Shown here piece by piece: positions 1 through 64,000 of a stretch of 64,000 nt of DNA. The number at the start of each line of letters is the position of its first letter. Position 1 is the stretch's first letter. Under the pieces are notes generated by a model. It had not been told where the DNA came from, made no database searches, and was given only the letters and a program-made list of their open reading frames with translations. The stretch lies in NCBI GenBank assembly GCA_032358255.1, contig JAULBX010026385.1:70128-134127 (forward strand), written 5' to 3'. The stretch is from Heterotrichella gracilis (taxonomy: Eukaryota > Sar > Xanthophyceae > Tribonematales > Xanthonemataceae). Made by a program: the position numbers and the translations under genes.

Positions 1-2125
1 CGATTGCGGCATGGAAAGTGATTGCACAGCTGGCTTAGATGCTGTAAATGAAGCAGCAATGTTTGGGTTGATTTTCACATCCGCAAGTTTCTTAGGCTTT
101 GCTTTGTTGGTCTCTGACAGGGCGCGCAAGTTGGGAGTTGTCTCACTGCGCCCGGCATGGTGGCCTGCAATATAAACATGGTTTGACATGAATCCCCATG
201 GCATGCATTCGTAGCCTAAATTCGTAGATGTGAAGCCTTGCCCACATTGCAGCAGCAGCACAGAACTATGCGCAGACCACATGCATGGCCTTCAAGGGTG
301 CTGTGTAACCAACTTGCCATTTGAACCGCTTTCGGAATCAATGCTGTCCGGGCTGAGTGACAAAGACTCCTCATCATCATAGGGCGATGCGCCTCCATGC
401 TTTTTCAGCGCATGTATGCGCTTCTGAGTGGACTCGACGGGATCATGAGACCCGTCTTCCTGCAGATGATAATTGCTGCATATTACAATGCTGATGATCA
501 TGATTGCAACTGGAGCAATCCAATTATTGGCAATGCAAGACTCTGCCACTAGTTGACCGTCACTAGTGCACACGTGAATCAGCGTGCATGGGATAGGAGA
601 TGTATTAACAGGCAGCTCGTGATTGCACTGGATTATAATGCATATGGGCCTCATTACGTTGCCATCAGCTTTGATGTCACTGATGAATCCAAACAACTGG
701 ATTCGTACCTGTGCTTTACCGGCAGGGGATGATGGCATTCCAACATTCACTGCTTCAGTTGCACTCATTCCAGTGTATTTTGTTTTGTTTGCTGCTGCCT
801 GCAAGCCAAACAGCAAAGGAGTAACCGAGTCATTTATGCTCACATCCGTTTCAATGGCTGATTACTAATTAATTTTGTGCAAGGCCGCAACATGCATGTG
901 TTACAGGTTTGAATTACAGACCTTCTGTCTCTCAACTTCAATGCGGTGTGCATCACCTAGAAGCGCAAGGAGCTCCCTTGCACGGTTCCTCACATTGATG
1001 CCCTGTGCTCACACAGTGCCCTGGTGTCATGCCTGAGTGCCCATAATGTAGTGCACTCATAATGAATTGCAAATACACATGGGAAGAATCTAATCACTTC
1101 AATGCAGCAACAAATGGAATGTTCCCAGGCTGTAAGCAGCAAATCACACATGGTCTACAATAAAGATTGCACTAAACTCACATGGTCCTTCCCAGCCGGG
1201 TCCTTAAACTCAAATTTGAGCAGCTTTTCGAAGATTGGCGTCGAGTTTACAGCATCATCAACCATCCTCTGCAACGCATATTGGAAATTTTAGACCATGC
1301 AAGTACACCCTATGCATGCGCACACCGCTATTTTCTGCTTGTAACAGGTAGAACCCAACACACCGACATATTCAGACCAATGACCTGCCTTTGGCCCATG
1401 CTTGATAAGAAATTCAAAAAGCAGCATTGCTTTGTAGACATGGCGCCAATCTTCACCAGCATCGTTCATTCGCTTGTGCAGAACCTTGATCACATCCTTG
1501 GAGTCCTCTGGGTTCTTGCACGCTTCAGCAATTTCTGCAGCAGAATTAGGAGATGAGCTCGAAAATTGTGATTAAGTTCTAGAACTGGCCAGCAAACTGC
1601 TGGAAATTTCCGCAATTGCATTTCGCCACAATTATTGCCAACCGGGCTATTTTTCATGCCACAGTTTGTCTGTCTGGCGAGCCTATGCATTTCTACTGTG
1701 CACTCAGTTGTCACAGTGCGATCCATCATTTATTGGTGCCTGGCCAGCTGAAATTAACCAGTGACATTCCTTATAATGCATGCCGCCTGTTGAGTGCATA
1801 GTTGCGCCACAACAAGATGCGCAGTTGGGCGAACATCGGGTGGCGCTGGCTGCCTCCAACGCCTGCTGAATACCACTTGCAACAAATACAAGGTTTACAC
1901 AGGTATACCATCAACACAAAGTATGTCCTTCAATACAAAGTATGCCTATCACTGGCCACGCCTGTTTGGTACCTTACCTGTCATCACGGCGCCATGTGGA
2001 CCCCACGCGTCGTTGTTGGTGGCCTTTTCCACCTTCAGCTCCATCTCCGTGACATTGAGAGCCATAGCCTTCATCTTGGTGCCAAAATGCTTCAGCATAG
2101 CAGTTGACTTTGACAGCTTGTCCAT
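1..2125 (-). CDS. Epsin-like ENTH-domain protein, 3' end beyond the window
   Basis: Endocytic/trans-Golgi clathrin adaptor of the epsin/ENTH family; the domain binds phosphoinositides at membranes. Seven exons fit in phase: 2125-1978, 1534-1389, 1268-1182, 1002-922, 798-709, 459-318 and 113 to the edge. ATG at 2125 gives MDKLSKSTAMLK, then the ENTH domain begins near residue 20 with NVTEMELKVEKATNND. Typical ENTH blocks follow: EIAEACKNPED, VLHKRMNDAGEDWRHVYKA, LIKHGPK, MVDDAVNSTPIFEKL, GINVRNRARELL and AAANKTKYTGMSA. After the domain comes a charged, serine-rich tail (ALKKHGG, then SLSLSPDSIDSESGS), as in epsins. Introns 2 and 6 need GC rather than GT donors. The clathrin- and ubiquitin-binding part would lie outside the window. 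The family call is firm; the exact epsin class is not. Confidence 0.85.
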
Positions 2126-3313
2126 CCTGCTCGCAGGGGTTGCTGACAGTCAAGTTGTGCCCACCCACACGGTGGTGGGTGCTGTCAAGGCAACCCCATC
2201 CTGCCCTGACCTCGCAACACAAATCCATCCACGGTACTAGAATGATAGCAACAGCAGGTGGGTTGCCCTCCTATTTAGCAACGAACAGTCCACCTTGGTA
2301 GGCAACAACCTAGGGCCCGAGAGTTACCCTGGTTGTTGGGACATAGCCATTGAGCAGTTGCAAGCTGGCGTACAACGATGCTGCTACCCGCTTTTCAAGC
2401 CACACTATGTAATAGAATACTTGGCTAAGCCACAGTTTCCATGCGTGTAAAATCTGCCGAAACGCTCCAATTGGGGTGCAACTGCAGGGGTGCAAACCTC
2501 AGCAAACTTGTGCCCAGATGAAAGGGGCCAAACCGGACCTGGGCAAAGGTCAAGGCACTTTTTGCCGTGGCAACGTAGTGACAGTCATCCAGACAAGTGT
2601 GCACTACACTGTAGATATCTGGAAGGTGACAAAGGGTCCTCCAACACAGAACCACCACTTGTCTAGGTGAATCACAGTGTCACACACGAAAGTTGCCGAT
2701 GCCGCGATGTCAGTGTCAGCAAGGAAATCCGCTCAAACTTCCAGCCTACCTGATATATGGTACCACATATATTGAGGTTGGAGTCTAGAGGAATACGGTT
2801 GGTGACCCACGACACTCTATGGGCGGACAGCAGCGCCTGACACTCGCAACGGCATGCGAGCATCCCATACGGTCTGGACCAAATTGTAGCTTTAAAACTG
2901 CCAGTGCTTGTACCGTATTCACTAGTCTTCGAAGTTGCACCGGTTGGAGACATCACTTGAGTTATCAACAGGCCGGTGGAAGCTCAACGGCTAGTCGCAG
3001 GCCCCAAGGTGGGTCAGCCAGTGATAATATACCACCCCCTGAGCACAGGATGCATGCATATATGCATGCAGTTGATCTAATGCACGTTTCCGCGTACGCA
3101 ATTGCAAGGCTGTTGACCCATTGTTGCTGCAAATGTTGGGCCAGTGTGGACTAAGTGTGCACCGAAACTACAACCGCTTGTATCAACACGCCTAAACGCA
3201 GTACACGATTAGTTTTCGTGGGCGCACGGGGTGACTCGGAGAGACTAACCACTTATCGAAATTAGTGCTCGCAGTGCCCAATTGGAGCTTGCTTCAACCC
3301 AAAAACTAAACCA
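2126..3313. other. Divergent intergenic region, ENTH gene / amidinotransferase gene
   Basis: It holds the 5' flanks of two genes transcribed away from each other. The open frames here lack family similarity and codon-like structure. A perfect 20-nt palindrome of TGCATGCA type lies at 3051-3070. No RNA gene was recognised. Confidence 0.5.
3051..3070. repeat. Perfect 20-nt palindrome built from TGCATGCA
   Basis: Reads TGCATGCATATATGCATGCA, identical on both strands. It sits about 245 bp upstream of the next start codon. Similar GCATGC palindromes recur in introns and spacers of this window, with a 26-nt one at 39053-39078. Confidence 0.9.
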
Positions 3314-6082
3314 ATGCTGCGGGCCGGCAAGGCTGCCGCGGCGGCCTTCACCGCAGCTGGCCGCCTCTTGCAGCAACAAGGCTTCTCATCCCTGCCTGCA
3401 AAAGGTACGTCCATGCACCCAATGTGGTTCGAGAAACGCTGTGAAGTTTGCTTTGTTGTTCCAGCATGTGTCACGCTGTGTCGATGGGGCACTTGTCCCA
3501 ACCCACATGCTTGCATGTGTGTGTGCAGCTGTCGATGCTGGGGCGGGTGAAGCAGTGCGGCTGGGCGTGGCTTCATCGGTACTTATCAAACTGCCAGAGA
3601 GGCCCTGGGGCTCAGCTGCAACCCTGTCCCCAGATGTCGTCCAGGACTTGGCAGGTAAGGGGATTGACCTGGGCGCTTGCTTCTGTTTTCTTTTGCTGCA
3701 TATATTGCAGGAGTCTGGGTTCTTTGTCTGAAGCTACGTCAAGGTGGTTGAGTGTTTATTGTTCTCCATTGCAGGCGAGAAGCCTGAGAGGGTGTGCGTA
3801 GTAAGGGATGCTTTTGCTAGCTACGACCAGGAGCCCCGGTCCCTGGCAGACAGCATTGCTGCGATCGATGACGGAGTGGTTGCTGTCAATGCACAAGTCT
3901 CTGAGCCCCACAAACGGCTCATTGTGGATGAGTACATTAAGCAGGACAGTGGCGCGTACCACCTGGAGGATCCTGGTGTTGACCTGTTCAGGTGAGTGTG
4001 CTACAGACCAATCCTCCACCCATTAATGTATGTCACTTAGTTAGTTACACGCATTCCAGCAATGCAGCCAGATTAGCAGTCAGCCTTGCACATGCGGCGC
4101 CACACAGCTCTTTCCTGGCATTGTTTGAAATACCCATTGATCCCACGGGACTTGAGATCCTGCTGGAGAAGGTCAGCCCATTTTTGTGCCACCCAATTAT
4201 GTGGCTCCCTCTCACTGTCCATCATTGCTGCCATGCAGATACCTGTATGGCGAAGGCATTCGGGTGTGTTATGTCCCTGACGTCAAGGCAGCTGCGTCCT
4301 ACAACAGTGCCTCAGCTGCCGCCAGGAACCTGGTTCAATCCACCAACAGCGTGCTGATGGTTGCCCCAACTGCCTTTCTGTTCAACGTCCAAGCGGCCCA
4401 AGACAACCACTTCATGCACACGTTCAAAGGGGACACAAAGGTGAGCATGTGCTGGAGCAAAGCATGGGGAACGTGGCTATTTTGCCGCTGGGACACAGGG
4501 GTATGTAGTCACAGGTCCGCACAAGCAACGTGGCCATATATGTGGATCAGGACAAGCCTATTGTGAACCACCCAGGAAGGGGAACCTGAAGATAATGTCC
4601 TTGAAGGTTGATTACGTCACCACCTATGTCCCATTACCCATGTCCTTCATGTGGTATACGGTACTCAAGCCCTCCTGGTCAAGTCCTCACGTTTTTTTGC
4701 ATTGCAGGGCGAGAAGGTCACCCAGCAGGTGCTCAAGGAGTTTGCTGGGCTGTACCACGAGCTGGTGGAGGTGGCAGGAGTGGATGTCCACCTGTTCCAG
4801 CACAGCCTGGCGCATGGCACACCAGACGCGTGCTTCCCCAACAACTGGTTCAGCACGCATGCGGGTGGCGAGGGCGCCGGTGGGGTGCAGGAGCGCACCC
4901 TGGTGTACTATCCAATGAAGTGCCACAACAGGTAATCCAATCCCCCTTTTGCGGTGCGGTTGTGTGGCAGCAGCCATGTCATGCATGGGACCAAATCGGT
5001 CCATGTGTGGGTCTGCGCAATCCAAGCCATTGCAGCTCTGCCACCTAGGCATGGCAGCACCAATCCCTTGCAGAGCCGCCTCTGATGGATGTGTAGTTTC
5101 AAAATCTTGCACAAGGCTGGCAGTTGTCTGTGCATTGTGCCTTCATCCATAAGCAAGGCCAGTTGAGGCTGCATGTCTGCATGGTCTATGGGATGCTCCC
5201 CAGCGTAGGTTCCGTCATGCGCATCCCTTGGACCAGGGGGACAGTATGCACCGTTGTATGTAGACCACTGCATGCACCTGTGTACCACAGTATACTACTG
5301 TAGGCAGTTGCATGCACCATCACAGATTCAGGAGAAGATTGCTCAGCTCTTCAATTATGTTAATAATGAAGTGATGAATGTACTGATCTATTCAACAATG
5401 GAGTGATTTGTTCAATGAATACTAATTCCTGTCTAATGTTGATTTTTTACATCTGTGCACCGGCCGCAGGCGCATGGAGCGGCGGCCCGACATCATGGAG
5501 GTCCTGGAGCACAGCGGCGGGTACACGCGCATCCTGGACATGACCCTGCAGGAGACCGACGAGAAGTACTTCGAGGGCACCGGGGTCCTGGTGGTGGACC
5601 GCGTGAACGGGACCGCCTACGTGGCGCTGTCTGAGCGCGCCGACAAGGGCCTGGCTGAGGAGTGGGTGTCCCAGCTGGGGTACAAGGAGCTTGTCAGCTT
5701 CCAGTCCACGGATGAGAAGGGCTTCCCCGTGTACCACACCAACGTCATGATGGCGATCGGCACCGATGTGGCGGTGGTGTGCGGGGAGTCGGTGGCCGAC
5801 GACAAGGAGCGCAAGCACCTGTTCGCCAGGTTGGGGCGCACCCACACCATCGTGGACATCACCCGCACCCAGATGGCGGCGCTGTGCGGGAACGTGCTGG
5901 AGCTGGAGGATGGGCGGGGCCTGCCGGTGCTGGCGATGTCCTCGCGCGCGTACAACGCGTTCACGCCGGAGCAGCGCCAGGTGCTGCGCAGGCATGTGGC
6001 GGCGCTGCACCACGCGCCCATCGACACGCTGGAGTTCATTGGCGGCGGGGGCGTGCGCTGCGCCCTGGCAGAGCTGTTTTGA
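3314..6082 (+). CDS. Amidinotransferase-fold hydrolase (CtlX/DDAH-like), probably mitochondrial
   Basis: A 490-residue enzyme of the guanidino-group-modifying superfamily, closest by eye to CtlX-type citrulline/arginine hydrolases. The six exons 3314-3404, 3529-3654, 3775-3991, 4239-4440, 4708-4931 and 5470-6082 keep phase throughout. The first exon (MLRAGKAAAAAFTAAGRLLQ) is rich in Ala and Arg without acids, like a mitochondrial presequence. The catalytic domain starts near residue 170 with QSTNSVLMVAPTAF. Active-site signatures are DACFPNNWFSTH, the histidine in PVYHTNVMMAIG, and the terminal cysteine in GGGGVRCALAELF. Residues 30-165 (ending LEDPGVDLF) form an N-terminal region I cannot assign. 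The last exon is clearly more GC-rich than the rest. The exact substrate cannot be told from sequence; arginine-derivative chemistry is inferred from the family. Confidence 0.85.
4046..4093 (+). repeat. Dispersed intronic repeat, copy A
   Basis: About 48 nt in the third intron of the amidinotransferase gene, including GCATTCCAGCAATGCAGCC. It is near-identical to 46897-46944 in a CDK intron; a shorter match lies at 39958-39980 in the RRP9 gene. Confidence 0.75.
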
Positions 6083-7415
6083 GCGGTTGGTTGGGGCCAA
6101 GCCCCAGCCAGTGTAGGGCAGGTTTTGATGCTGCTGAGTGCCATCTTTTGAGAATTCATGATGGGGCACAATCCACACTAAGAGAAACTCACAACCAGTG
6201 GTGATCTGTGTGTGTTGATGAGCATGCAGTGGTTTTCATAAGCATGGTAGGCAGACATCAATCCTTCATGCAGGAAGGAATTGACTGAGATTATCACCTT
6301 GCCACTGCAAGGTCTGATTCCGTGTATTCCGGTTTTGGTGTTTGTCAATGAAACACATCCCCCAATTCAAAGTGTGTTGGCAAGGGTAGGCTTGGATGCG
6401 CTGCGGCGAGGGTATGCTTGGGCAAATGCGCTGGGAAAGAGAAGAAATTAAACTGCCCAATTATAGCTTGAAGAAGCGAATGCAGTGACATGGTGCGTGT
6501 GGAGTTCAATGCAACTTGCAGGGTATTTACGTCCGGACATACATGTATTGTGCATGCAGTATACTGACAGGCAGCCGCGGCGTGGTAATACCAACTGTGT
6601 TACACGCCGTCCCGTTTCTTTGTAAGAAAATGTATCAGATTCTTCAATGGCTTTCACATGGACCTCAGTACCGCCATTTAATTTATGCCGGCCATGACCG
6701 CATGATGCTGCATATGGCATGGGCATTGGCGCCGCGCGTCGGACGCTAGCGGCCTCAACCTGAGCCGCGTACTGTTCAACTTCAGTGACAGGACTCGTAT
6801 GACTCTGGCCTTCTAAAGTCAAAGGAGTTTATTGGCGATTATTTTATATTCTTTTGTTGATACTGGGCCTCGCCTGGACCACCTGCCTGGCAGTGCCGCA
6901 GTAATGCATTGTGAGGTCCGGGCAGTCTGGTAGCCTTGAAGTTCAAATGCCCATCAATTGGCGCAATAAATGACTGTCATGCCACATTGCATCAACAGGC
7001 GGCCGCATTTAGAACACAGTAGGTGGTCACATATGGTTACAAAAGGCAGTGGCCATCACCAAACTGCAATTGTTTGTACAAACATGCACTAGAGTAGAAC
7101 AGTGTCTCCCTGCAGCACGTGCCCGCATGGCACAAACTATTGTATCACATAATTATAAGGAAATTCAACAGCATGAGTTACCCCAGACAATGAACGCATG
7201 TAGCATACTTTGAAAAACGCTTCCACCACAGGTTGCGCCAGCCACCCCCTGGTGCTGCTGCCCCCATACCTGACAAGGTACTCTTGTGAACAAATTCTGT
7301 TGAAGGGCATGGAACATGATGTGGGGCTGCGAAGTCCAAAACAACCACGCCCCTTGAACAAGCCAACAGCGCCAGCTGGGGGCCGCCTGGGGCTCTCTAG
7401 AATGCACACATGTGC
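6083..7415. other. Convergent intergenic region
   Basis: Lies between the 3' ends of the amidinotransferase (+) and plastid L13 (-) genes. It presumably holds both 3' UTRs. Its longest frames start at non-ATG codons and show no known family. Nothing else recognised. Confidence 0.5.
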
Positions 7416-8706
7416 CTACACAGACTCTGAGGACTTCTTGCTGATCTTGTGCGTGATATTAATGGGGGTTTGGGCCTCATGGGGGTGTGTGGGCCCCTTG
7501 AACACCTTGAGATGGGTGAACAGCGCGCTCCCAATCCGCCCCTTGGGCATCATGCCCTTCACTGCCTTCTCGATGATGCGCTCGGGGATGCGCTGCACAA
7601 ACAGGTTGCAATATGTGAGCACCACCACCACTGCGATGCTATGCAGCTTTGTTGGTCGAGCGCGAGACATGGTTGCGAGTTTCGTTGCATTGCATTGCAG
7701 GATGAGACGCCGCAGTGAAAAGGAACCCTATAGGGTTGTACACGCACCGCTTGCAAATCCTTGAAGGTCTCGGTCTTCATGCTTCCAGGCCTGCCCACGT
7801 TCACGCGCCTGTACAGCTTGTCGTCGAACTTCCTTCCAGTGACCGTCACCTTCTCAGCGTTGATGATGATGACATAGGCACCCATGTTCATGGAGGGCGA
7901 GTATGCTGGGGAGTTCTTGCCCCTGCGTAAAAAGGGTAGGAGGGTTGATATGCATACCCAAATTCAATTAAATCCCAGCTCCGAACCAACCATATCGCCA
8001 GACTAATGGAACATGCACAATAAAACCCAGGGGAGCCCGGCAAGCAAACGCACCTGATGTGCATGGCCGCTAGCACTGCCAACCGCCCCAAAGTCTGCCC
8101 CTCGGCATCAATGATGTACCAGGGCTTGTACAAGTTGGCTGCATCTTGGCCGGTGGGGTAGTACGTCTTGTTCCACAAGTCCTTCCCAGCGCCTGTCAGC
8201 CCCTCTGTTGCCACCTCTGTAGCAGCTGTACAAGCAGAAGACGATATGCATTCAACAGAAGTAGAGTAGGCCAAACCCCTCGTGCAAGGAGGATGTGCAC
8301 TGCTTGTGGTGACAAACTCTCAGCCGTGCTCAAATAGGCCAAGTCACAAGTGACCTAGACAGTTGCAACACAATACTGCATTGCACCCCACAGGAGCCAC
8401 TTGACAACGGCGCAGCTGCAAACCCACCTGCACAAACTGGCCGTTGTGCAACCTTGTGAAGAGTATGTCTGCTTGCAACGCGAGTCGAAGGCCTCGCCCC
8501 AAGGAATGGCACCTGAATGAGGCACACACTTTCTTTAGCACGAGCTGTCGGAGAGGGCGTCCGTTATGCCAGCCATTGTGCAATTGGGTGCCTTTGCATA
8601 GCTTCCCAGTGCTTGGAAAGCCACACTAAGCGCTTACTTGCACACGGCTGCAGGATGACTGGCTGCTGGTGAGCACGGATGCCTTCATGTGCCCCATGGC
8701 CGCCAT
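7416..8706 (-). CDS. RPL13: Plastid 50S ribosomal protein L13 (uL13c), nuclear-encoded
   Basis: Structural protein of the chloroplast large ribosomal subunit. Five exons, 8706-8638, 8512-8428, 8225-8054, 7922-7748 and 7592-7416, give 225 residues. The first about 50 residues ([13 protein letters not shown], then [19 protein letters not shown]) are rich in Ser, Thr and Arg with few acids, as in a chloroplast transit peptide. The L13 core follows: [19 protein letters not shown], then [51 protein letters not shown] and [17 protein letters not shown]. The PERIIE..V.GMLPKG and HPHEAQ blocks are the family hallmarks. The N-terminal extension and NMGAYV context point to the plastid rather than the cytosolic protein. 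ATG choice: 8706 is the first ATG in frame; 8697 or 8688 would also work. Confidence 0.93.
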
Positions 8707-10029
8707 GGCTGCTGTGTCACAGAAAAACGAAGCGTTCACGGCCCCCACCCGGAGCAAAGGCCAGACAAGTGTTACCTGCCGAGTCTAAGTTACAGCAAGC
8801 TGGGAAAGCGTGCACACTTGCTACTGCCTGTTGTATTGTTGCGAGTGTTTACGTCGAAAGGGTCTGTGGTCGTGTGCCTAGCTCCAGGGGAAGTATACTG
8901 AAGTGATACGGGGACCTGGATTACCCTAGGGTTCCTCTGAAACCCTGATGTTGTACGAAGAAGGCAGTAAGAAAGCCCTCTCAGCAAATTTGAAGAGCAT
9001 TAATAACGTAAAGACATCAACCTGAATTTGAGGCTTCAATAAACTTGCGGTGTGGCGGCCTTAACCGTCGTCGGCCACATGATTGTCCGCGAATGGTTCT
9101 TCAACCGGTGGGCAAATTGAATGCCATTGGGCGATAATCGATGCCAAGGCTTCAAAAGCTTTCAAACTTGCTGGTCATAGACAAGATTCACGGATATTAT
9201 TAAGCATAGCAGTTACAAGAAGAGCATCCACTATCATTGCTGACCAAGCAGCGTCTGAAGCAGCCATTGGTGTCCCCACAAATCTTGTCAACGAACAGTT
9301 ACTGTCACACGCCGTGTCACACGCAATGGGTGCTCTAAAATCCAATCAAGTGGTGTTCCTCACAGTGCTAACGTGCAACACTGGGCAATTTGTTGGGGAG
9401 GGGCCGAGTTCGGGTGTAATCTACAGGCAAAAGACAGCTGTCTACTACACAACTGTCTCGGAAAAATGGGCTGAAAACTTGGTAGAGATGCAAGCCCTGC
9501 ATGAAGCGCTTGCAGTAGCCCAGTGCCACCCATCAGGCCTCTACTCAAGCAGTCACCATGCAGGGATGTTGTTATAAACATAAATGCCTAGTGTTTTTGC
9601 CTTGTTACGTAAAGGCAAACCCTGCCAGTAAGGCAGGGGAAATCGGGGGGCATTAAATGCCGCCCACACAAGTGCACAAGTCCAACTTGCTGGTTGAAAA
9701 AAACTAGGCAGCAATTGCAACACATGCATTTGAAAAAAAACCTTCATGAAATGGACAGGACTGTTCAACTATACCACTGTACACCTGACAGTCCGTCATA
9801 CACTAATTGCTCTCATAGTACAAGGCGTTACAAAACGCCAGAAGGAGGGTTGAGAAGATACAGTGGGGGCAGCAGTACCTGGCAAAACGCCAAAGCAAAA
9901 TGACAATTTTATCAACCTAGTGTGTGGTGCCTGGCGCCACTCTGCCTGAAACAGTGGTGGGCACTTTGCTGACAACCCCACACAAGGGGTGGGTGCACCT
10001 GCCATGCGCAGGGCCTGGCGTGCTGGGGA
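8707..10029. other. Intergenic region with one weak open frame
   Basis: Lies between the L13 start (-) and the RING gene end (-). A 164-codon frame at 9083-9577 (+) begins at TTG, has no ATG before its middle, and matches no family I know; a frame this long is expected by chance once or twice in such a window. No other gene seen. Confidence 0.5.
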
Positions 10030-12766
10030 TCACTGAACAGCGTCCCCAAACAGCTTCTTGGGTGCGAAAGGGAGCAGCCCCATCAGCCGCGCGCTGTAGC
10101 TGCCTGCCCCAGATGGCTCCTCTGCACAGCTGCTGCTGCTGCTGCTCCATGAGGCGGTGGAGGTGGTGGGAGAAGGCGGCTCATCGCCACCCTGGGCCTC
10201 TGTGGTTGGAGTGCCAACCAGCACAGCCCGGCCCATCGTCCTCAGCTCACTGGTCGGCGGGGAGGCGGTTGGCGATGATGGCACCGCTCGCGGTACGCTG
10301 TGCGGGTGGGTGAGGCGCAGCCCCTCCACAGCCTGGCTGATGCCATCTGCACTCGGGAGGACCAGCTCCAGCTCGGGCATTTCATCCACCTCGCCGCCTG
10401 CCTCCTGCACACCAGCCTTGTCCCCCGTGCTGCTCCGCAGCTGCCGCGCGTCCAGCAGCGGCTCGCACATGGTGTCGCCCACGCCGCCGTCCTTGGCTGC
10501 GCTGTCATGGGTGACGTGCGACACCAGTGCATGCAGCACTTTGGAGATGGCGGCCTTGGTTTGCTCGCTGACTGACAGTCCAGCGATGGGCAGGTCAGTC
10601 GATGAGAGCATGAACTTGTCCTGCTGCTTGGCCATGTTCGCCCCGCTGCTGGCCCTTGACAGGATGGAGGGGGAGCAGGTGGCGTCGCTAAGGGCGAGGC
10701 TGGTGGCGCTTGCAAGGCGCCACATGTCCTCTGCACAGCGGAACACAGGTTGTGAACACCCACAGCACGCGGCCAGGCAGGTTAATGGAAAGACCGCCAC
10801 TGGTACGCAGGTTGCTGTGGTGATTAAAAAGCCTTGCAACAACAAAGTGCCTGATCTGGTCCTGTCAATCCAGCGCACAGGGCGCCAATCCAGTAAGCCA
10901 ACACAAGATACACAGGCACCATGGCATGCTAGAATCCTGCACATTGTGCACGCCAGCAAATGCAAACATCAAGTGGGCGAGTGGGCCCCGGGAGCAATTG
11001 CTGCATCTGTACCTGCATTGCCATCACCAGGCTCAGTGTCAGTGTCATGATCCCCATCCGCTAGGTGCCGCAGCGATGCACAGGAGCCGGGGCGCGAAAT
11101 GCCGCACTTTGAATCCTGTAGGGAGGACCAAATGGCATGCGCGACCTGCACGCCAAAGGAAATGCCTTGTCACACAGTGCGCCATCACAGGCACGGCATG
11201 CATGCCGTTGATGCCATGATGGCCATGGGCAGGAGGACTTTGACAAATCAGTAATTTTAGCGGTGGAGCTATGGCATCATAGGGCTGCCCGACATCAAAG
11301 CAGCAGGTACGCACGCAGGGGATGACATATTGCAGTGCCACAGCCCACGCACCATCCACTCCTCCAGCTCCTCCTCGCTCAGCCCATCCGCCCGGCACTT
11401 GACCAGCTCCTGGGGGATGTGGCCGTCATGCCCATTGGACAGCGATGCTCGAGACACCTGCACCAGCACCCAGTGTCACACTTCCCGCCATGTAGCTTGA
11501 GAGTACATGCACTTTTGCGGTCACAGCAGATACGTAGTCAGCCTTATTACAAGGCGTGCCAAGCCAATGGCTAGATACCGCCTTCACATCAGCACAGTGC
11601 AAGGAAGTTACCTCCAGCTGCTCCAGGCGCGATGAGATTTGGTCGGACCCCTGCTCTGATTCGGTGTCAGCATCGCTATCATGTGTCCCATCGTCGCTGT
11701 CGCTGTCTGACGCATCATCCTGGTCGCAGCTGGTGACTGCTTCAGGCTGGCCATCAGACTGGTCATCCGAAGCAGCATCCTCCTCGCTTTCCTACACAGC
11801 GAGGCCAAAACACACCGTTGGCATGTGCACACTACCATGCAGGGTTATTGCTCCAGATAGTATTGGCCAGGCCAATCATATACCCCAACCAGCGATGCCA
11901 GGCACTGCAACTGCTATCAAGCCATGGTAGCTCCAATATTGCAAAACAATTGCCACTGTGTGCAGATCAGTTCAAAGCTTTGTATGGGCATTGTAATATA
12001 CATTGTGCCACACATGACTAATTCTTGTTTACCTGCAGGACGCGCATGCGTGCCGCAGTGGTGCGCTGCTCCTCAATCTGCTCCTCCAGCTGCTCGCGCC
12101 TGGTCTTTGCGCCCTTGTACCGCACCTCAAAGTAGGGGCACTTGCAGAAGGGGCAGCTGCGCTCTGGGGTGACGTTGTGCAGCTCCACCTGCGAGCCCAA
12201 AGCAGCCGTCAGCTTGCACAACACACTGCGGCGTATGCACCTCTTACTGACTTGTGCAAAGCAGCTGCCGTGCAGTGCTCCCTGTACCCAAGTGTGTAGC
12301 TACCAGTGCCGCACCTTGAGAAAGCACTCGGTGCATATATCCTTGCCACAGCACTTTGTGCGGTTCACCGTGGAGTAGTGGAGGTAGCAGATTGGGCATT
12401 CGGAGAGCTGTAAAGCACACAGGGTGTCAGCACACAGGGTCTGCAAGCATCACAGGGTATTCTTCAAGAGCATGCATGCCATGGCCAACCCTCTTCAAAA
12501 TGCGTATTGTAGGTAATAATTTAGCAGTGGCCCTTCTGCAACTCATGCGAATAACCAGGATGGCACTGTGGTGGCAGCGCAACTGCTGAGCTACACACCT
12601 TTCCGGTATCACACTCGACGCCCTCTTTCACTGGTGCCAGGCGCCTGGTCAGAATAAGATACTTTATCCTCTTCAAGTTCAGCTTGGCTCGTGGCTCGGT
12701 GTCATCATACTCTTGAGCGTGTTGCTCCAACAGGGCATCAAGCGCCCTGGAGTTGCCTTGCCCCAT
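10030..12766 (-). CDS. RING-type E3 ubiquitin ligase, DA2/SIP5-like
   Basis: A 511-residue protein on seven exons: 12766-12599, 12407-12315, 12188-12033, 11791-11612, 11457-11353, 11145-11013 and 10730-10030. The N terminus [10 protein letters not shown] could be myristoylated at Gly2. [18 protein letters not shown] precedes the zinc finger and matches the plant DA2 and fungal Sip5 layout. The finger is [30 protein letters not shown] and [18 protein letters not shown], followed by [14 protein letters not shown], the family's charged helix. An acidic Ser/Asp region ([14 protein letters not shown]) follows, then [21 protein letters not shown], the second conserved Sip5-type block. The last exon is low-complexity and ends [13 protein letters not shown]. 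Expected role is ubiquitin transfer; in plants DA2 restrains organ growth, but the algal target is unknown. Confidence 0.85.
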
Positions 12767-15268
<2,502 letters not shown>

Positions 15269-16894
15269 ATGCTGCGCGAGTGCGGAGGGCGAGTGGGGCT
15301 GGTGGTGGTGTGGGACTGGGGTAGCAAGGGCTGGGTGAGAACAGGTGCTCTGCTGCCGTGCGGGCAGCTGCAGCATGCGGCAATGTCAGCAGGGTGTGGG
15401 GTACCACAAGGGGCTTGACTGCATAGAACGTTTCCGCCCAGCACTGTTCTGCTGCGCAGTATGTAACTTCACACTACCAACCTTGACGTGAGACTATCAA
15501 GTTTGGCTTGCCACAGCCCACCGACATGGCACTGCTGGGCGGCCTTGTGTACCAAAACTGGAGGTCGGTGCAACACTCACGTGGACTAGCTCTTGGGGAA
15601 CGTGGCCAGGGTGTCAAGCACACTGGTTCCTCATAGAGCTTGGTACATAAAACAACGTAAGCATGCATAGCAACTGCTGCAACCACCTGCTTGCATTCAA
15701 CAAAGGGCATCCGCTTCACAACAGGTAAACATGAAGCTTTGGGCAGCCATATGAACTGCTCAGGCCACTGCAGCGGCTAGTTCCGCAGGAGCGGCAACAT
15801 CGGGCCAAGCTGGGGGCAAAAGCTGTTGTGCCAGGCAAATGGTTTGCTCCTTGCGCATGCCTAACTTGCACACGCCGCAGGAGGAACGGTGTCTGCCCGG
15901 TCAAGTTGGATGTTTACCAGCTGAGTGACATTAACCACTGCTTTGACAAGCAAGCAAAGCTTACATGCCAAACCTCCTGGCGCTGGTACGCCCTCACGCG
16001 TGAAGGGGTGATAAGTACCATTTATTGAACAACTTGTAGGCCCTGGTGGAAGACTGCAACAGACTGGTCTTTCAATACTGTCACGGTGTCACCTAGAGGC
16101 GGGTGCTTCAGCTGCTGCTCATTTCCCTTTCAAGCATCTGGTGGCTTGCCACATAGTGCCCACCTAGGGTTTTATGTTATCATAGTAGGCAGGTGAGCGG
16201 CAGCCACTTAACCCAGTGGTACTGTGCCATTAACGTTGGGCCAACTTTTCAATAGCTGAAACCAGGCAGGTGGGTTGGAACCACTGAAGGCAGCGCTCAG
16301 CCAACACCGGCAGGTGGGAGTGTCCCCAGGAGGTGGGTGTGTCCCAGCATCACGCGACAACAACGGCGAGACAGTTGCCTTGAGGCTGCATGGCACTGGT
16401 GGGCATGGGCTGGCAGACTCAGGTGGCGGGGCAGGGAATGTGGATGGGTGATTTACTGTGCTATCCCAAAAACCTGATAGCATGCAGCCAATTGAAAACC
16501 CACTGTGTGCCCCTTGACAACAATACAGACACATAGTATGGAGTGAACAGCTGTTACAAGTTGGAACTCCAACGCGGACGCTGACGCCGCAAGCCATAGC
16601 CTACTACGGCATAGGGACAAGCCATGGCTACAGTTCCAGGGAAAACAATGGTACAAGAAAGTTGGTTAGTCTTCTCTGTGGGGACAACTCAGGCACAAGC
16701 ACAGGCGCAGGCCCTGACTTGCGTCCACTTCTACCTTGCAGAATCTAAGCGGCTGAATACACGCAGGGTGCGTATGTGCAAGGTAGGACGCCATGCCCAC
16801 CCACAGCCAGCTGCTTTCAAAGACAATGACCACAGCTTGGCATAGGGCGCTGTGGCGGGTCAGGCAAAGTGAATAAAAATAGCTGACAAAGCCT
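15269..16894. other. Convergent intergenic region
   Basis: Between the 3' ends of the ubiquitin-L40 (+) and ATP synthase gamma (-) genes. 3' UTRs are expected at both sides. No frame here resembles a known protein, and no structural RNA was recognised. Confidence 0.5.
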
Positions 16895-19020
16895 CTACGC
16901 ACTGGCACCAGCAGTGATCTCAATGATTTCCCTGGTGATCTTGGCCTGGCGACCCCTGTTGTAGGTGCGGGTGAGGCCCTTCTTCAGCTCCTTGGCATTG
17001 TCTGACGCGCTGTTCATGGCGTTCATGCGGGCAGCCAGCTCGGAGGCCAGGGCCTCTTGCAACGAGCGCAGCAAGCAGGAGTTGAGGTACAGTGGCAGCA
17101 GAGCGTCGATGATTTGGACTGGGTCCTGCTCGAAGATCAGGCTGTTGTCCAGGCCGTCAATGTCGGTTGTGGACTGCACAGGAGCCAAACGAGTGGGTGA
17201 GCATTGCACAGGGAACGAGGAGGTGGGCAGGTGTATTCAGATGGGTTGCCACAGGACCAGGGTGCCAGCTAAAGCTGGACCCTACCAACCCACAGTCTAC
17301 CAAAGGCACAGGGTTTTACATTTAACAGGAACAAAAAATTTGAAAACCGAACACCAGCCTGTGCCGCCTCAGTGTGTGGAGGAAATAGAGATGAAAATGC
17401 ACACAGCTCAGATTAGGTACAGTACATAAAAATGCTGTCTAGGTCGCTTACCGTCTCGCGCTCCACCACCAGCTGTCCCTCCCTGGTGGTCAGCTTGAAG
17501 ATCTCGTCCTCAGCCGCGTCCACGCACGTGCCGTCAATGTTGCAGATCTCGCCTTGTGGGGTGAGGGGCAGCAGCGTCTGGATCACTGGCTCAGCGGCGA
17601 TCAGGGACACAAACTTGGTGTAGATCAGCTCCACCTTGTCCACCTCCTCGGCCACAAAGTCAGCAAAGAGCTCATCGGCAATGCCCTGGGCCTCCTTGAT
17701 GGTGGGTGTTCCGCCCAGCTCAAAGCTTGCTGCAACACAAAACCACCTTGTCAGTACAGCAGCGCCATACGAAACCTTGGCACTTGAACCGAGGCATGCC
17801 CCAGCAGTGCGAAGATGGTGGGAGTGCCCATGCTTATGTAGGTATCAGTCATTGAAAGGGTTTGGTGTGCAAGGTGCGTGCAAGGGTATGGAAATGTAAC
17901 TTTCAGCAAGTACCACTCACCGATCATGTTGTACTGGGGACGGCGCTGGAAGTACTGCCTGCCCTTCTTGCCAATGCACACCAGCTTCACATCAATGCCC
18001 AACTCGAGCAGCTCCTTGATGCGGGCCTCGCTCTGCACGGAGGCAGTCAGTAAATGCTCTGACAGGTTGCATTTGGGTGATGCACGCTGCGAGCTTCTAT
18101 GCCCTAAAGCAAGTGTGGCAGTCTAGCTGTGTGATGCCATCCCATTATGCTGCACCTGCACGCCGTGCTAGGTGGTGTCTCGCATCTTCACCACTGCCAC
18201 AGCTGGGCCAAGGTTTAGCTAGTGAGGCCAGCCTGGCAGTAGCTGTGCCATTGGGTCCCCAGGTGATGGTGCAGCTACATGATCTTGCGGCTTGGTGCGA
18301 GTGCTAGGTCAATTACTAGGCTTGGCCACCAAGTGGTCGCCTGCCAATGCGCATTGGTCTCTTGATCTATTCAAGGTTCTCATGTAATGCAATAGGGTTC
18401 AAGCTGTTCCCACCGTGGGGAAGAACCCACTGGCTGTACTTTGCCTCCTTACCTTCTTGATCACAAAGTTGTTGTAGCCTCCGCACAGACCGCGGTCACC
18501 AGTCACAATTGCCACCAGCACACTCTTCACTGGGCGCACCACCACCAAAGGTGAGTCCACATCCTCCACACGCAGCCTCTGGTTCACTCCATACAGCACC
18601 TGCACCAAATTGGCTGTCAGCAGCTGGAGAGACTATGTGCTGTCCTGGTTTGCCCCACATGGAATACTTTAAGGTACCTTGACGAGGTTCTGTGAGAAGG
18701 GACGGCCATTGACCACAGCCTCCTGGGCGCGGCGCACTTTGGCAGCAGCCACCAGCTTCATGGCGTCCGTGATTTTCATGGTGTTCTTGACTGATACGAT
18801 ACGATCGCGAGTCTCCTTCAGGTTCACATTGCACACCTGGGCATGAAAGGGTTGAGTCAGAGGAGATTACGTCGCCCAGGTGCCGAAAGGTTCGCTGCAT
18901 CAGACGCCCTCGCACCTGGAATGGGACCCTTTTGGCCACATTGCTGCGCTTGACAGGCACGAAGCTCGAGCTGCCCAGGAAGGACGACTGGGCAAGGTTG
19001 GCTGTCATGTTGGCGGCCAT
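16895..19020 (-). CDS. ATPC: Chloroplast ATP synthase gamma subunit
   Basis: Central rotor shaft of chloroplast CF1. Six exons, 19020-18916, 18836-18678, 18599-18453, 18032-17921, 17729-17452 and 17173-16895, give 359 residues, the normal length. Residues 1-35 ([20 protein letters not shown]) are a chloroplast transit peptide. The mature part has [17 protein letters not shown] and [36 protein letters not shown], and the C-terminal rotor helix [17 protein letters not shown]. The regulatory insertion [18 protein letters not shown] keeps the two cysteines that form the thioredoxin-controlled disulfide in plant and green algal chloroplasts, so light/dark redox switching is expected. This insertion rules out the mitochondrial gamma subunit. 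The reading frame could extend upstream only with a non-ATG start. Confidence 0.97.
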
Positions 19021-20591
19021 TGTTGCAGCCACAGGAACGCTGCCTGCCAAAGACGACTAAGCTGCGCTACAGGATAAGCTGCAAGCAATGATGTACAACC
19101 ACGGTGGCTGCATGGGCTTACAAACTAGCGTAAGAGCAGCTTTTTGGGCACGCGCAGTGCGGCAGGCAAGGGGGCTCTCGAATCAGAGATCCTATCCAGC
19201 GCCCACCGTAAATTCGTGCTGGCCGCCAAAAGGTGGACTATTTATCTTGGATGAGGCGAGGAAGTAAATTGGCTTCCTTTTTGTGTGAAATTCACCTTCA
19301 ATATATTATTTGAAGCTAAAACATATAATACAACGGTATTTACTTCATTACCCTGGTGTTTTGTGAAATTGAAGGCTTCATCATCAACTTCTACAACCTC
19401 CTGCACTCTCACCAACCATCCAGGCTGCTACTGGGAAAAGGAGCGCACATGGCAAAACGAGCGCATCGACCGTTTTGGCGTCGAGAAGGCAGAGTGATAA
19501 CTCGCGCTCAATTGCTATGACCAGCAACATGGTGAAAAGGTGGCCAGGAGCGCAAAGCAGCAACTACGCAGTGAGATCAGGCGCTTGCACAAAGTGAACA
19601 GCTACTGGACTAACAATCCCATTGCTGCAGGTTAACTAAGTTGTTGCCTTCAGCGACACCACGCTTCACAGCTGGGTTGATAGTTCACCCCTTGAAAGCC
19701 CGTGCATACAATAGATACATCAGCGTGCTCTCAAGCACCAGGGGCTGCTGTTACTTGGCCTGACCTGGCCAACAGGGCATTGCCGCTAATATCCATCATC
19801 CCCCCCAACTGGAAAACATTGGCCCCAAAGACGTTTCCATAATAATTTAATCTCTATCAACAAGAAACAAGGAAAGGAACACCCACTGCGGAGTCAGGGC
19901 ACACAAGCGCAAGCTGAAAGGCTCACACCAGGCTCTACTTGGCCACAACAGCTGGCATGACATTGATAGCCAGTATCAGCATGCAATGAATGCAAAGGGT
20001 ATACTACCACTACCACTACTTTCGCAATAATCGGTTCAAACAACTGTCCTTGCAGCGCTACCACATAAACGCACTGTGTTCCTAGGGGCTGTGAGGCTGA
20101 ATGGCATGCCCAAGTTCTCCAGGGCTCACAGGATGCTGCGCAACACCTCTGTCAACTGATTCTGCACCTGGTGGCCGCTGACGCTAGCTGTGAACTGTGC
20201 TGGGAGTTTGCAGCCATTCGCTCCTTGTCCCCAGCTTGCATATCATCGGACCTGCAGACAAAAAGCTAATAAAACACCACAAGTGCATACATTTATTTCA
20301 ATGTCATATAAATATAATACATTCAAACGCCTGGCATCACTGGCCAATGCACACTTTTTCTGGAATGCATTGGTCGGCTATGGCAAGTGCAGGGAAAGGC
20401 TAGATGTACAGTGAAACCGCTTAACGGGCCAGCATTCCAGCAACTTCCACCTAGGCAGTTGATGCCTGCTTTTATTGGTGTATGTTCTGCCAGGGCGACA
20501 CGCATGTGGCATGCAAGTACGTGGCAACCTTCTGCAGCATAGTACGGCACAGCCCGCCATAAACCTAGCAATGTAGCCAAACCCCCCCATG
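19021..20591. other. Intergenic region, promoter side of ATPC
   Basis: Contains the ATPC upstream region and the 3' flank of the sphingolipid synthase gene. Noticeably AT-richer around 19270-19400. No gene or repeat recognised. Confidence 0.5.
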
Positions 20592-22849
20592 TCAAATGCT
20601 ACAGCTAAAAACCATGCTACTGTAACAATCCCATGGCATGCCATGCAGTCTGGATACCGTCAACAGGTTCAAACATGGCAATGGTTCAATACCGTACCTG
20701 AGCTCAACCAGCTCAGATACAACCTGCACCGACCGTGGCCGGACCACAGAGTTGGACCGGGAATGGTGGGTGCTGGGCCCCCCTCCTGTGGATGCATCCG
20801 AATCATCACCCCCTGCCATCCCATTGTGGTGGGAGGCGCTGCGTTCCATGGCTTGCTTGCCTGCCTGCTTTGTTGCACCGCTGGGCCGCGCAGTGGTGGT
20901 GGCTGTGTCATGCTCCTGCGCCCAGTTGAAAAACATTTCAAGCCTCGTGACGGGCTATTAAAATGCAGCGTAACAGTATCTACGGGTTTGGCTTTCTGCA
21001 CGCCGCCTGACCACACTTGCGACAGTTGCACCCATGGCTGCCTCCAGTAGTGTGCAATGTGCAATTTAATTTGATCCACATTGCCTGGATTAAGGGGGAG
21101 AGGGTTGTGCGATTGCACAGGAGGGTGATGGGGTGCATGAGGGTGCAGCAGCACAGAAGGGGGTTCAAGAACCCGGCCCCGCTGCTGGTGCCCCCACAGC
21201 TGGGCATGTACTGCCGGTGCAAAGATCGGCTGGCGCGCCAACGCCATGTGACTTACGCCGTTTTCCAGGTCATCGACCACCACTGCAGACAGCAGCGCCT
21301 CAGAGTCCTCCTCCAGCGGCCTGTGCTCCCACGCGCTATCCGATATGGGCCGCTTTGTGGTCCATCGCCGGTGCATGGTGTAAAACACCAGCGGCACGGC
21401 GTACCAGGCAATCAGCACATCCACGCTGTAGTGCTTGTGGGATGCAACAATGAGGGTTGACAGAACGGCTGCACAGATCCAGGTGACAACCTGCAAAATC
21501 AGCAGTGTGCATGATGTATGTCCACTTAAAACCAAGTGCCAGCATGGCGCATCCAGCATGCACACATACATAGGCAAGATCAGCTGCATTCAGGAGCAAG
21601 CATAGGCCATGCATCAGTGGTTATTATATAGGCCTGCATTAAAACTCTTCAAACTTTTCGACCTCTACGAACAAAATACAGCAAAAATGAACAGCAAACT
21701 TGCCTTGATGATCTTCCATGAACCATACTCTGTGTACGTCAGGGTGCCAGTCAGGATGAACGTTGTATGGGATGAGAAAATGAGATCTCCACAGCCATGT
21801 GTGCTCTGCAGGGACAACAAAATGCTCAATCAATTATTCAATCCAAAGTGACTGCATGTAATTGCATCGTAGAAAAAAAATGTTGTTTCTTTTGCAGCAC
21901 CTGGCAAATAACAGATAATACGCGACATAGTGACCTGTACCACAAATTGCCCACATACCTGGCGCTTGACGTCCACAATCAGGTGGTCATACCAGTGAAC
22001 AGCAGGTTCGCGTATGGCAGTTGGTTCCCCCAGTCGGCAGTGGTAATTGGGAGCGGGTAGCTGGGTCACAGTGAATGACAGGATTCGCAGGGTCTGACAA
22101 ACTGCAGATAAGAAGTTTTGACGTCAGTTGTAACATGGGTGCGGTCAGAGGCTACAATAGAAACAGTGCAGTGGACTTGCAAGGCTTGCACTCCCACTGC
22201 GTACTGATCTCATGTACCAAGCTACTCCACTTACTGACTAGCACCATGAGCAGTCGGCTGTAGAGAACAGCAGTGTAGAAGCGTTTGTTGGCCGCGACAA
22301 AAGGGGAGAAGCTCCAAAGGATGAAGGAAGCAAACATGGTCCCAAATATCGTCTCACTGATCCACTCGTTCTTCTTTCCAAGCTCCTGTTACATCCACTA
22401 CAACGTCAGCTGGGCAATTCCGCAACTGATCTTGAAAATGTTAATGTATGGATATTATTGCGAGCACATACCGGCAAGTAGCTGAATCCAATGTCACCCA
22501 GTGGCTGTGCTTGTGGCTGGTGCATCCTGTGCGCAAGCTGAGTGAAGATTCCGTGGACATACTGGAAGATTGCGCCAAACAAGATGGTTTTCCACCTGGC
22601 CTTCAGCAGAGGCCACTGCAGAAAACAGAGGAGGTTTTACACACGCAACCACCGAAGCACAGCGAAGCACACGGCACACCCGGCTCACCAAACGGTTCTG
22701 AAAGGCATGGTGTGGCTCACCTCTATTGTGAACTCCAGTTTGACACGCCTCCACAGCTCTCGGCTGCTGTCGGCTACCAGCATACAGCCAGCCTGACACC
22801 GCTGCCAAGGTGGGTTGTCCTGGCATGACTCCAGCACAGAAAACCCCAT
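20592..22849 (-). CDS. Inositol phosphorylceramide synthase / sphingomyelin-synthase-like membrane enzyme
   Basis: Golgi membrane enzyme moving a phospho-headgroup onto ceramide; plants and algae of this family use phosphatidylinositol. Seven exons, 22849-22721, 22615-22472, 22385-22235, 22101-21959, 21805-21704, 21490-21257 and 20915-20592, give 408 residues. Family blocks occur in order: ELGKKNEWISETIFGTMFAS, ICQTLRILSFTVTQLPAPNYHC, GCGDLIFSSHTTFILT and HKHYSVDVLIAWYAVPLVF. The two histidines (SSHTT, KHYS) and the Asp of YSVD are the catalytic triad of the PAP2_C family. Hydrophobic segments between them are the membrane helices. The tail after about residue 290 is hydrophilic and Ser-rich, hence cytosolic and variable; its last exon is the least certain part. 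Intron 5 starts with GCAAGT. The headgroup donor is inferred. Confidence 0.88.
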
Positions 22850-23679
22850 AGTATGTTCCACCTAAGGAACAAGATACTCAGCTTCAGTGCATCAAGACCA
22901 CAGCGGTTAGCATTGCTCCCTTTTATTATCCATTCAAGAACAGTGCCCCCGCCCTAGCAATGACTGGATGAAGGTTTCACAGTAGCGTGCACTGGGCAGC
23001 ACACAGAGATATTGTAGGACAGACGTGCATGCCAGCTATACACCTTCACAGAGGTTGAAACCTAGTTCATGTACCTGGAGGTTATTTCTGGCTGGCCAAG
23101 TGGGTTCAGATCAGCATAAGCAAAGTATCCCAGTCTGAAAGCTGCGATCCAAAAGATGCGTCCAGTTGGATTCAACAGATATACTAAGTCACTCGAAGGT
23201 ATTGGCCTTTTGCCTAGCGAGTGGCACCCTCTATCGTGGCACTGGCAGTCGCTGCATGCATGTTCTCAGTGCATGCATCGGTGTCAGTTGATGCACCGTG
23301 CTGCCAATAGGACAATGTCGTGCCAGGAAACCCTGTGTAGCGCACAGCCCTTTTTGGCTTTTGTCTAAGTGTGCGGCATATTGACCGCGCCCTCGGGTTT
23401 ATGCGTTCAAACTTTGAAAACTTGCTGACATGGGTCCCTTCAAGGGGCTGAAGAGACGGGGAGGGGACACCTCCCACCTTGCAATATATTCTCGCCGAGG
23501 CTTTTCCACAAAGCTTTGAAGGGTCAGGTGCAACAAAGCAGTTCACAGCCACGCTCCTCTGTTTCTGCTTAGCAAGGCACAGGCTTACCGTGGTCTCCCA
23601 CATCGTACCGCGCTTCGGCAACAACCGCAAACGGCGTGTGCGACGACCCGCAGTTGTCCACTCTTTTGATCGTGGCACG
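22850..23679. promoter_or_regulatory. Shared divergent upstream region, IPC synthase / V-ATPase c
   Basis: 830 bp between two divergent start codons must carry both promoters. No TATA-like element or factor site could be assigned with confidence. Role inferred only from position. Confidence 0.4.
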
Positions 23680-24657
23680 ATGGAGGGCATCAGTAGACAA
23701 CTCCTGCAGTCCACAGCTGACTCGCAGCAAACTGCGCCTTTCTTCGGCTTCATGGGAGCTGCGGGAGCGCTCATCTTCTCCTGTGAGTGTGATCTCTGCC
23801 ACCAACCGAAACCGGGGGTTTACCCTGGTCATGGGGAGCTGGGCTCGGCTGTACTCAGAAGCGTGTGTGTATCACTCGGCAACCCTTGGCCACCCTCCAC
23901 TGACCCTTTCCTGACTTTGCAGGCTTTGGGGCAGCCTATGGAACCGCAAAGTCTGGCGTGGGCATTGCCTCCATGGGTGTCATGCGCCCCGAGCTGGTGA
24001 TGAAGTCGATTGTGCCCGTGGTTATGGCTGGTGTGTTGGGCATCTACGGGCTGATTATTGCTGTGATCATCAGTACCGGAAGTAAGTCCACTGGGCGTGT
24101 TTTTGGCTGGGTTTGTGTGTTTGTTTCAGGATATTACGGGAGTGCCCAAAACCCTTGCCATTCTGATGTGGGTGGTGGGGTGGGTGTCACAGATGTGACA
24201 GTTGTGCTGGAGTTGAGGTGTGCCTGTTTGTTGTTTTGCAGTCACCCAGCCATACACCCTTTTCAAGGGATACGCTCACCTGGGATCTGGCCTGGCTTGC
24301 GGTCTGGCTGGCCTTGCAGCTGGCATGGCCATTGGTATCGTTGGTGATGCTGGCGTGAGGTAAGGCAACAAGCTGCACTTTTTGAATTGACTTGCATGCT
24401 AATAGGTCCGCTGTTGCCTTGTGGCATCTCTCACGTCTTGTGCTACTCACAGGGCAAACGCACAACAGCCCAAGCTGTTCGTGGGAATGATCCTGATCCT
24501 CATTTTCGCTGAGGCGCTGGCACTGTACGGTCTTATTGGTAAGTAAGCTTGGTGGTCACTCGCAGTATGTTACTGGGCTGCCTTTGGCTTGGGCTTTGAA
24601 GTACTCATCACTTGCTTGCGGTGTTTTGCAGTGGGTATCATCCTCGCCGCCAAGTAG
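23680..24657 (+). CDS. VMA3: V-type proton ATPase 16-kDa proteolipid subunit c
   Basis: Forms the proton-carrying ring of the vacuolar V0 sector. Five exons, 23680-23782, 23923-24081, 24242-24359, 24453-24538 and 24632-24657, give 163 residues, the usual size. Four transmembrane helices are visible: around [14 protein letters not shown], the segment from [20 protein letters not shown], the glycine-rich [21 protein letters not shown], and [20 protein letters not shown]. The glutamate in [10 protein letters not shown] is the proton-binding residue. [13 protein letters not shown] and [14 protein letters not shown] are conserved loops. A short N-terminal extension ([17 protein letters not shown]) precedes helix 1. 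The start is the only ATG that fits. All splice sites are GT-AG. Confidence 0.97.
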
Positions 24658-26327
24658 GCACTTCTGCGCGGCTATCAGCAACCTGAACTCCATATGTCCA
24701 CTGCTGCGTTGGAGTTTCATCCGCGAGGAGTGGCCTGTTCCTTGTCCGCCACATCAGTTATGGTGGAGGTGGCGTGGCCTACAGTTTTGGACTCCTTGAA
24801 CAGCAGAATTGCCCAGGTCATCTTCACTGCACAAGCGTCCCCCTTGGAGCTTGGCAAACACCGCAGTCCATCCACTATTAGTATTGCAGTTTGGACCCTG
24901 GCTGTCGTGGGCGCATGCTGCCCGTTATACGCAGCTTTCAACAAGCTTGCCACTGTTGTGCATGGGTGGCAAGCTTGACTCCACCATCAACCTGTACCCC
25001 TTGTTTGCCACTGATGAGCTTTGGCACCCTTACGAAGACCACCTGAGGGTTTTTCACTTGCAGCTTGATTGGTTGGTGCCTAGACCTGTGCAACAGACTC
25101 TTCAGCGTTGTGAACACCTTAGCGGTAGCACCTTTGATCTGTTCGTGCATCTGCTGAGGCACCCCTGTAAATGTGGTCATGAAGCTTTTTGTAACGGGTC
25201 TTGAGGGATAAACTACAGGCTCAAAAGTATCAGGCTATGTCACTGTTTGGGAGTCTCAACGGTGACAGCCTATGGACTGTGACTGAAGGGCTGTACAGCC
25301 AGCGCCTTGGGTTGCCAGCTGGCTGCAGTGCCAACATCAACAGGGTACAGCGCGGGTCAAGCCCAAGCTTGTCCTCACCCACCACTGACAGTGCCAACTG
25401 ACGAGCATTATCAGTGTCCAGGATGCGTGAAGGTCCTCCCCGTTCTCGATGTGAACAAGCTGACCTCAAGGAGGTGCAGTCGTGGTTTCAACATCGGTGG
25501 TCAACAAGGTTGGCTTATAGCATCTTTACTGTTTAAAGCCGTTTCTTGGAGATGCCACAACGGTTCCAAAGGCAATTCATACCTGCCATGACCCATGACT
25601 GGCAGCCCTTGCTGTCTAGGGCTCTGAAAGTTTCATCCCCACTCACATGGCTGGTGGTGGGCTGCGGCAACCTTCCACGGAAGATGGTGGTTGTTCCACC
25701 CTGGAAGGTAGCTGCCATACACATGTTGGACTTGATATTGTGTGGCAGGGTGTTTGACAGAACGTTTTGCCGAGCTCACCCAGCTCACCCAGTGATTTTC
25801 TGATAATATTTGAGTTTGTTCCCGGGGATTATATAAGTTACAGGAATGGAAATGCATCAAAATGGCTACCGCGGGTATTTCTACGGTATAGAAGGGCAGG
25901 GTAAGCAACAAAGCTCTCCTAAAACACCAGGTTTGACTCGATTAAAACAGCTGACTGTGGACCAGTGTGTGCGTCTGCAAGGCCACCTCCAGTTGTGAAC
26001 ACGGTGTCTATCATATTGCAGCCCTGCCGCCGCATGCCTGCCAATATATTCTGAGCAACTCTGAGAAACGGTGTGGCAAGCTCGTTTATTCGCCGCAAAA
26101 GGTTGTTTCACGCCTTTCCTTAGCCTCCACTCGCCCTCCTAGTAGGCAGCATGTTGTATTGTGACCAGCGTTGAGCGTTTCAAACCAGATCACCTCGAGT
26201 GGCATGCCTTGTAGTCTTTTGCTGGTACCGCGTGCTTGGTGCTTGGTGTCCAGGCGTTTGCACTACTTTGATATTTGAACTTAAAACTACCACTTGCTAG
26301 ATACGTGGCTGAGGAAGTGGTCACAAT
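24658..26327. other. Intergenic region, V-ATPase c / kinesin
   Basis: 1.7 kb holding the 3' UTR of the proteolipid gene and the upstream region of the kinesin. Short frames only; none resembles a known protein. No RNA gene or repeat seen. Confidence 0.5.
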
Positions 26328-29300
26328 ATGACAGACACAGGCTATGCTACACCTACTTTTCAGGTGAGTGGTTGCACTGAAGCACTTGCTCAACGTCCAG
26401 AGTTTGAACCGTATGCATCGGATCAGCGCCAGGCTTCCCTGCTGCACGTCAACATGGACAAGACCTTGCCGTCCTGCCCTCAGTGGCCAGGTCCTGGTGC
26501 TTATCCCTAGTCAATGCCCATGCAGGAGACGCAGGACCCGAGCACGCCGAGAACTCAGGCAAGATTGAAACTTTTATCACGGTACTGCTGTTTTTTTGCA
26601 AGTGGTTGACCGACAGAGGTTGTTAACTTAACGTGTACCGCGTTCAGGGCAATGGCTCGTACTCAGAAAGTGGCAGCAAAACGCCAGTTTTGGAAGGGAT
26701 CACTGGCCACGCAGACTACTTCCAGGTACACAGCTGTGAAGCCACTTCCCTGGCTGTACTAGCACACAATAGCACCTCCACGCCAACACCGACCTCTGTC
26801 CTTTGCAGGTGGAGGGGTTCCAGCGCGCAATGTCTGGGAAGAACAGTGGCAAGTTCTCGCGGCTGTTTTCCAAAATCAGTCCCAAGAGCTCTCCACAGAC
26901 ACCAGCAACCCCACCAGACCAACCTATCACAGTGGATGACATGCTGGTGTACAACAATGTAAGGGCTTCTTCTGGTTTGGATAGACATGGACCACAGACC
27001 TGGGGACGTGACTGACCCTCACTACTGCCTTGCAGGACTGCATCCCTACATCCCTGCTGAAACACAACACAGACAATGGCAACCGAGCGATCAAGATGTT
27101 TGCTGGCATGTTGAAGTACATGGGGGAGACAGAAGAGCAGCTGACAGAGTACCAGGCGTATGACATTGCACAGAAGCTGCTGCACCAGGGCCTGAAGCGC
27201 CATGAGCTGCGTGACGAGCTGTACATGCAGCTGCTGAAGCAGACCCGGGCCAACCCCAATGCCAGCTCAAAGCGCAAAGCCTGGGAGCTGTTTTATCTGG
27301 TGACCTCCGTCATGCCTCCTTCCAAGGACTTCATAGGGCTGGTGTCAGAGTACATCCACACAGTTGTCAGCGACAACAGTGAGACCGAGGAAGTGAAAAG
27401 CCTTGCAGAGAAGACGTTTCACAGCTTGAAGCGGTCTGCCAAGTCTGGGCCCAGGCGCACGGTAAGTGTTGTGCCTTGTTCAGCTCACAACAGGACAAAC
27501 CTGATGGCATGCTCACTGCCCTCACCCGCCCCCCCTGTGTGCAGCTCCCGGCCATTGAGGACATTGAGGCCCATCTTCATGACAAGCAGTTCACTGTCAT
27601 TGTCTTCTTCCTGGATGAAACCTTTGAGGGGTTGAAGTACGGGATCAACACCACCGTGTCTGATGCGGCTGAGCAGATTGCCAACATCATCAAGCTGCAG
27701 AACTACAATACTTTCACAATCTTTGAATCCCGCAAGGTTGGTCATTTATCCAACACTTGATGGCTGCCAATTCCTGGCATCACTGCTCACCTCTTTGATG
27801 ATTTTTTTTGTGTTTGCAGAGCACTGCTCCAACCAAGGATGGCAGTGGCGAGGAGCACATGCTGCTTGATGAGAACCGGTACATTGCTGATATCCTGTTT
27901 GAGATCCGGGCCAACAAAGTCAAGGAGATGCAGAGCAAGCTGTTGTTCAAAAAGAGGATGTTCCGCGAGACAGACGAGACAGTGACCGAGCCACAGTTTG
28001 TCAACCTGTCCTACATCCAAGCTCAGCATGACTACCTGCTCGGCAACTATCCGGTGGCCAGGGAGGATGCGGCTCAGATGTGTGCGCTTCAGATTCAAGC
28101 AGACTGTGGACCTGGTTTGCTGGCTTACGAAGAAACCTTTGATGCAGCTGTTGAGAAGTACATCGTCCGCCAGGTACTGCTGCTGCTGCTGCTGCACGTT
28201 GCTGCAAGCCATGACATGCACTAGTCATTGGCGGCCCGCATGAAGTATGTAAGGAGTGCATAGAACGTCTGCGTTCACTGCTGCATGAACATTAGAATTG
28301 AAACCCTGCCTTTCCCTTGTTCAATCCGTGGAACCAAATGCCCCATGTGCTTGACTCAAATGTACGTATACACTGTCTGCCCTGACAGCTGCCTGGGACC
28401 CTTCATTCACCTGGGCTGCACATGCAATACACTTGGAAAACTTGCCAATCCCCCATCAATTGTTACATATTGAAGTGGTCTGTACACCGAGTGCCACAAT
28501 GAAATTGATGTCCCAATCCCATGTTCCAATTCAGGTGCTGATGACGCGCCCTCGCGAGGAATGGAAATCTGATGTGGGTGCTCGCTACAGAGCCCTGGAG
28601 CAGTTCTCCAAGGAAGATGCGCGGCTGCAGTTCTTGCGAATTTTGCGCAGCCTGCCCTATGGTGAGCACACATGGTGTTATGTGCTGTCAAGCATGCTCC
28701 ATGTTTCACTTGACATCATGATGTATGCACGATAATTATAATTTACTTTTGCAGATTTATACAATATGTGTGGTTATGCGCTGCTGGCGCCAACCTTTTA
28801 GATGGTATTCACCATGTTATTTTTTGCGCCTGCAGGCAACTCTCAGTTCTTCACTGTGAAGCGCATCGAGGATCCGATCGGCCTCCTGCCACAGAAACTG
28901 ATCATCGGCATCAACAAGCGCGGCGTCCACTTCTTCCGCCCTGTGCCAAAGGAGTACCTGCATTCTGCAGAGCTGCGTGACATCATGCAGTTTGGGAGCA
29001 GCAGCCAGGCTGTGTTCTTCAAGATGCGGGTGGCGGGCGTGCTGCACATCTTCCAGTTTGAAACCAAGCAGGGAGAAGACGTGTGCATGGCACTGCAGAC
29101 CCATATCAATGACATCATGATGAAGAGATACTCGAAGGTATGTGCAGCTGCCAGTGACTTTGTTCTGTGTACATTGCAGCGTGTTGCCGCTGCGACCTTT
29201 TATCTTAGATTAATATTTCCTTCCATGCAACAATCCTGCTCGCATTTGTACAGGCCAAGGCGATGACACAGGGTCAGCCTGAGACCAATGGGAACGCCAC

Positions 29301-32300
29301 TGCGGCAATGCTGCCAGCTGCGAACTTTGGTGCAAAGTATGAAAAGCACATGTCTGGGCTGCAGAAGGAGCTGGATGATGCCAACAGCAAGTATGTAACC
29401 CTCGCCACCCTTGATTGTATCTGTGCCCTGCACTTTTGTGAACTGTTGGATCTCACGTTACCAGGGCATAAATCATATTGCTGAATGCATGGGACTCCCT
29501 GTCTACCTTGGAGCTGCCTCCTGCATTGCAATTGTCGGTGAATTACCACCACGTGTGTGTGCTTCAGGCTTGAGGATGCTCGCAAGAAGGAGCAGCAGCT
29601 ATTGTCTGTAAAGCAGCACCTGGAGGAAGAGCTGCACAGTGCCATGGACAGGCTGCAAGCTGAGCAGAGCTCTCAGAAAACCGACAGCTCTGCTAAGGCC
29701 ACCCTTCAGCAGGAAGTGCAGCACCTGAAAGCCGAGCTTGCAGAGGCCAACAACCGGGTGAGTACATGCGTGGTTGTGCATTGTGCAGGGCTGCAATCGT
29801 GATTGCCTTTGCATGCTGACAGTTCTTGAATGGCATGCAGGCTGCAACCGGAACTGCAGTTGCTGCTGCCACTGTAGCATCAGCTGACATGCTGGCAGTG
29901 CAGCAGAAGCTCAACACAGTGCAGCAGGAGCTTGACGCTGCTAACGCCAAGTATGTTTCGGTGGCTATGTACTTGTTGGGCTGCTCTGCATTCAACCCGC
30001 TGCAAGGTTGCAACTTTTGGCTGGCGATAAAACATGGATCATGGCAAGTCGTTATCAACCCAATGTCACTCACTATATTCGTGTCTCTGGCAGGCTTCAA
30101 GCCCTTGCTGCTGAGCTGGGTGAGTTGCAGATAGACAAGGATCTGGCTGAGAAGAAGGCGCAGCGGCTGGAGAAATCGAGGGACGCAGATGTGGCAGCGC
30201 TGCAAGCTGATCTTGACAGCGCCAGGACTGGTGTGCAGGAACAGCTGAAAGAGAAAGACCTGAAAATCAACCAGTATGTGGAGGACCTGGGGAACACACA
30301 GGCAATGCTGACTGCGCTCCAGGCAGAGGTTGCCCAAGTAAGAGTAATGCATCAGTTCAGGTTGATCTGAACCAGTGAACCCACATGAAGTATTCGTGTT
30401 CATGCTCCCATCATGCATGCCAAATTGAACACCAACAATACGGGTGGCTTTTGTATGTGCAGTACAAGCAAGATGCTGTTGAGCTGGATGAGCTGCGTGA
30501 GCTCAAGGCTGACATTGAGCGCCGCGAGAAGACCCAAGCAGCGCTCATCGAGTCGCAAGCCAAGCGGCTTGAGGAGCTGGAGAAGCTGTACAAGGATGAG
30601 GTTGTTTCAAGGAAGCGGTTCTTCAACCAGATTGAGGACATGAAGGGCAAGATCAGGGTGTATGCACGCGTCAGGCCCATGCTCAAGTTTGAGCAGGACA
30701 AGGGTCAGAAGTCTGCATTGTACTTCCCTGACGACTTGTCTCTGGAGCTGCTCTGGAAGGACAAGAAGAGGGAGTACCAGTTTGATACAGTTTTCACACC
30801 GGAGGCTACGCAGGATCAGGTGATTGACACACACATACTCGAGCAAGCTTGTGCAAAGCTGATTGCTGATGTGGCTTGCATGCCGGAATGCAAGTAATTA
30901 TATTATACTGTGCAACCTTACTGTGACAGCACCTATTATAATGTGGCTTGACCTTCAATGACCTGTCCTGTTTTCTTCCAGGTGTTTGAGGACACAAAGC
31001 ATTTGGTCCAATCAGCTGTGGATGGGTACAATGTCTGCATTTTTGCCTATGGGCAGACAGGATCAGGGAAGACATTCACCATCTATGGTACCGATGGCCT
31101 CCCTGGCCTGACACCCAGAGGTGTCCAGGAGATGTTTGACATCCTGGACAGGGAGTCTGGCAAGTACACATTTGATGTGTCAGTTTTCATGCTGGAGCTC
31201 TACCAGGACGACCTTGCGGACCTGCTGGTGCCAAAGAAGAAGGGCACGATGGAGGTGAGTCGCCTCTGCCCTGTGAGGGAATGCACAGCCTGCTTGCTTC
31301 TCCCAAAAACTGTGCGCATCTGCATACTGCGGATCTTCCATTGATTTTCTGCGACAGTGACAGGGATGCAAACAGCCCCCTGTCCATCAGTACAGTCATG
31401 CCAGTCACAACCAGGGAGCATGCAATGCAGTGCCAACGCTGGGTTATCGACATGTCGCCTGCTCAATGTAAGCTGCACCTAAACAAAAGCGTGCATGGCC
31501 ACCTCAATGCATGAATGTCGTGCAGGCAAAGCCACCCAAGCTGGAAATCAAGAAGGACCAGAAGGGTGTTGTGACTGTGCCTGGAGCGCATGTGCGCAAC
31601 GTGACATCAGCCAAGGAGCTCATGAGTGTGATCAAGAACGGCTTGGATGGCCGCCGTGTGTCATCCACGCAGATGAACGTCGAGTCCTCCCGCTCACACT
31701 TGGTCATCAGCATCATGATTGAGAGCACCAACCTACAGACTCAGAGTGTCACCAGGGGCAAGCTCAGCTTTGTGGATTTGGCTGGGTCTGAAAGGTGGGG
31801 ACTGATCATCGTGGGCATTTAGATTGAGAGGAAGTATTGTGGTGACCAAGCAATAATCAGTACTGAATCAATTTCAAATGCAGCGCCTGTGGTAGTAGGT
31901 TTCCGCATGTGATGCATATGCCACCTCAATGGCTGCATTTGTGTCATATTAAACTCTGGGGGTGTAGCGCGTTATTGTAGGACTGGCCTGCACACCCCCA
32001 GGACCCCAAAAGGCCTGGTGCATTTATTTAAGGCACGATTGCAATGGTGACCTAAACAATGCGGAAAAATGCACAGCTTGAGAGCAATTGAACTGCACGG
32101 CTGACCATTTGACAAACCATTTGCAGGCAATGTATACCTGGTTGCTGATATAACGTTGTATGTGATACACCATTGTATTGGAAGTGCTAGCATCAAGCTG
32201 ATCGTGAAAATATTGTTTTAATTTCAGGGTGAAGAAATCTGGGTCAGCAGGCGAGCAGCTCAAGGAGGCTCAGGCCATCAACAAGTCGCTGTCAGCTCTG

Positions 32301-32690
32301 GGCGATGTCATCTCAGCACTGGCCACGGAGCAGGCGCACATTCCCTACAGGAACCACAAGCTCACCATGCTGATGAGTGACTCCATTGGCGGCAGCGCCA
32401 AAACCCTGATGTTTGTGAATGTGTCGCCAACTGACAGCAACCTGGAGGAAACACAAAACTCCCTGCAGTATGCAACGCGCGTGCGGACCATCAAGAATGA
32501 CGTCACCAAGAATGAGGCCAACAAGGAAATGCTGAAGCTGAAGAAGCATGTGGAGCACTGGAAAGAGCAGGCTGGGCTCCCTCCACACCTCAGGGCGTAC
32601 GTGGACCTTGTTGACATCAGCGATGAGCATGTGCCATCAGCCGATGGCAGCGCCTCGGCAGAGGCACCAGAGGCAAGCAACACAGTCTAG
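26328..32690 (+). CDS. KCBP: Kinesin-like calmodulin-binding protein (KCBP, kinesin-14)
   Basis: Minus-end-directed kinesin of the green lineage with MyTH4 and FERM domains, working on cortical and mitotic microtubules. At least 15 exons fit in phase from 26648 on: 26648-26725, 26809-26958, 27036-27461, 27545-27736, 27820-28173, 28535-28661, 28836-29137, 29254-29390, 29568-29757, 29841-29950, 30094-30337, 30463-30819, 30982-31254, 31526-31794, 32228-32690 (1,224 codons). MyTH4 lies at about 26930-27461 (AYDIAQKLLHQGLKRHELRD), FERM at 27545-29137 and coiled coil at 29254-30630. The C-terminal motor has IRVYARVRPM, P-loop GQTGSGKT, switch I NVESSRSH and switch II DLAGSER. The tail after KKHVEHWKEQAGLPPHLR corresponds to the calcium/calmodulin-regulated helix. 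The 5' end is uncertain: a possible first exon is 26328-26363 (MTDTGYATPTFQ), and a linking exon near 26527 is not resolved. Confidence 0.95.
28177..28195 (+). repeat. CTG microsatellite at an intron start
   Basis: Six CTG units begin four bases inside the intron that follows the FERM exon ending at 28173. If the donor were missed, they would read as leucines. Confidence 0.85.
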
Positions 32691-33926
32691 CGCGGGGTTT
32701 ATATACATGCAGGGTCGCTGCGCAGCTGCAGCATGGATTATTGACGGGTGTGTTGTGTTTCAAAATTCACCAGTAGAGATTATTTGCTTGTTTTCAAAGT
32801 TTGCAGGTGGGTAGGATGCTGCCATGGCAATTCAGTGAAAATTTTCAATAGTAGTGTTGCTTTTTCCTTTGCCAGAATTCTTGTGTGCACATTGCATTGC
32901 ATACTCAGATATCGTATAGCGTGACTCTTAGATTACATAGTTAACCATTTTCCTGGGCCAGGTAGCTCATTGTGACCACTTGAAATTCAAGAATGGACTT
33001 CCGTGTTTTGCTCTCTTACCGCACGGGCAACATCCATGGCATTGCCACTTTAGCATTGCGTACCAATATTACTGACCCTAAGCAGCTAGCCACGCAAGAC
33101 AGTGACTGCAATGTGGCTCTGGATGACTTTCTGGAGTCAAGCACAATGCGCAGCTTGAGTGACTTGTGGATCAGAGAGTCTCTAAAGGTCGGCTCTTACT
33201 AGAGCGTACCGTATTGTAATTTGAAACTTGCGATCCTTGATTGACGAGTGATCCAACGTCAATCCTTGGACATTGAGCCAATTTGACTCCGCCTCTGCGT
33301 CGCCTTTCTCTGAGTCAGAATCTGCGAGGCTTGAACGGTTACCGCAGAACCGTTCTGCTACAGGGTGACCCGTCTTGAACCGATGGCATCTAATACCATC
33401 GGATCTGGCAGACAAATTTGATCAACCCAATGTGGTGTGGGTTCCAACCAAGGCCCGCCTCTGTGCTTACAAAGTACGCATTCTACTCAAATCCCAGCAC
33501 ATTCAGGGTGCTGTAGGATTACTGTGTGGCAAAACAGGATTAGATGTAATGGCTGCCCGCATAATGATGAACGGGGTAGAAGTCTAATCTAAGTATCCCA
33601 GACCCGCTTACTGTAATCTCATTGGTAACCCTGCCCAATGGCCATGGCATTCGAATCTGACTGCAGAAGTTGCAGTGCGTATTCAATAACAAGTCACCTT
33701 GCACAGGCTTGTGCTTTGGAAGCATCTGATACAATGAACCAGTCAGTCTGTTCGCTCCACACACGTAACTCGATAGGTACCTACCACTACATTTATTGAC
33801 CCTGGCATAATAATATTCTCTAAACAGCAGCAGAGATGGCCATGACATCAGAAACCGCCGGAGAGCACTGAGTGGAGGCTCCACGCATGTGTAGAATGAT
33901 GGCGAGGCTATGCGTGCCTATCGGGG
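32691..33926. other. KCBP 3' UTR and convergent spacer
   Basis: Positions 32691 to about 32985 are the 3' flank of KCBP and recur, diverged, at 35717-36060. The rest separates KCBP from the convergent unrecognised gene ending at 33927. No further gene recognised. Confidence 0.5.
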
Positions 33927-35343
33927 TCAATCCACCTTCTTGCCAGCATTGGGCTTTGGCTTCATGGGCTGCATGGCCGTCGCCACAACTTGCGCTGGAT
34001 TCAGCTTCCTGCGCACACGCAATCATAGGTTAAATTACCGATATGTTGGCAAAAGGGATGCATGATGTAATTATACATGGAACGTCCGCCGCAGTCCTTG
34101 CAAACCATAGGCAGTTTCCCGGCAGGAGGTGCCACTGGGAGCGGCTCCCAATCGCTGGGATGCATGCATCAGCAGCTGGTGTTTCGAATGCGAGGATGAC
34201 TACAAACAATGAACCCCTTCAAGCAGAGATCATGATGGAAGTGCGCCTACAGGATATAGAGACACCTGCTGTAACAAACCTACAGATCATCCAATTTTTG
34301 GTCTAAGACTGTACAGTGCAATAAAGACGCTGTATGAGCAATGCAGGCGCCCGCCGTTGACTGTGCCTGTGCGCACACGCCTGCAAGCCTGTGTGTGCAT
34401 GGAGATGCAGCGTGCACAGCACTGGAGCAGTGCGCATTGTGCTTGTCCAGCAGGTATGGGCAAAAGCCCCTTGCCAGCTAACCTAAGCATGGCCCAGCAG
34501 GACCACAGATCGTGCAAGACCAGAAAATGGTAAAATCAGTGCTGAAAAACGGCTGACTGCTCATCTAGCTGTCTGCTAGAATGCACATAACTAGCTGACA
34601 TCCCAGTTCTCTACTTGGGTGCAGGCAGTCGATGCGGTGCGCTTGGGCCATTGGCGATCAAGACACATCGCCATTGCCAGCCACCGGATCCAGCATCTAC
34701 CAGCTGTTCAAATACAATGCACTTGCTTCAAGTCCCAACCCCAAACCATAAACCTGGTGTGCATGCATATGTGGACACCAGGGGACGAGCAGTGTATGAG
34801 CACAACTGGGGCACCCAAAGTGCATGCACACCCCACCGTCACTAGATAATTGTTTTCAGGTGGACCAAGCGCCATGTCCACAGGCCATGCGCGCTGACCT
34901 GACTGTGCGCACTATGATGCACAGAAAGTCAAGAAATGGTGCCGACAAGGGCGGGTGGTGCAAGATGTATGAGAAATGGTGCCGACATGGATGGGTGGTT
35001 CAAGATGGTATATAGCAGTACTGCCGGAATGCATTCTTACCAACTGAGTAATGAACCGGCGGTGTGCCGGTGACTGCTGACCTGGCTGTACAACCAACAT
35101 GGGCAAGGGACTAACTACAATGGAGTCTCCATGGCCACCTGCCACTTACATGCCAGCTGGATTGGTGATCGCCGCAGATGAGATCACATGCTCAGCAGCA
35201 GTGGCAATGGAGGGCGCGCTGGGCCCCGCCAGGGCTGGTTGGCTGGCCACGCGCTTGATCTTGTCGAAAATGGACTCCTTGCGCGGTTGGCTGCCCGTGC
35301 CGGGCCCTGTCGGTCGCTTGGGGCCGCCAGAGGAAGATGCCAT
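33927..35343 (-). CDS. Unrecognised small basic protein with one CxxC motif
   Basis: I do not recognise this protein. Three exons, 35343-35150, 34154-34077 and 34008-33927, fit in phase and give 117 residues. Exon 1 reads MASSSGGPKRPTGPG, then ESIFDKIKRVASQP. Exon 2 has a proline-rich stretch and VCKDCGG, a possible half zinc site. Exon 3 ends KPKPNAGKKVD. It is rich in Pro, Ala and Lys, with no membrane segment or signal peptide. Support comes from an ATG start, good acceptors, GTAAGT/GTATAA donors and matching phases; a two-exon form skipping exon 2 would also stay in frame (91 residues). Its start codon lies 80 bp from the displaced KCBP exon copy on the other strand, so its promoter may overlap that duplication. 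Function unknown. Confidence 0.5.
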
Positions 35344-35422
35344 GAGCGGCGCTCGCCGGGCGACAAAAAACCCAGCATCTGTGCAAAGGGAGAGTGAGCA
35401 TCAGACTCCCACCACCAATGCG

Positions 35423-36060
35423 GCCAAAACCCTCATGTTTGTGAATGTGTCACCAACTGACAGCAATCTGGAGGAAACACAAAACTCCCTGCAGTATGCA
35501 ACGCGCGTGCGGACCATCAAGAATGATGTCACCAAGAATGAGGCCAACAAGGAAATGCTGAAGCTGAAGAAGCATGTGGAGCACTGGAAAGAGCAGGCTG
35601 GGCTCCCTCCACACCTCAGGGCATACGTGGATCTAGTTGACATCAGCGATGAGCGTGAGCCATCAGCCGATGGCAGCGCCTCGGCAGAGGCACCAGAGGC
35701 AAGCAACACAGTCTAGCGCGGGGTTATATACACAGCTGTAGTGTGTGCTTAACCTGCTCGGTGCAATACAGTGCTTGCAGGGTCGCATCTGTTTGTGCCA
35801 ACTTGTGCGCTGCTGCATGCACTATTGACAGGTGTGGTATGTTTCAAATTTCACCAGCAGACATTGCTCGCTTGTTTTCAAAGTTTGCAGGTAGGTAAGA
35901 TGCTGTCATGGCAGTTCAGTGCAAGAAACTAATAGTAGTGTTGGTTTTTCCTGCGCCAGAATCCTTGTATGCACATTGCATTGCATACTCAGATATCGTA
36001 TAGCGTGAATCTATATAGTGAACCATTTTCCTGAGCCAGGTAGCTCGTTGTGACCATTTG
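35423..36060 (+). pseudogene. Displaced copy of the last KCBP exon and 3' UTR
   Basis: 35423-35716 matches the KCBP coding end at 32397-32690 with nine substitutions by my count, seven of them silent; the two changes turn HV into RE near the tail. The match continues into the 3' UTR to about 36060, where it is less exact and has insertions. The copy has the P-loop-free end of the motor and the whole regulatory tail but no P-loop, switch regions or neck, so alone it is no kinesin. An AG at 35402-35403 precedes an in-frame stretch (TPTTNAAKTLMF), so use as a 3' exon of some transcript is not excluded. Upstream it abuts the antisense unknown gene. Confidence 0.85.
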
Positions 36061-36217
36061 CGGATGCGACCATTTGCGATGCCATTATGCACACACCCAT
36101 GGATTTCTGTGATTAAACCTCATAAGGAATAATCCAGTTTATTGTAGATCAAGGTCGGCTGGTAATGATTGTGCAGGGCGCTCCTTGCATTGTTGCTCAC
36201 AGTGAATCGCACAAAAT

Positions 36218-38126
36218 TCACCTATACCGCCATGCGCCTGGCATGCGACGCACTCTATGGGATCCTGCAGGGGGCGCTGTTCCTTATCTCCAATAGGCAA
36301 CCATGGTATTCCCCTAAGAACCCTAAACCCTAATTTCTGTTTCTTACCCTTAGTAGGCGACCCTTGTATCCCCCAAAATCCCTAAACCCTGTACCGTAAC
36401 CCCTAAAAATCGTTTCTTACCTCCGGTAGGCGACTCTGGTATCGCCCGCAGCTCACTGCCGTTGCTGTCCCCCGGTGTCCCTTCACCCGAGGTGCTTGCT
36501 GTGGCGTCCGTTCGACTCCGCCGCCGTAGCGCATCCTCTGCACGGCAACCCAGCACAGGGCAGAACGTTAGCCCTGCTGGTGGCGCACATGAAGGAACAA
36601 GCTACAACCCCACACCTTCAACATCACAGTCGTAAACTACGCATTAAAAAAAATGACCACACAGCAGCCCAAACCCTGAAGCCTCAATCCTTGCTGAGAA
36701 GGGACAGATAACCTTCCTCGCAGCTACCCTGCACTCTTCACCCTAAACCTTTGACCCCATGCTAGCTGGCTGCCCGCGCTGGCTGCCCGCAGAGATGGAT
36801 ACCGCGCAGCAATCCTAAAACCCTAAACATGCTGGCAGGGCAGAGAGAAACCATCCACGTATAACCTGGTTGGCAAGCTCACCTGAAAATGATGGCGCCT
36901 TGGCCCAATGGCCATCGGAGTCTTTTATCATCATCTCAATTTCCCTCGGGGACCCAGGTGCGCTCTCGCCATTGCACCATGAGCTCGACCGCCGCATGTT
37001 ACCTGGCCTCACTGCTAGCAAGCGAATGCACCCACATCAGTATCAGCTTGCAAGGCTTGCACAGCAGACCAGCAGTGTAAGTACAGTGTGCGCAATCGCT
37101 CTCAGGAAAATCCCTGTTCTGCGTTCTCCCACGGCATGGTTGTACATGTACTGCATGCACGTAAATGAGCCGGCAAACCTATGCTTATGGTGCAAAGAGC
37201 GTTGGTGAAGTGCAACATACAGTCTGTGCATTGCCATGCACGTGTACATGCATTGGTAAAGATGCTGGATTGCTGGTGGGAAGGATATACCCGGGTGGAC
37301 AGCCGTACCATCTTGCCAGTCTGCGTTGCCTGTGGGTGACGTGGGCACTATGCCATAGTATCCTCGCAGCATCTCCATGGCCCCATGGCTACCCCCGGGC
37401 CCGCTGGCAGGGGTAGGTATGCGCGCCCTAGCACCCCCCTGATTGACCCTCCCATACTGCGTGACAATGATCCCTGCCCAGGTAGCATACTCCGCCCTGT
37501 AAGGCAGCCATCCACATGTGTTTTGAGCTACAAGTGATGCAACAGCGGTGGTGGGCAAGAGCTGCCGGGCTGGAGCAATGTATGGCGTGTGCGGGGAAGC
37601 TGGCACCACCATGCCATGGGCGATCATGCGATCTACTTACCCGAGGGGCATACTCCTGGTTGGTATGTGCAAGGTGTGCCTTGCATACATGGCACTGTCT
37701 GAGAGGAGCGCGTTGGCCCGCTTTATGTCAGCAACCTGCTCAAGCAACAACTTTTGGCATACTGTAAGGATTGCAGGTTGCACAAGGAGACCAGCTGGGA
37801 GTTTGGGTGGGGCCCTACCGTGACATTGTAGCGTATGGCCAAGCCAGCTAGCGTGTCAAGCTTCGACACCTGCAGCGACAAGGGCGTCAGCCAGGGTTTC
37901 TGGGTGCAAAGTGCCGCCAGGGGGGTTGTGTTGCGAGCTGTACCTTGTGGGTAAAGAAGGGTGACTGGTTTGATTCCTCGCCAAGGTTGCTGCCTGACGT
38001 GGAGGGCTGGTCATCTAGTGAGGCTGGTCTGCTGCGGTCTATCACGGGTCTCTCCTCCTCAATCTCGCTGATGGCGCTGTAACTGATGCCAGACCCACCA
38101 GCCTGCAGTGGACCTTGGAACTGCAT
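36218..38126 (-). CDS. LysM-domain protein
   Basis: A single LysM domain, a fold that binds N-acetylglucosamine polymers, in a protein without signal peptide, like the cytosolic plant and animal LysM proteins of unknown role. Exons 38126-37944, 37869-37819, 37735-37641, 37403-37309, 37002-36883 and 36537-36421 keep phase; a last exon 36264-36218 closes the frame at 235 residues but is the weakest part. The start MQFQGPLQAGG leads to an acidic Ser-rich segment. The LysM runs about residues 58-105: FFTHKVSKLDTLAGLAIRYN, then VTVADIKRANALLSDSAMYA and HTLHIPTR. The rest is low-complexity, with MEMLRGYYGIVPTSP and SAPGSPREIEMMIKDSDGHW. The donor edge of exon 36421 is triplicated downstream, with TTTAGGG tracts between copies, which makes the 3' end ambiguous. 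Confidence 0.8.
36279..36434 (-). repeat. Triplicated donor edge of LysM exon 6 with telomere motifs
   Basis: The exon end GATACCAGAGTCGCC + TACCGGAG and its donor GTAAGAAAC (36434-36411) recurs, altered, around 36361-36340 and 36301-36280. The anchors GTAGGCGAC (+ strand) stand at 36426, 36353 and, as ATAGGCAAC, 36293. Between copies lie CCCTAAA tracts (36319-36333 and 36380-36390, + strand). Copy 2 keeps a GTAAGAAAC donor; copy 3 has ATAAGGAAC. Confidence 0.8.
36814..36828 (+). repeat. Short interstitial telomere-type tract
   Basis: CTAAAACCCTAAACA in an intron of the LysM gene; plant-type telomere motif in two imperfect units. Confidence 0.7.
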
Positions 38127-38752
38127 AGTCCCCACCACCCGTCCCACACGCACTCTGTGTTTGTCTCCCGGCAAAAGTCACATGCTTGAAACCTGATACA
38201 TAGTCGACTCAAAGATGCTTCGCGACAAGCGAAGGATTGGCCCTACAAGACGTAGCCCTGGACAGAACTTCACAGGCAATATGTATGCATAGCGTTTGGC
38301 ATGCTACAGTGTTGTAGCCACTTCTGGGCAGTTCCAGGCAGTATTTGCAGGCTGTCTCCACCCAAGGGCCCTCGACATATACTAAGGGAAAACGTGGTAC
38401 TTACGGGACGCGGTCTGCGATAAGTGAAGTGCATTTGTTGGGACACAAATAGCTCGGCCCTCCCTCGGACAAGTCGCGAGCCAAGCGGAGTTACGCGTAG
38501 GATGGGAGTGTGTACCCCTTGGTAAGGGTTTTACAGCAACCCTAAACTCAGTTAAGGGGCTCGCCGCCACCATTTTGCAGTGTTATTGACGCTTAAACGC
38601 TGGCAAGTTGCAGATGCTGCCTTTCCGGCCCCCAAACTGGTACCACAGTACACCTGTACGCGTTGTCGTGGAAGCACCTCCTGTAGTTGCGCGGAACACA
38701 ACCACGGCTGTCTGCTAGAGCTCGCCAGTTGGTTGCCACCCACCCTCACACG
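38127..38752. promoter_or_regulatory. Divergent upstream region, LysM gene / RRP9
   Basis: 626 bp between two divergent start codons, hence probably both promoters. A lone AACCCTAAACTCA occurs near 38540. No specific element assigned. Confidence 0.4.
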
Positions 38753-41700
38753 ATGGCCAAGGCAGCGGGGAAACGGAAGCGGGCAAGCGCGCCCTCGAAA
38801 CCGCGCAACAAAGACAACGACTTGACCAACTTCGATGAGTTGCTGCTGGAAGACCAGCAAGTGGAGGAAATTGACGAGGAGGAGGAGGCACCTGAAACAG
38901 CTGAGGAAAAGCGACTACGGCTAGGTATGTGCAGGCGCGACCCTGGGAGGGATGTTTTAACTGCTCGAACAGAAGCTTGAAGCCGCTGGAAATATCTTTA
39001 GCCTGGCACTCCCCTCCTTTTGGACGCTGTCGCCACATCACTAAAAACATCTGCATATGCATGCATGCATGCATATGCAAAGTGGCCGTGCTAGTCCGTC
39101 CTTGCGTGAAACCCTGAACAGCGAACCTTGCACATAGTGTTTTGTTTGTCGTGGGCGCAAGTCTTCTTAGTATTGGCGATCGCCAGTGGTGCATTGCTCA
39201 CATTGTGGTATGTTGCACCTGCCAGTGCCTAGTTCCCTCCTTTCATGCGCGCCTGTGCCTTGTAACTGCAGCCAAGGCGTACTTGCAACAAATAAAGGCT
39301 ACTGAAAGGACGTCACGGGGTGGATATGGTGAGGACGAGGAGGGCTCTGATGACGAGCGCCTTGCCAGTGGCAGGGATGCCGAGCACGACACAGTGGCAG
39401 AAAGGCTGCGGGAACAGGCCTTGGAGGTCAGTCAAATAGCACTACTTGTTGCATGGGGCTGGGCCGTAATGTCACAGAGATGAAAATCATGACCATACAG
39501 TTGTGGCCGGCTGTTGTACCTGTGGCATTGCAAGGCAGTACTGCACGCACTTTGGTTCTTTGCGCCACAATCTGCAGATCCGTTGGGACCTCGCAGACCA
39601 CCTGCACCTCTGTCAGGTGTTCAAGTAGGCTCGTGCTAGCTACATGCATGCATGGTTCGCATCATATCGACACCGGTGTTGTGCAGGCCATGGGGCACGT
39701 GCAGAGGCGGATCGCCACGCGGGTGGTGCTGCCAGCCCTGTTGCAATCGGCGGAGTATGGGGCGAAGCTGCCAGGAACACTATGGAAGGGTCACAGGTAC
39801 CGTGCCATGCATTTGCACCTGCAACATAATGTACTTGTGAGTCAGTAATGGCCATTTCCCAGGGTATAGTCCAGGGTGGGGTGCACTTGGTGGAGCAGGC
39901 ATGCCACACTGGCCTCGTGTGTAAGCGGGTTGCTGTTGTATGGTAGTTATTCAGTCATATGTATTCCAGCAATGCAGCCGGCAAGGTATCACTGAAACCT
40001 TGAAATGAAGCACTCTATCCTGTGCTTATGGTGTGCTGGCAAGAAAGAAACGTACTTTTCCTGTCAGCCATAAACCCATGTGCTACCACGTATCAGGGGG
40101 TCACAGGCGCAATGTAGCAGGATTGCATAAATTCATCTCGCAAACCCCGCGCTGCTGTTTATGCCCAAGGTTCATAGACGGTTCTCCTGACCGCCACTTT
40201 CCTCTCCCCGCCTGGAGTAACAAGCCCCACATCCTTGCAGGCTACCTCTCACCGCTGTGGCGCTGACCAGCGACGACGCCACTGCGTACTCGGTGGCAAA
40301 GGATGGCAGCATCATACAGTGGGACGTGGAGACGGGCAAAAAGACGCGGTTTCAGGCAGCGGCAGGCATGGGCTCAGATACACCCAGCGGGACAACCGCT
40401 GACTGGATAAAAAAGGTTGCCCGGCCAGGCAATCAGCAGGCGCTGTATGCGGTAGCGGTATCCAGCGACGGCAGGTACGGCAGTGGGGCATGTGGCTGCA
40501 ACATGGGCCGCTGAATGCTCAAGCTAAATAAAAACAAACAATTACAGTTTGTTTTTATATTAGTGTTAATACATGAGGTTGGCATGGCTGTGCATGCACA
40601 CATGTGCAACTCGTACTTCCCAAAAGGGGCTGCACTTTTGGCTGTATATACGGTCACTGCACCCCATGCCAGCTGGCAGCGCTGTGGCACTCTTCTTCTA
40701 CCACTGCTGGATCGCCATGTACCGGCCACACCTATATATGTGCACTCTCAGCAACGATTCGCCCTGGACAGAAAGCATGCCGGAATTCTGCAATGTGCAC
40801 CATTGCGAATTCAGCCTTCTGAAGCAAAGAATGCATTATTGCAGGTATCTTGCGGTGGGCGGTGGGGACAAGAAGGTGCACATCTGGGATGCCAAGTCGC
40901 AGCAGTACATTCAGGGGTTCCCGGGGCACAAGGGCATTGTGAGCGGGCTGGCGTTCCGCGACAACACCAACACCTTGTACAGCTCCTCATTTGACCGCAC
41001 CGTCAAGATCTGGAGCCTGGATGAGCGCGCCTATGTGGACACCCTGTTTGGCCACCAGAGCGAGGTGGGTGCACGTGCATGTGGTGCACGTTGAATCCCA
41101 CCATTTTTTCTCCATGAGTCGAATACCTCTCTCTACAGCTTTGCCAGGTTGGTGACAAAGCTTACGGGATCATTAGATAGCATTCCTCTAGCTGCATGGC
41201 ACTGCAAGTTAGGGCTGGTGGCATGGATTGAAGACCCTGTGGGCTACAATCAATTCCCTTGATTTATGACCGCCCCGGGCAGGGGTTTGCGGTATATTGG
41301 AGGTGCAGGCAGGATGTACTGGAGGGAGTGCCATACATGCAATGCATGCAGTGCTGCTGGCAAGTTGGCAAGCAGGACACTGTTGGTCCAGAGCAATAGG
41401 GCGACATGGTGGCACTCACAGCCTGTAAGCTGCGGGTGTTTGCACGGCACCTTGCTTGCGAGTGACAGACGCTGGTGTGTAACATGTCAGAGCTGTATGT
41501 GCCGGTGTGCGTAGTGTGTACTGACGTGGCGCCATGTGTGAGCAGGTGCTGGCTGTGGATTCTCTGCGCCAGGAGCGCATCGTGACCAGCGGGTATGACC
41601 ACACCTGCCGGGTGTGGAAGATCCCCGAAGAGTCGCATCTCGTACTGCGGTGGGTACAATAAAGAAAAAAGTCTAAAATACTGTGGGTACAGTATTGAAA

Positions 41701-43223
41701 TAGAAACATGTACTGTAAAACGCTGAGTTCATGGGTAAAAGGCGCACTTTATGCTGATAAACCTGTTTTGAACGTAAATATGAGGTTCTGCCCGGTGTGC
41801 CAAGTGTTGCAACACTGTTGCAGGCCTGCTTTGTTTATCTACAGAACAGGGTTTTCTGAGAAAGTGGCCAACTTTGGCTGCTATACAATTGGCATAGGCC
41901 TTGGGCTTCTTTTTGAATTTAAGTTTCTGAGAGCAAGTGTGTTTCCTTGCACGGATGCACGCAGGGCCATTGACCCATACTGCCCATCACACGCACTCAC
42001 ACGCCGGCAGTGCCGCATATCCACTGTGCATGCATATTCCACCACTGCTGCGCAACCCTGGATGGCACCATGCTAACGCCTGCATGTGTGAATCCGCACA
42101 CCCAGGGGGCGTGATCTGGCCATGGAGTGCTGCAAGTACGTCACCGGCACAGAGTGGGTGAGCGGCGCGTGCGACGGGAGCCTCCAGCTGTGGAGCCAGA
42201 TGAAAAAGCGGCCCATGCAGACGCTGCAAAAGGCCCACAGCGACTTCAGCACGGGTGCTGGTAGCGTGGGCGGGGAGGCGGCTTCCTGGGTGTGCTCCCT
42301 GGCGACGTGCAAGAACAGCGATTTGGTGGTGAGTTGGTGGCGGTGCCTGCAGGCCATGCATGTACAGTAGTCATTGCCCATGGGAGCCCCATCCCCTTGA
42401 CATAAACCTCAAACCCTAAACCCTATAAGCTGGAGCAGGGGCCTGCAGCGGGGGCTGGATTGCAGCCTTCCTGGGCGACGCGCAAGAACAGCAAGGCTAT
42501 TGAGAAAATAGAATATAAGTCCTATTATTATCTTATTACCCTTGAGAACAGCGACCTGGTGGTGGGTTGATGGTGGTGCGCGCAAGCGCCGTGCCTGTGG
42601 TCATTGCACACTGTGCTGTGGGGCTGGTGCAGCTGAGACCCTTGCAAGCCCTTACCAGCCGGAGCCATTGCACGCTGTGCTGCGGGGCTGGCAACGACCT
42701 ACAGCTGTGGGTGCTCCAATTACCATTTAAAACCCCTAGCCTAAACTGCACAACCTCATTTTGGCATGCGGGCAGAGAGGCCCGGCGACGGTGTCATTGA
42801 ACTGTGAAGGCAGGCCGTGCCGTGGACTCTTGCTCAAGCCACAGGTTTGTGCATCCAGCAATCGCAATTACAATCTGAAAGAAAGGCTTCCAAGCCCAAC
42901 ACCGGCTTGTGCCTACACCTTGGCGGTGCATTCCACTGACCAGCACTGCTGTGGGGTCTATGCAGGCGAGCGGTTCCGGGGATGGAGTCATCAGGCTGTG
43001 GGCTGTTGAGGCAGGGCGCGCTGCAGGGCTGAAACAGCTGCGTGCAATCGGCGGCTTGCCAGCTCGCGGGTTTGTGAATGGGCTCCAGATCGCGCGCAGC
43101 GGGCGGTTCCTGTTGGCCGCCATGGGTCAGGAGCCGAGGCTGGGCAGGTGGGCTCGGGATGGTGCAGCCAAGAGTGGGCTGTTGCTGCACCAAATCGAGC
43201 TATCGGAAGGGGAGCAGGAGTGA
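38753..43223 (+). CDS. RRP9: U3 snoRNP WD40 protein RRP9 (U3-55K)
   Basis: Beta-propeller protein that binds the box B/C motif of U3 snoRNA in the small-subunit processome, in the nucleolus. Nine exons fit in phase: 38753-38924, 39272-39426, 39578-39616, 39687-39796, 40241-40474, 40845-41064, 41546-41649, 42106-42328 and 42966-43223. The N terminus (MAKAAGKRKRASAPSKPR) is basic, then acidic (EEIDEEEEAPE), followed by AKAYLQQIKATE as in the family. WD repeats include VALTSDDATAYSVAKDGSII, VHIWDAKSQQYIQGFPGHKG, LYSSSFDRTVKIWSLDERAY, VTSGYDHTCRVWKIPEESHL, and WVSGACDGSLQLWSQMKKRP. The end FLLAAMGQEPRLGRW is the RRP9 signature. Exon 3 (13 codons) is the least certain. The intron after exon 8 carries degraded copies of that exon's edge. 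Confidence 0.93.
39053..39078. repeat. Perfect 26-nt GCATGC palindrome in RRP9 intron 1
   Basis: GCATATGC, then ATGCATGCAT, then GCATATGC: the whole reads the same on both strands. A strong cruciform or single-hairpin candidate. Confidence 0.9.
39958..39980 (+). repeat. Dispersed intronic repeat, short copy C
   Basis: Contains TATTCCAGCAATGCAGCCG in an RRP9 intron, matching the core of the copies at 4046 and 46897 but diverging after it. Confidence 0.5.
42281..42720 (+). repeat. Degraded copies of RRP9 exon 8 donor edge with telomere motif
   Basis: The exon end (GGCGACGTGCAAGAACAGCG then ATTTGGTG, 42301-42328) recurs as GGCGACGCGCAAGAACAGC near 42473-42492 and as AGAACAGCGACCTGGTGGTG near 42545-42564; the second is followed by intron-like sequence matching the true intron start. 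CCCTAAACCC lies at 42411-42424 between original and copies. A further 63-bp tandem pair (CATTGCAC.CTGTGCTG) sits at 42603 and 42666. Confidence 0.7.
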
Positions 43224-45669
43224 GAACGCAGCCAGGGGGGTGCGCGCTTGTCACCATGCTTTCCCAGTGGGTAGCAGGCAGCCTGGTTTCCCTGTGTCTT
43301 TATCAGACATTATTGATTTAGAGACTGTGGCAGGTCTATGGGGTTTTAGTGGGGCCTGGCTGGAGCCTGTGGCTTGCTTACACGGCCTTGCAGAGGGTCA
43401 GTGTGATGCAAGCCTGGCAACTATTCCATCAGCCAATGTCGTCGTCATGTCTGCTGGTGACACTGCAGGCTCCTACCAAAACTAGCAGTGCTAGCCATTT
43501 GCAAGTCTTTCTCCAGTGTCAGACAGCGTGTAACCACCAAAGTGTTGGGCATGCGGTCGACATGCCGTTTCGTGTCAACACCAACTGGGATGTATCCAAA
43601 GCGCTGTAGAGGGAGCCTTTGTGACAGTTCTAGGCATTGTTGCCTAGCCAGGCCATGGCGGCGGGGGCAGCTGTAACACTGCCCAAACTCCATGTACCAA
43701 AGTTGCAGATCATCACACTGGAACGTCATGCAGCTGCTTATATAGCAGCTGCTATATGGGACTAGGCCTCCACGACACAAGCGGTCGCTGCTGCAGCTTG
43801 GGCAAGCAAACTCCCTATGGCAAGCAACGATACGACACCGTGACTGCTGCGGGACTCTCGAGAGTCGCAGAAAACGTTTCGCCAACTGGAACGTCAGGTG
43901 GCACGTTGAAGTGGTGGCAACAATTGGTGAGAGCTTCGCCCTGGCGTTTACACGGCAGTTCAAATCGGTATCAGCCGGGGACCGATCTATACACTGCAGT
44001 CTACTGTCGAAACACTCCCCCTGACATCCCCGACGCTTGGTCTATCTAGTGATGGTATCATACATGGCCCATGGCTGGGGTTGGGGCGTTTGGCCAAGCG
44101 GCAATGGTAATGCATGCATATACAAGCCGGGCTAGCCGAGTCAACCTTGATCAGCCTAATCATCGATTGAGCCGGATTAGGGTTTCAATTTCACACCCTC
44201 ATCCACCCTGCTTGGCAAAGTTGTCGGATAGCGACTTGGAGATCCGCGACTCGGTTTCCCGGGCAAGTTGCTCCATCGTCATGACCCTACATGATGGTAC
44301 ATGACTGATAAGCAAGCTATCACAGCGACACCGTAGCTACTTTCCACGGCCAACCCACTGCAACGAGGTGCATCGCAACCTTTCTGCGACATTTAGTGCA
44401 GACCCAACCCACTTTTGACAAAGCAACGCCCCAAATTGCTGGGTACTGGGCGGGTGCATTGTGCCCCTCCTGTCATGCCCTCGCACAAGCCGGCTCCAAA
44501 CAGCGGTGGCTAGGTGCGTACCAGCACGCGCTGCTCTGCTGCATAAGATATTGTCTGCGAGTATAGGTGTTGTTTGATAGTATTCTCGGGCAACATGACA
44601 CGTAGCCCGCGTGCCCTCCCCATTTGGCTGCCATCACCCACCGCTAATGACCTGCAAATGCCCCATCGTCGTATTGGGGTGTCCTCGCACCGCCTCACCC
44701 AGGCCGCCGCATGGTTTGCTGTGATCTTGCATTCATAAGGTCGGTATCACGTTCATCTGCCCTTACACGCAGCCGGGGTTTCATGCAGGTGCTTGGAGGC
44801 GTTGCTGCCCATTGGTTGTACCAGGGACATCGTCGGAGGTAAGTGGCAAGACTAACCTAGGCGTCGTTCGTGGAGCACGTACATCCACGGGTAACTGCGA
44901 GCTCTCCATGTTCTGTACTGTTAAGTGGAGCGGTTGGAACCGCCTAATGTCCGTCGTAAATATCTTTGGGAAAACCCTTGCATCTTGCTCGACGCCCTGG
45001 CAACCAACCCACCACACTTTGCACTTCAGAGCAAGTACAGCAAAACGAACTTGTCTAGTTGCAAGCGCTAGGCATCGTCCTTCGTTGTCTCACGCCAGCC
45101 CCTAGTTCTTTTGCACGATCATTTTAAGCGGTGATATCGTGGCGCTGTGCCCCACCCATCAAGCTATATGTTTGCGTGCAATAAAAGTATGGGAGCGGGG
45201 CCTACGGCTTAGCAGTTGGTGCGTGCATGCTGCTCCATCCAACATGTTAAAGTCCTGTTGTCGTTGGGTCGAATATCGTGCGTCTTTACCGTCCTTCCAA
45301 GTGCCTGACATGGGTGACACAGCGCACCCACGTACTGGCACAACGTTGTACCTAGGCAGGGTGTCTGGCAGCGGCTTGAGTGCCTCGAAAGCTTATTACT
45401 CAGCGTATAGTGACGGCTGTCCTCAGAAGCTTGGTTTACCCCTTTCAAACCGTATAGCGATGGGGGTTTGCCCAATTCGCTTCTGAAAGGCCTGTGGCAC
45501 TCCCTGCCCAGTTGGTTTGCCGCCCTTCTTCTGTCGTTTTGTGGTCGTTGGGGGCAATGCAGTGCTCACACGTTGTCGGATAGTTACACCCGTGGGACAT
45601 TTGCACAGCGGCGATATCAGCATCGGCGCCGTAGTGCCAGCTTCCAGTGCAGTTCGACCACTGACTGGG
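43224..45669. other. Intergenic region, RRP9 / CDK
   Basis: 2.4 kb with the RRP9 3' flank and upstream region of the CDK gene. The longest frames (172 codons on - near 43445-43963; about 115 codons on + near 45139) match nothing I know. An upstream CDK exon could be hidden here. No RNA gene or transposon ends recognised. Confidence 0.45.
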
Positions 45670-48539
<2,870 letters not shown>

Positions 48540-50356
48540 ATGGCTTCATGTCCTCCCATAGCTGGACGGATGTGATACAGGTAGAGAATCCACTCATAGG
48601 CCTATTTCTGGTACAAAACTATACACCAGGCACTTTGTTGGTAGGTAGGTTCAAGCACTGGTAGAATTGAAAAAAAGAAAACTTGGTTTTGCGGAGACGA
48701 GTTTCATAGGTACCATGTTACAGCTGGTTTGTTGCTGTGCAGCGCTAAGACTACAATGTCTGGTGCTGCTTGGATGGCAAGCATGTTGGTCGAATGTTTT
48801 CATATTGTCCTCAAATTGTAGCCGTTTTTGGCTGTCCAGCCAGTGTATTTGAGAGACAAAACAAGTTTCCGCTGTTTATCAGCACAAGAGTGTGCTGTGC
48901 AGAATGCATGCTGCAGCTTCTGTCCCTTGTACTACATTTCCCCTTCTCATTCCCTCACACAACTTGTGATGCGTCCAAGGAGCTATGTCACGCCCTTGAT
49001 GTTTTGGCTATTAGAGATACCTCCAACCGCAGGTGTTTGTCAAACATGGTGTGCTCTTAGAGCCAGTCGCAGCCTTTATTGCATTGCAGTTATATTCCTT
49101 GCTGTATATTTCCTTGTTCCATTTCAGTAGGTAGATTGTAATATGACGTTGCCTTTTTTTGGGTGTTCTTGTTGTCCAGCACAGAACAGGTGGTGCAATT
49201 TGTGGCTGTAGCCCTCATGTCAAGTGTCCTGCCATTCCAAATCACCTATCAAGACTTGTGTAGAAAACCATGCCAGCGCGTGTATCCATGTACTGGTTCT
49301 TGCAAGTTTCTGCATTGCGTTGATTTATTCGCAGGAGCCATTGTCCAGCTGTGCATCCTGTTGTGTGCTCATTTATGTGGCAACGTGTGAGCCCATTTTG
49401 CCCTTAACCTCTCTTAAGCAATGCCTCAGCGGCTATGCAGTGCAATGTCAACTGCTTGGCTCTTAGCACACCTCCTTTTTCAATAACACAGTGCCAGGGT
49501 TGAGTGCATTGTACATCATGGTTTTCGATGAAAAGCAGGCCCATCAATGCAATTGGCATTGGCAGCACTGCAGGTCCATGCTAGGTGTGGTAGTTAAAAA
49601 GTCTGGTGCTGTGTGGCCAGTTTTTTCTTATCAAGATTGCTTCCCGGTATTTTGAGCTTCGCTGTCAGTCAGCAATAGTAGATGTTATTGAATTTTGTAG
49701 ACGTAGTTAGTTAGATAGCTAGTTAATTGAGTTGGTGGTAGACCAGGCTAGGCTGCGTGAAGCTAGGCTAGCCAGACAAGTTAACGAACGTCGCACTTGC
49801 AGCCAATCGTGATGCACATGGTAGTAGAACTGTGTCTTCATGTGTTAACAAAGTGTGATGTACATGATTTACATTAGCATCTGCAGTACATGATGGTGAT
49901 AGGCCCGTCTAAAACTGTTGAACCACACGCTGTTTTTACTAGACCAGTAAATATTTCAAGGCGCTGTAGTTGACGGCCTAAGAATATTAGTAATTTATTA
50001 AATTACTAATAATACTTAATAAGGGTTTACTGCATAACGCCAAGTCTTAGACAGTAGCTGATTGGCAATGCCATATGGCCACCCAATGGTCGGTGCGATG
50101 CACCTGACATGAACCTTACAGTGTAAGAAAGAATATCCTTCAGAGAAAGCGCGCAACGCGGATCGTATTACCTCTGCAACGGTGGCAGTGCCATGCTGCA
50201 ACACAATGTCACGTGTACCCAGAGACTGACACTCAGCGGCACAACCACTGAACTGCTGCAGCAGACTTGGGCCTGCAGCAGGCTAAATGGCCTACCATGG
50301 TGACTGCATGCATGCATTGTCAATTAGCAAGCACAATGCCATTCCATTAACCGTGA
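48540..50356. other. Convergent intergenic region, AT-rich
   Basis: Between the CDK 3' end (+) and ABC-F 3' end (-). It is AT-richer than its neighbours, notably 49640-50035, with many TAG/TTAG words. Only short frames; no recognisable gene, RNA or transposon. Confidence 0.5.
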
Positions 50357-53300
50357 TCATTGGATCTTCAACCTGCGTTTTAGCTTGGCCACATACTGCG
50401 CCATGCCCCCTTCCAGCCGCGTGACCTTCCCCCGCCTCGCCTCAAACACCTCCCTTGCCAGCGCATCCACCAGGTACTGGTCATGCGACACCAGCACGAT
50501 CGCCCCCTCGTACTCCCTCGCCATCTCGATCAGCGCATCCACACTGTCAATGTCTAGGTGGTTGGTGGGCTCATCCAGAATCAGCAGGTGCGGCCCCCCG
50601 AACATGGTCCGCGCCAGCGCCACCCGCACCGCCTGGCCACCAGACAGGGTGTCCATCTTCTGGGTGGCTGTGGAGCCCTTGATGCCGTAGGACCCCAGGA
50701 AATCCCGCAGGTCCTGCTCCCGGGACCCAGGGAAATGCTCCTTCAGGTGGCTCAGAGGGGTCGCCTCAGCACTTGCTGCCAGTTCATCCACGTGGCTCTG
50801 CCTGAAGAACCCAAACTTGGCTGCTGCATGGCGCTCCAAGGTGCCGGCGCCAGGCTGGAGCTCGCCCATCAGCAGCTTCATGAGCGTGGTCTTGCCCTCC
50901 CCGTTTGCGCCGATGATGCCGATGCGGTCGCCTTGCTGCACGTTGAGCGTCACGCCGCTGAGGACCGGCGGGGTGCCCCTGTGGTGATGCGCACGCTTTG
51001 TGAGCGCATGCAAGGGCCGGTCCTCTGCCTGTTGGCCCCCTTACATACCAGTGGCTGCTTACAAGCATTGCTGGAAGCATAGGGCCAACTTCTGGCCCTA
51101 GACTGAGCATGCAGGTCCAATCACAAAGTTTGAGTACACATCCATGATGCCTAGCAATATGCTATACCATCATACTACTGGCAGTGCACCGCAGTGTTGC
51201 ACCCTGCCCACCCACCTTTTGTACGTAAATGAGACGTCTGCCAGCCGGAGCAACGGGCCTTGGTGCCGCAGCGGGTCTGGAGTGGCCACCTTCCAGTGCT
51301 GGGGAGCCTCAGTGGTCTCCAGCTCCACACCTAGCCGCCGTCCCGTGTGATACCCAATCAGGTCCTGCGCACACACCGCACTGCTTGTACCATGCACAAA
51401 TGTCTTATTATTCTATTCTACTTTTATGTTTTTTTATGTAGGTACTTCCAATCATCCTGCGCACACACCGCACTGCTTGTACCATGCACAGACTTTTGTA
51501 TTTAATTTTTTTCGCTTTTCGTAACTTAGTTGCTGCCAATCATGTCCTGCACACAGCACTGCTTGTACCCTGCACCGCCATGGGGCACAAGGCTGATGCA
51601 TGCAGGAGTTGCAACACGTCAAACATCCTGTACAGTAAGTTCATGCAACTGGTTAAGGCAATTATTGAAGTAAAGCCTCACCCGCTGAACCTTGAGCCGG
51701 TGCCCATGCTCATTCTTCTCGTTACCAAGGCGGTTCTCTAGCTTCTTCTTGCGAGACGCCACCATGCCCAGCTTCTTGTCATCCCCAGCCTTCTTGGCCT
51801 GCCGCAAGCCCTCCTGGATGCTCTTCTCCATGTGGGCCCTGCAGGGTATGTGATTTAGGGTTTGGGGTTCGACAGCTGTGACAATCGAAATTCAGCAGCG
51901 CGACAACCACAGGATGCCCCTGGCTCCTCAAGGTTGCCATGACTGCATAGCATGGCGATGCCACGCCTTACATTATCATGCAAGCTGCGGCATCGTGTGC
52001 TATTTGGACAGGGATATTTTGGCAGGTAAGCAGGGTACACATGCAATGCTCCACTTGCCTGCATCACATGTGCATTCCATGCAACTGTGAAGCAAACAAA
52101 ACCTCATGCAGGATTGACACACTTCTTTTTCTTAAAAGCCATCTGAGAGCCTGGCCTGGCGCAGCATCTCTTCTCCTGTGCCTGCTTGTACTAACGGCAC
52201 ATTAGGGTTCAGGGTTTATGGTGTTGGGTTCCATCTTACTTCTTCTTGTTGATGCCATCCTGCAACCTGGTCTGGTGCACCAGCTTCTCCTCCTGTGCCT
52301 GCTTGTACTGGGAGTAATTGCCGCTGTGGTAGCTCAGCTGCTTGTGCCTGCACAACAACGGGGCACGCTCATTGACTACCTCCGGATCCCCGCTACCATG
52401 CGCATCATGTTCCACGTCATTGCAGTTCTACACTGGACCCCATGCCTGCGCCCAGAATGCATACATAGATGGTTTAGGGTTTAGGGTTTAGGGTTTACCC
52501 AGATCTGGCAGCACAACAAATCTGGCTGGCACAAATGAATTGCCCAGTAAATGCTCATAATGCGAGTACAAGCCCTTCAGATATTGGATGATGGCTGTGA
52601 TGACTCCACACACATGTAACGATGCCACTGATTGTGAATGTGGTCATCACAGGCTGATCAAGTCGCATGCATTTATCAACTGCACCGCAAATTACACCCA
52701 GCCTCACCTCAAGACAATGGTCTCCGTTGTCACTGCATTCAAGAACGCCTGGTCATGCGACACCACCACTAGGGTGGTTGCATCGAGAGACTTTAAGTAG
52801 GAGGTAAGCCACAGGATGGCGGGCAAATCCAGGTGGTTGGTTGGCTCATCCAGCAGCAGCACCTCGGGGTCTAGGAACAGCGCCTGAGCCATGGCCACCC
52901 GCATGCGCCACCCGCCTGTGCCACCATGCACACACGATCCGTCAGATCTCTAAAGATTTATCCACACAACGCATCAACAAGGCCAAGCAATCCCTAAACA
53001 AGGCCCGTGCTGCTGGGTCAAGGAACAGAGGCTGAGTCATGGCCACTTGCATGCGTAACCCATCTATGCAGCCATGTGCATACCACCCGTCAGAGAGTCA
53101 TGCAAACACAATGTTACAACTGACACATGCGGCTCTACATACTGGCTTGGCAGGGGCACAGGCATGTTGCACTGTGCAATGGTGCCTGTAAATACATGTC
53201 TTGACTGCAATGCATGCATGCCCAAGCCAAGATATAAAACTCAGCACTAGTATAGCATTCACCTTAATAATTCTCAGTTTCTGCTGACGATGATTAAACA

Positions 53301-55747
53301 ACCCTCCATAAATACACGTCCCAAGGCCACGCATTGGCACCCACCTGACAACCTCCCAAGGGGCCCATCCTGCATCTCCTTGGTGAACCCCAAACCAGTC
53401 AGTATCTTCCTGGCAGTGCCCTCTGCTGTCTCAGCATCCATCAAGCTCAGGCTGGTGAACAGCTCAGAGAGCTGCTCCTGAGCTCTGAGTGAGGCAGCGC
53501 TGAGCTCCTCGGCTGAGTAGGGTTTGTCCATGGCCTGGAGGGTTTCTGCCAGCTCGGTCTCCAGAGCAACCAGCCTGTGGCGGGCATCAAACCCGCGCGC
53601 CCCGCTGCGGTGGGTGGCGATCTGCAGCGCCTGGTCCACTTCCATCTTGACCCGATCCAAGTTGATCTGTGGGGGTATCAGCGGCTGCTGTTGGCATCGG
53701 CAATGATTGGCGCAGAATCTAAAACCACGCGCTCGAGTTCCATGCAGCCTAACCCATGAAATGACACACCATACACAAATGTGAATCAGCTTGGCATCAG
53801 CCAAATCTGGTGCAATTGTTGTCTATGCGCATGGGTGCGCACACAGCCCATGGCCAAAACAAGTGGCCACCTATTTCACATGCATTGCACACATCCAGTC
53901 TCGCCAATGCACATGAAGCCAGTGCAAATGAAGCCACTGCACAGCCTGGGTCCCGCTCCATCCAACTCAAATCAAGCGCTTGCAGCTGGTCCACGCAGCT
54001 ATTTTAATATATGGCTGTAAGCAATCGTTTGCATATGGCAATACCATAAGCAATGGGTTGTGTGTCACAAGTGATGATGTATGTTGCAGTGCACAGATTG
54101 TGATATGGCTCTACCTGTCTCAATGCAGCGGCCATGGCCTCGGTGCTGCATGTCTCCACTGCCTGCTGCAGCATCGCGCTCTCACGGGCGACTCGAGTGG
54201 CCTCCTTGTCAGACTCAATGACCACCTAGGTACAAGGAACGAGTGTCAGGGCATAGGGTTGGCCTTGTCTGTCAAACTCCATGATCACCAATCACCGTGG
54301 TCAGTGACAAAAGCCAATGGTAGGCAGCCGCGAGCAATGCAGTCCACAGCACTTTGCAATCGCATGGACTGCCTCCACCAAGGATCTACCGCGCCCTTTT
54401 CAGATGCCCACAATACACGCAGTCATAATAGGCGCGCCAGTAGGAACCCTGAGGAACCATTTACCAGCGGGTCCCACCTGGAGCACGCTGCTTGCCCCCT
54501 GCACCTGTTCCAGCTGATCACATACTGCACCCTGATGCTGCAGTGAAAACCCTGAGTAGTGTTTAGCAAGGGTCTCACCTGGAGTACGCTGCTTGCCCCG
54601 TGCACCTGCTCCAGCTGATCCACATACTGCACCCTGATGCTGCTGGGCAGCCCAACCAGCAGCCCATAGCCCAAGGACTTGAGCAGAGTGGACTTGCCCA
54701 CCCCGTTGCGCCCTACCAGACCATAGTGCACCCCTGCGCGGTGCGGCATACAGTTTTAGGGTGCATGCAGTATATCGTATTGGTTTAGGGTTTGGGGTTT
54801 GCCCACCCCGTTGCGTACTACCAGACCATAGTGCACCCCTGCGCAGTGCGGCATACAGTGTTTGGGTGCATGTAGTATATCGTATTGGTTTAGGGTTTAG
54901 GGTTTGCCCACCTCGTTGCGCCCTACCAGACCATAGTGCACCCCTGCGCGGTGCGGCATACAGGGTTTGGGTGCAAACAATATATCGCATTGGTTTAGGA
55001 TTTAGGGTTTGCCCACCTCGTTGCGCCCTACCAGACCATAGTGCACCCCTGTGTGGTGTGGCATACAGTTTCAGGGTGCATGCTGTATACTGTATTGATT
55101 TAGGGTTTAGAATGTGCCCACCCCGTTGCACCCTACCAGACCATAGTGCACCCCTGCGTTGTGAGAGGTACAGTGTTTGGCTGCAAGCAATATACCGTAT
55201 GAATTTAGGGTTTAGGTTTGCCCACCCCGCTGCGCCCTACCAGACCACAGTCCACCCCTGCATGGTGGGAGTATCACGCTGTCTGGTGCATTACATGCAT
55301 GTAGTGCATGCATTTATGTCAGGTTTTGTTGCTGTGGCGTGCGTTGCATGTGTGTTTAGGGTGTAGGATTTTGTAGACCTGACCCACACAAACATGTTAC
55401 CGTGCGGCGAGCATGTCGCGATGGGTTGGTATCCATGGTGCAAACATCTTGATTACAGTCAAGTGAAACGTGCGGGGTCCTGTATGCATTAAGACCGTGA
55501 CCGCTTCGCAAAGAATCCATATGTGCAGGCGTTTTAGATAGGGTTTTAGTACGGTTTCTTTAGGGTTCCAGGAGTCAGGGAGCACTTGGGTGCCGCAGCG
55601 CACACCTGCAAACAGCTTGAGGTGGGCATCACACAGCAGCTCTGTATCTTCCACAGTTAAGTTGACGTCCTTGAGGTCGATGTCTGTGGCGGTGGTGTCT
55701 AGGGTTTCGTTGTGGAACCTAGACTGCTGGGAGGTTGCCACGATCGC
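50357..55747 (-). CDS. ABC-F family ATPase (GCN20/ABCF3-like), 5' exon not resolved
   Basis: Soluble protein with two ABC ATPase domains and no membrane segments, of the family acting on ribosomes. Exons 55747-55606, 54733-54579, 54225-54115, 53666-53345, 52915-52708, 52347-52240, 51838-51682, 51364-51216 and 50978-50357 keep phase over 657 residues. Domain 1: [19 protein letters not shown], Walker [10 protein letters not shown], signature [12 protein letters not shown], Walker [12 protein letters not shown] and SHDQAFLN. The linker ([20 protein letters not shown], then [13 protein letters not shown]) is the ABC-F hallmark. Domain 2: [11 protein letters not shown], Walker [33 protein letters not shown] and SHDQYLVD. 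The C terminus is KLKRRLKIQ. Walker A 2 has Glu where Ala or Val is usual. The start lies upstream of 55747 and was not found. Five of the exon edges are duplicated in adjoining introns. Confidence 0.9.
51355..51575 (-). repeat. Triplicated acceptor edge of an ABC-F exon
   Basis: The sequence before and just inside exon 51364 (+ strand: CAATCAGGTCCTGCGCACAC, then CGCACTGCTTGTACCATGCA) recurs at 51449-51490 and 51537-51575, spacing about 93 and 88 bp. Each copy includes an acceptor CAG and about 11 nt of exon. AT-rich sequence, not telomere motif, separates them. Confidence 0.85.
51853..51869 (+). repeat. Short TTTAGGG-like tract beside an ABC-F exon
   Basis: ATTTAGGGTTTGGGGTT lies 15 bp outside the acceptor of exon 51838-51682. 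Confidence 0.7.
52120..52194 (-). repeat. Degraded copy of the 3' edge of ABC-F exon 52347-52240
   Basis: 52141-52194 aligns to 52256-52308 (CCTGGCCTGGCGCAGCATCT against CCTGGTCTGGTGCACCAGCT, both then CCTGTGCCTGCTTGTACT). The TTAGGG-like tract at 52203-52220 separates copy and exon. Confidence 0.75.
52471..52497 (+). repeat. Interstitial telomere-type tract, (TTTAGGG)n
   Basis: Three and a half perfect TTTAGGG units in an ABC-F intron. This is the plant/green-algal telomere motif; the cleanest tract in the window besides 47061-47100. Confidence 0.9.
52990..53075 (-). repeat. Degraded copy of the 5' edge of ABC-F exon 52915-52708
   Basis: 53022-53060 on + (AAGGAACAGAGGCTGAGTCA then TGGCCACTTGCATGCG) aligns to 52873-52910 (AGGAACAGCGCCTGAGCCAT then GGCCACCCGCATGCG). 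The match continues beyond the splice site to CCGTCAGA in both, offset about 150 bp. Confidence 0.75.
54466..54648 (-). repeat. Duplicated 3' edge of the ABC-F Walker A exon
   Basis: The exon end and donor at 54576-54648 recur at 54475-54541 with period 101 bp; both copies carry CACCTGGAG (donor side), GCTGCTTGCCCC and TACTGCACCCTGATGCTGC. Both have a usable GT donor. Confidence 0.85.
54696..55325 (-). repeat. Six-copy 105-bp tandem array of the ABC-F Walker A exon edge
   Basis: Units begin at 54696 (the exon itself), 54801, 54906, 55011, 55116 and 55220 (+ strand anchor GCCCACC). Each contains, on the gene strand, an acceptor CAG, the exon start for [13 protein letters not shown], and a CCCTAAACC tract. 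The last unit decays near 55325. Copies at 54906 and 55011 have CTCGTTGCG in place of CCCGTTGCG, turning G of RNG into E. The 105-bp period leaves frames open on both strands. Confidence 0.95.
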
Positions 55748-56861
55748 CTGCGAGCACGCTAAGTAATAAGGCCGCTGAAAATAACCAGTTGCTGGATTTT
55801 TATGTGTCACAGTGTGTGCCAAGGCGGCGAACACTGTCCCTGAGGTACAAAGTAGTTGGCAGTTATGCATGCACATGCATGCTTGTTGCCCTGTGGCATG
55901 TGGGGTGTCTATGCAGTTCAAATAGCTCATGAATCGACATACCATTCTTTGCAAGTGAAGTTCACCCAGCCCCGCTGAACGCGCCAACCCCGCCAAGCCC
56001 AACCCGACAGGTGGCACCCTGTGCGAACAGCTGGCATGTCACGCAGATGCCAAGAACTTTCCAGCGCTGGAGAAGCGTATTTATGGGTAAACCGCGTTGA
56101 GAAAAAGGCATGATCAAGTCTGGGAGGCAGGAAGTAGCTCCTGCACTTCCAACGCAAACTGTCCGCTCCTGCAGCCCACTTCGTGAACGTCCAAGGCATA
56201 CCTTAGGGTTACGCTGGTGAGGGGAATTTGTGACGGTGAATCCTTCTGCTGAACCTCCTGCCCTCTGGTACCTTACGTCCTCCGTTCCTATAATCAAAAG
56301 CAACTTGTTTTTTCAACCCAATAGTCGTAGGCACGTCGCAAAAGTCCAATCACAGGAATTCTTGAAGTTGGACTGCAAGGCTCTGTGCCGTGTCTTTCCC
56401 TTGATGCGTGCTCCACTCCTCTCGGAAAAGGAAGAGTGCGCCTGCTCAAAGCTGCTTCTTGCCGGTAGCGGCTTCCAAACTGGGGCGAACCCCATTTCTA
56501 CCTGCTGGGTCTTTGTTGAGATGTGCAAGGGGAGTCATAATCAAATGGGACGGGGCGACCAAATAGCCATCTTGGGCGAATTAAATACCGAAGTCGCTTT
56601 GTCTACTGTTGCCAACAGCGTTGGGTCGTTGCCGGGGTATTAAACAAAGGTTGCCGCAACTTGGCGTCGTTTCAGACTCGAAGGACTGCCCAACTGATCA
56701 TTCTCCCTCAAGCTTTATGCATGCATGCATGTGCACTTATGGAAACGTTTGCGCTTGGACGCTAGTATATAGCGGGTTGTGAAGACAGTAACGTATCTAA
56801 CTCTGGTATTGTTGAAATAATCTTCTTCTTGACTTGAGAGCACCGTAGGTGTCGTGTAGCT
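55748..56861. other. Unresolved 5' region of ABC-F gene and NOP14 upstream region
   Basis: Must contain the first ABC-F exon(s). A 90-codon frame starting with ATG at 56199 (-), MPWTFTKWAAGAD, does not look like an ABC-F N terminus and I could not join it. The NOP14 promoter probably lies in 56300-56861. GCATGC-rich words occur at 55860 and 56718. Confidence 0.4.
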
Positions 56862-59800
56862 ATGGCAAAAAAGAAAAAGACCCGGCCGCCGATGCCGGGA
56901 GGCAAACAACTATCCACCGCCAAGCCCAACCTATTCGAGCAGCTGCACAGCAAAAAGAAGTTCAACATATTGGGCCGCAAAATCAAAGGGCAGAAAACAA
57001 ACGTGATCAAGGCCCGAAGCGATGCCGTGGATAAGGTGGGTACGGTCAAGCAAACTCCCAATCGCGGCGGCGTGCATGCACTGTGACTCTGCGTTGCAGT
57101 GGCTTGACGAGGCGGTGTTGGTGTGGCATAAACGTTGTGGCGTTGCAAACCCTCTGAGCCCTGGGTTCTGCCTAAGAGCGAGCTGGTACTTGTTGCCCAT
57201 TTTCTGGATGCAGACCGTGACTGGCCAGCAATTTAGTGCTGCAACTCGTAAAATAGTATTCAGCAGGTTTGCATATGTACACGCATAACTGCTATCATAG
57301 GTTGTGCTCCAGCCGTTTTCCGTGTAAACCCAGAGACCCACACCGATGCATGCATATTGGCGCTTTCCAAAGACCACATGCCCTACTGAGGCGCCACCCG
57401 TACACACGGGACGTTTGGGATGGCCGCGGGTGCAGAACAACCTGTACCTAGCGCAAATTTGTTTGCCTGCAGAGGAAGAAGACCCTCCTGGTAGAGTACA
57501 AGCAGCTGAAGAAGTCAAACAACTTCATAGACAGGCGATTTGGAGGTGGGTGCAAGGCTTCCCGTGGCATTGAACTGCACCCTTGTAGTCCGCACAGCCA
57601 GTGGCAATACATGTAGGGTGCACAGTACAGTTGTACCCACAGCAATAGCACCTGAGCAGCTTATCCTTAGCCCCTGCGCAACCTGTTAAGTCATGCAAGC
57701 GCCTTCAGCCCGTCAACAATGCTGAACCCTAAATACATACACTACCACTACGGTAACCGTGAGTGGTTGCATGGTGAACTCATCCACGTTGCAGGAGCAT
57801 GCATGTCAAACCCCACAACAGTAGCTGTGACCGCCTGCGCACCTTCATCTTCAGCCATTAAAAGCCCTATGGAGCGCATGCCTGAAAGCCTTGCAAGTCC
57901 TTGAGCCCACCAACATGTATGTATCATCAGTGTGTGTGTTTTGCGCATGCAGAGCACGATGAGGGCCTCACTGCTGATGAGAAGGCCATCATGCGCTTCC
58001 AGAAGCAGCGCGCCAAGGAGCTGGGAGGTGAGCGCAGTGTAGGGTTGTAGGGTTTATAAAATAGGGTGTACAGTGGTTAGCCTAAATCCCGTTGCACGCC
58101 AAAGAGCTGGGAGGGAAGCGCCGTGTAGAGTTGTGGGTTTATAATGTAGGGTGTGCAGTAACCAGTAGGCATATGCCAGGGTACTGTGAGGCGACGTTGG
58201 GTGGTGCTGCGGTGGTTGTCGTGATGAGTTGCAGTTGCATATTCATGTCCTGCTGCTAGATCATAATGTCCTGCAGTTGCGGAGCACTTGCCTGTCCACT
58301 TTACACAAATGGTCTGGTTCGAAAATGCAATCTTGATTGGTTCCCAGGGCTGCAGAATGCCATTACCAAAGCTTCATTTGCAAACAGAGTAGGCATGCGT
58401 TTGCACGGCCATGTTCAAGGGTCCAGGCCTTACATTTGCCATCCACACTCCTGCATGCGCCCTCCCCACCCTTGTGTGCCCCTTGCTCCAGGTGGGAAAT
58501 TTGCATTGGTGGATGATGGGGAGGAGGAGGCGCTCACGCACATGGGGCGGGCGCTGGCGGATTTCGATGCGGGACAGGTGGGTGTGGACAGGCTGTTGCC
58601 CATGAGGGCCGGTGCCAAATGCATTCACTGCGCAATTGGCGTGCAGGGGATGCAATGCTTTGCTTGTACACGCGCCAAACGCACAGCAGCACTTAGACTG
58701 CTTGTATGGGTTAAAATTCAAGGGTTTTGGGGTTAGGGTGCTCATGGTGATGCCCTGTGTGTAGGGTTTATGAAATAGGGTTTAGGGACAGGTGTGTGCC
58801 AGCATCCCAGCAGTGCCCAACATCTGGGATCGGTGCAATTTTACAGGGATTTGGGGGCAGGGACGATGACGACGACAACATCCCCGACGACTACATGCAA
58901 GACTTTCATTTCGGCGGCGGCTTTGTGCGGAAACCGGCACCAGACGGCGCAGGGGAGGGAGAAGACGCCGAGGATGGCGGGGATGGCGGGGATGGTGCGG
59001 GTGGGGACCGCAGGAAAACCAAGAAAGAGGTTATGGAGGAGGTGATTGCCAAGAGCAAGATGTACAAGGCGCTGCGCCAGCAACAGAAGGAGGACGACGT
59101 GAATGAGACGCAGGCGCTGGATGACCAGTTCAAAGAGCTTGTGAAGGGCAGGGCGCTGGCGGGGCTGGTGGTGCAGAAGGGGGAGAGGAAGTGAGTGGGG
59201 GTGAAGGGATGTGATGAGTGATGGTGATGGTGATGGTGATTTGCGTTTCTACATGTTCAGGAAAAACCTTGGGCGATGCCATCCACCCTGGTCAAACTTC
59301 ACATTTCATTAGGATGTTCTTGGTGAGGTCCGCGTTAAGTTTTCAGCAATGGGGTGCCAGCTGATTATAAAATAATTGATGACGTGGCGTTCATTTGATT
59401 GGCTGGATGCAAACCCAGGGGCGCCCAGGTTCGTCTTGGCAAACGAGGCCTTCCGCTCAGACACCTTTGCCCAGGCGTGCGCCCAGAGGGTTCGGGGCGA
59501 GCACCCAGAATTCCTGGTCGCTGCATGGGCGTTCAAGTTCCACGTATATGAACACCCTCTTACTACCATTCATTTGTCGCTGTAGGGGCACGCCAGGTGG
59601 CGGCACCGATGACGACGGCGACCGCCAGTATGACATCATGGCCAAGGAGCTGGTGTTTGAGGCCAAGGGGGGCGTGGGGGAGCGAACCAAAACCGAGGAG
59701 GAGGTTGCTGACGTGGAGCGGAGGCGCCTGGAGGAGCTGGAGAAGCAGCGGCTCAAGCGCATGCGGGTAGGGTTTCAATTGGAGGGATTTGATAACATGG

Positions 59801-62800
59801 TGGTGGGTTTGCCATGAATGGAATTTGCTGTGAAAATCACTGATAATAATCATGCTGTGCACATTATTCGCTTTGCCCAGGGTTTCCTGCGAAAGAATCA
59901 ATTTGTTGTGCACTAGGGCGATACAGGGTGTTGGTTGCTCTGGGTACATTAGTAGATTTGTCTGTGAATGCAGTGGGCTGTTAGACAGGTGTTGTCACTG
60001 GCCACATATGAGCTCAAAATGTGCTGCAGCATCAGTATTGTATCAACGCAGAAGTGGCGACATTAGTGGCAGATGGTGTGCTTGAATATGCTGTCTTATC
60101 CTTGAAAACAAACCTGTGCTGGGTGCAGGCAGAAGAGAGCGACGAAGATGACGAGGAGCGGGTTGGAGGGTTTGCTGCCAAGCGTGCAAAGCGCAAACGG
60201 TCGGTGCAATCAGGTGCGCTGCTTAGTCTGCTAGTAGCACAAATGGAACAATAAAAATAGGAAATACAATAAAACAATGAAGGCGATAGATAAAACTAAA
60301 CGATAACGATTAGCAGGAATTGCATATGCAGTGCCAAGCATTTCTATCTCAACACTGTGGGTATTATTTTTCTGCCCTTGGCATATCGAAAAGGTTTTCC
60401 TGGTTGCATACCTGCAAACGCAAAGAAAATTACCCAAAGAGTTTTCCCATTGCTCTGAGGTCAGTCCCTTTGCCACATCAGCGCTGCCCTGCTGCACGAC
60501 TTGTCGCCACATGGACTCATTTGAGCTCCAGCTCTGGCGCCTGGATGTTTCAGCTGGCACGACATACTGCACCCCACATACCATGGACACATGGGAGATC
60601 GGTGCACACAATTTGTGGAATTCCTGTACCCGCATGCTTGTGCAACGCCTGCATGCAATTCTCTGCACCCTAGGGTTTCTGCAAAGGATTACAAACTGCC
60701 ATGCCCTGCTGCTGTGGTCCAGGGGATGCCCTGGAGAACGACTTTGAGCTAAGCGACGAGGGGGAGGACAGTGAAGAGATTGACGGGGAGGGCAGCGGGG
60801 AGGAATCTGAGGGGGATGATGAAGGCGAGGAGGGGCTCGATGCCACTGCCCTTGACCGCCGGCGAGTGAAGCGCGCGGCTGGGGACCACCCGCTTCAGCA
60901 CGAGTTCCGCATGGCTTCTGCACAGCTTCTGGCCAAATACGGCGTGGAGGCGACTGGGAAAACAGCTGAGGAGCTCGCTGAGATGAGTGATGCGAGTGAC
61001 GAGGAGAGTGGGGAGGAAGAGGAGGAGGGGAGTGAAGCAGGGGAGAGCGGGAGTGCAGAGGAAGGGGGGAGTGGGAGTGCGGAGGATGGGGAGAGTGGGA
61101 GTGAGGAGGAAGGGGGGAGCGAGGAGGAGAGTGAAGAAGAGGAGGAGCCGGTGGTCAAGGCAGGGGCAAGGGGGAAAGCAAATGCGGTCGCAGCAGGGGG
61201 CGACAAGCAGCGGCTGCAGGAGCGGAAAGACTCTCACCAGAAGGCATCAACGAAGCAGGTATTTTTTTTTCCAAACCTGATTGCCGTTCAATGGCATTCA
61301 CCTCCCTTTTCCTATTCCACCTTGCCTGCCTCCGCTTGTGCCTCACCCCTTGCGCTTACTTCCACTCCTGTGCGCATCAAGAAACTCTACAGACAATGAT
61401 AAAAAACCCGTTTCATTCGTAACATATGCAACGCCTTGGGGGAGCGGTTTCCAATCCCTTGGGCAATTTCCCGCGCATGTGCCCATTTCCCCTTGTGACC
61501 ATCTCCTTTCTTACCCCCTTGCAGCAACTGCCTAGTCCCTGTTCTCATATTCCCTATTCTCATACACCCTGTTCTCATGTTCCCCTTAGCATGCACCCCC
61601 TCCCCTGTGACCATCCCTTCCTCTTTCCCCCTTGCAGGAGCTGCCTGGTCCCCAGCACATCCCCTACACCCTGCCAGCCCCCGGGACCTACCAGGAGTTT
61701 GCCAAGCTGGCATCAGGGGCCAGCGCCGCTGACCTGGACGCCATCCTGCACCGCATACGCGTGTGCAACGCGGTGGCGCTGAGGGGAGAAAACAGGCGGA
61801 AAATGCAGGTGCGGATGCTTACTTTTTGTGCGTGCAGATTTGTGTATGACTCTACTTAGAAGGAAGGCAGCGAACGCACAGAGGCGGAGTAAAGGGGGCA
61901 CTGGCTTGCACCAGCCAGAAGGCTAGTCAAGCAAAGGCAAAAGTTGAAGTCTTCTCCAGTACTGGGGTCACCCGTCACCCTCCATCCCACCTGTGACTCC
62001 TGCCATTTCTGACCCCGCCAAGCATCACCCTGCACCACCATGTGCCACCTCTTAACTCCTACCAACAAGCACTGCCAAACATGCAACACCCGCCACCACC
62101 ACCATGCTGCAGCCCACACCAACCACGTCCCCCATCAATGCGCAGGTGTTTTATGGGATCCTGGTGCAGCATTTTGTATCCTTGGCGGATGCCAAGCCTG
62201 TCCCCATGGCCCAGTTGGACACCCTCACCACCCATCTGCTCCAGCTCACATCGGATGTGCCCTTTTTCGCTGCCACAGCCATCCGCGCCCGGCTCACTAA
62301 AATGCAGGTAATTACGCGATCAAAGAAACACAAAAAAAAACCTCTATTATTTTTGTATAATTTTTCATATACTGTTGTACATGCAAAAGATATGCATGCC
62401 AGCCTCTTCAGCGCGACTGTGTGTGTGGTTGGTGAAGGGGCAGGGGTGCATGGCGTTGGGCCACTATTGGTAAATGCACTGGATGCATCCCGCCTGATGC
62501 ACGCATGTGGTTGTAACCGTAGCTGAGTGGCTGTGCCTCACCCCAGTCCAAGGGCCAAGGATTTTTCTGACACTGGCCCCAAAAGCGCCGGAGCGGCTGC
62601 CAAATGGCCCTTTCTGAGTCACAAGTTCTGACACCCTACACCCTAACTCCAAAACTGCAGGAGCGGCTGTCAAATGGCGGGAAATCCATCGGGGCCCGCA
62701 CCCCACCCTGGCCCCCTGCCAGGGCCATCCTGCTGCTCAAGCTCGTCTCGACACTCTTCCCCACAAGTGACCGGAAGCATCCTGTGGTGACCCCAGCAGC

Positions 62801-64000
62801 GCTGCTGATGGGCAACTACCTGTCCTCCTGTGCGGTGGGGCACAGGCAGGAGCTGGCCACTGGCCTGCTGCTGAGTGGGCTCAGCCTGCACTATGCATCA
62901 GCAGGCAAGTATTGGCTAATTTCTCTCCCTGGTTGAGGACATCTCAGTTTAGGTCATGGGTACATGCTTGCCCCCTGGAGAGATGCATACTCCCAACACG
63001 GTAGCTAGAGAGATGTAGCTACACGGATGCATTCCTGTGTGTGATTTCACTGGCCGCTTTTAGGACAGGCTGCATATACATTTCTTGTTATCATGTTTGT
63101 TTGCTCTGATGGTAATCATTTAATCAACTTGTGTTTCGTCAGCAGGCAAGCGCTTCAGCCCTGAGCCGCTCAGCTTTGCCCTAGCAGCCATCGCCTCGTC
63201 CCTCCCCAAGGGTGTTGTTCTCTCCCTGGGATGCGGCAGCGCGCTGGCTGAGGCAGGGGAGGGACCAAGGTGGCTGGCGCCGACAGGGGGCCAAAGGGGA
63301 GTCAAGGCAGCAGATGTGGAGCCGCTGTCCCTCCCTGGAGTGCTGGAGGCTGAGTCAGATGACCCCATGTTTGAGTCGGATGCCTTCAGGATGAGCGCGC
63401 TGTCAGCAGCCATCCAGGTGGGTGTAATATGAATAATAATTGTGGGACCTGTGGCGCTTTGTAAAAACGATGAGTCTTGCAGCCTGAGCACAAAACATAA
63501 TAAAATAAACAAACAAACAAACAAATAAACCACTTGCTTACTAGTTTGGTGCAAGCTTCGGGAGACGAGTGGTGCGCGTAGTGCCCAGTTTCATGTGCCG
63601 ATGGCCATTGTGCATGGGAGGCTGCCTGTAAAAAATCTTTGGCATTGTTGCCCTTTTTGAGTCCCATTTTCTTTCCACCCAGGTTGTGAAGAGGGCAGGG
63701 GAGTTGTATGCTGAGCTGGAATGCTTCCCAGAGCTGTTCCAATCCTTCATCCCCCTGGTAGAGGCTGTGGCGGCAGGGAAGCAGTTTCCAAAGGTGCGCG
63801 CCTGACTGCAGCCATTTGCACTTCATGCTTTTGGATCAGCACTGATCATTACCAGTGGGAGGCCAATTTTGACATCCCAAAGTGTGTACGGGTACTCTGC
63901 AGATGTGGCATTCATAGGATTAATGGAGCAGCACCGATTGGCTCAAGCGTAGGCTCATAGTGCATCTCCGCTGCTGGCCTGCAGATAGAATCGTATAGGA
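56862..64000 (+). CDS. NOP14: Nucleolar protein NOP14, 3' end beyond the window
   Basis: Small-subunit processome factor needed for 18S rRNA processing and 40S assembly. Thirteen exons fit in phase: 56862-57035, 57473-57545, 57953-58027, 58492-58577, 58847-59190, 59586-59766, 60129-60213, 60723-61258, 61638-61808, 62146-62307, 62661-62904, 63146-63417 and 63683-63793 (838 codons). Family blocks: MAKKKKTRPPMPGGKQ, NPFEQ-like PNLFEQLHSKKKFNILGRKI, TLLVEYKQLKKSNNFIDRRF, EGLTADEKAIMRFQKQRA, ALTHMGRALADFD, DYMQDFHFGGGF, RRKTKKEVMEEVIAKSK, YDIMAKELVFEAK and RTKTEEEVADVERRRLEELE. A long acidic region in the 60723 exon is typical. Beyond it are IPYTLPAPGTYQEFAKLA and LFPTSDRKHPVVTPAALL, the HEAT-like part. 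Intron 11 uses a GC donor. The basic C terminus is missing only because the window ends. Confidence 0.95.
58012..58150 (+). repeat. Duplicated donor edge of NOP14 exon 3
   Basis: GCCAAGGAGCTGGGAG + GTGAGCGC at 58012-58035 recurs 86 bp downstream as GCCAAAGAGCTGGGAG + GGAAGCGC; both continue with GTGTAG, TTTATAA and TAGGGTGT.CAGT. The copy has lost its GT donor. TAGGG-type words (58045-58062) fill the spacer. Confidence 0.85.
58733..58799 (+). repeat. Degenerate TTTAGGG tract with a possible copy of NOP14 exon 4 donor
   Basis: TAGGGTTT.TAGGGTTTAGGGACAGGTGTGTG contains GGGACAGGTG, matching the exon 4 donor edge at 58571-58580. The match is short, so chance is possible. Confidence 0.4.
61000..61146 (+). 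repeat. Acidic in-frame minisatellite in NOP14
   Basis: Imperfect repeats of a GAGGAAGGGGGGAGTGGGAG kind encode SGSAEEGG, SGSAEDGE and SGSEEEGG in a row. The sequence sits in the family's naturally acidic region. Confidence 0.8.
62898..63150 (+). repeat. 12-nt direct repeat flanking a NOP14 intron
   Basis: TCAGCAGGCAAG occurs at 62898-62909 and 63139-63150, spanning both splice junctions of the 241-bp intron 62905-63145. Because of it the donor is GCAAGT and the acceptor TCAGCAG. Confidence 0.85.

Follow-up and report, generated by a model that had tools for sequence, protein, structure and literature searches.

Exon edges duplicated within introns of an alga, often with telomere repeats between the copies

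Predicted introns in an algal genome hold copies of their own exon edges, and the copies often enclose the organism's own telomere repeat. The window, the whole stretch of 64,000 nucleotides analyzed here, sits in a genome of 68.5 Mb, other parts of which were sampled. The scars probably arose from staggered breaks mended by end joining, with telomere repeats often added at the joint. The source of new intron sequence is a long-standing question. Repair of breaks with filler DNA is among the leading answers, although it can rarely be seen. About one predicted intron in six (41/238, window and one further contig) still displays the scar. The intron's own exon edge provides an internal reference, and the filler of many scarred introns is recognizable. 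If the sampled parts are typical, this one genome would contain thousands of such events. They would allow tests of the combined part that breaks, telomerase and splicing play in intron lengthening, and of any clustering of breaks at splice junctions. Edge scars offer a way to study intron growth.

Eleven edges with intron-side copies are found between 36 and 63 kb of the window (Table 1). They include both donors and acceptors and occur in all five genes listed in the initial annotation (LysM, RRP9, CDK, ABC-F and NOP14), which had counted at least eight edges. The tract between the copies is clear at six edges: the LysM, RRP9 and NOP14 donors, the CDK acceptor, the ABC-F acceptor at 54733/54734 and the ABC-F donor at 52238/52239. 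It is weak or reduced to a single unit at two (the acceptor near 62660 and the ABC-F acceptor at 52915). No tract is found at the CDK donor, the ABC-F donor near 54579 and the acceptor near 51364. The copy of the CDK donor is only 13 nt long, with 12 positions matching, and a fragment of a dispersed repeat, not telomere DNA, separates it from the edge. Among the 42 matches listed (40 of 560 candidates scored), none is a second, allelic version of the CDK intron; the dispersed repeat surfaced there.

The LysM gene matches PF01476, with the domain on upstream exons, and the NOP14 gene matches PF04147. The RRP9 candidate contains WD40 repeats; its name comes from the initial annotation and from reading the protein by eye. 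The CDK, ABC-F and NOP14 proteins each align with solved relatives straight across one affected junction, so it is known which copy is exon. In ABC-F the Walker A exon was aligned to ABCF1. Several edges in the window depend on the gene finder's prediction or on inspection by eye. The window contains no N and the copies diverge from one another by about 7-23%, which makes assembly stutters unlikely.

Table 1. Positions of exon edges, their intronic copies and the enclosed tracts in the window
Feature	Position	Strand	Remarks
LysM exon tail and donor GTAAG	36412..36447	-	exon end 36421; 3 copies in all
LysM donor, copy 2	36339..36374	-	81% identical
LysM donor, copy 3	36279..36314	-	read by eye
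Tract between LysM copies 1 and 2	36380..36407	-	sense strand TTTAGGG
Tract between LysM copies 2 and 3	36319..36333	-	TTTAGGG
RRP9-like exon tail and donor	42312..42354	+	exon end 42328
RRP9 donor, intronic copy	42545..42587	+	81%; extra partial copy 42469-42492
Tract between RRP9 copies	42403..42425	-	sense strand CCCTAAA
CDK donor region	46869..46952	+	edge 46869-46881; dispersed-repeat fragment 46883-46939; copy 46940-46952 (by eye)
CDK acceptor, intronic copy	47028..47057	+	90%
Tract between CDK acceptor copies	47058..47100	-	sense strand CCCTAAA
CDK used acceptor and exon head	47112..47141	+	exon start 47118; CDK alignment across junction
Degenerate TTTAGGG tract just 3' of a CDK donor	47264..47293	+	exon end 47255; no edge copy
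Acceptor near 51364, overlapping intronic copies	51354..51575	-	no tract
ABC-F donor GTAAGA at 52239 and intronic copy	52121..52309	-	copy 52121-52192; donor read by eye; gene finder: stop
Tract between copies of ABC-F donor 52239	52202-52230		sense strand CCCTAAA-like
ABC-F acceptor 52915 and intronic copy	52867..53094	-	copy 53015-53094; one telomere unit in filler, 52992-52998
ABC-F donor near 54579 and intronic copy	54469..54643	-	93%; 28-nt filler without clear tract
ABC-F acceptor array	54694..55261	-	intron tail, exon head and telomere repeats per unit; 105-nt unit, 5.4 copies; used edge 54733/54734
NOP14 exon tail and donor	58008..58039	+	exon end 58027; alignment across junction
Telomere-like tract between NOP14 copies	58040..58056	+	
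NOP14 donor, intronic copy	58094..58125	+	84%
Acceptor near 62660 and intronic copy	62579..62678	+	weak tract 62631-62647

The insert in the tracts is the organism's own telomere repeat, TTTAGGG. It matches arrays found at the starts of seven contigs, within 280 bases, a position expected of chromosome ends. Two consecutive units occur five times in the window and not once in 100 shuffles. Genome-wide there are 5629 exact two-unit words, partly overlapping, compared to 5 for the reversed word. Words of three and six units number 834 and 63, and 31 of these 63 are at the starts of the seven contigs. Four permuted units, searched on one strand only, gave 0-1 tracts, and TTTAGGG on both strands gave 68. 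The genome encodes a telomerase RNA-binding domain. The CTC1 profile found no match in the genome and was equally silent in all controls.

Our main sample of 264 kb consists of the window and 200 kb of one contig (C2:1-200000). The second consists of 47 tract-centred loci, two of which (L005 and L006) overlap, and some of its 98 tracts may be counted twice. Exon edges were predicted by a self-trained gene finder with a cost per intron and no RNA input. In the window and C2 it returned 65 genes, 303 exons and 238 introns; it missed the LysM gene and split ABC-F at 52235. Tracts were called clear at a score of 12 or more, and flank duplications were counted at 28 or more. The second copy served as a stand-in for the empty ancestral site.

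Direct flank duplications surround the tracts much more frequently than they surround control positions, in a test of the sort that the initial annotation had suggested. In the 264 kb, 29 of 68 tracts are flank-duplicated, compared to 3.6% of 576 random places; the contig without the window contributes 19 of 50. No tract of the 68 has reverse-complement flanks (inverted copies), even at a score of 24 or more. In the tract-centred loci the counts are 51 of 98 tracts and 7.7% of 363 control places, with 1% for reverse-complement flanks (3% of the 98 at 24 or more). At eight fresh loci, five central tracts are flank-duplicated, and six of the 13 tracts tested, one having been dropped at an edge. 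The excess is also found when the comparison is matched to introns (25/53 tracts and 59/728 places).

Among predicted introns, the 41 with a copy of their own edge compare with a control of about 0.2%. A tract is found in 16 of them, with 6.4 expected (p 4e-5). The other 25 contain no tract of score 12 or more, so telomere DNA is dispensable for edge copies. Of the 37 tract-bearing introns, 21 have no edge copy at the threshold. Within the window the described restriction to the right half is seen, with edge copies in none of the 32 predicted introns to the left of 36 kb and in 7 of the 30 to the right; across the genome, however, the pattern is widespread.

The duplications favor exon edges: 44 of 75 pairs include a predicted junction and only 6 are inside introns. 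This is the direction expected if selection holds one copy at an edge while intron-internal copies fade twice as fast, in which case the bias would be mostly one of detection. However, tracts found irrespective of duplication also crowd the edges. Thirty-one of 53 are located within 60 nt of a predicted intron edge, with 17 expected, and with one value per intron for the 37 tract-bearing introns, 67% of tracts are this close, compared to 35% expected. Tract density in introns is also about 4 to 6 times that of intergenic sequence. Fading accounts for part of the edge bias, not all, and it is unlikely to be the main cause.

The following steps would produce the scars. A staggered break would leave both ends with the stretch U between the nicks, about 20-100 nt, and joining of both ends would duplicate U. 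Before joining, one 3' end would often gain a few TTTAGGG units, most likely via telomerase, and a short match would then link the extended end to the other. This would give U-(TTTAGGG)n-U, with tract and duplication arising together. A scar within an exon would break the protein. If U spans a splice junction or is intronic, the outer copy would keep working, and the intronic copy would decay. Introns would lengthen by U plus filler and accumulate copies of their own exon edges. Arrays such as that in ABC-F would then probably expand by exchange between copies. What the data show directly is the layout of the scars, their overrepresentation in the sampled sequence and near predicted intron edges, the specificity for telomere DNA and the central position of the tract; the staggered breaks, the supply of repeats by telomerase rather than by capture, the direction of events and the joint origin of tract and duplication are inferred.

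Breaks healed with telomere DNA, as first suggested, are the best reading, although the tract-free introns indicate that telomere addition is unnecessary. The accompanying idea, survival only of events that restored a complete junction, goes too far. Of the duplication-flanked tracts in predicted introns, 32 have a called junction and 16 have none in either copy; four of the 16 fall in the ABC-F array by coordinates. The creation of new introns by tandem junction duplication left no sign via the AGGT route. In-register donor/acceptor matches in the 238 introns average 12.09 of 46, compared to 11.92 in controls, and one intron reached 24.

Joints and orientation bear on the source of the repeats, which is likely telomerase. 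Microhomology is present in 16 of 16 joints at the G-strand 3' end, compared to 41% in simulated insertions, and in 6 of 10 on the priming side, compared to 42% (p 0.15). It appears one-sided, from small numbers. In the eight fresh loci, the single informative case at the G-strand 3' joint lacks microhomology and has a nested arrangement. Alternatively, the same repair may have captured telomere DNA as ready-made filler, with telomerase never at the break. Capture would fit the priming-side value, which is not significant, and the extra non-telomeric bases that often border the tract. Other fillers also occur, in the 25 tract-free introns and as the dispersed-repeat piece at the CDK donor. Capture fits less well with the shortness of the tracts, seen in the word counts above, and with strong microhomology at one side only. 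In addition, no other filler is equally prominent. Fillers without a tract share no strong common motif; AACCC/GGGTT, G runs and AT runs are enriched only mildly. We consider capture improbable.

Near the edges, the tracts tend to point one way. Where a tract is no more than 25 nt from a predicted edge, its G-strand runs from exon to intron in 29 of 40 cases (p 0.006), and in 24 of 35 (p 0.04) without the window that prompted the idea. This agrees weakly with telomerase extending the exon-bearing end. Telomerase may even work regularly in this manner at internal breaks beside splice junctions, which would make the chromosome-end machinery a main engine of intron growth in this algal lineage; we hold this extension tentatively and with some doubt.

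The initial annotation had also offered the reverse order, in which tracts were first in the introns and slippage or unequal exchange later duplicated the adjoining exon edge. Exchange between tracts would leave a tract at an outer edge. Such a tract is present in 29 of 80 events, but is absent at both copies in 51. In pairs with a gap of at least 8 (65 of 75), a tract is located between the copies in 16; outer flanks of equal length contain one in 3 pairs on either side. Other microsatellites are seldom flank-duplicated (8/77, p 9e-6). Copy identity and tract purity are uncorrelated across 86 events (rho 0.14, p 0.21), which gives no support to an equal age of tract and duplication; this, like the clear array in ABC-F, is more in keeping with the reverse order. 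Exchange seeded by existing tracts is quite improbable as the origin of the scars, and probably explains the growth of ABC-F-like arrays. A mobile element carrying telomere units and leaving target-site duplications would account for the direct repeats bracketing the insert and for the dispersed repeat in one intron, but it is highly improbable, as the insert is a telomere repeat that varies in length and phase between events, the duplications (direct copies of 17-96 nt over 80 events) have no fixed length, and no shared insert body beyond the telomere repeat is evident by eye in the 80 events.

Break repair with end joining and added telomere repeats, our preferred reading, has parallels in other systems. 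A described tandem duplication across an intron-exon border has the border-crossing duplication in common with the alga. That duplication produced a new intron and exon, without mention of telomere DNA, whereas the algal copy is located inside an existing intron and lengthens it. Related processes are patch-mediated repair, described in rice, and the duplications at paired nicks in Arabidopsis. The CST complex also serves telomeres. Together with polymerase alpha-primase, CST generates small tandem duplications at induced breaks with 3' overhangs in human and mouse cells (PMC8355091). Both these and the algal events duplicate tens of bases, there a break's complementary overhang; unlike in the alga, the accessible text of that study mentions no telomere repeats at the joint (PMC8355091).

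Internal telomere repeats are found elsewhere. The green alga Chlamydomonas reinhardtii has them as well; they were noted there chiefly as a blot band, for which end-to-end fusions were offered as a possible source, and the accessible part of the report describes no duplications or intron edges (PMC6549138). Plant telo boxes are likewise short interstitial telomere motifs spread through the genome, for which telomerase and recombination have been proposed (Gaspin 2010, PMC3022908). They are single 8-base motifs enriched in 5' UTRs, in Arabidopsis not in introns (151 per Mb, compared to 155 genome-wide), and unlike in the alga, no flank duplication is described in the accessible text (PMC3022908).

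A further close likeness is to mammalian interstitial telomeric sequences, short tracts inserted at double-strand breaks, as we propose for the alga (PMC2246262). Microhomology was read there as a sign of telomerase; in the alga only the G-strand 3' joint shows it clearly, and the priming side does not. Mammalian insertion sites have deletions, additions or target-site duplications, the last at 6 of 130 loci in rodents and 4 of 25 in primates, far from the 29 of 68 tracts in the alga (PMC2246262). Unlike in the alga, the accessible part of that work describes no connection with splice junctions (PMC2246262). Within the titles and abstract openings of open-access literature, among the matches listed and with subscription papers outside this scope, no telomere tracts between exon-edge copies are described. 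Insertion of telomere DNA at breaks is already known, as is small tandem duplication; what is new is that the two combine into a common scar at intron edges.

Short TTTAGGG/CCCTAAA tracts are frequently flanked by direct duplications. The flank test called a direct duplication scoring 28 or more within 150 nt, with copies on both sides of the tract. A 264 kb sample, the window and C2:1-200000 of the first contig listed, was taken without picking single tracts. Duplications were found at 29/68 tracts in it, compared to 3.6% of 576 random positions, and at 19/50 in C2 alone. None of the reverse-complement flanks of the 68 tracts reaches even score 24. The initial annotation had tied telomere-type DNA to flank duplication, and the comparison with random positions upholds this association. 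In a set of 47 tract-centred loci that followed the order of the listing and includes two overlapping loci, 51/98 tracts are flanked by duplications (controls, 7.7% of 363). Eight loci fetched later gave 5/8 central tracts and 6/13 tracts tested (controls, 8.5% of 94). Duplications flank 25/53 intronic tracts and 59/728 distance-matched positions in tract-free introns. For other microsatellites the counts are 8/77, and 6/34 for intronic ones.

A search starting from duplications identified 75 local pairs. The copies enclose a tract in 17 of them, compared to 2.1 expected, or in 24 compared to 3.7 if weak tracts are counted. Of 65 pairs whose gap measures 8 or more, 16 carry a tract within it, and equally long outer flanks carry 3 and 3. 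The tract is therefore tied to the joint and not to the neighborhood.

The duplications and tracts are concentrated at exon edges. Training a gene finder on the sampled sequence itself gave 238 predicted introns, and exon edges are predictions except those checked against proteins. Copies of their own exon edge are found in 41 of these introns (25 donor and 20 acceptor copies, score 26), and in 34/176 on C2 by subtraction. Swapping the intron for another of similar length gave 0 and 0.18%, and the reverse complement 0 and 0.42%. Sixteen introns with edge copies bear tracts, compared to 6.4 expected (odds ratio 5.4, or 4.6 after length stratification). Tract density per kb is 0.60-0.67 in introns, 0.11-0.18 in intergenic regions and 0-0.02 in exons. 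Intronic tracts lie within 60 nt of a predicted intron edge in 31/53 cases (17 expected); with one value per intron, 67% are near an edge, compared to 35% expected. The 75 pairs comprise 44 with a predicted junction, 18 touching an exon without a called junction, 6 internal to introns and 7 intergenic. Fading of intron-internal pairs accounts for part of this junction excess, but not for the crowding of tracts at edges. When exactly one copy carries a junction, the other is on the intron side in 40/41 pairs, a placement that selection alone would favor. Two duplications contain a predicted donor in one copy and an acceptor and a donor in the other; they may represent additional small exons, or potato-type new introns.

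The scars cluster by gene in shuffling tests (p 0.0005 for either sign; 0.0095 and 0.0065 for copies and tracts, respectively). Clusters of tracts and edge copies appear regional or gene-wise when window positions 1-36000 are compared to 36000-64000, and C2:62000-118000 to the rest. Affected predicted introns number 0/32 in the left part of the window and 7/30 in the right. The window has 18 tracts scoring at least 12, all to the right of 34.7 kb, compared to 0 for reversed units.

LysM, RRP9, CDK, ABC-F and NOP14, the five genes for which exon-edge copies had been claimed, all carry them on the intron side. Protein alignments of CDK, ABC-F and NOP14 distinguish the exon copy from the intronic one. 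Between copies, the tract on the sense strand is TTTAGGG at the LysM and NOP14 donors and CCCTAAA at the CDK and ABC-F acceptors. However, CCCTAAA also occurs at two donors, that of RRP9 and the one at 52239 in ABC-F, contrary to a simple donor/acceptor orientation rule. Separately, two predicted genes appear to be parts of a single ABC-F gene and could be joined. An altered telomere-like motif is found in two NOP14 introns, and a predicted NOP14 exon contains a tandem repeat.

Coordinates of features in the window, in contig C2 of the same genome and in tract-centred loci (L)
Feature	Window	Elsewhere	Detail
Dispersed repeat	46883-46944; 4039-4093	C2:86959-87017; C2:188100-188146; L068:921-982	
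CDK junction	46879-47117		crossed by protein alignment
NOP14 junction			protein alignment, KELGG before and GKFAL after
Predicted genes, apparent parts of one ABC-F gene	52235-55747; 50357-51831		minus strand, together 50357-55747
Possible ABC-F join	52239; near 51838		donor and exon start, minus strand
Altered telomere-like motif	58046-58070; 58131-58155; 58760-58784		25 nt, TGTAGGGTTTATAAAATAGGGTGTA
NOP14 exon repeat	60994-61136		purine-rich, within acidic part
Duplications with donor / acceptor and donor		C2:148391-148646; L046:611-735	

These scars could arise from staggered breaks. Both ends would retain the stretch between the nicks, and joining would duplicate it. Telomere repeats lying between copies would be a sign of a 3' end extended prior to joining, the extended end then being joined through a short match. 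In the G-strand orientation, bases immediately preceding the duplicated stretch match the tract end in 16/16 clean cases, compared to 41% of simulated insertions; five of these matches are long ones, to telomere-like bases that lie outside the copy, and one locus is counted twice. We read these matches as short-match joining of the extended end. The other joint matches in 6/10 cases, compared to 42% simulated (p 0.15), and the fresh loci yield one informative case, which is nested and shows no match (0/1). Within 25 nt of a predicted edge, the G-strand runs from exon to intron at 29/40 edges, or 24/35 excluding the window. This bias is only suggestive; it may reflect which end gets extended, or instead splicing constraints, TTTAG being an acceptor decoy and CTAAA a branch-like motif. 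Under the alternative of exchange seeded by existing tracts, arrays would grow, and a further tract at the outer edge of a copy in 29/80 duplication-flanked tracts fits such growth, as expected. Tract purity shows no correlation with copy identity.

Most introns with edge copies (25/41) lack a tract. Duplication with fillers of other kinds is therefore the wider class, and telomere DNA is the only filler that was conspicuous. In one case the filler is a piece of a dispersed repeat, found at 40 other places among the matches listed (85-94% identity; 560 candidates in a first look). Copies elsewhere are longer than that in the CDK intron. Its reverse strand contains GGTTCAAAC, which resembles a tRNA-type B box, and the repeat is perhaps a SINE.

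The genome comprises 68,512,230 bases in 903 contigs, with the window at C387:70128-134127. It encodes a telomerase RNA-binding domain, and chlorophyll a/b-binding proteins gave 43 listed matches. A CP26-like frame best matches chains 9is4, 6kac and 7pi0, then 8bd3. We take 6kac and 7pi0 to be from Chlamydomonas and Dunaliella, and 8bd3 from Chlorella. By sequence similarity, these matches suggest affinity to a chlorophycean green alga. The telomere repeat is TTTAGGG, because seven contigs (C70, C140, C526, C609, C712, C717 and C770) carry CCCTAAA arrays within their first 280 bases. The available text of PMC12633428 calls TTTAGGG likely ancestral in green algae.

The individual parts are known from other systems. 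Excerpts of the respective papers describe interstitial telomere repeats in Chlamydomonas (PMC6549138), an intron arising from duplication across an intron-exon border (PMC4974935) and tandem duplications at 3' overhangs made by CST and polymerase alpha (PMC8355091). In the accessible portions of these papers, PMC12633428 and PMC2246262, and among the papers listed by literature searches, no common genomic scar joins telomere repeats, duplication and splice junctions. The combination is therefore regarded as a new variant. It is established that telomere repeats can be inserted at breaks in mammals, but in the sections available from PMC2246262 duplication is the rare outcome, at 6/130 and 4/25 loci.
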